The position numbers were made by a program, and so were the translations under genes. A DNA stretch of 64,000 bases, taken from positions 1 to 64,000 of the forward strand of contig QIBA01000031.1 in NCBI GenBank assembly GCA_003225175.1, read 5' to 3'. The stretch's first letter is position 1. Every line of letters begins with the position of its first letter. Positions 1 through 64,000 of the stretch are shown here, piece after piece. The DNA is from Acidobacteriota bacterium. GTDB lineage: Bacteria; Acidobacteriota; Terriglobia; Terriglobales; Acidobacteriaceae. Under the pieces are notes generated by a model, which saw nothing but the letters and a program-made list of their open reading frames with translations, had not been told where the DNA came from and did no database searches.

Positions 1-371
1 AGCTCTGACAGAACCAAAACCGGAATGTTCGCAGTCTCAGCCCAGGTCCATACCGGCAGTCTGCAGATCCCACAGAGGGCTCGATGCCAAGCAACTCCTC
101 TCCGATCTGTTCGGGAGAGGTGTTTGCTCTTGACATCGCCTTATATAGAACCCGCCCTTTTATAGAACCCGGCAGAGTAGCCCTCGGGAGAGCCCTTCTT
201 CTTATTCACACTTATGCATCCAAACAGCCTGATCCGAGGAAATAATGGGTGCAGTTCAAACCGTCCCCTTTTGGTCCAAACCGGGGGACGGGACGTTTCC
301 CGTTCCGGCATCGTGTTACACAATAGATAACGTTCGTCTGTCCCCCTGAATTTGTTTCCCGTTGTGGTCAA
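1..371. other. left-edge stretch without a recognisable gene
   Basis: I see no gene with a recognisable product here. A 76-codon minus-strand frame at 141-371 has no signal peptide or family resemblance and is probably chance. A short minus-strand frame opens at about 137 and runs off the left edge, so the start of a gene is possible but unsupported. Two near-identical 11-12 bp blocks (tatagaacccg) occur about 16 bp apart around 145-172. Confidence 0.5.
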
Positions 372-749
372 TCAGCGCACTGCTCTGCCGATCCGGCGGT
401 GATCTGGCGACCACACGAAGTAGAGAGGCTTTCCCGATTCTGTACTCAAACTGACAGGACCGTGTTTCGGCTGGCGGCTATGGTAGCTGACGTCACGATT
501 GTCTGCCATTACGAACATCTGCCCCGGCGCTAGAGTAATTGGCCCGAAATCGAAGGTGTAAGGGAACGGAGTCGCCGATCCAAGCGTATGGATTACGTAC
601 GGTTCCCACAACCGTTCATGGTTGCGATAAATGATGCCTGCGCGCCCCTCAATGGTATCTCCCCCAAGGGCAGTCGCTATTTGGTCGCATCCGTTCTGCG
701 GCGTTCCTGAATCGTCGGCCATTCGGAAATGATCTTGTTTTGTGAACAC
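372..749 (-). pseudogene. C-terminal fragment of a type I signal peptidase (S26)
   Basis: The last two thirds of this 125-residue frame follow the signal peptidase I fold: a GGDTI block where LepB has PGDTI, then an EPYV stretch, then MADNRDVSYHSR, the counterpart of the conserved GDNRxxSxDSR box, and a C-terminal IGRAVR. The membrane anchor and the catalytic-serine box are absent. Aligning on GDTI puts Gln where the catalytic lysine should be. I therefore read a truncated, probably inactive remnant. Its 5' end overlaps one copy of the interspersed repeat described elsewhere (712-737), which may mark the breakpoint. What is seen: the boxes and the missing residues. What is inferred: loss of function. 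A free-standing divergent S26-like protein is the alternative. Confidence 0.6.
712..737 (+). repeat. interspersed repeat, copy 1 (short)
   Basis: Carries the core TCGGCCATTCGGAAATG, close to TCGGCTATTCGGAAGTG at 5978. Only the left half of the repeat is recognisable. It lies at the broken 5' end of the signal-peptidase fragment. Confidence 0.45.
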
Positions 750-816
750 AAGCGCGTTTCTCGGTACCGATCACTAAAACGAATGCGACCGCAGGTGAGT
801 GATGGTGCCAGCGAAA

Positions 817-3633
817 TCATTTCTGGTGCGCATTGAGGTCTTCGAGTATGCGTTTCAATTGTTCCAGCTTCTGCCCTGCTTCGCCGAGCTTGCCTTCCGC
901 CGTCAGGCGCTGGTAGTCGGCCAGGTCTTTCGCAGCTTCTGCGATGAGTGCGTTGAGATCCGCGGCGTGTTCGGATGCAGGCGCGGGACCGCGGGGCAGA
1001 GGCTGGGCGGAAGCCGGTGCCGGGCTTACCGAGGATGCCGCTCCGCCAAAGAGTGCTGCCATCGCCGACTCGAAGGTTGGTCCGTATGCGAGACGGTCCT
1101 GCAGTGCAAGTACTACCAGACGCAGCTCCGGCATGGGGCTGCGCTCAGCCTGCAGGTAAATCGGTTCGGCATATAACAGCGCGCGTCCTGAAGGAATCAC
1201 AAGCAGGGTTCCGCGACGAACGTGCGAGCCTTGCTGGTTCCACAAACTCAATTGTCCCGAAAGCTGCGCGTTCTGATCGATTCGCGCTTCGATCTGCAGC
1301 GGTCCGTCCACAAGTTTCGTTTTGGGAAAGTCATAGATCACCGAAGTGCCGTAATGTGCCCCGTCGCTGCGGCCCGCAATCCAACCAATCAGATTGTTCC
1401 GGTTGGCCGGGGTAAATGGCAGGATCTCTACGAACTCGACGCTGGTTTCACCCGGAAGTCTCATCAGCACGAAATTCGGTTCCATCGGGAGCGTCGCCTG
1501 CTCGCCGCTGGCGTTCATCCCGACTTCACTGGCGACCGTCCATAGATCCTCACGGTTGTAGAACACTTCCGGATTGGTCATGTGATACAGGCCGTATACC
1601 GCCGCCTGCAACTTGAGCAACAGCTCTGGATAGCGTACGTGCTTTCGAAGATCCGGCGGCATCACCATCGCGTCCTTAAAGAGGTTAGGAAAGATACGGC
1701 GGTACGCGGCGATGATCGGATCGTCCTTGTCAAACACGTAAAACGTCGTCGTGCCATCGTAGGCGTCGATTACCGCCTTGACGCTGTTCCGCATGTAGTT
1801 GATCGGATTGCCGTCGAGATCGTAATGGCTGGAGTATGGATAGTTATTTGAGGTCGTGAACCCATCCATAATCCACGACAGCCGGCCATCATCGCCCAGC
1901 ACGATGTACGGATCCGGATCATACGTAAGGAACGGCGTTAATGCCGATACCCGATGGCGCACGTTGCGCCGCATCAGGAGGTGGCTGTCCTTATTCACGT
2001 CGTCGCTGAATGGCAGCTTCGCAATATCGCCACGGTCGAGCGCAAGAATAAAGCGACGCAAAAAACCGCCGACAACGATGCCACCGTTACCTTCGTACGC
2101 CGTGAGGTTGTTGGTCTGGCCTTGCGGGTAGTTGAATTCCTTCTGCTGTGTCTTCACATATACGTCGGTGTTGGTCAGCTCACCGAAGTAGACCTCCGGA
2201 CGCGTCACGCTCAGAGAGCGCACCGTACTCTGGACCGGCATATTGCTTAGGATCAGCGTCGGCAGCCCTTCTGGGGTGAAACCATTTACGGGATTCATCG
2301 TGATGCCGTACCCGTGGGTGTAGATCAGCTTCTCGTTGATCCAGTTGCGGCTGCTCTCCGGAAGCTTCTCGACGTTCAGCTCGCGCGTGGCGAGCATGAC
2401 CTGGCGAATGGTGCCATCGATCTCATAGCGATCAATATCAATATCGGGAAAGTCGTAGTAGGTGCGGATCTCCTGTATTTGGCGCAGCGTGTCCTGTAAT
2501 GCTCGCCAATCCCAAAGCCGGATGTTTTGCAGCGTCGCCCGGTTGGTCGCCGGATCCGCTGCCTCGACGGTCGTCTCCGCAGGAAATTCGCGTTCCGAAA
2601 TCTGATTCAATCCATATGCCTGCCGCGTTAAATCGATGTTGTGGGCAATGTACGGGTGCTCGCGAACCAGTTCGTTCGGCTTCACGATAAAGCTGCTCAC
2701 ATACCACGCGAAAAACTGCACGCCGAGATAACACAGCGCGGCCGGAACCATGGCTGCGACCAGCCAGCGCAATCGTGATAGTGACACGGCGTTGGCGACA
2801 GCGATCGCCGCGCCGAGACCTAGCGCCGCGCAGACAACGAGCATCCCCGCGAGGGTGACGTGCGCGTCGGTATAGGTGACACCGGCGAAGATGGTGTGAG
2901 CGTCGAACAGATGCTCAAACCGGGCGAGATAGATACGCATCGCACCGATCAGCAACAGGAATGCAAATGTGATGGACAGCCCGCGCCAGGAAAACGGCGC
3001 GTAAGTGGCGGCGCGGCGTCCGGCGAATGCGCGCGTACTTCTAGTGATGAAGGTGAAGAGAATGGCGACCGTGCAGGTAATTGCCGACAACGTCATCAGC
3101 CAGCCCACGACGAGTTGCCAGGCTGGAAGAGTAAAAAGATAGAAGTTCAGGGGCTTGCCAAAGATGGGATCGATAACGTTGCCAGTGACGCGTGGCGCGT
3201 ACCAATAGAGCGCGAGCGTCGGCCACTCCATCATCATGCTGGCGCCAATCGCAGCGGCGACAACCAGCGAAACGCCGAGTCCAGCAAAGCGCAGGACTGG
3301 CTCAACCGACAATCTTATGGGCTCTCCGGCGATGAAAATCGTGTGACTACTCGGCAAGTTGGGAAGGTGTGTTCGCTTCAGAGCTAAGAACGATCCGTAC
3401 AGAATAAGAAATGTGGCCGCGGCAAATGCGGTGAAGCCCCCCGACTGAATTCTCAGTGTCGTCCAAAATGCGTCTCCGTAACCAAGCGAACCGAACCAGA
3501 GCGCGTCGACGCAAAAAGACAACGCCATGCGACCGCCAAGGACAATGCCTGCAAAGATTGCCAGAATGAGAATGAATAAGAAGCGGCGGCGACGCGGTTG
3601 GCGCATCGCGGGCCAATCAATGGACTCAGGCAT
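817..3633 (-). CDS. UPF0182 family integral membrane protein
   Basis: 938 residues, the usual length for UPF0182 (COG1615). The basic start (RQPRRRRFLF) leads into seven or so hydrophobic segments within the first 330 residues, followed by a large soluble domain of about 500 residues that should lie outside the membrane. The family signature area is readable, including TYYDFPDIDIDRY, NWINEKLIYTHGYG and LTNTDVYVKTQQKEFNYPQG. The tail is Ala/Pro-rich and then helical (ADYQRLTAEGKLGEAGQKLE), typical of these proteins. Molecular function is not known for the family. The ATG at 3633 is the only sensible start. The gene stands alone; the next gene upstream is on the same strand but over 360 bp away. 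Family assignment is secure, role unknown. Confidence 0.95.
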   Translation of the reverse strand: MPESIDWPAMRQPRRRRFLFILILAIFAGIVLGGRMALSFCVDALWFGSLGYGDAFWTTLRIQSGGFTAFAAATFLILYGSFLALKRTHLPNLPSSHTIFIAGEPIRLSVEPVLRFAGLGVSLVVAAAIGASMMMEWPTLALYWYAPRVTGNVIDPIFGKPLNFYLFTLPAWQLVVGWLMTLSAITCTVAILFTFITRSTRAFAGRRAATYAPFSWRGLSITFAFLLLIGAMRIYLARFEHLFDAHTIFAGVTYTDAHVTLAGMLVVCAALGLGAAIAVANAVSLSRLRWLVAAMVPAALCYLGVQFFAWYVSSFIVKPNELVREHPYIAHNIDLTRQAYGLNQISEREFPAETTVEAADPATNRATLQNIRLWDWRALQDTLRQIQEIRTYYDFPDIDIDRYEIDGTIRQVMLATRELNVEKLPESSRNWINEKLIYTHGYGITMNPVNGFTPEGLPTLILSNMPVQSTVRSLSVTRPEVYFGELTNTDVYVKTQQKEFNYPQGQTNNLTAYEGNGGIVVGGFLRRFILALDRGDIAKLPFSDDVNKDSHLLMRRNVRHRVSALTPFLTYDPDPYIVLGDDGRLSWIMDGFTTSNNYPYSSHYDLDGNPINYMRNSVKAVIDAYDGTTTFYVFDKDDPIIAAYRRIFPNLFKDAMVMPPDLRKHVRYPELLLKLQAAVYGLYHMTNPEVFYNREDLWTVASEVGMNASGEQATLPMEPNFVLMRLPGETSVEFVEILPFTPANRNNLIGWIAGRSDGAHYGTSVIYDFPKTKLVDGPLQIEARIDQNAQLSGQLSLWNQQGSHVRRGTLLVIPSGRALLYAEPIYLQAERSPMPELRLVVLALQDRLAYGPTFESAMAALFGGAASSVSPAPASAQPLPRGPAPASEHAADLNALIAEAAKDLADYQRLTAEGKLGEAGQKLEQLKRILEDLNAHQK

Positions 3634-3997
3634 TGGTTATCGCATGATACTCCTCGGCTTTCAGGCGACGGCGACAGGACTCAGCATCTTCGCCGAAGTG
3701 CAACAACTCCCGAATTGTCGGCAATCCAGAAGTTGCGCTCCCATATTGGTAACGTCCGGATAGCCCATCATACAGACGGATTGTAGTGGCCCAATAGGTA
3801 CTCAGAACAAATCCTGAATCTCGGTTTTCACTCCTGCATCACAGCCGGGTCTATTATTCGTCAGGGACTTTCGCAGTGTCTGACACCGTAGGAGTTCAGC
3901 GGCGCTACCCCTGAGAACTGCTGAGCGGAATCGCAAACGACTGACCCCGCCGCGACCGCGGTTGCGACGCCGGGCAGCGCCCCCTGCGACGAGCGGG
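3634..3997. other. intergenic region upstream of UPF0182 gene
   Basis: No gene recognised in 364 bp. It holds one long copy of the interspersed repeat (3715-3766). The rest, next to the methyltransferase 3' end, is GC-rich with no obvious hairpin plus T-run. Confidence 0.6.
3715..3766 (+). repeat. interspersed repeat, copy 2
   Basis: Reads TTGTCGGCAATCCAGAAGTT, then CTCCCATATTGGTAA, then a closing TAGCCC. It is the best match to copy 3 at 4751-4801, sharing the CCCATA-TGGTAA core and the TAGCCC end. It lies about 80 bp upstream of the UPF0182 start. Confidence 0.5.
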
Positions 3998-4669
3998 TTA
4001 GGCGTCGACTCCCGAGCGACTGGCGAGGGGTGATGAGCGAAAGGACGGCACCAGTGCTCGCACCTGGCGGCGGTACTCGCCGTAGAAGCGGCCGAAGGCG
4101 GCGACCAGCATCGCGTCTTCGACCCTGATGCGATAGCTGTAGGCTCCCCATGTGGTGGCAAGGGATGCAAGCAGTGTGACAGAGTTGCCCGATGCGACTG
4201 CAATCCCGTTGAGACAAAGCAAGGATCCGAGGTAGCCCGGATGCCGGACCCACTGGTAAGGGCCACCGCGCTCGACGGAGTGCTCATCTTGAACAAGAAG
4301 CGTTCTGGTGTAGCGATCCCGCAGAGTAAGCACTGCCCACAATCGCAGCCCCAGACCGCAGATCCCGAAAGCCACTCCCATCCAAGCCACCCCGGGCAGC
4401 CCTGGTATGAGAGCGTGACGGAACCACTGCGGCAGCAACATCGAACCGGCCGGAGAGCCGGCTTTCATTGCCAGTACGAAACCAAGCACTGGGACAGCGG
4501 AGGAGGCCGCAACGAGAAGAGTGCTCTTACGATCCGACTCGCCAGCGCGGACCTTGCGTGCGCGGGAACCAAAGCGGATCTCGGATTGCAGCCCGTATAG
4601 CAGCAGCACAATCAAGGCTCCAATCCCGTAAGCCGGAAGAGCCGTAAAGCGCGAGATGAGTTCAGACAT
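3998..4669 (-). CDS. isoprenylcysteine carboxyl methyltransferase (ICMT)-family membrane protein
   Basis: About 223 residues with four to five hydrophobic segments. The C-terminal half carries the ICMT/phospholipid methyltransferase-type signature: GGPYQWVRHPGYLGSL followed about 35 residues later by RIRVEDAMLVAAFGRFYGEY. In the family these parts bind S-adenosylmethionine at the membrane face. Bacterial members methylate unknown, often lipid or isoprenoid thiol, substrates, so the substrate is not assigned. The longest frame starts with TTG at 4681; the in-frame ATG at 4669 is preferred. Single gene; a repeat copy sits 80-130 bp upstream. Confidence 0.85.
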   Translation of the reverse strand: MSELISRFTALPAYGIGALIVLLLYGLQSEIRFGSRARKVRAGESDRKSTLLVAASSAVPVLGFVLAMKAGSPAGSMLLPQWFRHALIPGLPGVAWMGVAFGICGLGLRLWAVLTLRDRYTRTLLVQDEHSVERGGPYQWVRHPGYLGSLLCLNGIAVASGNSVTLLASLATTWGAYSYRIRVEDAMLVAAFGRFYGEYRRQVRALVPSFRSSPLASRSGVDA

Positions 4670-4750
4670 GAGTAACTGCAATGATAACCCGACCCTGACC
4701 CACGGCTAGAAAAATTCCCGGAAAGACAAAGCCCCAGGTTCCAAATAAAT

Positions 4751-4801
4751 CCTCGGCAACTCGGAAGCAGAATTCCCATACTGGTAAGTTCTGTGTAGCC
4801 C
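4751..4801 (+). repeat. interspersed repeat, copy 3
   Basis: Reads CCTCGGCAACTCGGAAGC, then TTCCCATACTGGTAA, then GTGTAGCCC. Same order of blocks as copy 2, about 1 kb away and in the same orientation, again in the upstream region of a minus-strand membrane-protein gene. Confidence 0.5.
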
Positions 4802-4911
4802 GTTCACTCTGGCGTAGTTCGCCGATCTGACCAACGGATGGATTTTCGATTTGCAACAATCATGATGCTGAGATAACAGGGCTCAACCGGCTACGGAGAG
4901 TTGCTTCTCCT

Positions 4912-5280
4912 CTACTTGCTCGAAGCTCTTGCCCGAGAATGCAAAAAGAAAACAACGAAGGCCAGACTGCCCAGGACGAGAGGAGGGATCACTCGCGGGA
5001 ACTCGCCATTACGGGCGTGAGTGTAAAGAGCACCGGCCATTACGACTATCAGTATCCCGGCGGCGGCTTTCCTCCACCGAGGAATCACTATTGCAATACC
5101 GCCGAGGGTTTCAATTGCCCCGACGACGTATTGAGAACCGGCCGGATAGCCCCAATGCAGGAATCTCTGAGCCCACCGGGTCGCAGATGATCCCTCGAGC
5201 TTCGACAAACCGACGGCGACAAATACAAGGGCCAAGAATATGGATAATACGGACGATATTGTTCGCGGAAGTTTTTTCAT
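4912..5280 (-). CDS. DoxX-like small membrane protein
   Basis: 122 residues from the ATG at 5280, which follows a GGAGCAGGG ribosome-binding stretch; the frame is open another 33 codons upstream but that part is charged and unlikely to be translated. Four hydrophobic segments with the DoxX-family pattern: an early FVAVGLSKL (the usual G-x-x-K/H-L motif), a GAIETLGGIAIVIPRWRKAAA stretch in the middle, and a basic end. Members act in membranes in redox or sulfur chemistry or are uncharacterised. Stands alone, divergent from the winged-helix gene at 5450. Confidence 0.8.
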   Translation of the reverse strand: MKKLPRTISSVLSIFLALVFVAVGLSKLEGSSATRWAQRFLHWGYPAGSQYVVGAIETLGGIAIVIPRWRKAAAGILIVVMAGALYTHARNGEFPRVIPPLVLGSLAFVVFFLHSRARASSK

Positions 5281-5449
5281 CCCTGCTCCGGTTCGGATAG
5301 CTGGCCCTCGCTTCTCGGGAACTATCACCGCGTCAATACCATCGTGGTCTGCTTGCAGGGTCAACTCAAATATCCTCAAATCGCCCTCTCAAATGCTCAT
5401 GTGAGCTACAATCTGCCGCTGCGATGCGCTGTGAACGGAAGCTTCCGCA

Positions 5450-5923
5450 ATGATAAGAGCCTTCGGCGACTTTGAGCTTGACGATACGTTGAGAAAACTC
5501 GGCCGAAAGGGACGACGGCTAAGGCTTTCAGGACAGGCCCTGGACCTGCTCTCTCTTTTGGTTGAACGCTCGGGCGAGTTGATTACTCGAGAAGAGATAA
5601 AGGGTCGCCTCTGGCCAGACAGCAACGTGGAACTCGAACACAGCGTTGATGTGTTGATAAATCGCCTGCGATCAGTTCTCGGCGACAGTGGGAAAAGCCC
5701 ACGTTATATTGAGACTGTTCCCAGGAAGGGGTACAGATTCCTGGGTCCAGTAAGCTGTCAACGCAATAGGAGGGCGAGTCGTACGTGGTTTCGAAGACTC
5801 GGAACATACGCGGCCATCGCGATTCTTGCAGCGATTGCAGCCCTTATGATTGCGCGTACGCGCTACAACAAATTTGTTCCATCGCAGCGTTCATCAATGC
5901 CGCTTCCAGCAAGCGTGCGATGA
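5450..5923 (+). CDS. winged-helix regulator with one membrane segment, truncated CadC-like protein
   Basis: Residues 5-100 form an OmpR/PhoB-type winged helix: LSGQALDLLSLLVE, ITREEIKGRLWPD, HSVDVLINRLRSVLGD and the closing PRYIETVPRKGYRF. After a basic linker comes one hydrophobic segment (about 120-137), then only some 20 residues. Acidobacterial proteins of this build normally continue with a large periplasmic TPR or propeller sensor. Here the reading frame stops at 5923 and nothing like a sensor follows, so the gene is likely cut. A copy of the interspersed repeat sits 55 bp past the stop. DNA binding may be retained, but signal input is probably lost. Confidence 0.75.
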   Translation: MIRAFGDFELDDTLRKLGRKGRRLRLSGQALDLLSLLVERSGELITREEIKGRLWPDSNVELEHSVDVLINRLRSVLGDSGKSPRYIETVPRKGYRFLGPVSCQRNRRASRTWFRRLGTYAAIAILAAIAALMIARTRYNKFVPSQRSSMPLPASVR

Positions 5924-5977
5924 TTGAACCGCCTTACGAAGCGGCCGTTCGCTCTCGTGCTTGGATTACTTCAGGAT

Positions 5978-6018
5978 GGTCGGCTATTCGGAAGTGACCT
6001 TGCAATAACCAGGCAGCC
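5978..6018 (+). repeat. interspersed repeat, copy 4
   Basis: Reads GGTCGGCTATTCGGAAGTGA, then CTTGCAATAACC and a closing GGCAGCC. The left block is the same as in copies 1 and 5. It lies just past the stop of the truncated winged-helix gene. Confidence 0.45.
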
Positions 6019-6368
6019 TCATGAATTGGCCGGATTCTTGGCCCCGGCGTCTGATCCTTTCACCGCGGGGACGATCCGATAGTTCGCGCGATAGACCAAA
6101 TTGTGCAGATCACTGGATGCTATGGCCCGAAGTATCGACAATTGGTCCGCTGCATCTTTGTCATTGAAGACGTTCAGCGGCCAGTCGTGAACTGTCGTCC
6201 CCCGAAGATGAGGGTGATGGAAGGCAACTCCGAGGGTTCCGTGAAATTTTGAGCGAATGAGCCAGGAGGAACAAAGAAGGCTCCAAAAAGCGCAAGAGCA
6301 ACTACGAATGAGGGTGCCGATAACCGGTTTGAAGCAATTGTCGGCCTCTCATGCCAGTGTAGGGTCAT
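6019..6368 (-). pseudogene. small exported protein, apparently frameshifted
   Basis: The frame from 6368 encodes a signal-peptide-like start (SFVVALALFGAFFVPPGSFAQ) and stops at 6174. Another frame then takes over with coherent protein-like sequence (WPLNVFNDKDAADQLSIL, then LHNLVYRANYRIVPAV) to a stop at 6019. The switch falls somewhere in 6175-6245. I do not recognise the family. Either the gene carries an indel or the sequence has an error; chance overlap of two unrelated frames cannot be excluded. Confidence 0.35.
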
Positions 6369-6448
6369 CTCCGTCCTCCTGCCGATCAGACTCGCGCCCT
6401 TCTCTGCGGGTTAGCAATCCGCACTGGGCTGCGACGTTCTTGATGTCC

Positions 6449-7000
6449 CTACTGCTGCCGTTGGTTCTGGTCGTTAATCTGCCCACGAATCTCGCCGCTT
6501 GGAAAGGTGGATGTGTGAACATTCGCGTAGGCCACTCCTTCGCGAATCGCGCGAACTAGCTTGTCGAACTGCCCGGGTGCAATTCCCTGGTTAACCGGGC
6601 CTATAACGTCGGCGGCTGTGATCGTTCCCGTAACGGTAGCCTCGGTTGCGGTTCCAGGCGGACAGGGCGGTTTACTGCCGCCGCCACACAAGAACGCTGA
6701 GACACCGCTCGCTTGGAAGCGGTTCCCGAAATGGATATGAGCAGCGAGCGCAGGCGTTGACAAGCCGCTGTACTTCAGCTCATAAGTGATAGCTTGCGCA
6801 TCATCGTTGATCTCTGCGCTGAAGGATCCGCTACCGTCCGAAAAAATGGCATTGGGTGCTTCGTGAAAACCGCGCAACGGCTCGGCTTTCACGTTTTGTT
6901 TCTCATTTTCACCGCCACTCGCCGCGTAGCTGACCATGGTCACCGTCAGCACTCCCACGACAATCGCCACAACCGCTACAGAGATGAATCTCTTCCTCAC
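6449..7000 (-). CDS. exported CHRD domain protein
   Basis: 183 residues starting with GTG at 7000, placed by a strong AAGGAGGG seven bases upstream. A signal peptide (about 1-27, ending VSYAAS) precedes a CHRD domain: AEINDDAQAITYELKYSGL, AAHIHFG, GQFDKLVRAIREGVAYANVHTSTFPSGEIRGQI. The AHIH and ANVHT-GEIRGQI strings are the family signature. CHRD proteins are secreted, and their role in bacteria is unclear. A CGGGSKPPC insertion with two cysteines may form a disulfide. Downstream on the same strand is a broken galactose-oxidase gene. Confidence 0.88.
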   Translation of the reverse strand: MRKRFISVAVVAIVVGVLTVTMVSYAASGGENEKQNVKAEPLRGFHEAPNAIFSDGSGSFSAEINDDAQAITYELKYSGLSTPALAAHIHFGNRFQASGVSAFLCGGGSKPPCPPGTATEATVTGTITAADVIGPVNQGIAPGQFDKLVRAIREGVAYANVHTSTFPSGEIRGQINDQNQRQQ

Positions 7001-7040
7001 GTTACCCTCCTTGCATTCATTTGAATGCCAAACTTAGATG

Positions 7041-7661
7041 CTAGTCTCCTGTATCCGACGGCAACACAATTTTTTTGCCGACACTGGGGACACCATTGTG
7101 GTCGACCACAAAAAGCATATATATGCCCGGAATAGCCTGCGCAGGCAGCTTTGGCGTCACCACGCGCAGCTCCCGTTTGCGCTCTGCAACCTTTTGACGG
7201 AACGCTAGCTTCACATAGCGATCACCGCCCGTGAAGCTATGAGTATTGTGATCGCTTCGCAGCATGACGACTGAAGCAATGTCATCGGAATCGCCAGCAA
7301 AGGTGATATCGAAATGCCCGCGATACGAGATCTCTTTCGGAGCATCCACAATATTCGGTCTCGTGGCCGAAGTGCCGCTCTTATTAAACAGGTACGGTGG
7401 TGACAAGATTTGCACGGCCGGCACACCCTGATCCGGATCGCCCTGTGACAGCACGCCGTAAGATGCGATGAGCGGATACGATGGATCATTATTCTGAACT
7501 AGCGCTTCCCGGTTTTCTCCGGCAAAGAATACCGACGCATCGGGCAGCAGCGTCGCCGTGCCGTGAAGACCTCGTGAAATAGTCGTTCTGGCCAGCGGCA
7601 TGGCGGTGCCGGTCGCTGGATCTATTCGGGAGTTAGCAGCTTTTTCGAAAATAGTCCGACA
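7041..7661 (-). pseudogene. C-terminal fragment of a galactose oxidase / glyoxal oxidase-like protein
   Basis: The readable part begins within the last blades of the propeller (RIDPATGTA, then RGLHGTATLLPDASVFFAGE, compare R-YHSTALLLPDGRV in the family) and continues into the C-terminal early-set domain (DUF1929): VMLRSDHNTHSFTGGDRYVKL and IPGIYMLFVVDHNGVPS. An in-frame TGA near 7662 closes the frame upstream, and 400 or more residues of the usual N-terminal propeller are missing. An internal ATG at 7601 exists, but a protein from there would lack most copper-site residues. I call it a 5'-truncated remnant. Confidence 0.7.
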
Positions 7662-7700
7662 TCATTTCGTGCGACCACACCGGCTGACCGAGAAAGCGAC

Positions 7701-7955
7701 TTGTCAGGAACAAACTCTGCAAATACGGGCTTAATGTCCAGAACTGGTGAACTGTCAAATGCATCCAACCCACACACCGTCCAGCACGGCCAGAAGTATG
7801 CGTTAGTCGTCGGGCAGAAGGTGTACACGCTGCAAGGCCATGAGGACGACCTGAACAGGATGGCGGGTCAGCGCGCGACAGTCAAAGGCTCCGTCAGTCG
7901 CGACACCGTGACCGTGAGTTCCGTTACGGCTGCCAAGAGATGGGCCACGACGTAG
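7701..7955 (+). pseudogene. remnant of a small secreted acidobacterial protein
   Basis: The stretch HGQKYALVVGQKVYTLQGHE followed by LNRMAGQRATVKGSVSRDTV and VTVSSVTAAK looks like the C-terminal half of a class of small exported proteins common in Acidobacteriota, in which a cysteine-bearing start precedes this OB-like strand pattern. The signal peptide is absent and the region before about codon 25 is not recognisable, so the gene seems to have lost its 5' end. It abuts the galactose-oxidase fragment on the other strand. Assignment rests on pattern memory only. Confidence 0.4.
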
Positions 7956-8221
7956 GGTCACCGTTCCGTGGACGGAAAGAAGAAGAAAAACGCAAACGCT
8001 TAGTGGAACATTACTCGCCCTTCAAGGTGAGGTCATGGTGGTCTGGCGCGGGAATTATCGCGTTGGCACTCGTGGTGTGCTGCCTGGTCATGATGTTCAT
8101 GATGGGAGGGGCATGGGTGGCAAATCGAGAAACGAAAAGAACACAGATGACCAATCCAATAAGAATAATGACAACGAATAGTCAGGCACAAACAGACCGT
8201 GAATTTGATAAAGGAGAATGA
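7940..8221 (+). CDS. small single-pass membrane protein, unknown
   Basis: 93 residues with a charged start, then one strongly hydrophobic helix (WSGAGIIALALVVCCLVMMF) and a polar tail. No family recognised. It overlaps the preceding remnant by 16 bp and has no clear ribosome-binding site; the true start may be an internal codon nearer the helix. Given the decay on both sides it may be another fragment. Confidence 0.35.
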   Translation: MGHDVGSPFRGRKEEEKRKRLVEHYSPFKVRSWWSGAGIIALALVVCCLVMMFMMGGAWVANRETKRTQMTNPIRIMTTNSQAQTDREFDKGE

Positions 8222-8222
8222 A

Positions 8223-8315
8223 ATGAAATCCGTTAAGACTTCACTCATCACAATCGCCGCCGCAGTCGCGCTGGCTCTTTCCGTCTCAGTCCAGCGATGT
8301 AACGTAAGTTACTGA
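8223..8315 (+). pseudogene. orphan signal peptide, gene cut after residue 25
   Basis: An ATG at 8223 sits behind AAAGGAGAATGAA, an excellent ribosome-binding site. The 30 codons spell a textbook signal peptide: MKSVKTSLITIAAAVALALS followed by VSVQ. Then, without a mature domain, the frame meets unrelated sequence and a TGA at 8313. The start of an exported-protein gene has therefore been kept while the body is gone, with a breakpoint at about 8297. It is too short for routine gene calling. Confidence 0.55.
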
Positions 8316-8499
8316 AACCAGGTGATACGGATGGCTCCTAAAGTCGCTTTCGGTAACGTTCGGTAAGTCTTATTGGACCCTTAACGGACCCTCAGATATC
8401 TCAACCGAAGCTTATTCGCGGCGATCATCACGCGATTAAGTGGTGTGCCATTCGGCGTAATTGATACAGGTTTCCTACCATGAATTTTCCTCTCCTGCG

Positions 8500-8963
8500 C
8501 TAAGTCCCACGGAGTTGTTTCCGGCGTGCTGTTGTTGGAATGCGCTCGCCAGGTTTAATCACGTGAGCTGATAAGCGCGATTGCGGGAAATCTTTCGGAT
8601 TCAGCGTCACGATGAAATCGGCTCGGCCATTCTCAGCGCATGCGCAGAAGGGATCGTCTCCCGGATCGGGAGAGATGTCTGGCAGCCCAGAGGTAGAAAT
8701 AAGTTCCGTCTCCTCGCGCAGCAGATTGATTATTTTCCCAATGAGTGGGCGCCGGACACCCAGCTTTCCCAAGACTCGTTTGTATTCCAGAAGAATCTCA
8801 TCACTCACCAGCCAGACAAACGTGTCCCTTCGATCCAGTCCCGGAGCAGTTTGGCGCTTGGATTCTTGGGAGCGATGTCCGGAAACCTGAATCCAGCAAT
8901 TCCCGCCACCAGAACGGACGTATCGACAACGCCTCTAGGCCGTTTGCTTTTTTGAGCGGGCAA
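8500..8963 (-). pseudogene. PIN-domain toxin (COG1569-type), frameshifted
   Basis: Two overlapping frames make one PIN domain. The first gives RGVVDTSVLVAG (first catalytic Asp) through KLLRDWIEG. After one missing base near 8825-8835 the second continues TFVWLVSDEILLEYKRVLGK, then DPGDDPFCACAENGRADFIVTLNPKDF, which holds the remaining acidic residues and the (V/I)T-x-(D/N) stretch. As written the first frame stops at 8805. PIN toxins are Mg-dependent RNases. No ATG fits; a TTG at 8963 or a start inside the antitoxin 3' end is likely. It is inactivated, or the read contains an error. Confidence 0.7.
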
Positions 8964-9501
8964 CGACGGTGATCTCCGGCAGCTTCTTTCGTGCCGAACG
9001 GCTCTCACGCACGGTTTTTAGAATCTCTTCTTCCGAGATGTCGCGCAGGTCGGCGGCGGCCTTCTGAACACTCCGCAAGAAATCCTTCCTCCATCCAGCC
9101 CTCTTTCGGCCCTTGGGAAGATCCTTGTAAGCCGACGCCAGAGGAATCTGTTTTTCCAATTCCCGTGCCAAGGAGCGAACCGGAATCTTAATTTCCACGG
9201 CATCGGTACCGTTAAGCGGACGAGAGCGAAGGCAGATGTCCCCCAAATCGCCCATTTTGGATTTGCCGAGATTCTTCGAAAGTACCTCGGTGAATCTGGC
9301 CAGGAGATCACTCGAACTGCCGAGGGTTTCCTTGAGATAAAAAGCCACTTTCGCTTCTAAGAGGAGATTCCTGTCAAACCAGCATACAGCGTTGCGACGT
9401 GCAGGACGGATGACCCCCAGCTGTACCAAGTTTTGAAGGTCTTTTGGCGGCACTCCCAGCACAGCGCTGGCCTGCTTGAGTTTGAGTGTAAGGCTTTGCA
9501 T
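8935..9501 (-). CDS. putative antitoxin with N-terminal helix-turn-helix
   Basis: 188 residues. The first 60 look like a MerR/excisionase-like helix-turn-helix (LKQASAVLGVPPKDLQNLVQLGVIRPARR), the middle is mixed, and the last 60 are basic and helical, ending just before the PIN toxin on the same strand with overlap. Position directly upstream of a PIN gene and the DNA-binding start suggest an antitoxin that also represses the operon. The family is not one I can name. AT-rich DNA (gatggcgtttatataaaaag) lies right upstream of the start at 9501 and could hold the promoter. Confidence 0.55.
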   Translation of the reverse strand: MQSLTLKLKQASAVLGVPPKDLQNLVQLGVIRPARRNAVCWFDRNLLLEAKVAFYLKETLGSSSDLLARFTEVLSKNLGKSKMGDLGDICLRSRPLNGTDAVEIKIPVRSLARELEKQIPLASAYKDLPKGRKRAGWRKDFLRSVQKAAADLRDISEEEILKTVRESRSARKKLPEITVVARSKKQTA

Positions 9502-9675
9502 TTTGATTAACCATCTAAAGATTAGATGGCGTTTATATAAAAAGCAAGCGTTGTTTAAGGAGGGGCAACCTGATTGTTACGGACTGGATCGCTCGCCGAA
9601 GTCGCCTAAAGCGGTCACCGATTGTTAGGGTGATTGGGTCGCTATGCTCAAATCCAACCCCGAGATTATGGAGCA

Positions 9676-9717
9676 CGGGATCGTGGCGTTCCGATCTTTA
9701 GTAATACCACAATCCCG
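9676..9717. repeat. inverted repeat downstream of the ABC1 kinase gene
   Basis: Arms CGGGATCGTGG (9676-9686) and CCACAATCCCG (9707-9717) match at 10 of 11 positions around a 20-base loop, about 30 bp past the stop of the minus-strand kinase gene. No T-run follows on either strand, so a rho-independent terminator is doubtful. It may be an mRNA 3' stem. Confidence 0.4.
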
Positions 9718-9746
9718 GCCCGTAATCATCCCGTCACCATGAAGAA

Positions 9747-11048
9747 TTACTGCCAACGTCTAACGATCGCGCTCGTATGCACGCGCGCTTGCAGCCGATG
9801 AAGCGAGTGATATAAGCCCGTTTCGGCACGCGATAGAAAGACACATTCCGGAGTGGCGCCGCGACTGTTAGCTAGATTGGTCGCTTGCCGCATGTATTCG
9901 CGGATGAAAGCTGCGTCCGCGAAATCGATCGCGAGGTGTTCCTTCTCTCGCTCCGGAGGGTACACCTTGCGATAGAACGTCTCGACAAATCGCACCAGCG
10001 CGCGCCTGGTGGACTGGTTCAACCGATTGCCGAACATCCGATAGCGCTGCTCGAGGAGCCGCTGAAATCCCGCGGACTCAGAGCTGCCTGGATACAAGTA
10101 CATCGCCCTGAGGTTCGCCGCGAATTCCGGACTCAGCCGCTTTACGCATCCGAAATCCACGAGCCCGATCGTGCCGTCGCTGCGGAATAGATAGTTTCCC
10201 CAGTGGGGATCAGCGTGAAACGCCTCTACTTTCAGCACTTGAAAATAGTAGAGCTCGAACACTCGTTCACCTATTTTGTCCCTCAGCGCTTGTGACGGCT
10301 TTGTCGCGAGAAAGGTGTCTAAGTGCATGCCCTGAAGTAGAGACATAGTCAATACGCGCTCGCTCGAATAGTCCGGAAAAATCTGCGGAACCTCGACATA
10401 GAGCAGCGGCTTCAACTTCTTCCGCAAGAATGCAGTGTTATTTGCCTCGACACGGTAATCAGTCTCCTCTAGGAATTGACGCTCAAGCTCATCCAGCACT
10501 TCCGGAGGCAGATGCTTCGACCACTGCGCTGGCTTCGATGCCGTCCGAAACCAGCTAAAATCGGCCTTGATCGCCTCGCGGATCGCTGGATACTGCACTT
10601 TCACCGCGACCGCCTGCCCATTCTTCGTTACCGCCTTATGGACTTGGCCGAGTGAGGCTGCCGCGAACGGCTCTATCGCGAACTGCTTGAACATCTGCTC
10701 TGGTTCGCGAGAAAATTCGGCGCGGAACATCGCACGCACGAGAGATGCATGCATAGGTGGCGCGCTCATCTGTAATGACGTTAGCTCGGCGAGCGCCTCA
10801 TCAGGCAAGAGCCCGGCCTGCAAGCTCAACGTTTGTCCAAGCTTCATTGCTGGCCCGCGAAGCTTTGCCATCCGAGCCGTCATGCGCCGGCCGGCCTTCG
10901 CGTGCGTTTGCTTCAACGCCCGCTGCCGGGCGTTTTCATCCAGAAAGATTCTTTGCGCGAAATACCCGAGATAGCTGCCGGTCACGCCGGCGGTCATGCT
11001 AGCCATTTGGAGCGCCCGTTTGACCGCCTCTCGGTTCTTCGCCATCAA
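9747..11048 (-). CDS. ABC1/UbiB-family atypical protein kinase
   Basis: 433 residues, the size of short bacterial ABC1 (AarF/UbiB/ADCK) proteins. Signature parts are in order: KLRGPAMKLGQTLSLQ (the KxGQ motif unique to the family), AAASLGQVHKA (Ala-rich nucleotide loop), VAVKVQYP (the lysine), EAFHADPHWGNYLF (catalytic loop, D-x-x-x-N) and GLVDFGCVKR (DFG metal site). Family members support ubiquinone or other isoprenoid-lipid metabolism through ATPase activity. Start ATG at 11048 overlaps the TetR stop by 4 bp (ATGA), so the two are translationally coupled and the kinase is probably under TetR control. Confidence 0.93.
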   Translation of the reverse strand: MMAKNREAVKRALQMASMTAGVTGSYLGYFAQRIFLDENARQRALKQTHAKAGRRMTARMAKLRGPAMKLGQTLSLQAGLLPDEALAELTSLQMSAPPMHASLVRAMFRAEFSREPEQMFKQFAIEPFAAASLGQVHKAVTKNGQAVAVKVQYPAIREAIKADFSWFRTASKPAQWSKHLPPEVLDELERQFLEETDYRVEANNTAFLRKKLKPLLYVEVPQIFPDYSSERVLTMSLLQGMHLDTFLATKPSQALRDKIGERVFELYYFQVLKVEAFHADPHWGNYLFRSDGTIGLVDFGCVKRLSPEFAANLRAMYLYPGSSESAGFQRLLEQRYRMFGNRLNQSTRRALVRFVETFYRKVYPPEREKEHLAIDFADAAFIREYMRQATNLANSRGATPECVFLSRAETGLYHSLHRLQARVHTSAIVRRWQ

Positions 11049-11713
11049 GCCCCCGGAACGAACAGCGCCACCCCGGCCTTCAATGACCGATCGACGAATG
11101 CGATCGTGTTTTGTTTTCCGGGTGACTTGTCATTCAGCCAATAGAGGAGCGCGCCCAGGTAGTAGATCCAGAACGCTTGCGCCGCCCAGGCCTGTACCGG
11201 CGTGCGGTTCCGGCGACGCAGCGATGACGCAATCAACTCTTCAACGAAACCAAGATAGCGTGCTCGCATCGACAGAGCCCGCGCGCTGAACGCAAGCGGC
11301 GAACCCGGCCGCAGCGCCTCTAACAGCGCAGCCCATATAAATCGCTCGTGCTTTGCCAGATACTCAAACTGGTACTGCAGAAGCGCAAAGAGTTTCTCGT
11401 CCAGTCGTGCACGGGCGAGGCGCCTGTTTGCGCGGACCGCAGTGATCGCGTGCTCCACTTCTTCCTCGAAAAAGAATAGTGCAATCTCCTCTTTCGTCCG
11501 GAAGTAGTTAAAAATGGTGCCTTCGGCGATCCCTGCCGCACGCGCGATCTGTTTGGTGGTGGTCGCGTCGAAGCCCCGCCGTTGAAACAGCCGCAGAGTC
11601 GCCTGCAGAATCTTCCGCTGAGTTGCAGCCTTAGTCTCAGCCCGCTTGCCAGTTTGACGTTTGGGTCGACGTCGCGATCGCGCCTTTCTTGACCTCGGCT
11701 TTTCTCGTGTCAC
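11045..11713 (-). CDS. TetR-family transcriptional repressor
   Basis: 222 residues from a GTG at 11713. After a very basic 28-residue lead the TetR helix-turn-helix is clear: RKILQATLRLFQRRGFDATT, TKQIARAAGIAEGTIFNYFRTKEE. The C-terminal part is helical, as expected for a ligand and dimer domain; the ligand is unknown. Two 14-bp palindromes lie 6 bp upstream of the start, so it most likely represses its own operon with the ABC1 kinase. No ribosome-binding site is evident before the GTG; the message may be leaderless. Confidence 0.92.
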   Translation of the reverse strand: MTREKPRSRKARSRRRPKRQTGKRAETKAATQRKILQATLRLFQRRGFDATTTKQIARAAGIAEGTIFNYFRTKEEIALFFFEEEVEHAITAVRANRRLARARLDEKLFALLQYQFEYLAKHERFIWAALLEALRPGSPLAFSARALSMRARYLGFVEELIASSLRRRNRTPVQAWAAQAFWIYYLGALLYWLNDKSPGKQNTIAFVDRSLKAGVALFVPGA

Positions 11714-11718
11714 AATAG

Positions 11719-11753
11719 ATGAGTATACTCATTATTATCATGAGCATGCTCAT
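11719..11753. promoter_or_regulatory. twin palindromic TetR operator
   Basis: ATGAGTATACTCAT (11719-11732) and ATGAGCATGCTCAT (11740-11753) are both perfect 14-bp palindromes, differ only at the two central-flanking bases, and are spaced 21 bp centre to centre, two helical turns. They lie directly upstream of the tetR start, so two dimers could bind on one face. Consensus half-site ATGAG(T/C)A. Confidence 0.8.
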
Positions 11754-11830
11754 ATTTGTAAATGCCGCTTCTTACTAAATGCGGATAGCTGCTAAACTGC
11801 CTCCCCGAGGCTGAGATAGGATTAACTGCC

Positions 11831-12232
11831 ATGCGTAAAGCTTCTGTCGTCCTGCTGACCCTGAGCTATTTCGTGCTCGTCAACGGGCGAATTGCGCGGT
11901 TGCTGCACGGCCGTCCGTTTGTCAGCGAGCATGTCATGCCTGGAATAGCAATGCCCGCCGCGCAGCCTGGCGCCGCAGCGTGGGAGAATGCGCTCATCTT
12001 CTCACTCGCCTTTGTCGGCGTTGTGCTGGCTCTGATCCCGCTACGTCGTGGCGAGCGATGGGCAGGGTGGACCTCTGCCGCGGTGTGGGCAGTCTTGGGC
12101 GGAACGCGCTTCGCGACTGATCCGCAGTGTCTACAAGTCTTAGACGTACATCGGCACGGATGTCATACGTTCGTGATTGCGCTAGTGGTGGCGGTGGCGG
12201 GGTTGGTGTGCATAGCAATCAAAGCGTACTGA
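11831..12232 (+). CDS. small integral membrane protein, unknown
   Basis: 133 residues with four hydrophobic segments (about 5-20, 52-70, 80-95, 113-131), short loops, and an extracytoplasmic loop with two cysteines (DPQCLQVLDVHRHGC). No family recognised. Divergent from tetR across 117 bp that include the twin operator, so it may also respond to the repressor. Confidence 0.6.
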   Translation: MRKASVVLLTLSYFVLVNGRIARLLHGRPFVSEHVMPGIAMPAAQPGAAAWENALIFSLAFVGVVLALIPLRRGERWAGWTSAAVWAVLGGTRFATDPQCLQVLDVHRHGCHTFVIALVVAVAGLVCIAIKAY

Positions 12233-12340
12233 GAATTCGCCGATGTGCTTTAAATCAATGAAAATTGACGAGAAATACACAACTCATTGGCACTTGCTGT
12301 TAGAGGATGGTGAGCGTTCAAGGAGAGCGAAGGTGACAAG

Positions 12341-12652
12341 GTGAGCCGTGGGTGTGGCAAACGCGTTATCCTGACCACCCATGGGACGCTTGGGGATCTG
12401 CATCCCTATCTCGCGATTGCTCTTGAATTACAAAGACGTGGCCACAGGCCCGTCAATCTGGATGGGCAGCAATGTAAGCGGAGGGCCTGCCCCTCGATTT
12501 TGCTGAGATGTACTCCGTTAGCTGAAGACAAATATCCAAAAATGGGAATTGGATCTGAGCCAAGTCGCGCAAATCAAAGAAGGCTGGAAGAGTTAATTGA
12601 TCTTTATCCTCGAACGGTTAGTGACGGTCATTTTGCGCATGTGGCCGACTAG
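12341..12652 (+). pseudogene. remnant of a family-28/UGT-type glycosyltransferase
   Basis: The start KRVILTTHGTLGDLHPYLAIALELQRRGHRPV is the glycine-rich N-terminal motif of UGT/rhamnosyltransferase-like enzymes. After that the frame is lost. A neighbouring frame shows AEGLPLDFAEMYS, the next conserved stretch, so at least one indel occurred, and nothing of the C-terminal sugar-nucleotide domain remains. A GTG start behind AAGGAG is still present. Confidence 0.7.
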
Positions 12653-12773
12653 AAAGGGAACTCATGGACAAAACATAGCGGGGGACAACCCAACTCTTCT
12701 TCCAGCGGGCTTATTTATTGCAGACGCACACGTTTATCGCATCTTCGACTAAACTTCATTCGAAAGCGTTCTA

Positions 12774-14507
12774 ATGTCCGAACTAACGCGCCGCAAAGTC
12801 TTGGCGGCCCTCTCATTTGCTGCTGCAGGATGCTGCGCTAGCCTTGCTGAGATGCAGTTCTCATCCTGGAACGCATCCACCAACTCAAATTTTTTACTAC
12901 CAGCCAAAGGCAGAGGGCTGTTCGAGGAAGTCCCATCTACAATCAGCGGGATCAATTGGCGGCACGTGAACGGCCGGTCACAGCAATACTATTTGCCCGA
13001 GACTACGGGAGCAGGCTGCGCATTCCTCGACTACGACAATGATGGCTGGATGGACATCTATCTCGTAAACAGCGGAAAGTGCGATTTCTTCGCACCGGAT
13101 CCTCCGCTTCGCAATGCGCTCTACCGCAACAACCGAAACGGGACCTTCACCGATGTGACCGAAAAGGCTGGCGTAGCGGCAGGCGGATATGGCATGGGAG
13201 TTGCCGTTGGGGACTACGATGCGGACGGATGGCCAGATCTATACGTGAGCCAATACGGGCGCAGCATTCTCTATCGCAACAATCGCGACGGAACGTTCAC
13301 GGACGTGACCGAAAAGGCCGGTGTAACGGCTCCGGGCTGGGCATCCAGTGCGGTGTGGTTCGACTACGACAATGATGGGAAGTTGGATCTCTTCGTGTGT
13401 CGTTTCGTGGATTTCGACAAGTCCAAAAACAAATTTTGCGGCAACGAGCACACTGGCGAGCGCTACTATTGCATACCGAATGCGTATGAACCTGCTCGCA
13501 GCTGGCTGTTCCACAACAACGGCGACGGCACTTTCACGGATGTGAGTCTTGAGTCAGGTATCGGCAAAGTCCCGGGAAAAGCGTGGGGAGTGGTTGCTAC
13601 TGACGTGAACAATGATGGTTTGATAGATCTGTTTGTGGCCAACGACACAGTTGCGAACTTCCTCTTCGTGAATAAAGGTAACAGCAAGTTTCAGGAAATG
13701 GGACTCGAGGCGGGAGTTGGGTATAGCCAGGATGGTCGCACGCGTTCCGGAATGGGAGTAGATTCGGCAGACTTCGACCAGGACGGTTGGCAAGACCTAT
13801 TCGTCACAAACGTCGATCAGGAAATGTATTCGATCTACCACAACAGTCACGACCTTACTTTCGATGATCTCGCCGGACCGATGGGCCTTGGACGTTTGAC
13901 GCGGCTGATGAGCGGCTGGGGCCTGAAGTTTTTCGATTATGACAACGACGGGAACGTCGATTTGTTCATTGCCAACGGTCATCCTGATGACAAGATCGAG
14001 CAGCACTCCACGCACGTGACCTACCGAGAGCCGCTGCTGCTTTTCCGCAACAATGGGAAGGATCTTGAGAATGTAAGCGCCAATGCTGGTCCAGCTTTCA
14101 CTCAGAGTTTCGCCGCCCGTGGCATGGCGATCGGCGACTTCAACAATGACGGCGCGGTGGATGTTGTGGTGGCAGTGAATGATGGGCCCCCGCTTTTGTT
14201 GAGAAACACCGCGGCAGCTGGCAATCACTGGCTGGGTGTGCGCCTCATCGGTAAGAAGGTGAACCCGGACGCGATCGGCGCAAGAATTACGTGGCAGGCA
14301 GGCGACTTAAAACGCAGCAGATTAAAAGTCGGTGGGGGCAGTTATCTGTCATCCCACGACCCGCGTGAAGTGCTGGGCATCGGCAAGCGCACGAAGATCG
14401 ATAGGCTCGACATCCGATGGCCGCAACCCAGCGGCCGCGTGGAAACGTTCACAGATGTTCCCATTGATCGATACATCACAATCGTGGAAGGCGCCGGCAT
14501 TAAGTAA
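12774..14507 (+). CDS. CRTAC1-type exported protein with VCBS/FG-GAP repeats and UnbV domain
   Basis: 577 residues. The start [17 protein letters not shown] could be a Tat signal (twin Arg) with a lipobox. Seven calcium-binding D-x-D-x-D-G motifs follow at regular spacing (for example [42 protein letters not shown]), predicting a seven-bladed propeller. The end is an ASPIC/UnbV domain ([12 protein letters not shown], then [18 protein letters not shown] and IRWPSG-like [13 protein letters not shown]). Proteins of this family are surface or periplasmic, of unknown function. Convergent with the cytochrome gene 65 bp away; a paralogue is at 15795. A decayed glycosyltransferase lies upstream. Confidence 0.92.
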
Positions 14508-14572
14508 AGATCCGATGTCGGCTGCTCGGGCTCGAACCAAATCGGCTTTGTTTTTGGTTTGTAAATCGATGA

Positions 14573-15826
14573 CTAGACCGGATACTTCTCGCCAGGACGT
14601 GCAACGCGGATGCGGTGGTCCGTGAACTGAAAGTGTGCGCCAGGTAATTCCACCTTCGGCATGTGACAGCTCACGCATCCGTCTTTCCCTACAGGACATG
14701 CTCTCGCGAGGTCGCTTGCAGGCGATCGTTTACCTGCCGATTTGGAAGATTGATTTGCTGCGCTGACGGCAGTCCTACGGACGGAATGACAACTCGAGCA
14801 GTTTGCGTCGTAGGCGACAGCGTCCTTGTTTAGATCGACATGAGGATCATGGCAGGCTGTGCAGGCAAAATGCGGATCGCTCGTGCTGTGGCCACGGCTG
14901 CTTGCCATACGGTAAGGCTGAAAGCGCACATTATTGATGCCTCCCAAATCGGGCATCATTCCGACAGTGTCAGCGCTGCGGTGGCAAGCTCCGCAGAATT
15001 GCTGCGATAAAGTGTCTGGATCGACGTTTTTGGGATTGAAAATATACGTACCGTCCCCGCTGCCAGTGCGCATCGCGACAACGTGGGTTGCCCCCGGTCC
15101 GTGACATGCTTCACAGGAGACACCGGGCATCAGATGCTCAAGATTTAGTTTCTTATCCACAAGCGCTCCGGTTCCATGGCAGCTGAAGCAGTTCCGCGCT
15201 TCATCGCTGTTGATGTCACGACCGAATGCTTCTTCGAGAGTTGGCGCAGAGCTCTGGACATCTCCGATGGTCCAATCCAGGCGATCAATGCGGGAGTAGT
15301 AGCTCACCCGACCCTCGTAGAGCTTGCCGTGGTGCTGCAAAACGTAGGTCTGTGCGACATAGCCATTCCCAAATGCGTACAGGACGGGCTCAATTATGGT
15401 GTTCTCCCCATCTGTGACCCAGAAAAAAGCCTTGCCATCCGCATATGAGATCTCGTAAGAGTATTTTTCGAAGCTGAACTGCATTCGGGGATGAGATTTA
15501 AGCACAGCGCTGGCTTCGGGCTTGAGCAGCGCATGTTCCATTGCAGTATGAGAGCGGGACTTTTGAGCGTGACATCCGGCGCACACTTCACGTCCGACAA
15601 ACTGTTCACCGGGCATCTCCATTCGCGGACGGAAATGCAAGAAAGGATCGGAAGTGTGCGGCGCCGCCTGTGAAAAACCAAAACAGGAACACGCGAGCAG
15701 GCAAAGGGCCTCCGAGAAGAACAGGAAGAGAAACGACCTGAGCCGAGCGAGAGTTTGCAAGACCCTCGTGATCAAGCTGGCGCAACTTCCGGAGCTACTG
15801 ATTGAGCACTCCTTGCCCTTCGACAA
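14573..15826 (-). CDS. heptahaem c-type cytochrome
   Basis: 417 residues including a hydrophobic export segment (about 30-52). Seven CXXCH haem sites are visible: CAGCH, CFSCH, CEACH, CGACH, CTACH, CSSCH and CVSCH. Other histidines, such as HVDLNKD after CHDPH, could be distal ligands. Spacing recalls the multihaem cytochromes related to cytochrome c554 and NrfB-type carriers, but no catalytic CXXCK is seen. It should carry electrons in the periplasm or at the outer membrane. It overlaps the end of the CRTAC1 gene by 32 bp, beginning with TTG (15826) or an internal TTG; translation is probably coupled. Last gene of a five-gene minus-strand run. Confidence 0.9.
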   Translation of the reverse strand: MSKGKECSISSSGSCASLITRVLQTLARLRSFLFLFFSEALCLLACSCFGFSQAAPHTSDPFLHFRPRMEMPGEQFVGREVCAGCHAQKSRSHTAMEHALLKPEASAVLKSHPRMQFSFEKYSYEISYADGKAFFWVTDGENTIIEPVLYAFGNGYVAQTYVLQHHGKLYEGRVSYYSRIDRLDWTIGDVQSSAPTLEEAFGRDINSDEARNCFSCHGTGALVDKKLNLEHLMPGVSCEACHGPGATHVVAMRTGSGDGTYIFNPKNVDPDTLSQQFCGACHRSADTVGMMPDLGGINNVRFQPYRMASSRGHSTSDPHFACTACHDPHVDLNKDAVAYDANCSSCHSVRRTAVSAANQSSKSAGKRSPASDLARACPVGKDGCVSCHMPKVELPGAHFQFTDHRIRVARPGEKYPV

Positions 15827-17612
15827 CGGTAAAGAAACGATTGACTTCGAAAGCCCCTATTTCTTCCCTCCTGCCACTCGGCCAATAGATCTCAACCTTG
15901 TCCACCTTTGTAGCTGGCCCCAAGCCAAAGTGAATGCGTTGATCGGAAGTTGAGCCGTAGCTACCTCCGCTGATCACGTCGCCGCGTTGCCTGATAGCAC
16001 TTGCGGTTACGAAGACCCTTGCTCCGACAGCGTCGCGTGGACTCTTAGCACCTCCGACTAGCTTGAAAGCAATCCAGTGGTTGTCATTCTCTACCACATT
16101 GCGCAGGAGAGTCGGAGCAGTGTCCATGTTGTTCAGCATTACGTCAATGTGACCATCATTGAAGATGTCGCCAAAAGCGGCTCCCCGTGCTGGAATCACA
16201 TCTGCGAGTCCGCTTCCGGTTGCGGGAGATACCTCCATGAACTTCTTTGCGTCGATGCTGCGAAACAGCAATGGCCGCTGCGCCCACGTTGTTCCCCAAT
16301 CACGTTGATCTACCCAGGGATACACGTGGCCGTTAGCTACGAAGAGATCCAGCAGTCCGTCATTGTCAAAGTCGATGAAGCCTGTTCCCCAGCCCAGAAA
16401 GGGTATAGTCGCGCTACCCAGCCCAGTTTGGAACGTTACCTCAGAGAACGTCATATTGCCGTCGTTACGGTAAAGTGTATTGTAGTCATCCGAAAACACA
16501 GTCACATAGAGATCCGCTTTGCCGTCGCGATTGTAGTCACCGACTGCAATGCCCATAGAGGCTTGAGCGAGTCCCGTATCGGTGAGCGCAAAACCAGACA
16601 GGTAGCTCATGTCTTCAAAAGTCCCATCATGACGATTGCGGTAGAGGTATCGGGGAACTGAGTCGTTCGCCACAACGAGATCGAGCCAACCATCGTCGTC
16701 CAGATCCACAAAGACCGAGGCGAGGCCATAATAGCCCTGCGGATCGGAGACTCCAGCCTTTTTACTCACGTCTGTAAATGTGCCATCACCGTTGTTGTGG
16801 AAGAGGTGATCGCTCTCGCCGGGCAGACCGCGCGGACCACACATCGAAGTAACGCCGCGGAACTGGCACGCACTTGCTGGAATGCCGGCTTGTCCCGGAA
16901 TGGGCGGATGATCGGAATCAAACTTCACATAGCCAGGAACAAACAGATCCAGCAGGCCATCGTGGTCGTAGTCACCCCAAGTGGGTCCGGTCGACCACCC
17001 TCCGAGAGCAACGCCCGCTTTCTCAGTCACGTCGGTAAAGGTTCCATTGTGATTGTTGTGATATAGACGGTTCTTACCGTAGTTCGCGACATAGATGTCT
17101 GACCAGCCGTCGTTATCGTAGTCCGCGACGGCCACGCCAAATCCCCATCGTTCGTTGGCGACCCCCGCTTTGGCTGTAACGTCGGTGAAGGTTCCATCGT
17201 GATTGTTGTGGAACAGCATCGCCTTCGGAGCTAATTCCTTGCCCTTCAATGCAGCAAACGTGGAACCATTAAGCAGATAAATGTCGAGCCAGCCATCATT
17301 GTCGTAATCCAGCAGGGCGACGCCTGAACCAGGAGTTTCCAGGATTCTCTTCTTCTCTGTTCCTCCGGAACGATGTTGAAATTTATCGAGTCCTGCATCT
17401 TTGGTTGCATTGAGAAATACGATAGGGGCGTCAGTGACGAACCCACCTGCGGTGATCGGACGCGACTGCGTGTCTTTAATGGCTGGATGAGGGGTGCCGG
17501 TAGAAACTCCCGTCGATTCTGGCTGTTGTGGTTTGCGGCTTTCGATCTCCTGAGGAAAAACAGGGCAGCACAACGTCGCTAGAACGAGCGTCACGACGAT
17601 AAGCCTGCTCAA
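15795..17612 (-). CDS. CRTAC1-type exported protein, second copy
   Basis: 605 residues with a signal peptide (1-20, ending CPVFPQ). Seven D-x-D-x-D-G-type repeats (DYDNDGWLDIYLLN, DYDHDGLLDLFVPG, DLDDDGWLDLVVAN, DYNRDGKADLYVTV and others) predict a Ca-binding propeller; the last repeat has DIFNDG. The UnbV domain closes the protein (NHWIAFKLVGG, GGSYGSTSDQRIHFGLG, IYWPSGRREEI). Starts with TTG overlapping the TGA of the TPR gene upstream (TTGA), so they are coupled. Paralogue of the gene at 12774, which lacks the preceding TPR genes. Confidence 0.92.
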   Translation of the reverse strand: MSRLIVVTLVLATLCCPVFPQEIESRKPQQPESTGVSTGTPHPAIKDTQSRPITAGGFVTDAPIVFLNATKDAGLDKFQHRSGGTEKKRILETPGSGVALLDYDNDGWLDIYLLNGSTFAALKGKELAPKAMLFHNNHDGTFTDVTAKAGVANERWGFGVAVADYDNDGWSDIYVANYGKNRLYHNNHNGTFTDVTEKAGVALGGWSTGPTWGDYDHDGLLDLFVPGYVKFDSDHPPIPGQAGIPASACQFRGVTSMCGPRGLPGESDHLFHNNGDGTFTDVSKKAGVSDPQGYYGLASVFVDLDDDGWLDLVVANDSVPRYLYRNRHDGTFEDMSYLSGFALTDTGLAQASMGIAVGDYNRDGKADLYVTVFSDDYNTLYRNDGNMTFSEVTFQTGLGSATIPFLGWGTGFIDFDNDGLLDLFVANGHVYPWVDQRDWGTTWAQRPLLFRSIDAKKFMEVSPATGSGLADVIPARGAAFGDIFNDGHIDVMLNNMDTAPTLLRNVVENDNHWIAFKLVGGAKSPRDAVGARVFVTASAIRQRGDVISGGSYGSTSDQRIHFGLGPATKVDKVEIYWPSGRREEIGAFEVNRFFTVVEGQGVLNQ

Positions 17613-18568
17613 TGCGTCTCCGGTTCCGGCTGCTTTGCTACAGATGGAGCTTTGTCCTGATTCGGGACTTCCGAGCGGTTCAGTTCCTCAAGTTTCTTGA
17701 ACGCGGCTTTGGCCTCTTGCTCACGACCGAGCTTTGAATATGCGCGTCCCAGCAGAAAATAACCCTGCTTCATTTGTGGCTCGAGCCTTAGCGACGCTTT
17801 CAGTTCCGGAATAGCGCTCTCCAGTTGACCGCCCTGAAATAGTGCGTTGCCGAGAGCGAAGCGGCCGGCCGCAGCGTTTGGAGCCAGCGAAACCGCTTTC
17901 CGCAGCCATTGAACTGCCTGTGGGTAATCCTGCTTGTATGTATAGCAAGCACCTATTCCATAAGCGACTTCATAACTCAGTGCTCCCGACTGCTCGGCCT
18001 GCACGTAGAACCTGAGCGCCTCGTCAAACTTGGATTGCGAGCGCTTCAGCTCAGCCAGTTCCGTTGCCGCCTCCACCGATCGAGGATTTGCCTTCAAAGC
18101 ATTCAGGAATTCCGCCTCCGCCTCAGCATGATTCTCGGCCGCCAGCGCCGCTTCACCGAGAAGTTGATGGACGCGATCAGAATTGGGATTCAGCGCGAAT
18201 AGTCTCTGATACTCCCGCTGCGAGAGCTCCTTCGCAGTCAATCCGAGGTAATAGAGCGCGTCAATGTTGTGCGGATCGGATGCGAGTGTCCGTCGAAGTT
18301 CTTCGACTGCTCTCACGAACTTCCCCTCAGCGAGTTCAGCCCGCGCGAGCATCACGCGTACTGGAGCGTCGCCAGGATAAGTTCGAAGATGCTTTTCCGC
18401 CAATTGGATCGTCCGGGCATAGTCTCCGCGGTAGAAGGCTCCCGTACATTCCTTGACAGCTGACACTTGCCCAAGGCACTCGGAGCACAGTACGAGAGCG
18501 ACCATGAGCAGCCACGCAGATTGGCAAAAACAATGGGCGCGACACGAAATGCGTAGGGTAGGAGTCAA
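17609..18568 (-). CDS. exported TPR-repeat protein
   Basis: 319 residues; signal sequence in the first 35, then about six tetratricopeptide repeats (for example YARTIQLAEKHLRTYPGDAP, NHAEAEAEFLNALKANPRSV, YPQAVQWLRKAVSLAPNAAA). A scaffold for protein-protein contacts in the periplasm. Start TTG at 18568 overlaps the TGA of the gene upstream and its own stop overlaps the CRTAC1 start, so the order TPR, TPR, CRTAC1, cytochrome is a translationally coupled string. Partner proteins unknown. Confidence 0.85.
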   Translation of the reverse strand: MTPTLRISCRAHCFCQSAWLLMVALVLCSECLGQVSAVKECTGAFYRGDYARTIQLAEKHLRTYPGDAPVRVMLARAELAEGKFVRAVEELRRTLASDPHNIDALYYLGLTAKELSQREYQRLFALNPNSDRVHQLLGEAALAAENHAEAEAEFLNALKANPRSVEAATELAELKRSQSKFDEALRFYVQAEQSGALSYEVAYGIGACYTYKQDYPQAVQWLRKAVSLAPNAAAGRFALGNALFQGGQLESAIPELKASLRLEPQMKQGYFLLGRAYSKLGREQEAKAAFKKLEELNRSEVPNQDKAPSVAKQPEPETH

Positions 18569-20184
18569 GGCTCCTCGAAGGGGCGCACCTCAACGATGCG
18601 CAGGAATTCGCGTGTTTTTTCGTCGAGCAGCTTCTTGAGTTCTTCAAAGCGCCTGGCCTGGGCTTCACGTTGTGGATCACGGGTACGTGTGTAGAGGTTC
18701 AACAGATAGAAGTTGGCGGCGTAGTGGTCGGGATTGATCTCGAGGGCTTGTCGGATGTCTTTGCCAGCCTCTCCGTAGTCTTTTTGCACGAGGTGGTACT
18801 GCCCAAGCTCCGCCCAAGCGTCTGCGTATTTGGCGTTCCCTTTCAACGCTTCTTCTAATTCGCTGTGAGCCTCATCGAGACGGCCTTCCTGTATAGCAAT
18901 GCAGCCAAGATAATAATGCGCTGTACTGGCTGTTGGCGGAGTCTTGACAGCTTCTCGCAACCAGGGATCGGCGGCGTCATAATCTTTTGCTCGGAAGAGA
19001 GCCGCGCCGAGAGCGAGCTTTCCTCGAGGATCTTGCGGCCTCAACTTCAAATATTTTTGGAAATAAGGAACGGCTTCGGCGGGATCATGGCGAAAAGCCG
19101 AGGCCGCTCCCATCGCATAGTTGTAATTGGGATTTTTCGGATCGAGTTTAACCGCCTTCTCAAATGCATTGCGGGCTTCAGCGATGAGATTCAGGTCAAC
19201 GCAGACGAATCCAAAGTAGTAGTAGAGGCTGGCGTTTTTCGGTTCCAGGTCCTGCGCGTGTGCCAAATAGCCCAGAGAACCCTGAAAATCATGTTGCTCG
19301 TACGCGACTCGTGCAAGATCCAGCAAGAGCGCGACCGAGAGCGTTTCCCTTGTTACGGCATGTTCCAGAGCGGCCCGGGCTTCCGCCAGTTGATGTGTGC
19401 GCTCATAAGCCAGTCCCAACGTGTGACGCATCTCGACTGACAGGGCTTGACGAGTATTGAGATTTTGCAGCAGAGAAACCATCAGATCGTCGCGCTTTCC
19501 TGCTTGCAGTGGCACCAACATCTGGCGCATGTCTAACTCGGAAAAATCCGCTGCAGAACTCAGGCGCGCTGCGGCCCCATCAGAGCGAGTCCGATCACCC
19601 AACGCGGAATAGTCCGCGCAAGCGATGGCAAGAGCTTGTGACCGAGTTTGTATCTCCGCCGGTAACCGGTCGAGGTACCGCAGTGAATTCCGGTAAGCAT
19701 TCTGCTGCAGTAGAAGCAGCGCGCTCTGATAATTCGCCTCTGAGTTCTCCGGATCATAGGCAAGTACGTGAGCGTAAACCTGCAAAGCTTTCTGTCCTGC
19801 CTGTCTGTCTGCGCCGGAGTTCTCCTGATAGAGTCTCCCAAGATTCAGGTAAGCGCCTGTGAATTTTGGCTCACGCTTCACAGCACGATCGAAGCTGCTC
19901 TCAGCTTCCTCGTACTTCCCTTCTTGCGCCGCGATGACGCCAAGCAAGTTGTCGAATCCAGGATCTCGCGGAAATTGCTTTATGGCGGTCGAAATCAGGC
20001 GGCGAGCCTCGGCCAGGTTGTGATCTTCTATCAGCTGCTGAACCTGGAGGATTTTTTGATCTCTCTGGCTCGACGCGGACTTCCCGGAATCAGCGCGCAA
20101 TGCGCTCGTAGCCCCCAGGAACAACACCGTCAGGACCATGACCGAAATCGGCGTGCTCTTCACCGTGATGGGGCCGGACATCAC
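18565..20184 (-). CDS. large exported TPR-repeat protein
   Basis: 539 residues with an N-terminal signal (MVLTVLFLGATSALRADS) and roughly ten TPR units, clear at LAEARRLISTAIKQFPRDPG, YEEAESSFDRAVKREPKFTG, IAEARNAFEKAVKLDPKNPN and YGEAGKDIRQALEINPDHYA. It likely assembles or holds the CRTAC1/cytochrome products. It lies 127 bp downstream of the GH31 gene on the same strand; that gap has no obvious terminator, so readthrough from the LacI-controlled promoter is possible. Confidence 0.87.
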   Translation of the reverse strand: MMSGPITVKSTPISVMVLTVLFLGATSALRADSGKSASSQRDQKILQVQQLIEDHNLAEARRLISTAIKQFPRDPGFDNLLGVIAAQEGKYEEAESSFDRAVKREPKFTGAYLNLGRLYQENSGADRQAGQKALQVYAHVLAYDPENSEANYQSALLLLQQNAYRNSLRYLDRLPAEIQTRSQALAIACADYSALGDRTRSDGAAARLSSAADFSELDMRQMLVPLQAGKRDDLMVSLLQNLNTRQALSVEMRHTLGLAYERTHQLAEARAALEHAVTRETLSVALLLDLARVAYEQHDFQGSLGYLAHAQDLEPKNASLYYYFGFVCVDLNLIAEARNAFEKAVKLDPKNPNYNYAMGAASAFRHDPAEAVPYFQKYLKLRPQDPRGKLALGAALFRAKDYDAADPWLREAVKTPPTASTAHYYLGCIAIQEGRLDEAHSELEEALKGNAKYADAWAELGQYHLVQKDYGEAGKDIRQALEINPDHYAANFYLLNLYTRTRDPQREAQARRFEELKKLLDEKTREFLRIVEVRPFEEP

Positions 20185-20310
20185 TGTTTCACTACTGCAG
20201 GCTGAAGAAGGTGCGGAAAAATTATATGTACAGCGTCAAACCTGAATCCGCACAAATTCAGTTGGTTGTTCAATCTGGTACTCCATGCTTCCAATGCTCA
20301 CCGTAAACAG

Positions 20311-22353
20311 CTAGTTGCCTGCCTTGATTTTGAGCTGCTGTATCAAAGGTGAACTGTCCCTGACAAACAGAGGCAATCTGTTGAGCGGTGCAGAATAGCC
20401 ACGCAGCCACTTTCCGCCTTGCAGCGATTCACCGGTGTTGTAATCGCGCCAATGGCCCGCCGGCAAGTAAACATCGCGGCTGGAGGCCTCTTTGGTGACT
20501 ACGGGCGCAACCACAACATCTCCACCAACCATGTATTCGTCCACGATTCTGTAAGTATCTGAATCCTTGGGAGCGTGATACCAAAGAGGCGCAAGAATCG
20601 GTTCGCCGGTTGTGCGCGCACGCGTGGCGAGTTCGAAAATGTAGGGAGCGAACTCGATGTGCAATTCGCTCGCTTCGCGCGCTCGGTCGATAGCTTCCCG
20701 GTCGAAATGCCATGGACCCCAGGAAAACTGCAGCAAAGGCATCAGTGCCGAAGCCTGCGCCCAGCGAATGATCAGCTCCTTGTCGATCTTGTCATTGTCG
20801 TACTGATTTCCACCAACCATGTCGGGCATCAAGTATTGAAACCCGCGGACGGACGACAAGATTGCCTCTGGAATAAGCGATTGCAGGCCATTCATGTTCG
20901 TCCAAACCGAATGCTTATCGATCAGTCTCTGTACGATGCCAAGCGGCTGCGAATAAACTCCCACCCGGGTTTCGTTATAGATGAATTGGGCTGTCGCCTC
21001 TTTGTTATAGACATCGGAGTACTGCGCGTTAGTGATGTTATTGAGGGGCACAGCATCAGTTCCCATGAAGTTCACGTCGGCGCCGTCGAACTTAAAGCCG
21101 TCGAAACCATACTGGGATTGAAGGTCATGCAGCCGTCGCCGAAATTCAGCCGAGGCTTTGGGATTGCTCACGTCCCAGATGGTTGCAGGTCCATTCCACC
21201 AGCGCGTGAGCATAAGCTTTCCCGAATGATCTCGCATCAATAAGCCGTCGTCCTGGTGGTCGCGAAAGGTTCGCGAGTCGGGATTGACGAATGGGTGCAC
21301 CCACAACGTTACCTTGTATCCCAGCCCGTGCAAGGTCGAGACCATGGCTTTGGGATCGGGAAATTTCGCCGAATCGAACTCAGTATCCCCATAGTGATTC
21401 TCCCATCGGTCATCGATCTCAATTACTCCGCAAGGCAACTTGTTGTTGTGAATGTTGTTTGCGTACTCGATCACTTTTTGCTGCGAGACTTCAGTCTTGT
21501 GCTCCACCCAGGTCGTGTAGATCGGTAGTCTGAAATAGTCTGCAGGAGGAGTTTTCGCTGGATATCCGATTTCCTTAATGATACGACGCAATAGAACATT
21601 CAAGTCGCTGTCGAGCAGAATGTCGTAACGGAGCTCTGAAGAGTTGGGCATTTCGATTCTGAGGAGTCCGTCACGTTTGCCGCTGGCTTCTTCGTTCACG
21701 CTGTACTTGAAATCGAATGGAGTGCGAATCCAAACTCCGACGCCTTTTGTCGAGTACCAAAATGGCGTTCCCTGTGTATTTCCATCGGCGAGGAACCATT
21801 TCTTTCTGATGTGAGCGTCATTCACAGGAAGCACCAGAGGATCACGCCATCCTTGAAACCCACCTCCAAACCAATCACCAGAGGGGGCAAGGCGCACTGC
21901 AGCGTTGGGCGTAGGGGACGCCGACCCATCAAGAATCCACGATTTCACGTGCAGGACGTTTTCTTCCGCCTGTAGCTCGACGCGGGCGACAACATCCTTG
22001 TGTGTAGTGTCGTAAGAAAGAATGTAGGTATTCCCATTCTTCTCGACGCGTGTCAGCTTGGTTACATGCTGTGGCTTCTCATCTCTGGAAAATTCGAGAC
22101 TCGTAGCCGCGTCTCCCGGGCGCCCTGTCTCAAAGATCAGTTCTTCTCCGCGGCTAACGGAAATCACAAACGTATCCTTCGAAATGCGAGTGAGATAATT
22201 GCCCATTCGGATGACGACGTCTTCCGTCGCTTTTGGAGTATCAACCTGCCCATAGACCAGCGGAACAATGACAATGAACAGGAGGGTTGTCTCCAGCAAG
22301 CGGCAGGCTGATCGGGTGAATCTTCCGGACGTAATCAAAGTGATTGCCTCCAC
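20311..22353 (-). CDS. glycoside hydrolase family 31, MYORG-like alpha-galactosidase/glucosidase
   Basis: 680 residues with an export signal. GH31 landmarks: IEIDDRWENHYGD, KVTLWVHPFVNPDS, TRWWNGPATIWDVSNPKA, FKFDGADVNFMG (nucleophile Asp in KFDGAD), a later PDMVGGNQYDND (acid/base region) and DEYMVGGDVVVAPV before the C-terminal beta domains. The WVHPFVN and RWWNG strings match the mammalian MYORG subgroup, reported as an alpha-galactosidase, better than classic maltases, so alpha-galactoside is my preferred substrate. The frame opens at GTG 22353; a TTG at 22338, eight bases past GGAGG, is the likelier start. A LacI twin operator overlaps its promoter. Confidence 0.9.
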   Translation of the reverse strand: MEAITLITSGRFTRSACRLLETTLLFIVIVPLVYGQVDTPKATEDVVIRMGNYLTRISKDTFVISVSRGEELIFETGRPGDAATSLEFSRDEKPQHVTKLTRVEKNGNTYILSYDTTHKDVVARVELQAEENVLHVKSWILDGSASPTPNAAVRLAPSGDWFGGGFQGWRDPLVLPVNDAHIRKKWFLADGNTQGTPFWYSTKGVGVWIRTPFDFKYSVNEEASGKRDGLLRIEMPNSSELRYDILLDSDLNVLLRRIIKEIGYPAKTPPADYFRLPIYTTWVEHKTEVSQQKVIEYANNIHNNKLPCGVIEIDDRWENHYGDTEFDSAKFPDPKAMVSTLHGLGYKVTLWVHPFVNPDSRTFRDHQDDGLLMRDHSGKLMLTRWWNGPATIWDVSNPKASAEFRRRLHDLQSQYGFDGFKFDGADVNFMGTDAVPLNNITNAQYSDVYNKEATAQFIYNETRVGVYSQPLGIVQRLIDKHSVWTNMNGLQSLIPEAILSSVRGFQYLMPDMVGGNQYDNDKIDKELIIRWAQASALMPLLQFSWGPWHFDREAIDRAREASELHIEFAPYIFELATRARTTGEPILAPLWYHAPKDSDTYRIVDEYMVGGDVVVAPVVTKEASSRDVYLPAGHWRDYNTGESLQGGKWLRGYSAPLNRLPLFVRDSSPLIQQLKIKAGN

Positions 22354-22383
22354 TGGGGCACGGAATTAGCAAAATTTAAACAC

Positions 22384-22440
22384 GCAAGCGGTTGCGGTAA
22401 ACGGTTGCGCCTTGATACTATTTGCGGGCTTCGGTGTCAA
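22384..22440 (-). promoter_or_regulatory. promoter and twin LacI-type operator for the GH31 run
   Basis: On the minus strand TTGACA (22440-22435), a 17-bp spacer and TATCAA (22417-22412) form a good sigma-70 promoter. Directly downstream are two operator-like sites, GCAAGCGGTTGC (22384-22395) and GTAAACGGTTGC (22397-22408), set 13 bp apart. Consensus GYAANCGNTTGC is typical of LacI-family sites. Binding would block transcript initiation. The same pair recurs at 23838-23862. Confidence 0.85.
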
Positions 22441-22607
22441 ATCAGAAAACCGATTTGTAGAGGCAGATGTCTCGAGCATCGCTTTTCGAAGTTGTGCACG
22501 CTCCCCCTGCCGTTCAGGCTCAGCGATGTCTATGCGGAAATCACTTCAACGCTTCGGCTTGTCCCTAGACAAGCCGGTCCTCCCCCTGACAAGTGTAGGG
22601 GCGGGCG

Positions 22608-23711
22608 ATGGGTATAAGTGGCATGTCAAGTAAGGAACTTCGAACGACGTCTCGAATGAAAGACGTAGCCGAGCGGGTCGGCGTGTCGGTAACCACCGTC
22701 TCCCACGTCATCAACAAGACCAGACCGGTCGCTCCGGAGACCCGGCGCGAGGTACTTAAGGCAATTCAAGAACTGAATTTCTACAAGAATGCGCATGCGC
22801 GGCTGCTGGCGAGAGGCAAAAGTGATTTCTTCGGTCTAATCGTGTCCGATGTCGGAAATCCATTCTTTCCCGACATCATCAAGAGCTTCGAAACTCGGTC
22901 GCTCGAACAAGGATTCGATCTTCTCCTCTGCAACACGAATTATGACTCCGCCCGCACGGAAACAGCCGTAAAGAGAATGATCGAGAACAAAGTGCGGGGT
23001 GTCGCAGTAATGACTTCAGAGTTTAGTCCGGCATTGGCAAAAGAACTTGCGGCAAACCACGTTGCGGTGGTTTTTCTCGATCTCGGCACAGTTCAAACGC
23101 TCACAAGTAACCTTCGTATCGACTATTCCCGTGGCATCTTTCAGGCAATCAATCACCTGCACGATCACGGTCATTCAGACTTCGCTTTCATCGCGGGCCC
23201 TATGAACTTACGGTCGTCCGTTACGCGTCGGACGGCCTTTATTGATGCCTTGCGAAGATGTGGCGTGCGCTCTTACCGCACCATCGACGGCAACCACAAA
23301 GTGGATGGTGGAATCTCCGCGGTACACACGTTACTGCAGGTTCGTGCGTTGCCCACAGCCCTTCTATGCAGCAACGATCTCACCGCGATCGGGGCGCTTC
23401 GCGCACTAGACAAGGCTGGAGTCAGGGTTCCCGACGACGTTTCCGTAGTGGGATTTGATGACATCTACTGGTCCCAACTATCTCATCCACCCCTCACGAC
23501 CATCAGCGTGTCGCGTGATCGACTCGGGGATCTGGCCTATGAAGCGCTCGGCCGTATGCTGCGGTCGAAACGTCACGCAGGTGCCGAGTACATTTTGGAG
23601 ACGCACCTGGTGATCCGTCAGTCAACCGCCCCGATGCGCAGAGCGCATTCTTTAGTCGCCGCGGCTGCGGGCGGTTCTTCCGCCACTCCAGAGGTACCCG
23701 AGCACGCATAG
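22608..23711 (+). CDS. LacI-family transcriptional regulator
   Basis: 367 residues. Helix-turn-helix and hinge at residues 16-70 (MKDVAERVGVSVTTVSHVIN, then LNFYKNAHARLLARGKSDFFG), followed by a periplasmic-binding-protein-like sugar domain (GLIVSDVGNPFFPDIIKSFE, VVFLDLG, AFIAGP, ALLCSNDLTAIGALRAL, VSVVGFDDIYWSQLSHPPLTT). The effector sugar is unknown. ATG at 22608 or 22623 could start it. It sits between the two promoters carrying identical twin operators and is the obvious regulator of both, and probably a specific one for GH31 and the TonB receptor. Confidence 0.95.
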   Translation: MGISGMSSKELRTTSRMKDVAERVGVSVTTVSHVINKTRPVAPETRREVLKAIQELNFYKNAHARLLARGKSDFFGLIVSDVGNPFFPDIIKSFETRSLEQGFDLLLCNTNYDSARTETAVKRMIENKVRGVAVMTSEFSPALAKELAANHVAVVFLDLGTVQTLTSNLRIDYSRGIFQAINHLHDHGHSDFAFIAGPMNLRSSVTRRTAFIDALRRCGVRSYRTIDGNHKVDGGISAVHTLLQVRALPTALLCSNDLTAIGALRALDKAGVRVPDDVSVVGFDDIYWSQLSHPPLTTISVSRDRLGDLAYEALGRMLRSKRHAGAEYILETHLVIRQSTAPMRRAHSLVAAAAGGSSATPEVPEHA

Positions 23712-24053
23712 AGCAAGCCTGCGCCCGTGATTCCCGCTCGGCTTCCAGGTCCGCTGATCAAAAGCCATTACCAGCACCCCACCCGAGACCGTAAAAACAC
23801 TTGACAACTACTCTCGATGAGGCTTAGCTTGCCAGACGCAAGCGCTTGCGGCAAACGCTTGCGCATGTGTTGCCGGCCCCCAAGTTCCAGCAGTCAGCGA
23901 TCGTTCAGTTCTTCTGAATGGAATGTTAAGAAGAACGATGTTGACAACCAAAAATCAGTAGAACAGTATCCGCCAGCCCCTCGTGTTGGATCTTCGCCAA
24001 ACGCTAGGGCACCCGAAGATCTCGCGACGGGCCTCAACTGTGAGGAGACCACC
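23712..24053. other. regulatory leader between LacI gene and TonB-dependent receptor
   Basis: 342 bp with no separate gene. It contains the promoter and twin operator at 23802-23862 and an untranslated leader of about 190 bases before the receptor start. The receptor frame is open back to 23817, but that extension would translate the operator and lacks a ribosome-binding site. Confidence 0.7.
23802..23862 (+). promoter_or_regulatory. promoter and twin LacI-type operator for the TonB-dependent receptor
   Basis: TTGACA (23802-23807), 17 bp, then TTAGCT (23825-23830, weak -10). Just after come GCAAGCGCTTGC (23838-23849, perfect palindrome) and GCAAACGCTTGC (23851-23862), again 13 bp apart. Same sequence, spacing and placement relative to the promoter as at 22384-22408, on the opposite side of the LacI gene. 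Confidence 0.85.
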
Positions 24054-27000
24054 ATGTCCGTGAGAGAACTCCGACAGACACGCTCGGTATTCTGTTTCGT
24101 TTTGGCACTTGGCGTTGCGCTGTTCGTCTTCGCCGCTCACGCTTTTCCACAAGGCACAAATGCCACGCTGAGCGGCATCGTGACCGATCCCTCCGGCGCT
24201 GTCATGCCGGGCGCCGACTTGACCCTCACGAACGCAGCCAGTGGCTTCGAGGCGAAGTCAACGTCGAATGAAAGAGGGGAGTACACCTTCCGCAATTTGG
24301 TTCCAGGAACCTACGATTTGAAGGTTTCCAAAATCGGGTTTTCGACGTACTTGCAGAAAGACATTGTGTTGACCATCAACCAGGCCGGTCACGTGGACGC
24401 TGCTCTCAAGGTAGGTTCGCAGACAGAAACTGTCTCGGTTTCGGCTGACACTACTCTCCTCAACTACGACAACGCGACTGTTCAGGGCGGCATCGATCCC
24501 GAGACCCTGAAAGCTTTGCCACTGACTGTCGAAGGTAAACCGCGTTCTGCGGCAGCGTTGGTGGTACTCGAGCCGGGCGTAACGACGGGAAGTTCAAATC
24601 AAGCATTCCAGGCGCGCATCAATGGTGGAGTGGAGTCGGGTGATGAGGCGCTCATGGACGGCGCTACGATGCAGGAAGGCTTTATGAGCCAAAGCGGCAT
24701 GGTTTCCATCCACCAGGATTTCCAGATGTCGCCGGACATGGTTCAGGAAGTAAAGGTCATCGCCTCAAACTACGATGCCCAATATGGCGGCTCCACCTCT
24801 GCTCAAGTGGCAGTGGTTACGAAATCGGGAAGTAACAGCTATCACGGGGCAATCTTTGAGTACGCGCGAAACAAGGCACTAAACGCGAAGCCTTGGAACG
24901 CCAATCCATGTCCCGCGACGAAGCCAGGTTGCGATCAGCGTCCGCCGGACAACGAGCACAACTTTGGTGCGAACTTCGGCGGGCCGATCAAGATTCCGAA
25001 AATCTACGAAGGCACCTCGAAGCACAAGTCGTATTTCTATTTCAACTGGGAGTCCTACCATCTCGCCGGCGGCTCTTCAGTTCCAACCCTTTCAATCCCT
25101 TCTATCAAGGAGAGGGCTGGCGACTTCACTGACTGGGTGAACTCCGCAGGCGCCGTGATTCCTGTCTATGTTCCAAAAGGCATTAGCGCCGGATGCCAGT
25201 CAGCACTCGGAGCCGTCGCCCCGGGACAACAATTTCCCGGTAACAAGATTCCCGCAGCTTGTTTCAGCCCGATTGCTACCGCCTATATGGCTTTGTTACC
25301 GACGCCAACAAATGCGGCAGCAACGAACAACTACACGCTCTCTCGACCAGTGCCAGATACGCTCACGTCGAACAGCAACGTGTATATGTTCCGCATTGAT
25401 CATAACTACGGGGAGAGCGACAAGTTCTATTTCACCTTCTGGCGCCAATTCGTAGGCCAGAACTTTGCTTCCTCGCTTCCTGCGGCCATAGCCAACGACA
25501 GAACAACGAATCTGCAGAATTCCCCTATCATGCGTTTCAATTGGGAACACGTGTTCTCTCCCAAAATGACCAATCACGTCACGTGGGGATACCTCAATCG
25601 AAACGAGGGAGACACGGTCTTAAACTTAGACCAGATAGGAAAGCTGCCGCAGGTTAAGAATGCAGCGAGCGCAGCGCGACTACCTGCGTTTACGTTTAGC
25701 GACGGATTTACCCAGATATCCAACAACGCTAATAGCAGAACCACTCGCCCAACCTGGGTGCTGAACGATATCGCTACGCGCGTCATCGGAAGCCACACGA
25801 TAACCTTTGGTGGTGAATGGCGAAACGTGCAAGGCAATATCACCAATCGAGCCAACGAGTCGGGAACCTACAACTTCACCCGAGACACCACGGCGGCGGC
25901 CGGTACCCTCACGAGCGGCAGCCCTGTTGCTAGCTTCCTGCTGGGAGCAGTCGCAGGAGGCTCAGTAGATTATCGAACGGTGAGCAGCTGGTATCCGAGG
26001 CAGTGGGTGTATGCCTTCCATGGAAACGACTCGTGGAAGATAACTCCCAAACTCACCTTCAACTACGGATTGCGATGGGACTACTACTCACCGTCGCGGG
26101 AAAAATATGATCGCTTCTCCTTTATCGATCTTGTCGGAACCAATCCTGCTGCTGGCGGACGTGCGGGTCGATTAGCATTCGCTGGCAACTCGTTTGGAGC
26201 GTCGAGTTTCGGCAGCGATTTTCCGGAAGAACCGTGGAAGAAAGGCTTTGCCCCACGTATTGGCGTCGCCTATTCGTGGGACCAGAAGACGGTCGTTCGC
26301 GCCGGCTACGGAGTATTCTTCGCCCAAGCGTTTTATCCAGGCTGGGGCGGTGGAATGGCGCTGGATGGATTCAACCTCAAGGACAATTTTTCTACCAGTG
26401 GACCGATTGGCTCGGGCGGCAACGGAATCGATCCAGCATTCTTCCTGGATCAGGGAGTGCCGGCATTTACTCCTCCACCGTTCATCTCGTCTGCATTTGA
26501 CAATGGCAAGATTCCGACTGCCGCCAATGGCAACGGCAGTGCCTACCGGCCGGTGGACGCGAACCGTCGTCCTTACTCGCAGCAATGGAACTTAACCATT
26601 GAGCGCGAACTTCCTGACAACGTCTCGTTCAGCGTGGCCTATGTCGGCAACAAAGGCACGCGGCTCACTTCGAGCCTCGAACCAGTGAACGTTCTGAATC
26701 CGTTCGCTGCCAACATCAAAGCGCTGGGGACCAAGCTGGGCGACACTTTTGCGGTGACTGACACGTCTAAGGACGGAGTGCCTGCCCCGTATGCTGGTTG
26801 GGCGCAACAGCTGATCAGCGGGGGCGGTTGCTCGCCTACAGTCGCTCAGGCGCTGCTGCCCTTCCCGCAATTCTGCGGACCCCTACAAGGACTGAATGAG
26901 AACCACGGTAACTCCATCTATCATTCATTCCAGGTGAAGGCCGAAAAACGCTATAGCCGTGGGCTGTATATGCTTGTGTCTTACACAGCGTCGAAGCTGA

Positions 27001-27746
27001 TCTCCGACGCTTCGGACAACACGCAGCAGCTTGGTGGCTCGTGGAATGCTACTCAAGGAGTAATCTCGCCATTCGAGAAGCGGCGCGCTCGTTCGATTTC
27101 GTCGGATGATGTTCCGCAAGTACTCTCGGCCGCCTTTGTATACGAACTTCCATTTGGACAGGGCAAGCGCTTCGCAAATCAGGGCGGCGCGGTGAATGCA
27201 CTCGTGGGCGGCTGGCAGATAAGCCCGCTCATACACTGGTCGCGCGGCACCCCAATGTGGTTCCGATCTGGTACGTGCGGCGTCGTTCCTCAGTTCAGGC
27301 AATCCTGCCTGGTAGGAGTTCTGCCGGGCAAGAATCCGTTCCTGCAGGATCCGAACGACTACAACCCCAACAAAGGTTGCGCTGCCAATAACCCTGGCTG
27401 CGCACCGCTCCTTGACATCAACGCGTTCGAACCGGTCTCTAACTTCTCGGCATTCGGTTATACGGGTGTTGGCTCTCGCATCTCAGGATTCCGTGGGCCG
27501 AACTCGAAAAATCTTGACTTTGCACTTACCAAGAACACGAAACTTATGGAGAAGCTAAACTTCCAGCTTCGTTTTCAGTTCTTTAACGCCTTTAACAATC
27601 ACTACTTCTTCGACGCAGCCAACGTGAACAACCAAGGTTCGAGCTTCGCCTTCAACAACGACATCAGTCGCAGCGATTTCGGGAAGTGGACCCGTGGAGT
27701 AAGTTCTCCGCGGACTATCCAGATCGCGGGAAGGTTGGAGTTCTAA
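24054..27746 (+). CDS. Oar-type TonB-dependent receptor, sugar locus
   Basis: 1,230 residues from ATG 24054 (GAGGAG upstream). Signal peptide to about residue 32 (AHAFPQ), then a carboxypeptidase-regulatory-like beta-sandwich (LSGIVTDPSGAVMPGADLTLTN, GEYTFRNLVPGTYDLKVSKIGF), a plug (MSPDMVQEVKVIASNYDAQYGGSTSAQVAVVTKSGSNS-type motif) and a long beta-barrel ending in aromatic GRLEF, as outer-membrane proteins do. In Acidobacteriota such receptors are thought to import glycans. Control by the LacI operator and proximity to GH31 point to an oligosaccharide. Cysteine pairs in the barrel (CPATKPGC) are unusual. Followed by a strong terminator. Confidence 0.92.
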   Translation: MSVRELRQTRSVFCFVLALGVALFVFAAHAFPQGTNATLSGIVTDPSGAVMPGADLTLTNAASGFEAKSTSNERGEYTFRNLVPGTYDLKVSKIGFSTYLQKDIVLTINQAGHVDAALKVGSQTETVSVSADTTLLNYDNATVQGGIDPETLKALPLTVEGKPRSAAALVVLEPGVTTGSSNQAFQARINGGVESGDEALMDGATMQEGFMSQSGMVSIHQDFQMSPDMVQEVKVIASNYDAQYGGSTSAQVAVVTKSGSNSYHGAIFEYARNKALNAKPWNANPCPATKPGCDQRPPDNEHNFGANFGGPIKIPKIYEGTSKHKSYFYFNWESYHLAGGSSVPTLSIPSIKERAGDFTDWVNSAGAVIPVYVPKGISAGCQSALGAVAPGQQFPGNKIPAACFSPIATAYMALLPTPTNAAATNNYTLSRPVPDTLTSNSNVYMFRIDHNYGESDKFYFTFWRQFVGQNFASSLPAAIANDRTTNLQNSPIMRFNWEHVFSPKMTNHVTWGYLNRNEGDTVLNLDQIGKLPQVKNAASAARLPAFTFSDGFTQISNNANSRTTRPTWVLNDIATRVIGSHTITFGGEWRNVQGNITNRANESGTYNFTRDTTAAAGTLTSGSPVASFLLGAVAGGSVDYRTVSSWYPRQWVYAFHGNDSWKITPKLTFNYGLRWDYYSPSREKYDRFSFIDLVGTNPAAGGRAGRLAFAGNSFGASSFGSDFPEEPWKKGFAPRIGVAYSWDQKTVVRAGYGVFFAQAFYPGWGGGMALDGFNLKDNFSTSGPIGSGGNGIDPAFFLDQGVPAFTPPPFISSAFDNGKIPTAANGNGSAYRPVDANRRPYSQQWNLTIERELPDNVSFSVAYVGNKGTRLTSSLEPVNVLNPFAANIKALGTKLGDTFAVTDTSKDGVPAPYAGWAQQLISGGGCSPTVAQALLPFPQFCGPLQGLNENHGNSIYHSFQVKAEKRYSRGLYMLVSYTASKLISDASDNTQQLGGSWNATQGVISPFEKRRARSISSDDVPQVLSAAFVYELPFGQGKRFANQGGAVNALVGGWQISPLIHWSRGTPMWFRSGTCGVVPQFRQSCLVGVLPGKNPFLQDPNDYNPNKGCAANNPGCAPLLDINAFEPVSNFSAFGYTGVGSRISGFRGPNSKNLDFALTKNTKLMEKLNFQLRFQFFNAFNNHYFFDAANVNNQGSSFAFNNDISRSDFGKWTRGVSSPRTIQIAGRLEF

Positions 27747-27769
27747 CGGGCAGTTCGCGGTTTTGCAGG

Positions 27770-27807
27770 CGCCGTCTGATGCACAATCAGACGGCGTTGT
27801 TTTTTTG
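27770..27807 (+). terminator. rho-independent terminator after the receptor gene
   Basis: Perfect 11-bp stem CGCCGTCTGAT / ATCAGACGGCG with loop GCACA, followed by TTGTTTTTTT. It begins 24 bp past the receptor stop. Confidence 0.92.
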
Positions 27808-27844
27808 GCAAGCCTGTCATTCACTCCCTGCTTGGCGCCGGAAT

Positions 27845-28852
27845 TTATTTAACTGAATTCTGTTTCTTTTTGATCTCTTGAAATCGGTCGATCTCCAGCT
27901 TCGCCGACTTGGTGTCTCCGAGCTTTTGATAGATTCGTCCCAGTAAGTAATGCGGCTCAGCGTACGTTTGGTCAAGTGTAGAAGCTTGTTGAAGCGGCTG
28001 CACCGCCTCGCTGTATCGCCCCTGCATTTCCAGCACTCGGCCCAACTGATAGTGAGCCTGCGGAAGAGCGGCATCATAGCTTAACGCTTCTCTTAACCTA
28101 TTTTCCGCATCCGTAAGCTGGTTCATCGCAATTAGAGAGGCAGCCAAATCGACGTGTGGCCACGGAGATGGCTTCGCCTGGAGCCGATTCAGTTCAATTG
28201 CGCGATTGTAGTTCTTCACTGCGGCATCAAGTTGTCCCAAGTAGTCGTAACAGAGACCGAGCAGGTCATATGCTCGGACCATTTTGGGATCAATCTTGAC
28301 TATGGTTTGCAGCCGAGTGATAGCCGAAGCGTAATTGTGGGCATCGTAATCGAAGCGGGCCAGCCAATATCTGTATAGGACGTCGTCAGGTTTTGCGGTT
28401 GCGAGTCTTTCCATCTGCTGACGGGCCCAGTCTTGCCGGCCGAGCTTAACGTATGCCATCGCCAGAGTAAAGCTGCTGCGCTCGTCGAGCGGAGCAATTG
28501 CTTCCGCTTTTTTCCACGCGATAGCTGAGTTGAGGTATTGGCCGTCGAGAAAAAAAATGCCCCCGGCCGCCTCCAATAAGCGGGCGGCGCGAATCGAAGT
28601 AGGATCGCGATTAGCTTCATCTACGAGGAGTTGCTCAGCGGGTTTATATTCCCGTTTCTCGATCTCCTGCTCAAGCAGCGCACGCTGAGCAGCACCAAGG
28701 CCTAAGCTAGAAACATCATGCGGGATAGTTGCGAGTCGACTATCGGCCGGCGGAGTTGTGGACGATTGCGACGGCTGAGCCGATGACAACGAGGCGCTCA
28801 GTAGCACCAAGATCGCGAGCGTTCGCCGCGTGGTCCTGTATCTTTGAATCAT
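27845..28852 (-). CDS. exported TPR-repeat protein
   Basis: 335 residues: signal peptide (LAILVLLSASLSSAQ), a Ser/Thr-rich linker, then about seven TPR units (YLNSAIAWKKAEAIAPLDER, YASAITRLQTIVKIDPKMVR, YSEAVQPLQQASTLDQTYAE, LGDTKSAKLEIDRFQEIKKK). Probable periplasmic scaffold. It follows another TPR gene by 12 bp on the same strand and is convergent with the receptor. The pair mirrors the two TPR genes at 17609-20184. Confidence 0.85.
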   Translation of the reverse strand: MIQRYRTTRRTLAILVLLSASLSSAQPSQSSTTPPADSRLATIPHDVSSLGLGAAQRALLEQEIEKREYKPAEQLLVDEANRDPTSIRAARLLEAAGGIFFLDGQYLNSAIAWKKAEAIAPLDERSSFTLAMAYVKLGRQDWARQQMERLATAKPDDVLYRYWLARFDYDAHNYASAITRLQTIVKIDPKMVRAYDLLGLCYDYLGQLDAAVKNYNRAIELNRLQAKPSPWPHVDLAASLIAMNQLTDAENRLREALSYDAALPQAHYQLGRVLEMQGRYSEAVQPLQQASTLDQTYAEPHYLLGRIYQKLGDTKSAKLEIDRFQEIKKKQNSVK

Positions 28853-28864
28853 CGTACTGAGTTT

Positions 28865-29818
28865 TCAACTGGACGATGATGCACTCTTCGCAGCTTCGAT
28901 CTTTTGTTTGGCTTCGGCCGCGGTTTTGCTTTCGGGCTCCAGCCTCAACTCAAGATTGATATTCTCCAGCGCTTCATCAAATCTCTTCAGTTCCAGGTAG
29001 ATCAATGCTATTCCGAGATGGATTTCCGGTAGGTTTGGATCTGCGAGCGCGGCCTTTTTATAGGCGTCGAGGGCAAGATCATACTTTTCCTGACCCGCAT
29101 ATTCCTGGCCTAACGCCTGCTGCAACCGTGCCGACTTGGGATTCACATCAAGGATCTGCTGATACGACCACTCGAAGAGCTTCGTCCACGCCCGGCCTAA
29201 TTGATACGAGTATTCCGGCTCAGCAGGAGACAACTGTACAACGGTCTGCCGTTCCAGCACCGCTGCGATCCAGTTATTCGCGGCCTCGTATGCTTTTGCC
29301 AACTGCAGGTGAGCTTGCGGCTGTTGCGGCATGAGCACAGCGGCGCGTTTGAGCTCGCGCACTGCTTCCGCATTTCGTCCGATTGCGAGCAGGCTTGAGC
29401 CGAGCAAGAGGCGAGAAGGGGCATAGTCCGGCTGCAACGCTATCGCTTCCCGAAACCGCGCAATCGCCTGTTGATGATTGCCCCGCTCCTGTTCAATCAC
29501 GCCTAGATTATGAAAGATCAGCGGATGCTTGATCCCTTGTCGCAAAGCGCTGGCGAAAATGTTTTGGGCTGTATCAAGATCGCCCGACTTCAGAGCCGAG
29601 ACGCCCGGAGCAAGCCGACTCGCAACTTCTGGGGGTAAATCCATGGGTTTTCCCGCAGTCTGTGCGGTTAGGCCGATCGAGAAGAGAAGGCATTCTCCAA
29701 TAAGCAGACCCAGTGCCCGGGCTGTTACAAGCCAAACAGATTTAGAGTCGATATTCTCCATTGAAGTGCCCATGGAATGCCCCTGTCCTTCCAACTTACC
29801 AAGCAGATCTACGAACAT
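28865..29818 (-). CDS. exported TPR-repeat protein
   Basis: 317 residues as the longest frame; ATG at 29773 or 29761 would give a better signal peptide start (hydrophobic GLLIGECLLFSIGLTAQ). Six or so TPR units (HQQAIARFREAIALQPDYAP, NAEAVRELKRAAVLMPQQPQ, YDLALDAYKKAALADPNLPE). First gene of a two-gene TPR operon. The high lysine/glutamate end and repeats are ordinary; partners unknown. Confidence 0.82.
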   Translation of the reverse strand: MFVDLLGKLEGQGHSMGTSMENIDSKSVWLVTARALGLLIGECLLFSIGLTAQTAGKPMDLPPEVASRLAPGVSALKSGDLDTAQNIFASALRQGIKHPLIFHNLGVIEQERGNHQQAIARFREAIALQPDYAPSRLLLGSSLLAIGRNAEAVRELKRAAVLMPQQPQAHLQLAKAYEAANNWIAAVLERQTVVQLSPAEPEYSYQLGRAWTKLFEWSYQQILDVNPKSARLQQALGQEYAGQEKYDLALDAYKKAALADPNLPEIHLGIALIYLELKRFDEALENINLELRLEPESKTAAEAKQKIEAAKSASSSS

Positions 29819-30496
29819 TACTCAGCACACTTGCCCTTATCAGTCTCACCTTCAACTTCAGGCAAAAGCGTGGCCTCAAATGTTAGCGTCGTCGTGTTGA
29901 TGAAATCAATGTGAGTAATTCGGAAAAGTCCTCATCGCCGCAAATCGCACAAAACTCCTCGGGAAAGAATGCGGGTGTTCATTGAAGATTGGGGTTTCCG
30001 CTCCGCTGGACGCGCCTGCTGCTGATGACTTCGAGCGCAAGCTCGTGCTGCAGCGCTTAATCCGTCGTTCCCACATCCGCGAGATCGCGTGGCTCAGCGT
30101 TGCCGTCGCCGAAGTGACCCTATTGGTGGTGCTGCGGCTAAATGCCGCACTGATTTATTTGCTGCTCGTGGTGTCCGGAGTCCGACCACGTTTGGGCTGG
30201 GTTGCTGTGCCTCCGGGACTGTTGCGGACCTTGAATCTCTGATCCCCTGGCGCTAGCCCGAGGGCTCAACAGCCTCCGCATTTGTAGAAGAGCCGCAATT
30301 TTCGTGATCTCCGGAGAGATCCTCCTTTATTTTTCACCCACCTTATATTCTTATGGGTGTCCCAAGTTCTATGGTCGGCGCCGCCTAAGTCTGTTGTGCC
30401 CACACACTTGGTCTGGGGCACCCAATCAAGACCCACCAAGGGCTCACTTGAGACGTAGTTGCGAGCAATCAAGAGATCGTAAGCTGTTGAAAGTAA
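29819..30496. other. low-information stretch with one doubtful small frame
   Basis: The only open frame is 29982-30242 (+), 86 codons with a hydrophobic middle (IAWLSVAVAEVTLLVVL) but no ribosome-binding site or recognisable family; it may be a piece of a membrane protein or chance. Nothing else supported before the tRNA fragment at 30497. Confidence 0.4.
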
Positions 30497-30542
30497 TGGT
30501 CGGGGAGAGAGGACTTGAACCTCCGACCCCTTGGTCCCGAAC
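30497..30542 (-). pseudogene. tRNA-Pro(CGG) 3' half, cut at the anticodon loop
   Basis: On the minus strand the sequence runs from the anticodon loop TTCGGGA (anticodon CGG) through 3' anticodon stem CCAAG, variable loop, T-arm GGAGG-TTCAAGT-CCTCT and acceptor strand CTCCCCG plus ACCA. It matches bacterial tRNA-Pro over this half. The 5' side is absent: where CTTGG should pair with CCAAG there is CCAAG-like unrelated sequence, and no D-arm or CGGGGAG follows. A half tRNA of this shape is what a tyrosine-integrase attachment site leaves. Confidence 0.85.
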
Positions 30543-30713
30543 TTGGGGGTACAGAGCCAATTTCGTTGCTACTCAATCATTTAAGTGGTGCTTCAACCGT
30601 CTAATTCTTGCTCAATCACGCCAGTTTTGGCCTAATGTAAACCCTCGAATTGCAACCCCAGCCTTGTTCACGGCAACATTTTGAACGTTCCTAGTGGCCC
30701 CTCTCGAAAAGAA

Positions 30714-30757
30714 TGGCGGGGAGGGGACTCGAACCCGCGGGGCCTCTGCCGTGACAG
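30714..30757 (-). pseudogene. tRNA-Asp(GTC) 3' half, cut at the anticodon loop
   Basis: Minus strand: CTGTCAC (anticodon GTC) loop, 3' stem GGCAG, short variable loop, then CGGG-TTCGAGT-CCC and an end CCCCGCCA. Same order as bacterial tRNA-Asp from the anticodon loop onward; one T-stem mismatch suggests drift. No 5' half is found. It lies 170 bp from the tRNA-Pro half, same strand and same cut point. Confidence 0.72.
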
Positions 30758-31077
30758 TGGTGATTGAAACCGTAACTTAATGAGAATGAACGGCACAGAC
30801 GGCGTCCAAAAACGGTTTCAGCGCCCTGAGTAAGCCTTATTGGACAGTGATTGGACAGAGAAATAATGACCTCTGCCCGTGATCGGCAGTGAGCAGACGT
30901 GGGCAAGAGATTCTGGACAGACGTGGACAGATTTTTCGAAGACTCTGAACACGTCGCACACGAAACTCAGAGGATGATTTGATTCACGTTCGCCCTTCGG
31001 CAGCTTGGTCGCCCAACTCTCTTGCAGTTGCAGCGCCGTAAGTTCGCAGGTCAAGCATCGAATTACACGGCTAAGCG
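30758..31077. other. unassigned DNA beside the tRNA halves
   Basis: No recognisable gene. A minus-strand frame (30818-31081, 87 codons) has no family resemblance. The block GTAAGCCTTATTGGAC at 30831-30846 resembles GTAAGTCTTATTGGAC at 8367-8382; both are followed by a second GGAC about 11 bases on. I see no intact integrase. Confidence 0.45.
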
Positions 31078-31929
31078 TCATTCTGCCAATAACTCGTCGC
31101 GGTACTGGGTCGGCGATTGCCCCGTGATCGATTTGAAGTCATTGATCAGATGCGCTTGATCAAAGTATCCAAGCTCGAGCGCGATTTGCGCCCAATCTGG
31201 AGGCTGACCTGCGTTGAATCTCTCCAACAATTCATGTAAGCGATAGCGCCGGATTACCCACTTGGGATTGACGCCGACGTACTCTTTGAAGGTCCGTTGC
31301 AGGGCACGCTTCTCGATTCCGGTTCGGGCCACCAGGTCGTCAACCGTCTTGATCTCGCGGTCCTCGAGGATCTTTTTCACTATTCGATCAGCCCCTTGCA
31401 ACGATTTATCTGTTTCCGGCAAACGTCCGCGGAAGAATGTATTGGCAGCTCCGATCATCTTGTCTTCTTGCCACGCCGATGCCCGCCAGAGATCCTCGAT
31501 TTTCTCGATGTCAGCGCCGAATACCCGCTTCGCCGAGACCACGCGATCCAAAAGCGTCGCCACCTGGGCATTCATGAATGGGCGGAACCCGCCTGGCCTG
31601 AATCGGACACCGAACACTCCCGATTTCCCTTCGAGTACACGTGAAAATTTCTTCGTGGAAACGCCGCCGACCACCGCTCTGCCATTCTCGAAAATCAGGT
31701 GGACATTAGGGTGGGGCAGCGTCTCCTGCAGAAATGGGTGAGGAAGGTCCCACGTTACCATCCAATAAACATCGATCCAAGGCTCAAGATCTGCCGGCGG
31801 GCGTCGTCTCATATGCCTGAATTGTCCGGTAGGCGGCGGCCACCTCAAGATTCCTCGCGCCCTGCCCAGCTCGGCGTCGAATATCTCTTCAACCGTGGCC
31901 TTTTTTCGCCGTCGCGTTTTTCCAATCAT
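31078..31929 (-). CDS. AraC-family transcriptional regulator
   Basis: 283 residues. Residues 35-170 form an N-terminal sensor of the type seen with DUF6597-like AraC proteins (FRHMRRRPPADLEPWIDVYWMVTWDL, then GVFGVRFRPGGFRPFM). The C-terminal 90 hold two helix-turn-helix units (TVDDLVARTGIEKRALQRTFKEYVGVNPKWVIRRYRLHELLE, IALELGYFDQAHLINDFKSITGQSPTQYR). Divergent from the DUF3224 gene across a short gap, so that gene is the likely target. Effector unknown. Confidence 0.93.
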   Translation of the reverse strand: MIGKTRRRKKATVEEIFDAELGRARGILRWPPPTGQFRHMRRRPPADLEPWIDVYWMVTWDLPHPFLQETLPHPNVHLIFENGRAVVGGVSTKKFSRVLEGKSGVFGVRFRPGGFRPFMNAQVATLLDRVVSAKRVFGADIEKIEDLWRASAWQEDKMIGAANTFFRGRLPETDKSLQGADRIVKKILEDREIKTVDDLVARTGIEKRALQRTFKEYVGVNPKWVIRRYRLHELLERFNAGQPPDWAQIALELGYFDQAHLINDFKSITGQSPTQYRDELLAE

Positions 31930-32147
31930 GCTCTTGGCACACTCATTACAGTGTTGCGACTAGGAAGGTACGTGCAATGAACCACTTATATCCCACAAAC
32001 GATACGGGCTCAATATGGCGCTCCGCGGCACGAGCGTTTCATGTCCCGCTACGACTTATCTTGAGTATTGCTTTTGTATTCGTCGGGTGCGCATGTGCGC
32101 AGAGGAATTCAGCAAAGTTAAATGAAGTTCATCAGGAGAGAACTCAC

Positions 32148-32549
32148 ATGACACAGCACGCCAGCGGTCCCTTCGACGTGAAGTTGACGCCCCAACAACC
32201 GGATAGCGAGGTCGCGAAAGCCGCGAATCTCGGCCGGATGACCATCGACAAGCAGTTCCACGGTGACCTAAATGCGACCAGCAAGGGCGAGATGATCGCG
32301 GCCCAGACCCAGGTCAAGGGTTCGGCCGGCTACGTCGCTATCGAGCGCGTAACCGGCACACTCAAAGGACTCGGAGGTAGCTTCGCACTGCAACACAGCG
32401 CGACCATGACCCGTGGTGTCCCAGATCTGTCTATTATCGTCGTCCCTGACTCGGGAACGGGCGAACTTAAGGGGATCACCGGCAAGATGGACATCATCAT
32501 TGCCCCCGACGGGAAGCATTCCTATACCTTCGACTACAGCATCGAATGA
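32148..32549 (+). CDS. DUF3224 family protein
   Basis: 133 residues from ATG 32148 behind AGGAGAG. The whole protein matches DUF3224: MTQHASGPFDVKLTPQ start, GRMTIDKQFHGDLNATSKGEM, GYVAIERVTGTLKGLGGSFALQH, then SGTGELKGITGKMDI and HSYTFDYSIE. A lipocalin-like barrel is expected; function unknown. The frame is open upstream to 31977 and that part contains a hydrophobic segment ending in CACAQ, so an exported form starting there cannot be excluded. Divergent from an AraC regulator. Confidence 0.88.
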   Translation: MTQHASGPFDVKLTPQQPDSEVAKAANLGRMTIDKQFHGDLNATSKGEMIAAQTQVKGSAGYVAIERVTGTLKGLGGSFALQHSATMTRGVPDLSIIVVPDSGTGELKGITGKMDIIIAPDGKHSYTFDYSIE

Positions 32550-32595
32550 CTTAGGATTACTGCATAAAACGCTGCTGGGCTGTTGGGGCCGCCCG

Positions 32596-32907
32596 TTAGC
32601 CTTGCTTTCGCCGAATCCAAGGACGTTCTGCTCTATAGATCGGAGTAGCAGTCGGGTTCTTCAATGAAACGTAGATTAGCCTTCGCCTCTTGAGGAGCCT
32701 CACAGCGCTTTGCACAGCGGACTTCGACAATCCCGTGCCTTCCGCTATCTCCTGGTAGCTCAACGACGCGACTTTCTGACCCGCAGCCAGGCTCCGTCTC
32801 CACACATGCAGGTAAACAAGAAACGCTGAGGGTCGCTTTTCATATTCGGTGAGATCACGCATTAGTACATCCAGAATGTAGCTGTCCAAGGAAAGGTTCA
32901 CGAACAC
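32596..32907 (-). CDS. small helix-turn-helix regulator
   Basis: 104 residues from the GTG at 32907; the frame is open to an ATG at 32985, but that would put an inverted repeat inside the coding part. A helical first half (FVNLSLDSYILDVLMRDLTEYEKRP) is followed by a winged helix of the Crp/GntR kind: SLSYQEIAEGTGLSKSAVQSAVRLLKRRRLIYV. Likely a DNA-binding protein that controls itself through the repeat just upstream. Short basic tail (RPWIRRKQG). Confidence 0.7.
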   Translation of the reverse strand: MFVNLSLDSYILDVLMRDLTEYEKRPSAFLVYLHVWRRSLAAGQKVASLSYQEIAEGTGLSKSAVQSAVRLLKRRRLIYVSLKNPTATPIYRAERPWIRRKQG

Positions 32908-32923
32908 TCTCGACTGTTCTTTT

Positions 32924-32952
32924 ATCACTACAGTTGTAAATACTATAGTGAT
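32924..32952. promoter_or_regulatory. inverted repeat, probable operator of the small HTH gene
   Basis: ATCACTACAGT and ACTATAGTGAT match at 10 of 11 positions around the 7-base centre TGTAAAT. It lies 17 bp upstream of the GTG at 32907. Confidence 0.6.
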
Positions 32953-33279
32953 TCGATTTTTGCTTTGCAAGGCCGTGTTCCCCATCTACACTGCGTCTTA
33001 CGGAGGATGTTTGACATTCAACGCGCATCGCCGGTTGATGGCCTTGGACGCTCTACGCCAAGTCGGCGTGCAAACCGAAGGCTTCTGCGATCCCATGGAA
33101 TATGAGGAGAGTGCGGCCTGGCCCTTGGAGCCGGGAGGTAGCTCTTAAAACGCCATGACCACGAGACCGACGACTCGGCACTCAAATATTTCAATACTGA
33201 ATCCCGAAACAAAGAAATCAGCCACGATATTGATTTGTCGATTTAGTTTGCTTAGGCCGTCGAGCGTCGCTACCTGCAA

Positions 33280-34218
33280 TTAGGTCGTCTCGGCTACAGA
33301 CACAGAGGCGGCGGCCGAGATGATCCATGGGCAATGAATGTAGTCCACGATCTCTTGAATCTTCTCGCCGATCAGGTTAATACGAATGATGGAATGAGGC
33401 GTCCACGCATCCGCATCCCGTCGGAGAATGGCCACCACCGGTTCATCGTCCACTTCACCGACAGCCAATTTCCAGGGCCAAGGCCAGTTGTCATAATTGA
33501 AGAAATACGGCGCGTCCGCGAACTTTCCTGCAAACCTTTCGGCGACGTTGAGCCGGGCGTCAGCACTAATCAGTTCACGGACCCCGTCCCAGTCGCGCCG
33601 ATTAAAGCGATCCACATAGAGCTGCATGATGCGTGCCAACTCTGGGCTCGGGCCTGGAGGCAATTTCGCCGGAAAAGAGGATGCAGTTAGCTTTGTTCGT
33701 CCGCGGTTGAGCGCTGCCTTCACGCCTCCGACAGTGGAATCGACCAGCTCGGCAATCTCGTCAAGCGAGTAATCAAATACGTCCTTCAGAAGGACGCATG
33801 CGCGCTCCTTCGGAGGCAGGCTGGTCACCAGACGTTCAACCGCGCTGCCCAGACCGAGAACTGCCGGCTCCGCAGGTTCTACCGCGTCGGACATGAGAAC
33901 GCCTTGTTCCGCCTCAGCCCGGACTTCACGTCTGCGCAGAAAGTCTACAGAACGATTGTGCGCGATCCGGAACAGCCACGGTTTCAGGGGTCGGCTGTCG
34001 TCGAACTGCTCCAGCTTCCGATAAGCCTCGAACAAAGCTTCCTGGACAACGTCTTCGCCGTCCATGACCGATCCGGTCATTCGTGAGCAATAATGGTGCA
34101 GGCTCGGGCGAAGACTCGTAATCGTTTCAAGGAACGCGAGGTAACGCGTGTCGAATTTTCCAGGAACACTGATCGCGGTCGGACCATTCATGTACATGGC
34201 ATATGCGCAGGGCGACAT
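33280..34218 (-). CDS. ECF sigma factor with SnoaL-like C-terminal domain
   Basis: 312 residues. Sigma region 2 (residues about 35-100: LRPSLHHYCSRMTGSVMDGEDVVQEALFEAYRKL, then RPLKPWLFRIAHNRSVDFLRRR) and region 4 (LVTSLPPKERACVLLKDVFDYSLDEIAELVDSTVGGVKAALNRGR). The last 130 residues look like a SnoaL/NTF2-type domain (MQLYVDRFNRRDWDGVRELISADARLNV), as in the ECF41/SigJ-like group, where the tail tunes activity instead of an anti-sigma factor. Start may be the ATG at 34191. Lies 21 bp after the SRPBCC gene, likely one operon. Confidence 0.92.
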   Translation of the reverse strand: MSPCAYAMYMNGPTAISVPGKFDTRYLAFLETITSLRPSLHHYCSRMTGSVMDGEDVVQEALFEAYRKLEQFDDSRPLKPWLFRIAHNRSVDFLRRREVRAEAEQGVLMSDAVEPAEPAVLGLGSAVERLVTSLPPKERACVLLKDVFDYSLDEIAELVDSTVGGVKAALNRGRTKLTASSFPAKLPPGPSPELARIMQLYVDRFNRRDWDGVRELISADARLNVAERFAGKFADAPYFFNYDNWPWPWKLAVGEVDDEPVVAILRRDADAWTPHSIIRINLIGEKIQEIVDYIHCPWIISAAASVSVAETT

Positions 34219-34239
34219 CCACTCTTTTGATTTTTCTGC

Positions 34240-34686
34240 CTATGCGAACGCGTCGGGCTGAGCTTTACCCGTGGTGATCAGGTTGCGCAAATTGCCGGTT
34301 ATGAGATTGCCCCATGCGTTTGAGCAGCCACCATAACATTCATATTGCGGTACTAGACCAACATGCGTAAAGCGAACCTCCGTTTTGCCATCTTTTTCCG
34401 AAATGTCAAAAACAATGTCCGTGCTGTTCCACTCGCTCTTGCGCGTCACAAAACTAAGATCACTGTCTAACACGTGCCACACGACTCTTTTGCCAGGAAT
34501 AAGTTCTGCGACCTTTTGTTTGGAACGGTGCACATCTTTGTAACGGTACGTGAACTCGGCGCCGAGTTTGTCTGTATGGCCCTCGATTTCCCCTGACCAC
34601 CATCCATGAACATTATTGATGGCAGCGAAGACCTCTTCCGGAGTCTGATCCACCGAAATGGTAGTCGTGAAATTCTGTTTATTCAT
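34240..34686 (-). CDS. SRPBCC/AHSA1-family protein
   Basis: 148 residues covering a START-like fold: [30 protein letters not shown], then [47 protein letters not shown] and a helical end. Binds an unknown hydrophobic ligand or acts in stress response. ECF41-type sigma factors are often beside small enzymes of this sort, so it is probably a target or partner of the sigma gene that follows. Confidence 0.9.
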
Positions 34687-34784
34687 GAGGCGCTCCTTTT
34701 GCCCTAGCTGTCGCTGCCATTTGATATGTTACCCAAGCCCGCTCGATCTCCGGCACGAAGCTTGCGTCCTAGCGCTCGATCAGG

Positions 34785-35597
34785 TCACTGCTCCTTGTTC
34801 GCGAGGCAAAGAACGTCGCGGAAGGCGCAGAGATCATGAAGAAGAGGCTTCTCGTCAGCCGGGATCCTCGTCTTTTCTGACGCTCCGATAAGCTGGATCA
34901 TGTAGCTCTGCTCGGCGATTCCCTCTTTGAAGATGAACGGATATAGAACATTGGAATTTGGAAGGGCTCCAATGTCTTCGTTTTTCATGTTCGGAGCGTA
35001 GAACATCAGGTGAGGCATGGGCATGGTATGGACTTGCCAGTCAGGCATCATCCATGTGCGCATGACCGGCGCGATCATGTAAGACAATCCTGGTTTGTCC
35101 GGAAGGTGATAGGTCTTGTTCTTGTAACGATTTTCAATTTCAGCCTTCAAAGCATCGGGAGTCATTCCTTGAATGCGAAGCTCAGCCACTTCCATAATGA
35201 CTTTCAAGAAGGTCTTTGAGCCCTTCGCGTCGTAGCAGAGAGGGACATAGATGTCATTGCGAAAATTAGCCTGCTCCCACGCAGTGCGCTCTACAAGACA
35301 GGTCACACCGTTCGTCCCCTGCCTGGACAGTTGATAGCCCTTGTTAGGGTCAAGAACATAAACGGTGGTTGGGTCTCGCATGGCCGGAGGCAATGCGCTT
35401 AGCGCGAACTGAGTTTCGAGCTTTGCTGGCATTTGTTCGATCGTGGTCTCAGTCGCTCGGCTAGAAGAGTTGGGTGGATGGTGCTGTGCATTTTGTGCCA
35501 GAACCGAAATGGCGTTCATGGTTGCGAGGAATACGACGAGTTTGAGCGTCAGCACTTTCGTTTGCAATGCGTCTCCTTGCCGGTTTTTGTCTTTCAC
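34785..35597 (-). CDS. exported protein of unknown function
   Basis: 270 residues; signal peptide within the first 35 (VLTLKLVVFLATMNAISVLAQ). The mature part is acidic-neutral with an YVLDPNKGYQLSRQGTNGVTCLVERTAWE stretch and a Met/His/Pro-rich region (WQVHTMPMPHLMFYAP), then two cysteines near the end (HDLCAFRDVLCLANKEQ). I do not recognise the family. It stands alone. Confidence 0.65.
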   Translation of the reverse strand: MKDKNRQGDALQTKVLTLKLVVFLATMNAISVLAQNAQHHPPNSSSRATETTIEQMPAKLETQFALSALPPAMRDPTTVYVLDPNKGYQLSRQGTNGVTCLVERTAWEQANFRNDIYVPLCYDAKGSKTFLKVIMEVAELRIQGMTPDALKAEIENRYKNKTYHLPDKPGLSYMIAPVMRTWMMPDWQVHTMPMPHLMFYAPNMKNEDIGALPNSNVLYPFIFKEGIAEQSYMIQLIGASEKTRIPADEKPLLHDLCAFRDVLCLANKEQ

Positions 35598-35803
35598 TTC
35601 CTATTACGGATGCCAGAAGCGTTTGGATACGCGAACCCAGGAACGTGCTGGCGCAAAGGCCCCTCTGGTTTCGCTGTCCTCTAAGATTCTGACCTCCAGC
35701 GGGGAACAAGATTCCGTTCGCTACACGGAAATCTTGGCTTACCTGCAGAGAAAAGCGAGCGATGTGTTTACGCCGATGTGCGTAGCCGGCGATCATTGAT
35801 GGG

Positions 35804-35849
35804 TTGTCGGCTATTTTGGAAGTTGTGCACTCCCGACTTACAGCAGCCC
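35804..35849 (+). repeat. interspersed repeat, copy 5
   Basis: Reads TTGTCGGCTATTTTGGAAGT, then TGTGCACTCCCGACTTA and a closing CAGCCC. Left block as in copies 1 and 4, CTCCC block as in copies 2 and 3. It lies 16 bp past the end of the frameshifted phosphoesterase gene. Confidence 0.5.
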
Positions 35850-35864
35850 GACTCTCCGATGGAT

Positions 35865-36597
35865 TCACGCTAGTCCAGTGCGCAAAGTGCGCGCCCAATC
35901 TGGGCGTTCCCGTTTTTCGGCGACAGTCGTTGCCTTCTCCCAATCATAAAGAACGGCAAACAATTCCGACATCCACTTTCCGTTCCGTTTCTCAACAATC
36001 GCATATCGCGCGTGCGGAGGACCGGTTTCCATCTTGTGTGCATAGGGCCGGTTCTCTTCGTAGGCAGGCATGCCAACGGAACCGGGGTTCACAATCAGGC
36101 GGCCATCGTCAAGCCTGACAGAGCGGGGCATGTGAGTATGTCCGCAAAGGATCAGACCGGCGTCAATTCCTGCCGCCCGAGAGGTTATTTCCTGCCTGTC
36201 GGCGGGTCGCACCCCACGCTCATCCACGGTCTCAAGAAAATACATGACATCGCTCTCCGGTGTTCCATGCACAAGTAGTGCGTCATCCCAAAGCTGGATC
36301 GTTTCCGGAAGCTGGGCAATCCAAGCGAAATGGGCCGAGCGAAGACAGCTTGCCGCATACCCATCAGATGGTCCCATCTCCTTCGTCGCGAAAGTTAGCA
36401 ATTGACGCTCATGATTGCCGCGGATGGTTGGAAGCCCGAGCGGTATAAGTCGGTCGGCACATTCAGCAGGAAACAGGGGCAGACACAATATCCCCTAAGT
36501 TAATAATGGTATCGGCCTTCCGGGCTTTGATATCCGCTAGCACAGCCTCTAACGCCCCCAAGTTGCCGTGGATGTCAGAGATTACAGCAGCTCTCAT
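35865..36597 (-). pseudogene. calcineurin-like metallophosphoesterase, one frameshift
   Basis: From ATG 36597 the frame gives MRAAVISDIHGNLGALEAVL and then INLGDIVS, but ends in a stop near 36470. The next frame continues without loss: FPAECADRLIPLGLPTIRGNHERQLLTF, ILCGHTHMPRSVRLDDGRLIVNPGSVGMP to the stop at 35865. All metal-site motifs (D-x-H, GD, GNHE, GHTH) are present, so one base was lost near 36480-36490 in a C-rich run, or a sequencing error made it look so. Intact members are YfcE/MJ0936-like phosphodiesterases. Confidence 0.8.
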
Positions 36598-36702
36598 AAA
36601 TCACGCTCGGCCTTAATAGGCTTCGTGTGTACCGAAATCAACGAGCGATTGATCCCGGTGACGGCCAAACCTTCCCAATCCGACTAGGCGAAGGGGTCGC
36701 GA

Positions 36703-37188
36703 CTACTGGGGAGTCGTTCCCGTTGCTTGTTCGATTTCGGGAATGATCTCAACAGGGAAATTGACAGAGCGCGCAATGAAACAATGGCGATGAGCCTCGC
36801 TATGGAGCGCGAGCGCCTTGGCTTGGTCGTCGCCGACGCAGATCTTCACCGTTGGTTTCAGCACTACTCGGACGAACTCTCCAGAACCGTCATCCTGTTC
36901 CTCCATCACGCCAGAAGCCAAATCCCGATAGTCGAGGACGGTTACATGGTTCACCGAGCACAGATGTAAATACCAAAGCATGTGGCAGGAGGACAAGCTG
37001 GCGACTAAGAGTTCCTCCGGATTGTAACGGGACCGATCGCCACGAAAGGCTGGGTCGCTTGAGCCGTGAATCTGGGGCTTGCCCACACAGGAAATCGTGT
37101 GATCGCGGCGGTAGGCTTTATAGGTTTTCGTACCCTGACCATCGTTGCCGCTCCAATCGATTCGAACCTCGTAGTTGTGGTGTTTCAT
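36703..37188 (-). CDS. OsmC-family peroxiredoxin
   Basis: 161 residues over the full OsmC/Ohr fold. The first redox cysteine is in PEELLVASLSSCHMLWYLHLC and the second in SEAHRHCFIARSVNFPV; both catalytic cysteines are present. Reduces organic or lipid hydroperoxides in the cytoplasm. Distinctive start HNYEVRIDWSGNDGQGTKTYKAYRRDHT matches the OsmC subgroup found in soil bacteria. 31 bp upstream on the same strand is the ACT-domain gene. Confidence 0.93.
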   Translation of the reverse strand: MKHHNYEVRIDWSGNDGQGTKTYKAYRRDHTISCVGKPQIHGSSDPAFRGDRSRYNPEELLVASLSSCHMLWYLHLCSVNHVTVLDYRDLASGVMEEQDDGSGEFVRVVLKPTVKICVGDDQAKALALHSEAHRHCFIARSVNFPVEIIPEIEQATGTTPQ

Positions 37189-37219
37189 GTTTGCTTTTTA
37201 TCCTACGAGGATTCACGAT

Positions 37220-37624
37220 CTAGTGAGACTTTGCGTCCCATTCACGCGACCATCGCTCAGAAACCGCCTGCCCCTTGGCCATGTCATCCACGACAAGGAT
37301 CAACCGATTATCGTGATCGCTGTAGAGGACCTCGATGTTGACCCCTGCTTGCGCCATCTCGCGCGAAATTCTGCCGAGCTGGCCTGCTTCAGCCTGGTTT
37401 AGCCTCTGGATGAGCACGTCACGCTCTTGAAGAACCCGGATGCCAGACGCCTCCAGCGCGCTTCGTGCGGCGGCTCCATCCTCGAAGAGGAAGTGAGCTA
37501 CCCCTTCGCCTTTGATCACCCATGCGCCCCCACCCTCGATGCTTACACCAGCACGACCGAGCGCCGTTCCCAAATCGGCCAACGCACCTGGCCGATCGTC
37601 TAGCGCGATTGTCAGGTCTTTCAT
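37220..37624 (-). CDS. tandem ACT-domain protein
   Basis: 134 residues in two ACT units: the first (DLTIALDDRPGALADLGTALGRAGVSIEGGGAW) has the usual amino-acid-binding turn, the second (AGQLGRISREMAQAGVNIEVLYSDHDNRLILVVDD) is similar. Such stand-alone proteins sense amino acids but their targets are mostly unknown. ATG at 37624 behind GAGGAGAT. Divergent from an ArsR-type regulator across 64 bp, which may control it; followed by OsmC. Confidence 0.88.
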   Translation of the reverse strand: MKDLTIALDDRPGALADLGTALGRAGVSIEGGGAWVIKGEGVAHFLFEDGAAARSALEASGIRVLQERDVLIQRLNQAEAGQLGRISREMAQAGVNIEVLYSDHDNRLILVVDDMAKGQAVSERWSREWDAKSH

Positions 37625-37688
37625 GCGATCTCCTCAGATTAAAAGAGTAGCGGCGTCGCTTCGCATATGTTTAAATCTAGATCGAACT

Positions 37689-38378
37689 ATGGATGTCACA
37701 TCAATCACGAATATTGCAGGCCTGATCGGAGAAGCCGGTCGCATCCAGATGCTGACTACCTTGCTCGACGGCAATGGCCATTCGGCGTCGGAGTTGGCGA
37801 TTGCAGCCTCCGTCTCTCCGCAAACTGCGAGTTCACATCTCTCTAAACTTCTTTCCGGGGGCTTGGTGGTTTCCGAACGCAGTGGGCGACAGCGGCTTTT
37901 CCGGTTGAAGAATGCCGATGTCGCCGTAGCGATTGAGGCCCTGGGAGCGCTCGCTGACAACTCCGCCGCGTCCTCCATGCCTGAAATGCGTTTTGCTCGC
38001 ACCTGCTACGACCACTTAGGGGGCGTACTCGCTATAGCCCTACGAAATGAACTCCTGAGGAGAGGCGCGCTTCGCCAGCGGAAGGACGCCTTTACGGTGA
38101 CACCTTTGGGCACACAGCTTCTCCGTACCCTCGACATCGATACCGATCTGCTTCATCGGCTGAGGCGGTCCTTTGCACACAAATGTCTGGACTGGACAGA
38201 GCGACACCACCACATCGGAGGCGCCATGGGAGCTGCTCTGCTTGCCCGCTTTTTGGAGATGAATTGGGTGGCTCGCGTGCGCGAAACTCGCGCAGTGCGC
38301 CTGACGCATGCTGGGGAACGTGGGTTCGAGCATGTTTTCGGCATCCGCTGTGCCGCACTCCGGGCACGACTGATCTAG
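37689..38378 (+). CDS. ArsR-family winged-helix regulator
   Basis: 229 residues from ATG 37689 (the frame is open to 37512 but would overlap the divergent ACT gene). Winged helix at 5-85: EAGRIQMLTTLLDGNGHSASELAIAASVSPQTASSHLSKLLSGGLVVSERSGRQRLFRL. The C-terminal part, with RTCYDHLGGVLAIALRNELLRRG and HHHIGGAMGAALLARFLEMNW, is as in the longer ArsR proteins common in Proteobacteria and Acidobacteria. No metal-binding CxC seen. Probably regulates the ACT/OsmC genes. Confidence 0.88.
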   Translation: MDVTSITNIAGLIGEAGRIQMLTTLLDGNGHSASELAIAASVSPQTASSHLSKLLSGGLVVSERSGRQRLFRLKNADVAVAIEALGALADNSAASSMPEMRFARTCYDHLGGVLAIALRNELLRRGALRQRKDAFTVTPLGTQLLRTLDIDTDLLHRLRRSFAHKCLDWTERHHHIGGAMGAALLARFLEMNWVARVRETRAVRLTHAGERGFEHVFGIRCAALRARLI

Positions 38379-38505
38379 TCCGGATCACGAGCAAATTCCG
38401 CAATCGGTGAGGGAAGCCTTGCCGACTACTCGACAGTCGTCGACATCGCCGACCCGACCCAAGTTGATGACGGGCAGGCCGAAGCAGGATGACAGAATAT
38501 TGGCA

Positions 38506-39444
38506 ATGGGACTCGTAGGTTCAAAGCGTATCGAAGTCAGCGCCCATAGATGTGATCTCGGTCGCTGGCGGGCTGCACGGCGGTCTTCCGGATCGCGCCT
38601 CCGTGATTACGTCCTTGGTTACTTCGCGAGTCAGGGCTTCTTGCCCAGGCCATTGCATGAGCGGCACCTCCCAGCGCTTGAAGTCGCGCTCGTCCTGAAC
38701 TTCGCCGCGCCTCATCGAATCATCGATCCATCGGACCCGAAGCGTAGAACCGAGCACAGAAACGCATGGATCGTCGCGCTGCAGCATCGTCATCAAATCC
38801 GCGAGGCCTTCGGAGCTCGGGACTTTATGGTGATTCGCCTCACTCCAGTCGGCGCACAGATGCTTTTGGGGATGCCGATGGACCTGCTTACGGATCGTAT
38901 TCTCGCGCTGGAAGATGTCGATAGTCGATTTTCGCGGCTCCTCACGGGGCATGCGGAGGCCGCACATGACTGGGCCGCTCGGTTTGACATCGTAGAAAAC
39001 ATCATCGCTGAACGATTGGCGTCCGCGCCACCGCCTCCAGCCGGTCTGCTCCATTCATGGCGGATACTCCAGGAGTCTCCAAATGATGTGGATCTGGCAC
39101 GGCTTCCGGAGGACTTCGGATGCAGCCGGCGCCATTTGATCGCGCAATTCCACACATATTTCGGCATGGCTCCAAAAACGATCGCCAGGATCAGCCGCTT
39201 CCATCTGGCTGTCGCAGCGGTCCATCGCGTGGGGTGGCGAGATCCCTTATCGTATGCGGAGGGAAAACCGTATCTCGATTATCAGGCAGTCGGCACTGTT
39301 CGTACCGCCAACCAAAGGGCGATACGTTGGACGGATCTGGCGCTCACTTGCGGCTACTACGACCAGCCTCATTTCATCAATGAGTTCAGGTCTTTTTCCG
39401 GACTGAGTCCCCTCGAATTCCTGCGCCGGACACGCCACGAATAA
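38506..39444 (+). CDS. AraC-family transcriptional regulator
   Basis: About 312 residues from ATG 38506; earlier in-frame ATGs exist back to 38407. The sensor half has HLPALEVALVLNFAAPHRIID and FMVIRLTPVGAQMLLGMPMDLL, like the other AraC protein in this window. The C-terminal part carries two helix-turn-helix units (LPEDFGCSRRHLIAQFHTYFGMAPKTIARISRFHLAVAAV, LALTCGYYDQPHFINEFRSFSGLSPLEFLRR), with an unusual insertion between them (about 40 residues, WRDPLSYAEGKPYLDYQ). The methyltransferase gene follows 100 bp on. Confidence 0.88.
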   Translation: MGLVGSKRIEVSAHRCDLGRWRAARRSSGSRLRDYVLGYFASQGFLPRPLHERHLPALEVALVLNFAAPHRIIDPSDPKRRTEHRNAWIVALQHRHQIREAFGARDFMVIRLTPVGAQMLLGMPMDLLTDRILALEDVDSRFSRLLTGHAEAAHDWAARFDIVENIIAERLASAPPPPAGLLHSWRILQESPNDVDLARLPEDFGCSRRHLIAQFHTYFGMAPKTIARISRFHLAVAAVHRVGWRDPLSYAEGKPYLDYQAVGTVRTANQRAIRWTDLALTCGYYDQPHFINEFRSFSGLSPLEFLRRTRHE

Positions 39445-39545
39445 CCAGCCGCCATCAGTGCGGTCAAATTTTTCCAATACCCGGTCGCCCTTCGCATGCG
39501 ATAACGACCTATCGGTGCATTGCGAACCTGCAAAGGAAGAAACCA

Positions 39546-40307
39546 GTGGCAATCCCTACTCAGGCCGAGATTGAGGATAAACTTCGTGGCGAAGATCTCG
39601 ATGCATGGCTCGACTTGTGGCACGCGGAGCAGGGTCCCGCCAAGCCAGGCGCGCTGAAGGTCATCGCCGCAGTGATTCCATTTCCGATTGACCAGAGCCT
39701 GCGGGTTTTGGACGTGGGCTGCGGGCCAGGCGACGCAGGCCGCGCCATTCATTCGCGATTTCCGCACGCTCGGATCGATTCCGTGGATAGGAATGAGTTC
39801 TTTGTCTCGCTCTGCGGCGCGGTCAATCGCCGTGATGGCATAGGCGGGCGGACGTGGGCGCGTGATTTGTCGGAACCAAACTGGCGGCGCGATTTGGCGA
39901 GCGACTATCAAGTCGTGGTGGCCGTGAACAGCGTGCACTGGTTCAGCTTGGCAGAGGCAGCAGGACTTTTCAGTGGCATCTTTCAGTCGCTCCGGTCAGG
40001 CGGCGTTTTTCTGCTTATGGAACCCGCAGGAGTCGAGCCGCCGTTTGCGTCCGGGTTCGACGCATGGCGGAAGGAACAGCCAAGCCAGCACAAGTACGAA
40101 GATTGGCGCCGCTTCTGGTCGCGAGTGGATGCTCTATTGGGGTACGATTATGGCTTCCTCGGCGACCCTCCTGACAATCAAAATCGTATCGGGGACGGGC
40201 TGTCTGCAATGCGGTGGGTCGGTCTGCTCGCGGATGCTGGCTTTAGGTCTATCGATATCCTGCTGAGAGACGGTGAAAAAGTAGTCCTGGCAAGCGTCAA
40301 GCCTTGA
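39546..40307 (+). CDS. class I SAM-dependent methyltransferase
   Basis: 253 residues from a GTG at 39546 behind AAAGGAAG. SAM motif I is VLDVGCGPGDAGRAI, motif II a later YQVVVAVNSVHWFSL, followed by LRSGGVFLLMEPAG. Small-molecule type; trans-aconitate-like or unknown substrate. Probably co-transcribed with the AraC gene. Confidence 0.88.
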   Translation: MAIPTQAEIEDKLRGEDLDAWLDLWHAEQGPAKPGALKVIAAVIPFPIDQSLRVLDVGCGPGDAGRAIHSRFPHARIDSVDRNEFFVSLCGAVNRRDGIGGRTWARDLSEPNWRRDLASDYQVVVAVNSVHWFSLAEAAGLFSGIFQSLRSGGVFLLMEPAGVEPPFASGFDAWRKEQPSQHKYEDWRRFWSRVDALLGYDYGFLGDPPDNQNRIGDGLSAMRWVGLLADAGFRSIDILLRDGEKVVLASVKP

Positions 40308-40329
40308 CCATCGGCCTCGCACAAACGAC

Positions 40330-40690
40330 TTCGCCCGCCTAATAACCGGACATCCTGTCCTGTGATAGCTGGGTTTGAGGTATTTTGTCCGGAGTTCCCG
40401 TTGGTTGCGCTGACCCGAAGCACTGTCGGACGACAGTTCGCATCGGGTGGTGTTTTTAACGCAGCGGAAATGCGCGTAACAGTAATCGGAGAATCCGGCA
40501 CGAAAGACGCAGCGGTATACGCTTTCGTCAGCGGACCGGGAAGGAATGCAGGCAGCAATGAGCTACTACTGGGTCCAGCACCGCCGGAATTGTTGGTTGC
40601 CGTAGTCAAGATCGTCCCGTCTGGGAACTTGATCCCGTTTCCGGCGCCTGCGATATTCAGATTCCCAGTATTGGCGCTGGCGTTGCCGCC
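40330..40690 (-). pseudogene. fragment of a secreted acidobacterial protein
   Basis: Minus strand holds GNASANTGNLNIAGAGNGIKFPDGT then ATNNSGGAG and PSSSSLLPAF, a string typical of long surface proteins with NGI-FPDGT-TTA motifs. No start or signal; the upstream side is cut at about 40690 by the transposase remnant. The end near 40340 is also unclear. A broken gene. Confidence 0.5.
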
Positions 40691-40970
40691 ACGAGGTCGG
40701 CCGTGGCCGAAGGCGAATCAGCAGGGAACTGTGCGAACTGATTTTCCGGATGGTCGTCGAGAATCCTACCTGGGGTGCGCCTCGGATTCACGGTGAACTG
40801 CTGCAGCTTGGATTTGATGTCTCCGAGAGAACGGTCTCGCGCTGGATGCGACGTGCACGCAGGCTTCGTGATCGAAGCATGCGATGGAAAACACTTCTGA
40901 GTAACCATGGTGAAGTGATCGCCGCGATGGATTTCTTCTCGGTGCCAAGTCGGTTCGCCAACCAGGACTG
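40690..40970 (+). mobile_element. remnant of an integrase-type (IS3/IS481-like) transposase
   Basis: Reading RISRELCELIFRMVVENPTWGAPRIHGELLQLGFDVSERTVSRWM, then NHGEVIAAMDFFSVPS, it covers the helix-turn-helix/IN leader and first acidic residue (the D in AAMDFF) of the DDE domain. The remainder is missing; no inverted ends found. It joins the fragment on its left within a few bases, so this may be where the element landed. Confidence 0.75.
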
Positions 40971-41017
40971 TATGTTTACAGCGTTCGGGTGCGGCAAACC
41001 CCAAACTCTCTCACTAG

Positions 41018-42040
41018 CTATTTCAAATATTTGCCTAAAAAGTCGAAGGCGCGCTCGAACATATCGCGGCGTTCGTCCGAGTCGCCGAAAAGGAAGACAT
41101 GATCGCCCGGCGCATGATCGTAAATCTTTGACTCAAATACTTTCCCGCGCGCACGAAGCGCGTCGATCAGACGTCCTGAATGGAGCGTCAGTGGGACTGT
41201 CCTGTCGCCGGTCGTTGCAAACACATACAGCGGTGTCTCAATGTCGTCGACGTGGTTGAGCGGTGAGATGTCCATGTAAGGTCCGAGATTTTCGGACGGC
41301 AGCTTGCCGTTGAACTGGGTTTCAACCACGGTTTCCATCCTTCTGAAGTCGGGCTTGTATGCCATGAAGGCAACGAAATCTGTCAGGCCCGCAACATCGA
41401 CGGCCGCCTTGAACTTCTTCGGAGAGCGTTCGATGGCCAGCAGCGTCACCATGCCGCCCCGGCTGTGGCCGAAGATTCCGAGACGTTGCGGATCCACATA
41501 CGGGTGCGACTTGAGGAGATAGTCGGCGGCGTTGAGTACGTCGGCCGTGTCGGTGATGCCATAGTCGTTTTTGTAAACGACGTCGCCGTAGCCGGAACTG
41601 CCGCGATAGTCGGGGAAGATTACGACATAGCCGCGCGAGACGGCGTACTCAATCAGGTCGAAGAAGCGCCAATCCAAGTGCCCGTGGAACGCACCGTGCA
41701 CGATTACCAGCCCAGGGTGTTTCTGGCTTTTGTCCAGCTTTACCGGCGTGAAGATATAACCTGGAACGAGTTCCTTCTGGCTGGGAAACATCACACGTTC
41801 GACGTGCAACCGATCGCCATACTGTTGCAGGAGGGTGAGCCACGTGAGTTGTTGTTCGGCGATGTAAATCTCCTGCTGCAGCAGGTCAAGTTTCGTCGCG
41901 GCATCCTTAGCTTCCTGATTCACCGCGATCCGAGGCGCAGTGGTGTCCGCCGGAACCTCTTGAGCGTTGACAAACGTAGTAGCGGCAGCAATAACAGCGG
42001 CGCCTGCAATCAAGCCGGCAATCTTTCGCACGATCACCAT
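41018..42040 (-). CDS. secreted S9-like alpha/beta hydrolase (peptidase)
   Basis: 340 residues from ATG 42040 (GGGAGG upstream). Signal peptide (LIAGAAVIAAATTFVNAQ), then an alpha/beta fold: VIVHGAFHGHLDWRFFDLI, VIFPDYRGSSGYG, nucleophile in GIFGHSRGGMVTLLAIERSP, acid in TTGDRTVPL, base in HAPGDHVFLFGD. Family S9 dipeptidyl/acylaminoacyl peptidase type. Its paralogue lies at 45831; between them is a TonB-dependent receptor. Divergent from that receptor across 317 bp, so the pair may share control. Confidence 0.9.
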   Translation of the reverse strand: MVIVRKIAGLIAGAAVIAAATTFVNAQEVPADTTAPRIAVNQEAKDAATKLDLLQQEIYIAEQQLTWLTLLQQYGDRLHVERVMFPSQKELVPGYIFTPVKLDKSQKHPGLVIVHGAFHGHLDWRFFDLIEYAVSRGYVVIFPDYRGSSGYGDVVYKNDYGITDTADVLNAADYLLKSHPYVDPQRLGIFGHSRGGMVTLLAIERSPKKFKAAVDVAGLTDFVAFMAYKPDFRRMETVVETQFNGKLPSENLGPYMDISPLNHVDDIETPLYVFATTGDRTVPLTLHSGRLIDALRARGKVFESKIYDHAPGDHVFLFGDSDERRDMFERAFDFLGKYLK

Positions 42041-42357
42041 CGATAGGTCCTCCCACAAGTCATCTCCACTTCAAGCGTCGACGCACGGCTCCAACGCGGG
42101 CACGAAGAGATGGGCGATTAGCCGGCAACGTACTATTTCGCTTGCACGCGGTCAAGGCAAAGCCGCGATTGGTGTTCCTGAGTGCAACTTAATCTCTTTT
42201 TTATTGTTGCCTGCAGTCGGTGTTGGTAAACTTCGCGCGGCCAATAAAGCCGGAAGCACGTGGGGCGCATTCCGAACAAAATTCCGACCTCTAATACAGC
42301 GTCCGCTTCGTCGAGAGACGATGCGGAGTGCCAGGCGCGCCGCAAAGGAGTAAATCG

Positions 42358-45300
42358 ATGCAGGCATCGCTCGCACCATCCATGCTATTCGCGAACCGCT
42401 GTTTAAGAATCGCTAGCATCTTTATCGTGCTCTGCGCCCTTGCGGCGCCATCGGCCGCTCAGGTAGTCGGTGCGACACTGTCAGGCACAGTGACCGACTC
42501 CTCGGGCGCAGTTGTACCAAACGCGCAAGTTACCGTTACCGGTGTGGAGACGGGCGTGACACGAACCGTGCCGACGAATGCTACCGGACTTTACAGCCTG
42601 CCGAATCTTGCGCCGGGACCATATTCGGTCAACATCGCGGCGCCCGGGTTCGCTACGGTTCAGCAGCCGCAGTTGACATTAATGGTCGGCGAGAAAGAAG
42701 TATTTAACGCGACCTTGCAGGTCGCGAAGGTCAGCGAAAATATCGAGGTCACGGCGGGCGCGCCAACCGTGCAACTCGCCAGCTCTGAGATCAGCGACGT
42801 CGTCAACGAGACCACCACGCGCGAGCTTCCGCTGAATGGTCGCGACTGGACGCAACTTGCTTCCTTACAAGCTGGCATCGCCAACATTCGCACTCAGCCT
42901 TCGGCCGCCGGTCTGAACAATCGAGGCAATCGCGGCTTTGGCTCGCAGTTGACGATCAATGGTGCGCGCCCGCAACAGAATAACTACCGCATCGACGGCA
43001 TCAGCGTGAACGATTACGCCAATTCTGCGCCGGGTAGCACGCTCGGCGTCAGCCTTGGTGTGGACGCCATCCAGGAGTTCTCTGTCGTCTCCAGCAACTA
43101 CTCGGCGGCCTACGGACTAACCTCGGGTGGCGTAATCAACGCCAGCACTAAGGCTGGCTCAAATGCGTTCCATGGCACCGCCTACGAGTTCCTGCGCAAC
43201 GACAAACTCGATGCGCGCAACTACGTTGACACGGTACGGCCGCCTTTCAAACGTAATCAATTCGGAGCGTCCCTCGGTGGTCCGATCCGCAAGAACCATA
43301 CGTTCTTCTTTGTCGATTACGAAGGGCTTCGCCAGGCATTATCGACAACCAACTTGACCACGGTTCCCTCATTGAACGCGCGTAACGGAATCCTCACCAC
43401 GAGCAAGACGCCGATTACTGTTGATCCCGCCGTCAAGCCTTACCTGCCACTCTGGCACGTTCCGGATCCCGGGAGTGAAAAGGGCGATATCGGCACGTAC
43501 AGCTTTGTCGGGAAATCGGATACGCCCGAAGACTTCATAACGGCTCGCGTCGACCACACTTTGTCGCAGAAAGACAGCGCACACGTCACCTATCTTTTCG
43601 ACAACGCCAGCACCACGCTGCCGGACAACCTAAATGTTCTGCTGAACACCAACCGCACACGCCGCCAGACGGTGTCGATCGAAGAAAATCACGTGTTTAC
43701 GCCGACATTCGTCAACGCCGTGCGTGTCGGCGCGAACCGTGAAGTCGCCGACACGCTCGACACGTTGCCGGGTGCGAATCCGCTGGGAAACGACCCATCA
43801 CTCGGAGCCGGGCCCGGACTGTTCGCACCGCAGCTCAACGTTGGATCCGGGGTCACCCAATTCCAGGGCGGTTTGAATGGCACGTCGTTCGCTAACTATG
43901 GATTTACGACATGGCAATTCTACGATGACGCATTCTTAACGCGCGGAATCCATTCGCTGAAGTTTGGCTTCGCGTATGAGCGGATCGATTCCAACATGAC
44001 GCTGAGCGCGTCGCCGGACGGGATTTTTCGCTTCAACTCTCTTTCCGATTTCCTCCAGAACAAACCGCTATCCCTTCAAATCCAGCTCGGCGGAGCAAAC
44101 CCGCGTAATCTGCGGCAGAGAGTCTTCGGCGGATATTTCGAAGATGACATCCGGCTGGCGTCGAACCTTACGGTCAACGCCGGGTTGCGTTACGAGCCAG
44201 CGACGGTTCCGACCGAAGCACACGGGAAGGTTGCGAATCTTCGCACCTTGGACTCACCCCAGGTCTTCAGCGGCGATCCGTATTTTCACAATCCGACGCT
44301 CAAGAACTTCGACCCTCGAGTTGGCTTCTCGTGGGATCCATTCAAGAATGGAAAGACGGCGATTCGCGGCGGGTTTGGCTTCTTTGACATGCTGCCGCTC
44401 ACTTACCAGTTCAATCTGATGGACGCCTTCTCGGCGCCGTTCTTTCTCTTTCCCACGCTGAACAATCCGCCTGCGGGTTCGTTCCCGAAAGGGGCGCTGC
44501 CACTGATACAGGCCGGCGGCGCCTTGCGCGCCGATTTTGTGGACTTCAATCCGGCGCGGTCGTATGTAATGCAGTGGAACCTGAATGTCCAACGTGAAGT
44601 CGCACACAATTTGACGGCGATGGTCGGCTACGTAGGTTCGCATGGCGTGCACCTGCCGTTCCGAACGACCGACGCGAACGCGGTGCCGCCGACGCTCGCG
44701 CCGCAGGGTTACGTTTGGCCGTGTGGCGGCGCGATCGTCAACGGGATTTGCTCGAAGCCCGGCACAGGAACGAAGGTCAACCCAGCATTTGGGCAGATCG
44801 ACGGTCAAACGTTCACTGCCGGTTCGGCCTACGATGCGCTGCTGATCTCCGTGAAAAGGACGCTGGCGCGCGGCCTGCAATTGCAAGGTTCATACACCTG
44901 GGCGAAGAGCCTCGACACGAGTTCGTCGGTTATCGCCGGCGGCCCCTTCCAGAACTCCATTTCCGGCGGACTCTTTGCCGTACCTCTGCGTGGTCCGTCC
45001 GACTTCAATCTCGCCCACAACCTTGTGCTGAACGGCATCTGGCAGATTCCGGGACACTATAGAAATGCTGCCGTCACAGGGCTGTTGGGCGGCTGGGAGG
45101 TCGGCAGCATCTATCAGATCAGCGATGGCATGCCGTTTACTCCGCAAATTTCCGGTGACGCACTTGGACTCACCACGAGCACTACGATTGACCTTCCAAA
45201 CCGCGTGAGATCTGCGGGATGCGGGACAGCCGTTAACCCGGGCGATTTCGCTCACTACATCAAAACGGAGTGCTTCACGTTCCCGAACCCCAGCACGCTG

Positions 45301-45579
45301 CTGGGCAATGCCGGCCGAAATAGTTTGACGGGGCCGGGACTGCAGGAACTGGACTTCTCGCTCTACAAGAACATCCCGCTGCGGTTTATCTCCGAAGCTT
45401 CGAAGCTGCAATTCCGCAGCGAATTCTTCAACGCCACGAATCACACGAACTTCGGTCCGCCCATCACGAACAACAAGTTGTTCGACACAAAAGGCAATGC
45501 GATTACTCTGGCCGGCAAGCTCGACACGATGGCGACGCCGGCGCGTCAGATTCAGTTCGGACTAAAGCTGATCTGGTAA
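42358..45579 (+). CDS. Oar-type TonB-dependent receptor
   Basis: 1,073 residues from ATG 42358 behind AAAGGAGTAAATCG. Signal peptide to APSAAQ; carboxypeptidase-regulatory domain (LSGTVTDSSGAVVPNAQVTVTG, NATGLYSLPNLAPGPYSVNIAAPGF); plug with ELPLNGRDWTQLASLQAGI and NNYRIDGISVNDYAN; SVVSSNYSAAYGLTSGGVINASTKAGSN; barrel ends in LKLIW. Substrate unknown. Flanked by paralogous S9-like hydrolases, so peptides are a plausible cargo. Shares the plug motifs with the receptors at 46902 and 55953 but not those of 24054. Confidence 0.93.
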   Translation: MQASLAPSMLFANRCLRIASIFIVLCALAAPSAAQVVGATLSGTVTDSSGAVVPNAQVTVTGVETGVTRTVPTNATGLYSLPNLAPGPYSVNIAAPGFATVQQPQLTLMVGEKEVFNATLQVAKVSENIEVTAGAPTVQLASSEISDVVNETTTRELPLNGRDWTQLASLQAGIANIRTQPSAAGLNNRGNRGFGSQLTINGARPQQNNYRIDGISVNDYANSAPGSTLGVSLGVDAIQEFSVVSSNYSAAYGLTSGGVINASTKAGSNAFHGTAYEFLRNDKLDARNYVDTVRPPFKRNQFGASLGGPIRKNHTFFFVDYEGLRQALSTTNLTTVPSLNARNGILTTSKTPITVDPAVKPYLPLWHVPDPGSEKGDIGTYSFVGKSDTPEDFITARVDHTLSQKDSAHVTYLFDNASTTLPDNLNVLLNTNRTRRQTVSIEENHVFTPTFVNAVRVGANREVADTLDTLPGANPLGNDPSLGAGPGLFAPQLNVGSGVTQFQGGLNGTSFANYGFTTWQFYDDAFLTRGIHSLKFGFAYERIDSNMTLSASPDGIFRFNSLSDFLQNKPLSLQIQLGGANPRNLRQRVFGGYFEDDIRLASNLTVNAGLRYEPATVPTEAHGKVANLRTLDSPQVFSGDPYFHNPTLKNFDPRVGFSWDPFKNGKTAIRGGFGFFDMLPLTYQFNLMDAFSAPFFLFPTLNNPPAGSFPKGALPLIQAGGALRADFVDFNPARSYVMQWNLNVQREVAHNLTAMVGYVGSHGVHLPFRTTDANAVPPTLAPQGYVWPCGGAIVNGICSKPGTGTKVNPAFGQIDGQTFTAGSAYDALLISVKRTLARGLQLQGSYTWAKSLDTSSSVIAGGPFQNSISGGLFAVPLRGPSDFNLAHNLVLNGIWQIPGHYRNAAVTGLLGGWEVGSIYQISDGMPFTPQISGDALGLTTSTTIDLPNRVRSAGCGTAVNPGDFAHYIKTECFTFPNPSTLLGNAGRNSLTGPGLQELDFSLYKNIPLRFISEASKLQFRSEFFNATNHTNFGPPITNNKLFDTKGNAITLAGKLDTMATPARQIQFGLKLIW

Positions 45580-45830
45580 ATCGCGACTTGAAACATAGGA
45601 CACCGAACGCCGACAAAGCTGGTGAGCCAATCCGACTTTGGCGGACAACCTCTCAGACAAGTTCGTGCGAGGAGGACGACGTCATCTGCAACTGACGTCT
45701 GTGCACTAACAATTCTGCTTTCGATGATGTCTTTGACTTGACTTCACGAAATCACGCAACTAAGGCTCCGCCGCACGCACTGGCCGGAAGAAATGTCGGT
45801 GGGGGCTGCAATTCTTGTTCAGGAGAGTGG

Positions 45831-46850
45831 ATGAAACGCATCGTGAGACTGTTCGGAACCGTGTTCGCGCTCATGGTTTTGGGCGTGGCGACCATGGGAG
45901 GCCAGGAAACTCTCAAATCGCAAGCTGATCTGGAGAAATTCATCAACATGGATGCCAAGGATGCGAGCACTCAATTTGAATTGCTCATCCAGGGCCTCTA
46001 TCAGCAGCAGGTTGCGTCGGCTCTGATTCTCTTCAACCAACGATACGGCGACCGGATCCAAGTCGACACCGTTCAGTTCCCTTCGGAGAAGCTGTTGACT
46101 ATTCCCGGCTACATCTTCTCTCTGAAAAATCGCGACAAGGGGAAGCGATATCCGGGTGTGGTGCTCGTGCACGGTGGCTTCCATGATCGCTTCGATACCT
46201 ATATCTTTCCCCTTCTCAACGCGATTGTTTCCGCCGGATACGTCGTCATCTTCCCCGAGTACCGCGGCAGCAGCGGATACGGTGAGAATCATTACCAAAA
46301 CGCCTATGGCACAATCGATGTCACCGATACGATTGCCAGCGCTGACTTCCTGGCCAAGCAGGACTATGTGGATGGGAATCGCATCGGGATTGTGGGTCAC
46401 AGCCGCGGAGGCATGGTCACGCTGCTGTCAATCGAGAGGGCGCCGCAACGTTTCAAGAGCGCGATCGAAATTGCCGGTTTGACTGATTTCGTCGCGTACA
46501 TGAGCTACAAGCCCGACTACCGGCGCGCCGAGGTTGCAAAGGAAGCGTCATTTGGCGGAAAGCTGCCGTACGAAAACCTGGAAGCATACATCCGCGTATC
46601 CCCGATCAATCACGTGCAGGACATCCAAACACCATTGTTGGTGCTGGCAAACACATTTGACCAGACAGTTCCATTCGTGCTGCACTCCGGGCGCTTGATC
46701 GACTCATTAAAAGCTCAGGGAAAAACCTTCGACTCGCACGTCTACACTAACGCTCCCGGAGGCCACATGTTTCCCTTCGCCGATACAGATGAAGGGCGCG
46801 ACTGCCTTCGCAGGACGGTGGCGTGGTTAGGCAAGTATCTCGGCCAATAA
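45831..46850 (+). CDS. secreted S9-like alpha/beta hydrolase, second copy
   Basis: 339 residues from ATG 45831 after CAGGAGAG. Signal (LFGTVFALMVLGVATMGGQ), then VVLVHGGFHDRFDTYIFPLL, VIFPEYRGSSGYGENHY, nucleophile GIVGHSRGGMVTLLSIERAP, acid in ANTFDQTVPF, base in APGGHMFPFAD. Same order and many identical blocks as the protein at 41018, so duplication. Head-to-tail after the receptor, convergent with the next receptor. Confidence 0.9.
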   Translation: MKRIVRLFGTVFALMVLGVATMGGQETLKSQADLEKFINMDAKDASTQFELLIQGLYQQQVASALILFNQRYGDRIQVDTVQFPSEKLLTIPGYIFSLKNRDKGKRYPGVVLVHGGFHDRFDTYIFPLLNAIVSAGYVVIFPEYRGSSGYGENHYQNAYGTIDVTDTIASADFLAKQDYVDGNRIGIVGHSRGGMVTLLSIERAPQRFKSAIEIAGLTDFVAYMSYKPDYRRAEVAKEASFGGKLPYENLEAYIRVSPINHVQDIQTPLLVLANTFDQTVPFVLHSGRLIDSLKAQGKTFDSHVYTNAPGGHMFPFADTDEGRDCLRRTVAWLGKYLGQ

Positions 46851-46901
46851 CGCGGACTGATCGGACGAAAATTGCTGCAGCGCGATTCGGAATGCCGACG
46901 A

Positions 46902-49900
46902 TCACCAAATGAGCTTTAGCGCGACCTGGATTTGTCGCGATGTCGTAGCAGTCGCGTCAATTAACCCGGCGGTGGCGAGTCGATTACCGTTAGTGTCAAA
47001 AATCGTGTTGTTGTGCAGCGGAGAAGCGAAATTAGGATGGTTGAGAACATTGAACATCTCCACTCGAAATTGTGCATTGAAGTTCTCCGAGATTTTGTGG
47101 ATGGGATTGTTCTTGAAAATTGAAAAATCAAAATTGGACAATCCCGGTCCAATTAAAGTGTTTCGCCCAGCAGTGCCGAGGCGGGTTCTCGGATTCGGAA
47201 ATGCAAAGCACTGTGTCTTGATGTAATTGTTTGGGTTGCCCGGATTAACCAGTGACTTACATTCGGGCGTGAACAGCCGATCAGGAAATTCAATCGTATC
47301 TGAGCTGTTTAGACCCACCGGGTCTCCTCCCAAGATTGCCGTAAAGGGTAGTCCACTACTCGCCTGGTATATGCCCCCAAGCTCCCAACCGCCTGCTAGA
47401 ACATTCAAGAATCCCGCTGAGGATGGACTCGGAAGCCGCCACGTGTAATTAATTACGAAGTTCTGTCGTATATCGAAGTCCGAAAGGCCGCGACTTAGTT
47501 TCAAATCGAAGAACGGTAAGCTCGTTATCGAGTTCAGAAACGGGTCACCAGCGAGAGAGGCAGAGCCGGAGTCGATACTTTTCGACCAAGTGTAAGAACC
47601 GCCGACTTCCAATCCACGGCTCAATTTCTTCGTTACCCTTAACTGCATTCCGTGGTAGATGGAAGAATCATTCCAAGTCAACGAACTGATCTGGCCCAAG
47701 TTTGGGTTTAGTGTCTTGCCGCTGCCAGCCGGAGAAGGCCAAAAGTAGCCATCTGCTGTATGGGCAATGGGCAGAACAATGTTCATGTCATCAACTCTGA
47801 ATGGTTGATGTACTCCACGGCTGCCGACGTAGCCTATTTGTGCGGTAACAGTTGGCGTCAATTGGGTCTGAACATTCAGATTCCACTGCATCACGTAGTT
47901 ACGAGGTGGATTTGGGTCCATATGAAAGAAACGGAGGCGGTTCGGTCCCAATAACGGAAAGGCTCCCGTTGGGAACGTACCTTGCGCTAAACCCGTGATA
48001 TTTCCTCTTTCAAAAAATGGAGCCGCAAGTATGGAGAGCAATTCAAATTGGTATGTGAGTGGCAGGACGTCATAGATTCCAAAGGCACCACGGACTGCCG
48101 ATTTTCCGCGTTTGAAGGGGTCCCAGGAGAGGCCAACTCGCGGCTCGAAGTTCCGCAGAGTGGGATTGGCGAAATACGGTGACCCCAAGAAGGGTTGAGT
48201 ATCAGTTACGTTTCGTAGATTGCTGAGCTTGTTATTCGTTTCGGTTGGAACCGATGCCATTTCGTAACGCAGCCCGAGGTTGGCTGTGAGGTTCGAGAAG
48301 AGCTGTACGTTGTCCTGAACGTATCCTGCCGCAATCGTTTGCCGTAAGTCCCTAGGAGTGATTAAACCAGGTAGGGCGGCATTAAAAGATCGCGGCTTGT
48401 TGGTTAAGAAATTCAGCAGCGATCCAAATTGGAAATTGCCGCTGGGATTCGATCGTCCAAGTTGATTGGCTTGGATGCGTTCGACATATCCGCCGAAAGA
48501 AAAGGAATTTCTTCCTCGAGTCAGAAATACATCGTCATACAACTGGAAGGTGTTGAAGTGGTAATCGAACTCTCCGGTTGCACCTAGTCCGCCCGGAAAA
48601 ATCGGCAGGCCCGAGACATTGATGAGTCCCACGTTACGTCCGGGCAAGAAACCTAAAGATGGATCCTTTGCCAGAGTGTTAATCGCCGAAAGAGTCTTAG
48701 GGGACTCGGAAATCACTCGACTGAATCCAAATCGCAGGGAATTGATGGCATTCGGCGTGAACGTGTGAGTATGGTCAAGCGTTACCAGCTCCCGCCTTGA
48801 AATGGATTCCATGAGAACGAAGTTGTAGACATCGGGATTCGTGATATTGCTGTCATCGAACATGAATGTTGCGGCAAGATTGTCCTTCTCCGACAGCTTG
48901 CCATCTAGCCGAGTCGTAAAGAAGTTCTCTCGTGACACTTGAGGAATGGAGAAGGTGAACGTAGCAAAGTCACCCGATGCAGGGCCGTTAGGCAACGGAA
49001 AGATGGCTAGAAAAGGCTGAACCTTTGGATCGACAGTTAGATTCCCACTAGTCAATTGGCCGCTGCGCGCTGCGACTGAGGGTACTGTGGATCGTTGCGT
49101 TATGTTTAGGCTTTGGCGAAGTCCCTCGTAGTCACCAAAGATGAATACCCTGTCTTTTCGAAATGGCCCACCAGCTGTTGCGCCGAACTGATTGCGTTTA
49201 AAGGGCGGCTTTTTTAGATCGAAATAATTACTAGCGTCGAGCGCACTGTTGCGTAGGAATTCATAAGCAGAGCCGTGGAACGTGTTTGTTCCAGAACGTG
49301 TGACGGCGTTAATGACGCCTCCCGACGTGCGCCCATAATCCGCCGTAGCGTTGCTTGTCACCACAGAAAATTCCTGAATCGCATCAACGCCTAAGTCTCC
49401 ACCAAGAACACTGCCGGGACCACCATTTGAGTAATCGTTGATGTTGATTCCGTCCAATCGATAGTTATTTTGCTGTGGTCGGTTTCCGCCCACGGTGAGT
49501 TGGGTTCCGAATCCACGATTGCTTCTTTCAAAGCCACTGGTCGCAGCGACGTTCTGCGTACGAACCGTGGCAACGCCAGGCTCAAGGTTTGCAAGTAGCG
49601 TCCAGTCTCTCGCATTCAGCGGCAACTCGCGCACGATGTTTGAGCCTATTACAGCGCTCATCGTGGAACTCGACGTTTCAATGGAAGGCACTTCCTCCTT
49701 AATCTCAACCCTTTCGATAACGCTTCCGACAGGCAATCGCAAGTCGATGACAAGTTCGACACCAACGTCGAGTTGAACACCTGCCCGAACAACCGTCGCA
49801 AACCCAGTAGCTCCGGCCGCAATCTCGTACGTACTAGGTGACAGATCCGGCGCACGGTAGAGGCCATCACTGTTCGTCGTGACCACTCGGACCGAGCCGG

Positions 49901-50078
49901 TCGCGACGTTCTTGATCGTTATGTTCGCCCTGGGAACACGCGCTCCAGAAGTATCTGTGACGGTACCCAGAATCGTCCCAGCCGCGACTTGCGACCATAG
50001 ATTGCTTGCCAACAGAGGAGCAAGAACCACAACTGCCAACCAGTGAAGCAAAAGGCACAATTGTTTCTTCGAGTGCAT
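46902..50078 (-). CDS. Oar-type TonB-dependent receptor
   Basis: 1,058 residues from ATG 50078 (GAGAGGAGG eight bases upstream). Signal to NLWSQ; regulatory-like domain (ILGTVTDTSGARVPRANITIK, NSDGLYRAPDLSPSTYEIAA); plug with ELPLNARDWTLLANLEPGV and NNYRLDGININDYSNGGPGS; SVVTSNATADYGRTSGGVINAVTRSGTN; ends in LKLIW. Closest to the 55953 receptor in plug and barrel strings (for example RDLRQTI, SSGLPFTA/STGEPFSA). Upstream there is a TCTGCAGA palindrome at 50231-50238. Cargo unknown. Confidence 0.92.
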   Translation of the reverse strand: MHSKKQLCLLLHWLAVVVLAPLLASNLWSQVAAGTILGTVTDTSGARVPRANITIKNVATGSVRVVTTNSDGLYRAPDLSPSTYEIAAGATGFATVVRAGVQLDVGVELVIDLRLPVGSVIERVEIKEEVPSIETSSSTMSAVIGSNIVRELPLNARDWTLLANLEPGVATVRTQNVAATSGFERSNRGFGTQLTVGGNRPQQNNYRLDGININDYSNGGPGSVLGGDLGVDAIQEFSVVTSNATADYGRTSGGVINAVTRSGTNTFHGSAYEFLRNSALDASNYFDLKKPPFKRNQFGATAGGPFRKDRVFIFGDYEGLRQSLNITQRSTVPSVAARSGQLTSGNLTVDPKVQPFLAIFPLPNGPASGDFATFTFSIPQVSRENFFTTRLDGKLSEKDNLAATFMFDDSNITNPDVYNFVLMESISRRELVTLDHTHTFTPNAINSLRFGFSRVISESPKTLSAINTLAKDPSLGFLPGRNVGLINVSGLPIFPGGLGATGEFDYHFNTFQLYDDVFLTRGRNSFSFGGYVERIQANQLGRSNPSGNFQFGSLLNFLTNKPRSFNAALPGLITPRDLRQTIAAGYVQDNVQLFSNLTANLGLRYEMASVPTETNNKLSNLRNVTDTQPFLGSPYFANPTLRNFEPRVGLSWDPFKRGKSAVRGAFGIYDVLPLTYQFELLSILAAPFFERGNITGLAQGTFPTGAFPLLGPNRLRFFHMDPNPPRNYVMQWNLNVQTQLTPTVTAQIGYVGSRGVHQPFRVDDMNIVLPIAHTADGYFWPSPAGSGKTLNPNLGQISSLTWNDSSIYHGMQLRVTKKLSRGLEVGGSYTWSKSIDSGSASLAGDPFLNSITSLPFFDLKLSRGLSDFDIRQNFVINYTWRLPSPSSAGFLNVLAGGWELGGIYQASSGLPFTAILGGDPVGLNSSDTIEFPDRLFTPECKSLVNPGNPNNYIKTQCFAFPNPRTRLGTAGRNTLIGPGLSNFDFSIFKNNPIHKISENFNAQFRVEMFNVLNHPNFASPLHNNTIFDTNGNRLATAGLIDATATTSRQIQVALKLIW

Positions 50079-50370
50079 TGACAATGCCTCCTCTCAAGCT
50101 GCGGGACAAGGCCGATTTCGGAAGACGACGCGACTGAGTGGCGATTCGCCAAAATAGGAGATCGAGAACCGCTTCAGGCGTAAGTGGTTCTTGCGGTATC
50201 GGAACTCTGTTCGTCGCCGCAAAGCATAGCTCTGCAGAACAGAAACATAAGATTAATTGTTATTTATCAGCCAACCGCTATCCGAAGCTGCATTGATCGT
50301 CCATGCTAATGCTCGAATAGAGAACCATCACGGATGGAGAGCGGATGCCGCAGTTACCTGATGATGCGCA

Positions 50371-50831
50371 AGAAGTTAGTAATGTGGTTGCGAGTCTCGC
50401 CAGCTTGCGTTGGCAGAGCCCAGGTGAATCAGGTTCGCGAATAAACGCACACCGCCTGGAACTCCGAATTGGAGCTGACGGTAGAGAGAGTAGCCGTTGT
50501 AAACCCATAGTCCATTGCCGTAATGGGCCATCAATTAACCCCCGGCCTGTGGCTTCTGTCCTTGATCATGCGTCGAAAGAATTGGAATGTATCTGTCATC
50601 CCATGACGCCAAGAATCGGAGTCCTCGTTTCTCGACCCACCCTTGAAAGTCTGTTGGGAGCCGATTTTGTTGGGCTGGTTCAGGACTGCATGATTTGGCT
50701 GAAGAACCTCGATCTGTGAGTCCTCTTCAGTCACGTCCTGGGCCGCGCCGGCTGCTGAATACCGGTAAGGCCCAAAGCTTTCGTCGAATTCTTCTGTGTT
50801 TTATTGTGCAATCAGAACGCCTCCGCTTTTC
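50371..50831 (-). pseudogene. decayed copy of the 3' end of the PIG-L deacetylase gene
   Basis: Matches the end of the gene at 53374-55959: after KYVKSGGVLIAQ comes a TAA in place of the parent's Tyr codon (50801-50803), then, in the same frame, NTEEFDESFGPY, then TEEDSQIEVLQPNHAVLNQP against TEEDSPIEILQPHHAVLNQP in the parent. One or more indels near 50660 then break the frame, but DNA similarity continues to the parent's stop region. Clearly a pseudogene, not a chance frame. Confidence 0.8.
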
Positions 50832-51738
50832 ACGTACTTCCAGCGATCGTAGGAAAGCACACTGCCGGTGAGAGGAGCTGTGATCAGCGTCAAGGGATCG
50901 AGTGCGACGACATTGATCACCTTGCCGTTGTCGTTCATCTCGCGAGTCACATCGATGTTGAACGATGCCCGCCTATTGAGCGGACCGCTCACGTTTCCGC
51001 CGACTTCGTGCAAATGGAAAGGAGCTTTCTCTGCCGCATATGGATTGCGCGAGTTCCAGAAGTCGTTCGCGAAGTTGTAGCCAAACGTGCCATGAAACTT
51101 GTCCGAACCGGGCTTAGTGAAGATTTCGATTCGGCCAAAACCGAGTTTGTCGTACTCCGGAGAAAACGGATTCTGGTTGATGCGAATCTCGCGAATCGCG
51201 TTCTTCAGTGGCAACTGGCCACCACTGAATCCATCGATGTAATCCCCCTTTGGTCCGGCAGCAGGTCCCGCCAATAGCCTGAAGATCATCCGCCAGGTCG
51301 TTTGGATTGTCGGACAGCGCGTCAAGGTCCGCTCCCCTGATTACCGTCGCGCTCGCATTGCTTCCGGCGTCCGTATTGATCGTGGGTGAAGAATCTTCCT
51401 CGACAGCGATCTGCTGTTTTACTGTGACCACACTCAATACGAGATTCAAACTGCACGCCCGCCTTCAGCGAGATCTGCGCTGGTTGCCGTAGCGCCAAGT
51501 CAGGCGCCGATGCCTGCAGCGTGTAATTTCCGAGCGGCACATCGCTGAATGAATACGAGCCATTGCTATCTACCGTACTCGTCTTCGAAAGTCCGGCAGC
51601 CGGTTCGCTAAGTGTCACTTGAGCGCCAAGAACGATAGCGCCGGTTTCATCTGTCACTTGGCCTCGGAGTGTTGCCTTCTGTGCGAACACGGGCAGTGTC
51701 AGCAGCAAGGCGCCTGCCAAAAAGGAAATCAGCTTCAT
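50832..51738 (-). pseudogene. Oar-type TonB-dependent receptor, truncated and frameshifted
   Basis: Starts at ATG 51738 with a signal (LAGALLLTLPVFAQ) and regulatory domain (LRGQVTDETGAIVLGAQVTL, SNGSYSFSDVPLGNYTLQA). The frame shifts near 51440 (next frame VEEDSSPTINTDAGSNASAT, LDALSDNPNDLADDLQAI) and again near 51275 (GPKGDYIDGFSGGQLPLKN, REIRINQNPFSPEYDKLGFG). The barrel stops at about LTGSVLSYDRW and continues without gap into the PIG-L tail copy. It is a different receptor subtype from the others here (no GRDW plug). Confidence 0.85.
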
Positions 51739-51903
51739 CAGACTCCGTGAATCAAGCTTTCAGACTTACCGAGCGTGATCGTAACAGCAAAGTCTTAAGG
51801 CTTTCTGAAAGAACCTATGAATGCATTTTGCCGGCAGAAAGGGGTGACGTGAACGCGATTGTGATGCGCCTATCATTTTCGGAGCGAGAAACTCAACTCG
51901 ATT

Positions 51904-52770
51904 TTAGTGAGAATGGACGTTTAGATCGCGGGATAGCATCAACTTTAGAGTTACCCTATCGGCGCCTCCGCTCCAGCCCACGCCGATTCCCGTCTCGACA
52001 TTCACGAATCTGCTATTACGATCCAAGACCGCCCAAGTTTCATGGAACTGCCGGTCGGAAGGAACGAAGCCACGCAGTTGACCGAAGCCGTCGTATTCCT
52101 CTACGGCGACCGCCCATTTGCTGCTGAGATTGTAAGCAGCTCGTCCTGCCGGATTAAATTCCAGACCTTTCACGCCTCCGGTGTAATCCGTATCCATAAT
52201 TGGGTTGTAGATGAGATCCCAACGATGAAGGTGTAGACCGACAATGGGTCGAAGCTCAGACGTAATGCGTCTCCCTTCCCAATAAAGAGCATTGACGCTG
52301 AATTCGAAATTCAGCCCGTAAAACAACTTGCGATCATGAGCGTGAGAACTTACGAAGAGCTCGCGAATCTTGAATCCATTAAGAGTTGCGCCATGATTGG
52401 TTGAGTTGAAACTGTACACGGGGAGATACAAGCCTTGTTCGAACCATGGCTTCACGCCGTAAGCCCATTCCGCAGCGCCGTTGACGGAGTCGTTGGCGAT
52501 GATGCCTCCGAGAAATGCGGGAGTTTTCCGGCCGACAGGAGTGAAGTTGGTGTGGATCATCAAATTGAAGACTCCCGGCTCAGCAATTTCGGCATCGTAC
52601 ACCTGGATTTCGTCCGTTTGCGAAAAAGTCGTTGCCGACATCGCAAGGAACCCAATCGCGATTGGCACCCACAGCAAGGACCTCGATAGGGTTTGAAGCC
52701 GTCTCAAGTTTAAGTCTCCGTAATCACTTGAATCCGACCAAAACTCAACGTCGGGCTTCGCTGATGCCAA
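51904..52770 (-). CDS. probable outer-membrane beta-barrel protein
   Basis: 288 residues; a hydrophobic export segment near 33-50 (LLWVPIAIGFLAMSATTFSQ), an earlier polar lead that may not be translated. The mature part alternates polar and aromatic residues (WAYGVKPWFEQGLYLPVYSFN, YGLNFEFSVNALYW, AVAVEEYDGFGQL) and ends in LMLSRDLNVHSH, as in small transporter-like barrels. I cannot name the family. Lies between the receptor pseudogene and the response regulator on the same strand. Confidence 0.6.
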   Translation of the reverse strand: MASAKPDVEFWSDSSDYGDLNLRRLQTLSRSLLWVPIAIGFLAMSATTFSQTDEIQVYDAEIAEPGVFNLMIHTNFTPVGRKTPAFLGGIIANDSVNGAAEWAYGVKPWFEQGLYLPVYSFNSTNHGATLNGFKIRELFVSSHAHDRKLFYGLNFEFSVNALYWEGRRITSELRPIVGLHLHRWDLIYNPIMDTDYTGGVKGLEFNPAGRAAYNLSSKWAVAVEEYDGFGQLRGFVPSDRQFHETWAVLDRNSRFVNVETGIGVGWSGGADRVTLKLMLSRDLNVHSH

Positions 52771-52848
52771 TTTACAACGTACTCAATTCCCGCTTTGATG
52801 TACATGTTGGGGCAGATCATTCACGAGAATAAAGTCATCGGGAATCTT

Positions 52849-53274
52849 TCATAACTTGAGGCGGCTTTTTGCCAAATCCACGCTGCTACTGACAAATCGT
52901 TTATCTCCCATAACGGTCCTGATTGCAACGAAGAGTTCGCTTCCGGCATCGGACTTAACGAGATAGCCATGAGCGCCTGTGCCTAGAGCTCCCCATACAA
53001 CCTCCGGATTTCGACCCATGCTGACAAAAAGAATTTTGGAATTGTCCGAGAGCTTTCGGATTCTGCGAGCGGCTTCGATTCCGTTCAGCTCCGGAAGCAC
53101 AATATCTAGCAAAATCAAATCTGGTTTCAGTTGTTCGGCATCCTTAACTGCCTCTAACCCATCCACCGCTTCGGCGACTATCTCCAAGTCCGGCTGTGTT
53201 TGAAGCGCCGTTGAGACGTAACGACGCCAAGGTTCATAGTCATCCACCACGAGTACCCGAATTTTCACAGACAA
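52849..53274 (-). CDS. single-domain response regulator
   Basis: 141 residues, only a receiver domain: acidic pair VLVVDDYEPWRRY, phospho-acceptor Asp in PDLILLDIVLPELNG, conserved Ser in ILFVSMGR and Lys in GYLVKSDAG. No DNA-binding helix-turn-helix follows, although NarL/FixJ relatives would have one; the tail KRFVSSSVDLAKSRLKL resembles the linker before such a domain, so truncation is possible. No sensor kinase is seen nearby. Confidence 0.9.
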   Translation of the reverse strand: MSVKIRVLVVDDYEPWRRYVSTALQTQPDLEIVAEAVDGLEAVKDAEQLKPDLILLDIVLPELNGIEAARRIRKLSDNSKILFVSMGRNPEVVWGALGTGAHGYLVKSDAGSELFVAIRTVMGDKRFVSSSVDLAKSRLKL

Positions 53275-53373
53275 TCCCTACCGAGCCACAACCCAGAGCG
53301 CATCGTTCCGGGACGCGAATGCTCGACATCAACGATGGAGGAGGTGAAGAGATCCCTCATGGTGAGCGAGAAG

Positions 53374-55959
53374 TTACTTTGGTTGGGAGTCTCGCCAACT
53401 TGCCTTGTCAGAGCCTAGCTGAATAAGATTCGCGAACAAACGTACACCGCCGGGAATTGCGAACGCGAGTTGGCGGTATAGAGAGTAGCCGTTGTAAACC
53501 CACAACCCATTGCCGTATCGGGCCGTCAACAAACCACCGGCTTGAGGCTTCTGTCCTTGGTCATGTGTTAACAGAATTGGAACGTATCTATCGTCCCAGG
53601 ACGATAAGAACCGGAGCCCTCGTTTCTCGACCCACCCTTGAAAATCCGATGGGCCGATCTTGTTGGGTTGGTTTAGGACAGCGTGATGTGGCTGAAGAAT
53701 TTCGATCGGAGAGTCCTCTTCAGTCACGTCCTGAGCCGCGCCCGCCCCGGCGTATGGATACGGCCCGAAGCTTTCGTCGAATTCCTCAGTGTTGTATTGC
53801 ACAATCAGGACGCCTCCGCCTTTCACGTATTCAAGCAAGCGCCAGTTGTAAGCCCTGAGGTCCTCTCGCGCTAGGTAGGCGCGTACTCCCAAAACGATCG
53901 TACCGTAACGGGAAAGGTCACTTTGCGCTAACGCTCCGCGGTCGAGCAGATCGACATCGATGCCGAGCAAGCGCAGTGAATCCGGAACCTCATCTCCTGT
54001 GCCCATCACGTACCCGACTCGCACATTCGGAATCACCACGTTGACCGCACGGACCAGCAACGTCGCGGCATTCTCCATATATACCGTTTCCAGTCCCGGT
54101 TCTGTTACGGGCACGAAGCTGTTCCGATAACTTTTTCCGTTTAGTTCAGCTACTGCTTGAATGTGATATTCAGAATCTTTCGCATCCGAAGGAGCCACCA
54201 GTTCAAAGACAACGTCTGCCTCCTGGTCCTGCTTTTGGAATGCAAAGGATGCCGATTCCGGCTCCGACCGCCAGCCCTGCGGGAGCTCTAGATGAACGGT
54301 TCCTTGATTTTGACCGTTCACGTAATTGCGAATCGAACAAACAACTTTTTGTCGCTGGCGGCCCAGCGGAAACCCAATCGCCTCAGGATGAAAGCGAACA
54401 GAAACCGGTGGGGCAATGGCAACTTCGTGTCGATACTGTGTCCCAATCTTTCCGATCGAACTTGTTTCTACGTTTGCGCTGATCACAGAGTCTACGCCGC
54501 TAATCGAATATGTCAGTTCGGCCTTGAGAGGATCTGGAGTGATCGGTTCACCCAACAGTTCCCGCCGGGTGATGCGATAGAAGCCCTCATCCGGGGAATT
54601 GCGGACCCAAAAGGCGCTAGTGAAACTCGTATCGTGCGGAAGCGTTATTTCGAATCGATTCGGCGCCAACTCTGCTATCTTCCAGTCTGCCGGCCCGCGC
54701 AGCCGAGTCTGCTTCAGATTCACCTTTGCACTATCAGCAGCATGGAAATTAGTTGTGACACGAAAGCTGTCTCCCGGCACAAAGGTTAACGGTGTTCGGA
54801 TCGCTTTGTACTCGCCCGAGCTGCGTCCTGGCTTCGCCGGTTCAACTAAAGCTTCGAACTCCAGGCCCAAGGCTTGAGACAATGCGGTTTCAAGTTGACG
54901 CTCCTTGAGCTCGAGATCGAAATTCTTGGCGTCTGACTGCCTCAGACGTCGTACTTCGATGAGAGCCGCACTCAAATGTGGAACACACGTTTCCGGGTGC
55001 TGTGCATCGAACCCTTTCGTCGCCGCCTGGACGTGCTTTTCTAGTATCGGGTACTTGGCCAAAGAAACATCGATGCGCTCGAAGAGCTCTGACTCCTTGT
55101 CGGCCATTCCCACTTTTGAAGCAATGAGCTTGTAATAACTCACCGAGGGCCAGCCGACAGGGAGTATGGCACCGGCAGCGGCTTGAGAAATCTGTTGTCC
55201 TAAGCCCTCGTTCGCGATGTCTCCATAAGTGCGTCCCAGTATCGGATCGTACATCCCCGAATCGATCTTGATTGTCCAGTCGTCTTTTTCTGTTCGATTA
55301 TCGTTATAAAACTTCAAAGGCTGCCATGCTGACAATCCTTCGGCGATCTGCTCAGGGAAGCGCGTCGGATCGCCGGCCGCATCGAATGCCTGTCGGGCAA
55401 CGAGTCCGTCGATCTCGTGATTCCCTAATCTGTCACCCGGATTGCCCTGCCAGCGTGAAAGCACAATGTGCGGGCGCTCTCGGCGGATAAATCGGACCAT
55501 GTCGCGCAGCGCGTCTTCTTCATTCCAATAACGCAAGGTTTTCGCTAGTGTCTTGGATAGGCCGAAATCAAGGAAGCGTGACATACGAAGCCTAGCGCCG
55601 TAGTACTCGCTGGACCGCATCATCTCCAACGTGCGGCGAATGCCAAGTGGCGGACCGGCATCGCTGCTGACAGCGTCACCAGCAGCTTCGCCGCGACTCA
55701 GAGCAAGAAGGCTGACCTCGTATCCCTTCCCACGCGTAAGCATGGTGACGGTCCCGCCATCTTCATCGTCGGGGTGCGCAATCATGTACACAACACGGCC
55801 GGTAGTCTGCAGCTTGCGCAAAGATTGAGCCAGGGCGGTAGAACCGCGGTCTTCAGGCAAACGTGAACCTGCGCTGGCTGAGTCTAGAGTAGCGAGCAGA
55901 GCTGCAGCTACAAAGGCAATGGCGACCCTGAGTTTTGCACGTTTTCTGTCGCTCACCAT
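53374..55959 (-). CDS. exported PIG-L (LmbE-like) deacetylase with long C-terminal extension
   Basis: 861 residues with a signal sequence (VAIAFVAAALLATLDSASA). The zinc-binding AHPDDE motif is in VVYMIAHPDDEDGGTVTML, with LSRGEAAGD, RWQGNPGDRLGNHEIDGLVARQAF after it, all expected for N-acetyl-sugar deacetylases. The remaining 550 residues are beta-rich and end with a ThuA/GATase-like part (VLGVRAYLAREDLRAYNWRLLEYVKGGGVLIVQYN). Its ATG overlaps the stop of the receptor gene (ATGGTGA), so both are made together. Likely trims imported or surface glycans. Confidence 0.9.
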   Translation of the reverse strand: MVSDRKRAKLRVAIAFVAAALLATLDSASAGSRLPEDRGSTALAQSLRKLQTTGRVVYMIAHPDDEDGGTVTMLTRGKGYEVSLLALSRGEAAGDAVSSDAGPPLGIRRTLEMMRSSEYYGARLRMSRFLDFGLSKTLAKTLRYWNEEDALRDMVRFIRRERPHIVLSRWQGNPGDRLGNHEIDGLVARQAFDAAGDPTRFPEQIAEGLSAWQPLKFYNDNRTEKDDWTIKIDSGMYDPILGRTYGDIANEGLGQQISQAAAGAILPVGWPSVSYYKLIASKVGMADKESELFERIDVSLAKYPILEKHVQAATKGFDAQHPETCVPHLSAALIEVRRLRQSDAKNFDLELKERQLETALSQALGLEFEALVEPAKPGRSSGEYKAIRTPLTFVPGDSFRVTTNFHAADSAKVNLKQTRLRGPADWKIAELAPNRFEITLPHDTSFTSAFWVRNSPDEGFYRITRRELLGEPITPDPLKAELTYSISGVDSVISANVETSSIGKIGTQYRHEVAIAPPVSVRFHPEAIGFPLGRQRQKVVCSIRNYVNGQNQGTVHLELPQGWRSEPESASFAFQKQDQEADVVFELVAPSDAKDSEYHIQAVAELNGKSYRNSFVPVTEPGLETVYMENAATLLVRAVNVVIPNVRVGYVMGTGDEVPDSLRLLGIDVDLLDRGALAQSDLSRYGTIVLGVRAYLAREDLRAYNWRLLEYVKGGGVLIVQYNTEEFDESFGPYPYAGAGAAQDVTEEDSPIEILQPHHAVLNQPNKIGPSDFQGWVEKRGLRFLSSWDDRYVPILLTHDQGQKPQAGGLLTARYGNGLWVYNGYSLYRQLAFAIPGGVRLFANLIQLGSDKASWRDSQPK

Positions 55960-58900
55960 GTGAGCTTTAGAGCGAATTGAAGCTGTCGCGACGTCGTCGA
56001 AGTCGAATCGAGCTTTCCACTTGAAATCACATTCCCAGTTTGATCAAAGAACACGCAGCACGCTGAATTTTGGGCATTGTTTTTGAGCGGCGGGGCAAAG
56101 TTAGTGTGGTTCAAGATGTTAAAGGCCTCGACGCGAAACTGGACATTGAACTGTTCGGAAATCCTGCGAATGCGATTGTTCTTGAAGACCGAAAAGTCAA
56201 AGGCTGATAAACCGGGACCTCTGAGAATATTCCGGCCCGCATTGCCGAGGCGGTTACTGGGATTGGGGAACTGGAAGCAATGAGTTCGAACATAATTAAT
56301 CGGATCACCGGAATTGGTGAGCGAATCGCAAGCCGATCCCCGAATCCTGTCAGGATAATCAAAGACGATCCCGTTGTTCACGCCAAGCGGGTCTCCGCCT
56401 ACCAGCGCGCTGAATGGCTCTCCAGTGCTAGCTTGATAAATTCCGCCTAACTGCCACCCGTCGGTGAGCCAGTGCGCGAGGCCAGAAAACGTTGACGGAG
56501 AGGGAATTATCCACGTGTAGTTAATCACGGCATTGTGGGTGATGTCGAAATCCGAGACACCGCGAGTCAGTCTCACATCAAAAAAAGGAGGACTTCCAAT
56601 GGCATTCGCTAACGCGTCTCCGGCGAGCGTAGAGGACCCATCATCGATGCTCTTAGACCAAGTGTAAGACCCACCAATTTGGAAACCGTGTGCCATTCGC
56701 TTGGAGAGACGGACTTGTAGAGAATGGTAAATGGAATTGTTATCCCAAAACAGCGCGCTGATCTGTCCCAAACTGGGGTTAAGCACTTTGCCGCTGCCGA
56801 CGGGGGAAGGCCACACGTATCCTTGCTGCGTTAGCGTAGGGAGCACCATATTGGCGTCTTCGGTGCGATATGGCAGGTGAACACCTCTTGAACCTACATA
56901 TCCGACGAGCGCCGTAAGGTTCGGGGCAAGTTCGCGCTGAATATTGAAGTTCCATTGGAAGACGTACGCGCGCGAAGGGTCTGGGTCCACATGCGCGTAG
57001 CGGAAAGTCGTTGCTCCTAAGCGCGGAAAGGCTCCGGTTGGAAAACTTCCCTGCGCCAGTCCCGTCACCCGCCCTTGAGCAAAAAACGGAGCTGGCAAGA
57101 TCGTCAGGGTCTCAAACATGTAGGTGAGCGGTAAGACGTCATACATCCCAAGCGCTCCGCGTATCGCGGTCTTGCCGGTGCTGAAAGGATCCCAGGAAAA
57201 CCCGACGCGCGGTTCGAAATTGAGCAATGTTGGGTTAGAAAAGTATGGTGAACCAAGGTGAGGTGCGGCATCCGTCAGATTGCGAAGATTCGATAGTTTT
57301 CCCGCTACCTCGGTCGGCACGGTGGCCATTTCGTACCTGAGCCCGAGGTTAAAAGTCAGGTTCTGACGAAAGTGGATGTCATCTGCTGCGTAAGTCCCGA
57401 AGATTGTCTGTCGTAAATCACGGGGCGAAATCAATCCGGGGATTGCGGCCGTAAAAGCCGTGGGCTTGTTGGTGAGAAAGTTGGCCAATGAACCGAACTG
57501 GAAGAAACCGGCGGGATTTGCTCTGCCTTCCTGATTCGCCTGAATGCGTTCGATTACGGCGCCGAATTTCAGGCTGTGTGCACCTTTCGTTACGAACGCG
57601 TCGTCATATACCTGGAAAGAATTAAAGTGAAAATCGTATTCGCCGGTCGCGCCGAATCCACCTGGATACTGAGTCAAGCCCGGGACCTGAATCTTGCCGA
57701 CATTCTTGCCCGGTACGAAACCCAACGTGGGATCTTTCGCTGCGGCATTGATGGCGCTCAATGTTTTTGGGCCGTCGGACAGAACCCGGCTGAATCCAAA
57801 GCGTAGCGCATTAACAAAGTTCGGACTGAAGGTGTGTGTTTCCTCCAGGCTCACGAGCTGGCGCCGCGATTCGGCAGCCATCACCACAGCATCGAAAGGA
57901 TCTGGCGACGAGTTTGTGCTCGTGTCAAACATGTAGGTGCCGGCTAGGGAATCGTTACTCGAAAGCTTATGATCGACTCGCCCGGTCGCAAAATCCTCAT
58001 TTGCCACCTGAGCGGTGACAAGCGTGAACGTGCCGAAATTGCCATTGATGGCGCCGTTAGGCAGCGGGTACAAAGCCAGATATGGCTTCACATTTGGATC
58101 GACAACAACGTTTCCAGTCGTCAGCTGTCCGTTGCGAGCGTTCGGCGATGGAACGGAGTCGACTTGTGTAATGCTCAAGCTTTGGCGTAAACCTTCATAG
58201 GACCCAAAGAAGAACGTCCGGTCTTTGAGAATCGGACCTCCGAGGCTGCCGCCGAACTGATTTCTTTTGAAAGGCGGAACTTGAGGACCGTCAAAATAGT
58301 TACGCGCATCCAGTGCACTGTTGCGTAAGAATTCAAAAGCAGAACCATGAAGTCTATTGCTGCCCGACCGTGTGATTGCGTTCACGATCCCACCTGAGCT
58401 ACGGCCATACTCGGCGGAAGGATTGTTGGTGATGACCGAGAACTCCTGAATGGCATCTACGCCGAGGTTCGCACCAAGTACGCTGCCTGGCGCTCCATTG
58501 GAAGAGTCATTAATGCTTATACCGTCTAGACGATAGTTGTTCTGCTGCGGGCGCGTTCCACCGACGGTGAGTTGCGAGCCAATCCCTCGGATAGTGCGAT
58601 CATTCGCTCCGGAGGCGAGCGGCATCTGAGTTCGCACTGGCGCAACTCCGGGCTCGAGTGTGGCGAGCGAAGCCCAGTCACGGCCATTAAGTGGGAGTTC
58701 ACGCATTTCGGTGCCGCTCACTATTGCGCTAATAGTCGCAGTGGTCGTTGTGACGCCGGACTGCTCCCCAGTCACCTGAACAGTTTCAGTCGCGTGGCCC
58801 ACACGTAGCTGAAGATCAATCTGCAACTCTTGGCCGACATCAACCGTGACATCGTTGCGGACAGCGGTTGCAAATCCAGTGGCGGAGACACTGATCTCGT

Positions 58901-59144
58901 ATTTCCCGGGAAGGAGATTAGGTGCTCGGTATAGCCCGTCCTGATTGGTCGAGACTATACGGCTGAGGTCGGTGGCTTGGTTCTTGACGGTGACAGTTGC
59001 TTTTGGAACGACCGCGCCACTGGTATCGATGATGGTGCCCAGAATTGTGCCGCCAGTGACTTGCGCAACTATCCGAATTGAACCGCAGAGCAGCAACAAC
59101 GCGCACGCAGATGCGACGAAAACACGGCAATGTGGGAGTCTCAT
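55953..59144 (-). CDS. Oar-type TonB-dependent receptor coupled to PIG-L
   Basis: 1,063 residues from ATG 59144 (a GTG at 59162 opens the frame). Signal to IRIVAQ; regulatory domain (ILGTIIDTSGAVVPKATVTVK, NQDGLYRAPNLLPGKYEIS); plug with ELPLNGRDWASLATLEPGV and NNYRLDGISINDSSNGAPGS; SVITNNPSAEYGRSSGGIVNAITRSGSN; ends in LKLTW. Two cysteines near the end (NSACCVFFD) are unusual. Translationally coupled with a deacetylase, which suggests an acetylated amino-sugar substrate. A palindrome lies upstream at 59234-59248. Confidence 0.93.
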   Translation of the reverse strand: MRLPHCRVFVASACALLLLCGSIRIVAQVTGGTILGTIIDTSGAVVPKATVTVKNQATDLSRIVSTNQDGLYRAPNLLPGKYEISVSATGFATAVRNDVTVDVGQELQIDLQLRVGHATETVQVTGEQSGVTTTTATISAIVSGTEMRELPLNGRDWASLATLEPGVAPVRTQMPLASGANDRTIRGIGSQLTVGGTRPQQNNYRLDGISINDSSNGAPGSVLGANLGVDAIQEFSVITNNPSAEYGRSSGGIVNAITRSGSNRLHGSAFEFLRNSALDARNYFDGPQVPPFKRNQFGGSLGGPILKDRTFFFGSYEGLRQSLSITQVDSVPSPNARNGQLTTGNVVVDPNVKPYLALYPLPNGAINGNFGTFTLVTAQVANEDFATGRVDHKLSSNDSLAGTYMFDTSTNSSPDPFDAVVMAAESRRQLVSLEETHTFSPNFVNALRFGFSRVLSDGPKTLSAINAAAKDPTLGFVPGKNVGKIQVPGLTQYPGGFGATGEYDFHFNSFQVYDDAFVTKGAHSLKFGAVIERIQANQEGRANPAGFFQFGSLANFLTNKPTAFTAAIPGLISPRDLRQTIFGTYAADDIHFRQNLTFNLGLRYEMATVPTEVAGKLSNLRNLTDAAPHLGSPYFSNPTLLNFEPRVGFSWDPFSTGKTAIRGALGMYDVLPLTYMFETLTILPAPFFAQGRVTGLAQGSFPTGAFPRLGATTFRYAHVDPDPSRAYVFQWNFNIQRELAPNLTALVGYVGSRGVHLPYRTEDANMVLPTLTQQGYVWPSPVGSGKVLNPSLGQISALFWDNNSIYHSLQVRLSKRMAHGFQIGGSYTWSKSIDDGSSTLAGDALANAIGSPPFFDVRLTRGVSDFDITHNAVINYTWIIPSPSTFSGLAHWLTDGWQLGGIYQASTGEPFSALVGGDPLGVNNGIVFDYPDRIRGSACDSLTNSGDPINYVRTHCFQFPNPSNRLGNAGRNILRGPGLSAFDFSVFKNNRIRRISEQFNVQFRVEAFNILNHTNFAPPLKNNAQNSACCVFFDQTGNVISSGKLDSTSTTSRQLQFALKLTW

Positions 59145-59233
59145 TTTTCTTCTTTCTGCCACAGCGATTTGCGGAACGGATTAGGCCTGGTGCTTCCGTC
59201 AGAATTCATGAATATGTCCGCCCGTCAGGTGCG

Positions 59234-59248
59234 GTTCTGCAGCAGAAC
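59234..59248. promoter_or_regulatory. palindrome upstream of the receptor/PIG-L operon
   Basis: GTTCTGC-A-GCAGAAC, a perfect 7-1-7 inverted repeat about 90 bp upstream of the receptor start. TCTGCAGA plus ACAG before the 46902 receptor (50231-50242) is similar, so a shared regulator is possible. Confidence 0.4.
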
Positions 59249-59411
59249 GCAAACGGGCGGCATAATAGTGCCGAAGGTCTCGAACAATCCAATTAATTTC
59301 TTTTAAGGTTGGCGATACTGAGAGAAGGCTATTTAGACGAAGCACGCTGGAGCGCGCAGGAACTTCAGAGTCACGCACCTCTGGCGCCCCTCGAAATATG
59401 CTGTCGAGCCG

Positions 59412-60512
59412 TTACTTTCGGAGCCTGGGAGACCCGATCCCCGTCGCAATCTTGCTTGCGTCAGCGGCAGTCGAATAAACGCGTATCTCGGCATCCTTGT
59501 CGCCAAATCGTGGGAGGGCCACGTACAGCGTTCCAGTCTGCTGAACCAGTAACGAGGTGCCGCCATCAGGACCCGTCGGGATTCTCGCGATGGGCTCGTA
59601 GTGATCCGCATCGACCTGCCGATAAGCTTGAATCGATCCTTCATGCTCTCCCGTCTTAGCAGAGCCTGTTGCATAGATCCGCTTCTTATTGGGATCGTAA
59701 AGCAGGCGATCAATGCCGGAGACCGTTGTGAAGTTCGTAATTTCTTTGCCTGTATCGGAGTCGAGGACAATCACCCGCGAGGGGTTCCGCATGCCAACAA
59801 ATAGCCGATGGCCGGCTTCATCCAATGCAACCGTGCCACTTCTCTCGGCATTGGGAAGAGGCCATTTCGCGAGGATCTTCCGTTTTTTTCGATCGACAAC
59901 GATGATTTGACTGCCAAGTGCATTGGTCGTGAACAATCTTGGCCCGTGTTGCTCGAGTACGATTGCGCCAGGCCGCAGTTCCGGATCGGTCTCGATGTTT
60001 CCGATGAGCTTGCTGTTGACTGAATCAATGATTGCGATTTGACCTGGGTCCCGCTTCTGCCCCGGCGCATCGCCAACTTGTTTGCCACCATGACCGATGT
60101 AGAGGTACTTCGTCGCTGGATCGTACGCGATGACATTCGCTCCGATCGATAGTTTGATCGAGTTGACCACCTCAAGCGAATCGCCATCGAGGACCTTGCA
60201 GCTTCCATCATCACGCGTGCTTACGAAGAGCTTCTTGAGGGAGGGAACGTAATAAGCCCCTTGGGGCTGGGGAAACCCTGCCAGCGTACGTACATGTCGG
60301 CCAATTCGTAGATTTACCACCTCGATGGTGTTGGCATCCCTGCCGGTAATGAATAGACGCTGACCATCTAAATCGACCGTAGAGTGATCGAATCTTCCAA
60401 TGACTCCGGGTAGCACGATTGTGCCGACGAGACGAAGCGCTTCATTTTGCTGCGCTCGAATGCCGGCAGTGCATAACAGCGCCATTACACTAAGTGCGAT
60501 CTTTGTTCTCAT
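59412..60512 (-). CDS. YncE-like exported beta-propeller protein (1)
   Basis: 366 residues; signal (LSVMALLCTAGIRAQ). About seven repeats of the YVTN/YncE type, e.g. QRLFITGRDANTIEVVNL, KKLFVSTRDDGSCKVLDG, KYLYIGHGGKQVGDA, GHRLFVGMRNPSRVIVLDSDTGK, KKRIYATGSAKTGEHEGSI, forming a propeller. Ligand unknown. Last of three related genes in a row, after a 36 bp gap. Confidence 0.87.
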   Translation of the reverse strand: MRTKIALSVMALLCTAGIRAQQNEALRLVGTIVLPGVIGRFDHSTVDLDGQRLFITGRDANTIEVVNLRIGRHVRTLAGFPQPQGAYYVPSLKKLFVSTRDDGSCKVLDGDSLEVVNSIKLSIGANVIAYDPATKYLYIGHGGKQVGDAPGQKRDPGQIAIIDSVNSKLIGNIETDPELRPGAIVLEQHGPRLFTTNALGSQIIVVDRKKRKILAKWPLPNAERSGTVALDEAGHRLFVGMRNPSRVIVLDSDTGKEITNFTTVSGIDRLLYDPNKKRIYATGSAKTGEHEGSIQAYRQVDADHYEPIARIPTGPDGGTSLLVQQTGTLYVALPRFGDKDAEIRVYSTAADASKIATGIGSPRLRK

Positions 60513-60548
60513 GTTGTTTGTCTCCGGTGAAGACCCATTCGATTCCGG

Positions 60549-61571
60549 CTATTTTCCTATCACCAGCATGCGAAATGTTCCGGCTGCGATGCGCTTCACT
60601 GGCCGCCCACCAGGCTGAGCAGGCGGCAACCACTTCACGTCTCCAGCCGGCACGAACAGCTTGTGAGTCTTGGGATCTAAAGCCATGGTTTTTGACAGGT
60701 CGTGTGTCGGGATCTTTTCTACAAGACTGTAGGTATCCGGAGTGTCTTCGTGCGTCACAGTGACCCAGCCATCCCCAGTCGAACTGAAAATTAACCTCGT
60801 CTCTGGATCAAATGAACTGGTGTCAACATTGTCACCAATTGGAGTCTGAGTGATGTAACGCCCAGTATTTAGGTCGAAAACCGCGAGCATGAGATTGCGG
60901 CAGCCCACAAAAAGTCGTTGCGAGGCCAGGTCCGCAGCCATGCTCGTAGGACGATCGCATGGCATAGTGGGCCAAGGGCGCTCACTCGTTAGCGTTTGGG
61001 AGTTAATCGGAAGGATTGCGTTCTTGTCTACCAAATCTACGTAGACGTGGCCCTTGCCGTCAGCAATCGCAAACTCAGGCTTGCCACCAATGGGCACCGT
61101 TCCCGCCACTTTACTGGTAGCCGCTTCGATCGCCGTAGCGTCATTGCCATCTCCGTTGAACGAAAAGACCCGTCCGGATGCAGGGTCATAGATGATGGCG
61201 TCGGGATTAGCGCCGACGCTGACTTCCTGGATTTTATGAAGATCCTTGAGGTTGAACACCACGGCGGAGGATCTCTTCCCGACTGAAACAAATCCCTTGC
61301 CAACATTCGCAGCGACCGCGATGCCGTGAACGCCAGGGGTGTCCGGAATCGTGCCAACGATTTTGCCGCTGTCTATGTCCAATACGATCACTTCAGAAAA
61401 ATGAGAGACGTACATGCGCCGAGCATTTTCATCAATCGTTTGAAAGTCCCACGTGTCATCACTCGGTCCCAGAGGGATGCTCTTGAGAACGCGATAACTC
61501 GTGCTGGCAAATAGCGCAGTCAACAGGAGCATCGTGCTTGATAGAAGAAGACAACGAAAGACTCTCATCAC
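60549..61571 (-). CDS. YncE-like exported beta-propeller protein (2)
   Basis: 340 residues with a signal peptide (LLLSSTMLLLTALFAS). Repeats such as RRMYVSHFSEVIVLDIDSGK, GFVSVGKRSSAVVFNLKDL, GRVFSFNGDGNDATAIEAAT and QRLFVGCRNLMLAVFDLNTG. Begins with ATG overlapping the TGA of the upstream paralogue (4 bp), so translation is coupled. Very like protein 3; recent duplication. Ends with a Lys-rich tail. Confidence 0.87.
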   Translation of the reverse strand: MMRVFRCLLLSSTMLLLTALFASTSYRVLKSIPLGPSDDTWDFQTIDENARRMYVSHFSEVIVLDIDSGKIVGTIPDTPGVHGIAVAANVGKGFVSVGKRSSAVVFNLKDLHKIQEVSVGANPDAIIYDPASGRVFSFNGDGNDATAIEAATSKVAGTVPIGGKPEFAIADGKGHVYVDLVDKNAILPINSQTLTSERPWPTMPCDRPTSMAADLASQRLFVGCRNLMLAVFDLNTGRYITQTPIGDNVDTSSFDPETRLIFSSTGDGWVTVTHEDTPDTYSLVEKIPTHDLSKTMALDPKTHKLFVPAGDVKWLPPAQPGGRPVKRIAAGTFRMLVIGK

Positions 61572-62605
61572 TGTTCTCTCCCTAAAACTAGGATTGCGAA
61601 AGTCTTCTCGGCCACTTTCTTTCGCACCTTGCCACCCGGAGTCGCTGGCGGCAGTTTTGCGACCTCCCCGGAAGGAACGAATAGTCGATGTGTCTTCAGG
61701 TCAAGCGCCATTGTCTTTGAGCCATTCTGGGTCTTGATCGTGTCTACAGCACGGAAAGAGTCCGGGCCGTCTTCATGCATCACCGTAATGATTCCGTCCT
61801 CAGTAGAACTGAAGATAAGACCGGTTTCGGGATCGAAAGCAGTCGTATCGACGTTGTCTCCGATCGGAAGTGCGGTGAGTTTCTTTCCATCGTTGGAGTT
61901 GAGAACTGCCAGGAGAAGGTTTCTGCATCCCACAAATAGTCGGTGATTTTTCCTGTCCATTGCCATGCTGGTTGGTCGGTCACAGCCCTCGAGTGGCCAA
62001 CGATCAGTGATTTTCAGCTTGTCCGCGTCAATTCGTGCGACGATGGCTTTGTCGACGAGATCTACAAAGACGTGACCAGCGTAGTCACTCACGGCAAATT
62101 CAGGCTTGCCATCCAAAGGAATGGTTTCAACAACATTTCCCGTTGAAGCATCAATGACTGTCGAATTTCTACTGACGGTGTTAAATGACAGTACGCGCCG
62201 GGTCGCCGGTTCATACACGATGGCATCGGGCAGGTTGCCAGTCGGAATGGTCTTCAACACGCGAAGAGTCTTAAGATCAAATTGCATGACGAATGCGCCG
62301 TCACCATTTGTGATGAATCCAGTACCAAGATCTGGAGCGATTGCAATTCCATGTGCGCCCTGCGCGCCCGGTATTTTGCCTACGACAGTCTCTTTGTCCA
62401 CATCCAGCACGTCTACCTGAGTTTCGTGAGCCACATATAGGCGCCGTGCAGACTCATCGATGCTTGCAAAGTCCCACGTGCCTTCACTATTCACGACCGG
62501 AATCTTCTTGAGCAGGTGATATCCGCTCGCATCAGCCAGCAAGAACACTGAGAAACAAATCCCACAGATAAGGACTGCGAACAGCTGCTTTCTTGTTCTA
62601 AGCAT
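61568..62605 (-). CDS. YncE-like exported beta-propeller protein (3)
   Basis: 345 residues from ATG 62605, placed by CAGGAG seven bases upstream; the frame is open to 62644. Signal (LFAVLICGICFSVFLLADASG). Repeats RRLYVAHETQVDVLDVDKET, GFITNGDGAFVMQFDLKTL, RRVLSFNTVSRNSTVIDAST, HRLFVGCRNLLLAVLNSNDGK. Shares GCDRPTSMA and PIGDNVDTTAFDPETGLIFSS with copy 2. First of the three, and within 15 bp after the substrate-binding protein gene. Confidence 0.88.
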   Translation of the reverse strand: MLRTRKQLFAVLICGICFSVFLLADASGYHLLKKIPVVNSEGTWDFASIDESARRLYVAHETQVDVLDVDKETVVGKIPGAQGAHGIAIAPDLGTGFITNGDGAFVMQFDLKTLRVLKTIPTGNLPDAIVYEPATRRVLSFNTVSRNSTVIDASTGNVVETIPLDGKPEFAVSDYAGHVFVDLVDKAIVARIDADKLKITDRWPLEGCDRPTSMAMDRKNHRLFVGCRNLLLAVLNSNDGKKLTALPIGDNVDTTAFDPETGLIFSSTEDGIITVMHEDGPDSFRAVDTIKTQNGSKTMALDLKTHRLFVPSGEVAKLPPATPGGKVRKKVAEKTFAILVLGREQ

Positions 62606-62619
62606 ATTCAGCTCCTGAA

Positions 62620-63693
62620 TTATCTCGTTAGGCTTGAAGCCCACGACTCAAACGTCGGTTTGAGAGCGTCGAATTTCTTCCGAATTGCGGAATAGTTGAC
62701 GTTCATGTACTTGATGTTTTCAATCCGCTTCACCCGTTCTGGTGTCTCGATACCGGCAAGCAAAGGTGTCTGAGCGCAAGGCGAGTAGGCGAGTTTCCTT
62801 TGGACCGCTGGCGTAAGCAAGTAATCTATGAGCTTCTTGCCATTGTCTGGATGATGTCCTCCTCGGATGAGCGTGACCGCATTTGCAACAAAAAATAATC
62901 CAATCTGATTTTTCTGCTGGTCTGGGTAGATGATTTGAACGTTATGGCTTTTGGCCTTGGCCGAAAATGCATCATCGATATCCACGAGACTGAAGCTTGC
63001 CTTGCCGGCGGCAACTGCATCGGCACTGTCACTGTTGCCGGGAGAGAACTTCACACCGTTATCCCTTATTCTCGTCAGAAATTTCTTAGCTCGTTCGTCA
63101 CCCCAAAGTTGAAAAAGTGCGGTTAGCGTGAAGCCGGTGGTATTCAATAGTGGGTTGGCCAAAACCGCGCGGTCCTTCCACTGAGCATCTGCATAGGCCT
63201 CGAGGGACGTGGGTTGCACCGGGTCCGGATTGTTCACGAGCAGCACCCTAGCCCGCGCCGAAAACGCCGTCCAATATCCCTCAGGATCTTTGAAAATGGC
63301 GGGCAGCTTCTGCGCGTTCGTAGACAGGTATGGAGTCGAGATTCCTTTTTCCTTAAGGAGGTCAGGATGAATCGGCTCATTCGCCCAATAAACATCTGCT
63401 TGGGGATTATCCTTTTCCGCTAGCAAGCGCTTCATCACCTGCTCAGCCGCCTCTTTGTCGTAAACGGCATTGACGCGAATACCACTATCATGTTCGAAAT
63501 CGTGCAGGATTGGTTCGGAACAGATTTGGTCTTCGCTCGAGTAGACGACGACGCTGCTGTCGCTCTCCGCGGCCAGGCAGGCAGCCAACACTGCAACTAC
63601 AAAACCTAAGCCAATGAAAGGCAAAGCGTGCCTAAATATTCGGGACTGTAGCCCCGACTTCCTCTGATGATGTAGCGATGTAGTCATTGGCAA
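62620..63693 (-). CDS. extracellular solute-binding lipoprotein, Fe(III)-type
   Basis: 357 residues; signal with lipobox LAAC (residue 39). The COG1840-type fold shows VVVYSSEDQICSEPILHDFEHDSGIRVNAVYD at the start, then QADVYWANEP, LVNNPDPVQP and GNSDSADAVAAGKASFSLVDIDDAFSAKA. FbpA-like proteins bind ferric iron with tyrosines (here Y and E of VYDKEA, and Y-rich parts later), but phosphonate or thiamine relatives exist, so the ligand is uncertain. The permease and ATPase are not in this window. First gene of a run with three propellers. Confidence 0.85.
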   Translation of the reverse strand: MPMTTSLHHQRKSGLQSRIFRHALPFIGLGFVVAVLAACLAAESDSSVVVYSSEDQICSEPILHDFEHDSGIRVNAVYDKEAAEQVMKRLLAEKDNPQADVYWANEPIHPDLLKEKGISTPYLSTNAQKLPAIFKDPEGYWTAFSARARVLLVNNPDPVQPTSLEAYADAQWKDRAVLANPLLNTTGFTLTALFQLWGDERAKKFLTRIRDNGVKFSPGNSDSADAVAAGKASFSLVDIDDAFSAKAKSHNVQIIYPDQQKNQIGLFFVANAVTLIRGGHHPDNGKKLIDYLLTPAVQRKLAYSPCAQTPLLAGIETPERVKRIENIKYMNVNYSAIRKKFDALKPTFESWASSLTR

Positions 63694-63837
63694 AAGGCAG
63701 CTACGACATACTCCAACCGCGAAAAGCTTAGCAATAGGCGGATGCCCAGGGACATAAAACCGACATTAATTTCGTTTTAGTAGGCTCTTTGAGCGAGCGT
63801 TACGAATACATTGAAGCAGTTCCACGGCAATGCTTTA

Positions 63838-64000
63838 ATGGCGAGATTGCAAAGAACCACTATTGTCTCTCGCGGTGCTTTCATCGCTTTGCTCGGCTTT
63901 ACCCTATTGCCGTTCGACCCAGGGTTCGCAATCGAAACCATACAGGCAACATTGTCCTCGGGGCCCATCAAACTCGACGGAAAGTTGGACGAACCCGAGT
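63838..64000 (+). CDS. partial gene: CBM9/DUF5916-like exported protein, N-terminus
   Basis: The window ends after 54 codons. From ATG 63838: signal-like AFIALLGFTLLPFDPGFA, then IKLDGKLDEPE, the first strand of carbohydrate-binding module 9-like domains (consensus IDGxLDExxW). In Acidobacteriota this start usually leads a long outer-membrane DUF5916 protein. Divergent from the substrate-binding lipoprotein across 144 bp, which may hold shared control. Confidence 0.75.
   Translation, partial: MARLQRTTIVSRGAFIALLGFTLLPFDPGFAIETIQATLSSGPIKLDGKLDEPE

Follow-up and report, generated by a model that had tools for sequence, protein, structure and literature searches.

A ten-gene locus at positions 12774–29818 of the window (the whole 64,000-nucleotide stretch analysed) is probably a substrate-induced α-galactoside acquisition locus, a reading to which we assign a probability of about 0.62. 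Its core is a series of five ORFs, all on the minus strand and head to tail, as the sequence-only reading had described: an exported GH31 enzyme of MYORG type (20311–22353), the exported TPR proteins TPRl (18565–20184) and TPRs (17609–18568), the CRTAC1-family protein CRTACa (15795–17612), and an exported seven-haem c-type cytochrome (14573–15826). The last four genes overlap by 4, 4 and 32 bp, in agreement with the 4 to 32 bp reported, while the gap between GH31 and TPRl (20185–20310) is 126 bp long and not 127 bp. The locus also takes in a second CRTAC1-family protein, CRTACb (12774–14507, plus strand), a LacI/GalR-family repressor divergent from GH31 (22608–23711, plus strand), an OAR-type TonB-dependent receptor (23817–27746, plus strand; Pfam PF25183 and PF13620) and two TPR proteins on the minus strand, TPRx (27845–28852) and TPRy (28865–29818), the latter the last conserved gene of the island. 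CRTACb, the receptor, TPRx and TPRy had gone unmentioned in the earlier reading, whose protein types for the five-gene series are borne out by Pfam (GH31, TPR, FG-GAP plus UnbV_ASPIC, and multihaem cytochrome). The cut-offs are exceeded by a wide margin for the GH31, TPR and CRTAC1 profiles and by a smaller one for those of the cytochrome (e.g. 33.8 against 30, and 32.4 against 20.8); given these scores, the invariant haem motifs of the cytochrome and the conservation of most of the module in seven other genomes, the gene assignments are not due to chance.

The glycosidase contains Pfam domains PF01055 and PF21365, and among solved structures it is nearest to human MYORG (E 4.3e-86) and to GH31 α-galactosidases. 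Active-site residues of MYORG are named in PMC9491548, and all nine that fall inside the alignment, counted by hand, have conserved equivalents in the window enzyme (W321, D353, D354, W426, K461, D463, R504, R517 and D520, MYORG numbering); the alignment does not reach D213, and the residue that one sentence gives as R507 was left unmapped. Within the alignment, the nucleophile, acid/base and galactose-binding residues of a MYORG-type GH31 α-galactosidase are present. Unlike MYORG, the window GH31 is an exported bacterial enzyme, and its α-galactosidase activity is predicted from these residues. In a sample of 398 other genomes of the class, homologues of this GH31 (E 1e-60 or better, 36–58% identity) occur in just three, on contigs of 8 to 12 kb that contain no cytochrome of the heptahaem family; a GH31-cytochrome combination as a conserved pair is thus rejected.

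The locus is carried by seven genomes of a single genus, whose label as subgroup-2 (gp2) Acidobacteria rests on two named contigs. Nine of the ten genes are conserved there, at 55–85% identity for the module genes and 41–46% for LacI, and none of six tested flanking genes is. In all seven loci we find the cytochrome (55–59% identical), CRTACa (77–80%), TPRs (65–71%) and TPRl (59–67%), and the cytochromes of the eight loci form one clade (support 100/100). CRTACb (79–85%) adjoins the cytochrome in four of the seven, although a contig end truncates two of them, and is not next to it in the other three. The TonB receptor (57–66%) is present in the five genomes whose contigs extend to it, TPRx (56–65%) adjoins the receptor in five of the seven loci, and TPRy (61–66%) is found in six, once at a contig end. 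A LacI homologue lies 5′ of the receptor in four of the five gp2 loci read upstream; one of the four is split over two frames. In place of GH31, all seven loci have a GH27 α-galactosidase (identified by Pfam in two, and in the other five by similarity to the first), located on the opposite strand between the TPR-TPR and CRTACa-cytochrome units. A predicted α-galactosidase is present in all eight orthologous loci with operators beside it, which upholds the proposed link between glycoside cleavage and a heptahaem cytochrome. As the seven gp2 loci belong to one genus they are not independent, and the GH27/GH31 difference counts as one exchange rather than eight tests. Because GH27 and CRTACa-cytochrome lie on opposite strands, co-transcription is not conserved, and a strict single operon is rejected as a general conserved unit. 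Transfer of the island between families is possible; an alien base composition is ruled out, the island having 54.3% GC against 54.4% in the rest of the window.

A tandem LacI-type operator, consisting of two palindromes 13 bp apart, precedes GH31 (22384–22409), and a second precedes the TonB receptor (23838–23863). Nowhere else in the draft genome (5.73 Mb) does it occur, and shuffled sequences lead us to expect none. The predicted GH31 promoter (TTGACA-N17-TATCAA, minus strand, 22412–22440) ends 2 bp from the first operator, and a predicted receptor promoter (TTGACA-N17-TTAGCT, plus strand, 23801–23829) accompanies the second; both were named by eye, and a σ70 consensus scan reported neither. 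The true start of the receptor is probably near 24054, 3′ of its operator. The repressor has the LacI helix-turn-helix and the periplasmic-binding-like sensor of the LacI/GalR family, with a palindromic, CG-centred putative operator near its gene, and its recognition helix is VTTVSHVINKTR, which we take to be PurR-like. In all seven gp2 genomes the stretch between GH27 and the divergent CRTACa-cytochrome unit contains a cognate operator, CGTAANCGNTTACG; in two of the loci the called longest ORF extends over this operator. Over the seven whole genomes there are 16 sites of the CGTAANCGNTTACG type, 11 of them within the locus, against six genome-wide for a reversed control pattern. LacI helix and operator covary, VTTVSH occurring with GCAA and TATVSH with GTAA, in what amounts to one contrast. 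When 17 further loci of the cytochrome family with sugar or LacI genes were searched close to gene starts for CG-centred palindromes of 14 bp without mismatch, two were found, in L176 and L031, neither of which recurs in its own locus. The operators at GH31 and the TonB receptor, together with the cognate operator in 7/7 relatives, mean that a predicted sugar-responsive control of the cytochrome is well supported. This part of the earlier claim of one LacI-controlled promoter stands, while the single-message arrangement does not extend to the gp2 loci.

The cytochrome has seven CXXCH motifs (residues 82, 213, 238, 278, 322, 343 and 384), invariant across a 51-row alignment, and its structure was modelled with a pLDDT of 82.6. 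Foldseek found no match to the model in the PDB below E 0.001; its relation to OcwA came from VIA realignment and a profile search (E 1.4e-12 against OcwA). VIA gave Z-scores of 13.5 for OcwA, the cell-surface nonahaem terminal reductase of Thermincola, 12.5 for OmhA, the S-layer undecahaem cytochrome of Carboxydothermus, and 9.7 for the sulfite reductase MccA (rmsd 4.0–5.3 over 257–277 residues), with the next unrelated structure at 6.2; below a Z of about 8 to 13, a match may reflect no more than a common arrangement. The fold is alike over most of the model. Strands at residues 76–147 of the model, between C44 and C175, form a β-sheet region between haems 1 and 2, and PMC6703420 describes a β-sheet domain common to OcwA and MccA, whose place in OcwA we took from the profile comparison and that paper. 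CHGPG-H and CHMP motifs are likewise common to the group. The window protein differs in having seven haems rather than nine (OcwA), eleven (Carboxydothermus) or eight (MccA), in Met58 where OcwA and c554 carry His, in lacking the C-terminal three-helix bundle, with no long helix after haem 7 in the model, and in its setting in a sugar locus. Conserved M58, H210, H291 and H366 are candidate distal ligands, fewer than the haems. Scores against Mtr-type decahaem profiles are far under the cut-offs (34.9 against 325, and 32.2 against 192.2), and Pfam finds no MtrB-like porin among the ten genes. The protein is one of a widespread family of Acidobacterial heptahaem cytochromes with an OcwA/MccA-like fold; given its seven haems and the missing bundle, it is best described as a fold-sharing relative outside OcwA or MccA proper.

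The CRTACa model, a β-propeller plus ASPIC/UnbV, matches murine CRTAC1 (9etn, E 4.9e-30) and resembles CRTAC1 and β-propeller lectins. CRTACb, which lies tail to tail with the cytochrome, combines an FG-GAP propeller and ASPIC/UnbV with a twin-arginine-like N-terminus. Among 61 genomes, that of the window included, 19 have the cytochrome (at least 200 bits), 24 have CRTACb (at least 690 bits) and 13 have both (p 0.004); 12 further CRTACb regions have no cytochrome of the family, so an obligate CRTACb-cytochrome pairing is rejected. Many of these 12 are TonB receptor-TPR-CRTAC1 settings, and one genome (G024) combines CRTACb (960 bits), TPRl (462) and the receptor (1255) without a cytochrome of this kind. 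Ten loci with the next-nearest CRTACa (63–76% identical) contain TonB, TPR or second CRTAC1 genes, some with GH30, GH3 or LacI, and no cytochrome of the heptahaem family.

Such modules without the cytochrome, and cytochrome-family loci without a detected sugar enzyme, count against the acquisition-locus reading. In a rival reading, the cytochrome accompanies the Acidobacterial TonB receptor-TPR-CRTAC1 module in general, for any substrate, with an envelope redox or maturation function, and the α-galactosidase is just cargo here. Within five genes of 57 cytochrome loci, the window included, there are TPR-type genes at 41, CRTAC1 at 31, TonB receptors at 26, LacI at ten and GH31-type genes at five. 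Per 100 kb, the cytochrome vicinity is denser than 20 control regions of 20 kb, placed by hand at round coordinates rather than at random, in CRTAC1 (5.30 against 0), TPR (6.09 against 0.75), TonB receptors (3.61 against 1.25) and GH genes (1.24 against 0.25). Some neighbours are housekeeping genes, as a general role would allow. Nine GH queries, partly drawn from the same loci with self hits excluded, match at 15 of 56 cytochrome-family loci and leave 41, many on short contigs, without a match; these include L075, where the receptor is a close match (1188 bits) and TPRl is present as well (419). The sequence-only reading had held that TPR, CRTAC1 and cytochrome genes found apart from sugar genes would tell against it, and these 41 loci go some way in that direction, but all eight orthologous loci have a glycosidase. 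Glycosidases of many families moreover make up 11 of 50 neighbours scanned with Pfam and none of 20 control genes (p 0.017, or 0.034 once the gp2 GH27s are set aside), the 50 being partly chosen: ten were cluster representatives or picked, 40 came from 78 listed with ±1 neighbours taken first, the L064 GH27 was entered because it was suspected beforehand, and among the controls a long L241 gene was dropped and a second L230 gene used. Six neighbours scanned later fall outside this count, one of them a GH5 (L050). With the operator also setting the cytochrome beside the α-galactosidase promoter in 7/7 orthologous gp2 loci, we regard a substrate-independent role as unlikely.

A second possibility, that the cytochrome serves respiration or detoxification by reducing small oxyanions and is produced when sugar is plentiful but stands outside sugar handling, draws on OcwA, which reduces nitrite and hydroxylamine in addition to electron shuttles (PMC6703420). 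The family also keeps the CHMPKV...FTDH motif found in NrfA, and its conserved candidate distal ligands are fewer than its haems. We nevertheless consider it very improbable, as there are only seven haems and no three-helix bundle in the model, neither a quinol dehydrogenase nor a partner for a reductase turns up by Pfam in the ten genes, and the operators track sugar genes. A different question is whether one LacI-controlled promoter yields a single GH31-TPR-TPR-CRTAC1-cytochrome message, an arrangement compatible with an acquisition locus and not exclusive of it, to which we give slightly less than even odds. It accords with the head-to-tail order and overlaps, and the σ70 scan reports no site in the 126-bp gap, though it also misses both operator promoters; the gap itself, the TATAAT inside it at the wrong distance from a TTGAC, and the separate TPR-TPR and CRTAC1-cytochrome units flanking an opposite-strand GH27 in gp2 weigh against it.

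In the acquisition locus as we propose it, LacI would very probably repress the receptor and the α-galactosidase and cytochrome genes until an α-galactoside or its product, the putative ligand, binds. The receptor would, also very probably, carry α-galactosides over the outer membrane, and the exported GH31 would remove galactose. TPR and CRTAC1 proteins may serve as envelope scaffold and glycan-binding parts. The cytochrome, produced on the same signal, could conceivably act in the periplasm or at the surface as an electron carrier or a reductase, perhaps accepting electrons released when the imported sugar is oxidised, or handing them to an outside acceptor as OcwA does; that Pfam finds no sugar dehydrogenase among the ten genes counts against this mechanism. 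Coupling of sugar breakdown to extracellular electron transfer is a guess, as it was in the sequence-only reading; the fold relation to OcwA now stands beside it. It is a tentative and somewhat doubtful extension that repressor-deployed TonB receptor, glycosidase, CRTAC1 propellers and dedicated heptahaem cytochrome form one outer-envelope machine for redox-coupled glycan uptake, in which the breakdown of sugar would be switched, and would work, together with electron transfer at the cell surface or close to it, and to whose one chassis Acidobacteria would fit GH27, GH31, GH29, GH16/30, GH116, GH20, GH78 and GH92.

Polysaccharide utilisation loci of Bacteroidetes (SusC/SusD type) combine an outer-membrane TonB receptor, an exported glycosidase and a dedicated regulator, as does the window locus. 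The latter differs in its TPR and CRTAC1 proteins, multihaem cytochrome and LacI regulator, and Pfam finds no SusD family member among its ten genes. In Verrucomicrobia, genes for PSCyt (Planctomycete-specific cytochrome c) domains occur near glycosidase and sulfatase genes, a parallel in the idea that c-type cytochromes accompany carbohydrate breakdown; these are different cytochrome domains, and the available part of that description includes no LacI-controlled ten-gene locus (PMC5615132). In the open-licence literature we found no description of this type of locus, including its pairing of sugar uptake with electron transfer, and no study of this multihaem cytochrome family. Acidobacteria are abundant in soil, and to our knowledge their uptake of plant sugars and the roles of their many TPR and CRTAC1 genes are largely unknown. 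The conserved operators link a multihaem cytochrome family, fold kin of extracellular-respiration and sulfite/nitrite enzymes, to predicted α-galactoside use. With a candidate class of inducers, a regulon of two promoters and a modest number of genes, the locus offers a way to probe the roles of these cytochromes and of CRTAC1/ASPIC-UnbV proteins.

The five minus-strand genes of the sequence-only reading lie where it placed them, and Pfam bears out their families: a heptahaem cytochrome (14573-15826), a CRTAC1-family protein (CRTACa, 15795-17612), two TPR proteins (TPRs, 17609-18568; TPRl, 18565-20184) and a GH31 enzyme (20311-22353). The last four overlap by 4, 4 and 32 bp as claimed, and the gap upstream of TPRl, next to GH31, is 126 bp rather than 127 bp. 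These genes are a portion of a larger set extending on both sides, with a second CRTAC1 gene (CRTACb, 12774-14507, plus strand) convergent with the cytochrome gene on one flank and, on the opposite flank, a divergent LacI gene (22608-23711, plus), an OAR-type TonB receptor (23817-27746, plus) and two small TPR genes (27845-28852 and 28865-29818, minus). Two further OAR-type TonB receptors lie in the window (46902-50084 and 55953-59162, minus), one adjoined by a PIG-L/NPCBM-associated protein (53374-55959).

Scanned with the cytochrome alignment, named genomes yielded two close relatives (L063 and L064, 59–61% identity) on contigs labelled gp2 (subgroup 2) Acidobacteria. With the CRTAC1 protein as query, 92 of 399 genomes in a sample of the class matched at E 1e-200, the seven nearest (79–81% identity) all belonging to one genus and including the L063 and L064 contigs, as judged by length and position; all seven loci were read. 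As far as the contigs reach, the genes run LacI, TonB receptor, two TPR genes (other strand), TPRl, TPRs, glycosidase (other strand), CRTACa and cytochrome. On the other strand CRTACb comes next in four of the seven, while the remaining three have something different there. Identities between the window and the gp2 loci are 55–59% for the cytochrome, 77–80% for CRTACa, 79–85% for CRTACb, 59–71% for TPRl and TPRs, 57–66% for the receptor (five genomes), 56–66% for the small TPR pair (five and six genomes) and 41–46% for LacI, found in four of five contigs read upstream of the receptor, once in two frames. None of the six genes flanking the window locus matches the gp2 loci, and with the conservation inside it this sets the unit at 12774 to 29818. 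CRTACb orthologues begin with a twin-arginine motif in the window and in roughly half of 18 aligned rows, and with an ordinary signal in the others, which suggests different export routes within one family.

The window GH31 has no counterpart in the gp2 loci, all seven of which carry in its place a GH27 alpha-galactosidase, assigned in two by Pfam Melibiase_2 and in five by similarity to the first (761–799 bits). Clan GH-D includes both GH27 and GH31. The best solved relatives of the window enzyme are human MYORG and GH31 alpha-galactosidases. MYORG is described as an alpha-galactosidase in PMC9491548, which names W321, D353, D354, W426, K461, D463, R504, R517 and D520 at its catalytic and sugar-binding positions. 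All nine are identical in the window GH31, by hand count along an alignment that excludes D213 and with a residue that the paper gives once as R507 left out of the mapping. The enzyme family thus changed once, whereas the activity, going by these sequences, appears to have persisted; as the seven gp2 loci represent one genus, they amount to a single GH27/GH31 exchange rather than to eight separate tests.

Two CG-centred palindromes spaced 13 bp apart form a tandem that the window has twice, at 22384-22409 and at 23838-23863; a search of the whole 5.73 Mb draft genome, with a slightly looser pattern and two mismatches allowed, found no further copy. Each tandem lies just downstream of a sequence that by eye resembles a promoter (TTGACA-N17-TATCAA for GH31, TTGACA-N17-TTAGCT for the receptor), which is the place of a classical repressor site; a consensus promoter scan reported neither promoter. 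The longest receptor frame begins at 23817, upstream of its operator, and the true start is probably an ATG near 24054, so automatic annotation could hide the operator inside the gene (23817-24054). In all seven loci the gp2 palindrome, CGTAANCGNTTACG, separates GH27 from the divergently oriented CRTACa-cytochrome pair (in L277 and L279 the longest frames as called extend across it). Upstream of the receptor it is exact in four gp2 genomes and has one mismatch in a fifth, two of these five holding a second copy (three mismatches) at the same 13-bp spacing. Across the seven whole gp2 genomes, 11 of 16 exact sites fall within the locus, against 6 sites in total for a reversed control pattern. 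The LacI recognition helix changes along with its operator, in one contrast only: the window pairs VTTVSHVINKTR with GCAA, whereas the four gp2 genomes examined on this point pair TATVSHVINKTR with GTAA. Combined, the operator data are the strongest evidence that the cytochrome answers the same signal as the alpha-galactosidase. They uphold a sugar-responsive locus, one part of the sequence-only interpretation; its single LacI-controlled five-gene transcript stays hypothetical, that arrangement not being conserved, and so does its coupling to electron transfer.

Across the cytochrome family the link to sugars is looser. The cytochrome has matches at E 0.001 in 28 of 61 genomes, its own included, and at 200 bits or more in 19. 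Of 57 non-duplicate loci (window included), 41 have TPR-type neighbours within five genes, 31 have CRTAC1 genes there, 26 TonB receptors, 10 LacI and 5 GH31-type genes, the last counting a weak 31-bit match in L070. Compared with 20 control regions of 20 kb at round coordinates, self matches left out, densities per 100 kb are 5.30 against 0 for CRTAC1, 6.09 against 0.75 for TPR, 3.61 against 1.25 for TonB receptors, 1.13 against 0 for LacI and 1.24 against 0.25 for nine GH families. Among 50 otherwise unmatched neighbours scanned with Pfam, whose selection was not blind, 11 are glycosidases (two each of GH16, GH27 and GH29, and one each of GH20, GH30, GH78, GH92 and GH116) against none of 20 control genes (p 0.017, or 0.034 once both GH27s are left out). 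Neighbours also include tRNA synthetases, peptidases and transporters, and the nine GH queries match nothing in 41 of 56 loci. Association with sugar genes thus recurs in the family but is not general. A 61-row tree groups the eight alpha-galactosidase-linked cytochromes in a single clade (100/100), and in the neighbouring rows L176 and L065, which both adjoin glycosidase genes, an SRGH motif replaces a near-invariant cysteine as in that clade.

In five loci (L039, L048, L073, L078 and L085) a different LacI-type gene is found directly upstream of the cytochrome on the same strand (gap -20 to 78 bp), so that LacI and cytochrome are linked there in a second way. Another recurrent neighbour, in 15 of 57 loci (L031-L182) and at most five genes from the cytochrome, is a group of secreted-looking proteins (473–1128 aa) that resemble the Acidobacterial VWFA-related family; in the one member scanned, Pfam matched nothing at E 1e-5.

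Related modules exist without the full pairing. Ten loci with the next-nearest CRTACa (63–76%) hold no member of the heptahaem family, yet carry TonB receptors, TPR or second CRTAC1 genes, some with GH30, GH3 or LacI matches. The genome G024 combines the receptor (1255 bits), TPRl (462 bits) and CRTACb (960 bits) and gives no cytochrome match at E 0.001. L075 has a close receptor together with TPRl and the cytochrome, and no nameable glycosidase was found there. The cytochrome is accordingly an addition to some of these modules, and all eight alpha-galactosidase loci seen have kept it. One next-tier CRTACa locus has a 259-aa frame with seven CXXCH motifs (L288:15217-15996, plus), unmatched by the window cytochrome query.

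The predicted cytochrome model (mean pLDDT 82.6) gave nothing below E 0.001 with Foldseek alone. Realignment of the candidates ranked OcwA best (Z 13.5, rmsd 4.0 over 277 residues), then the Carboxydothermus undecahaem cytochrome (12.5) and MccA (9.7), the next row scoring 6.2; a profile search agrees on the OcwA relation (E 1.4e-12; undecahaem 4.9e-8, cytochrome c554 7.8e-8). PMC6703420 describes a beta-sheet domain common to OcwA and MccA and absent from other NrfA-type proteins, and the model likewise predicts strands at 76-147, between haems 1 and 2. The protein nevertheless has no more than seven haems and lacks the C-terminal three-helix bundle. Apart from those in CXXCH, the family has three invariant histidines (H210, H291, H366), and a near-invariant M58 at a position taken by His in OcwA and c554. 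Seven haems thus share four conserved candidate ligands, and at least one haem may be open or variably ligated. Many weaker matches (L162-L172 and similar rows) sit in frames of up to about 1600 aa and extend over roughly the first two thirds of the cytochrome model only, which suggests that other architectures also use its N-terminal haem region. The CRTACa model is closest to murine CRTAC1 (E 4.9e-30), then to beta-propeller lectins and aldos-2-ulose dehydratase, which makes sugar binding plausible.

We found no published account of such a locus, nor a study of this heptahaem family, in the open-licence literature. The nearest printed idea (PMC5615132) is that in Verrucomicrobia other cytochrome c genes are associated with genes for carbohydrates. 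Tables of the Solibacter genome paper name ASPIC/UnbV genes (PMC3174227). Sugar-induced, LacI-repressed expression of import, cleavage and cytochrome is well supported at the sequence level: an alpha-galactoside signal would lift LacI repression, and importer, glycosidase and cytochrome would be made together. None of the ten locus genes encodes a dehydrogenase, so the cytochrome would either act as a reductase or draw its electrons from an enzyme whose gene lies outside the locus. What is new is a variant of sugar-utilisation locus that includes a heptahaem cytochrome family.
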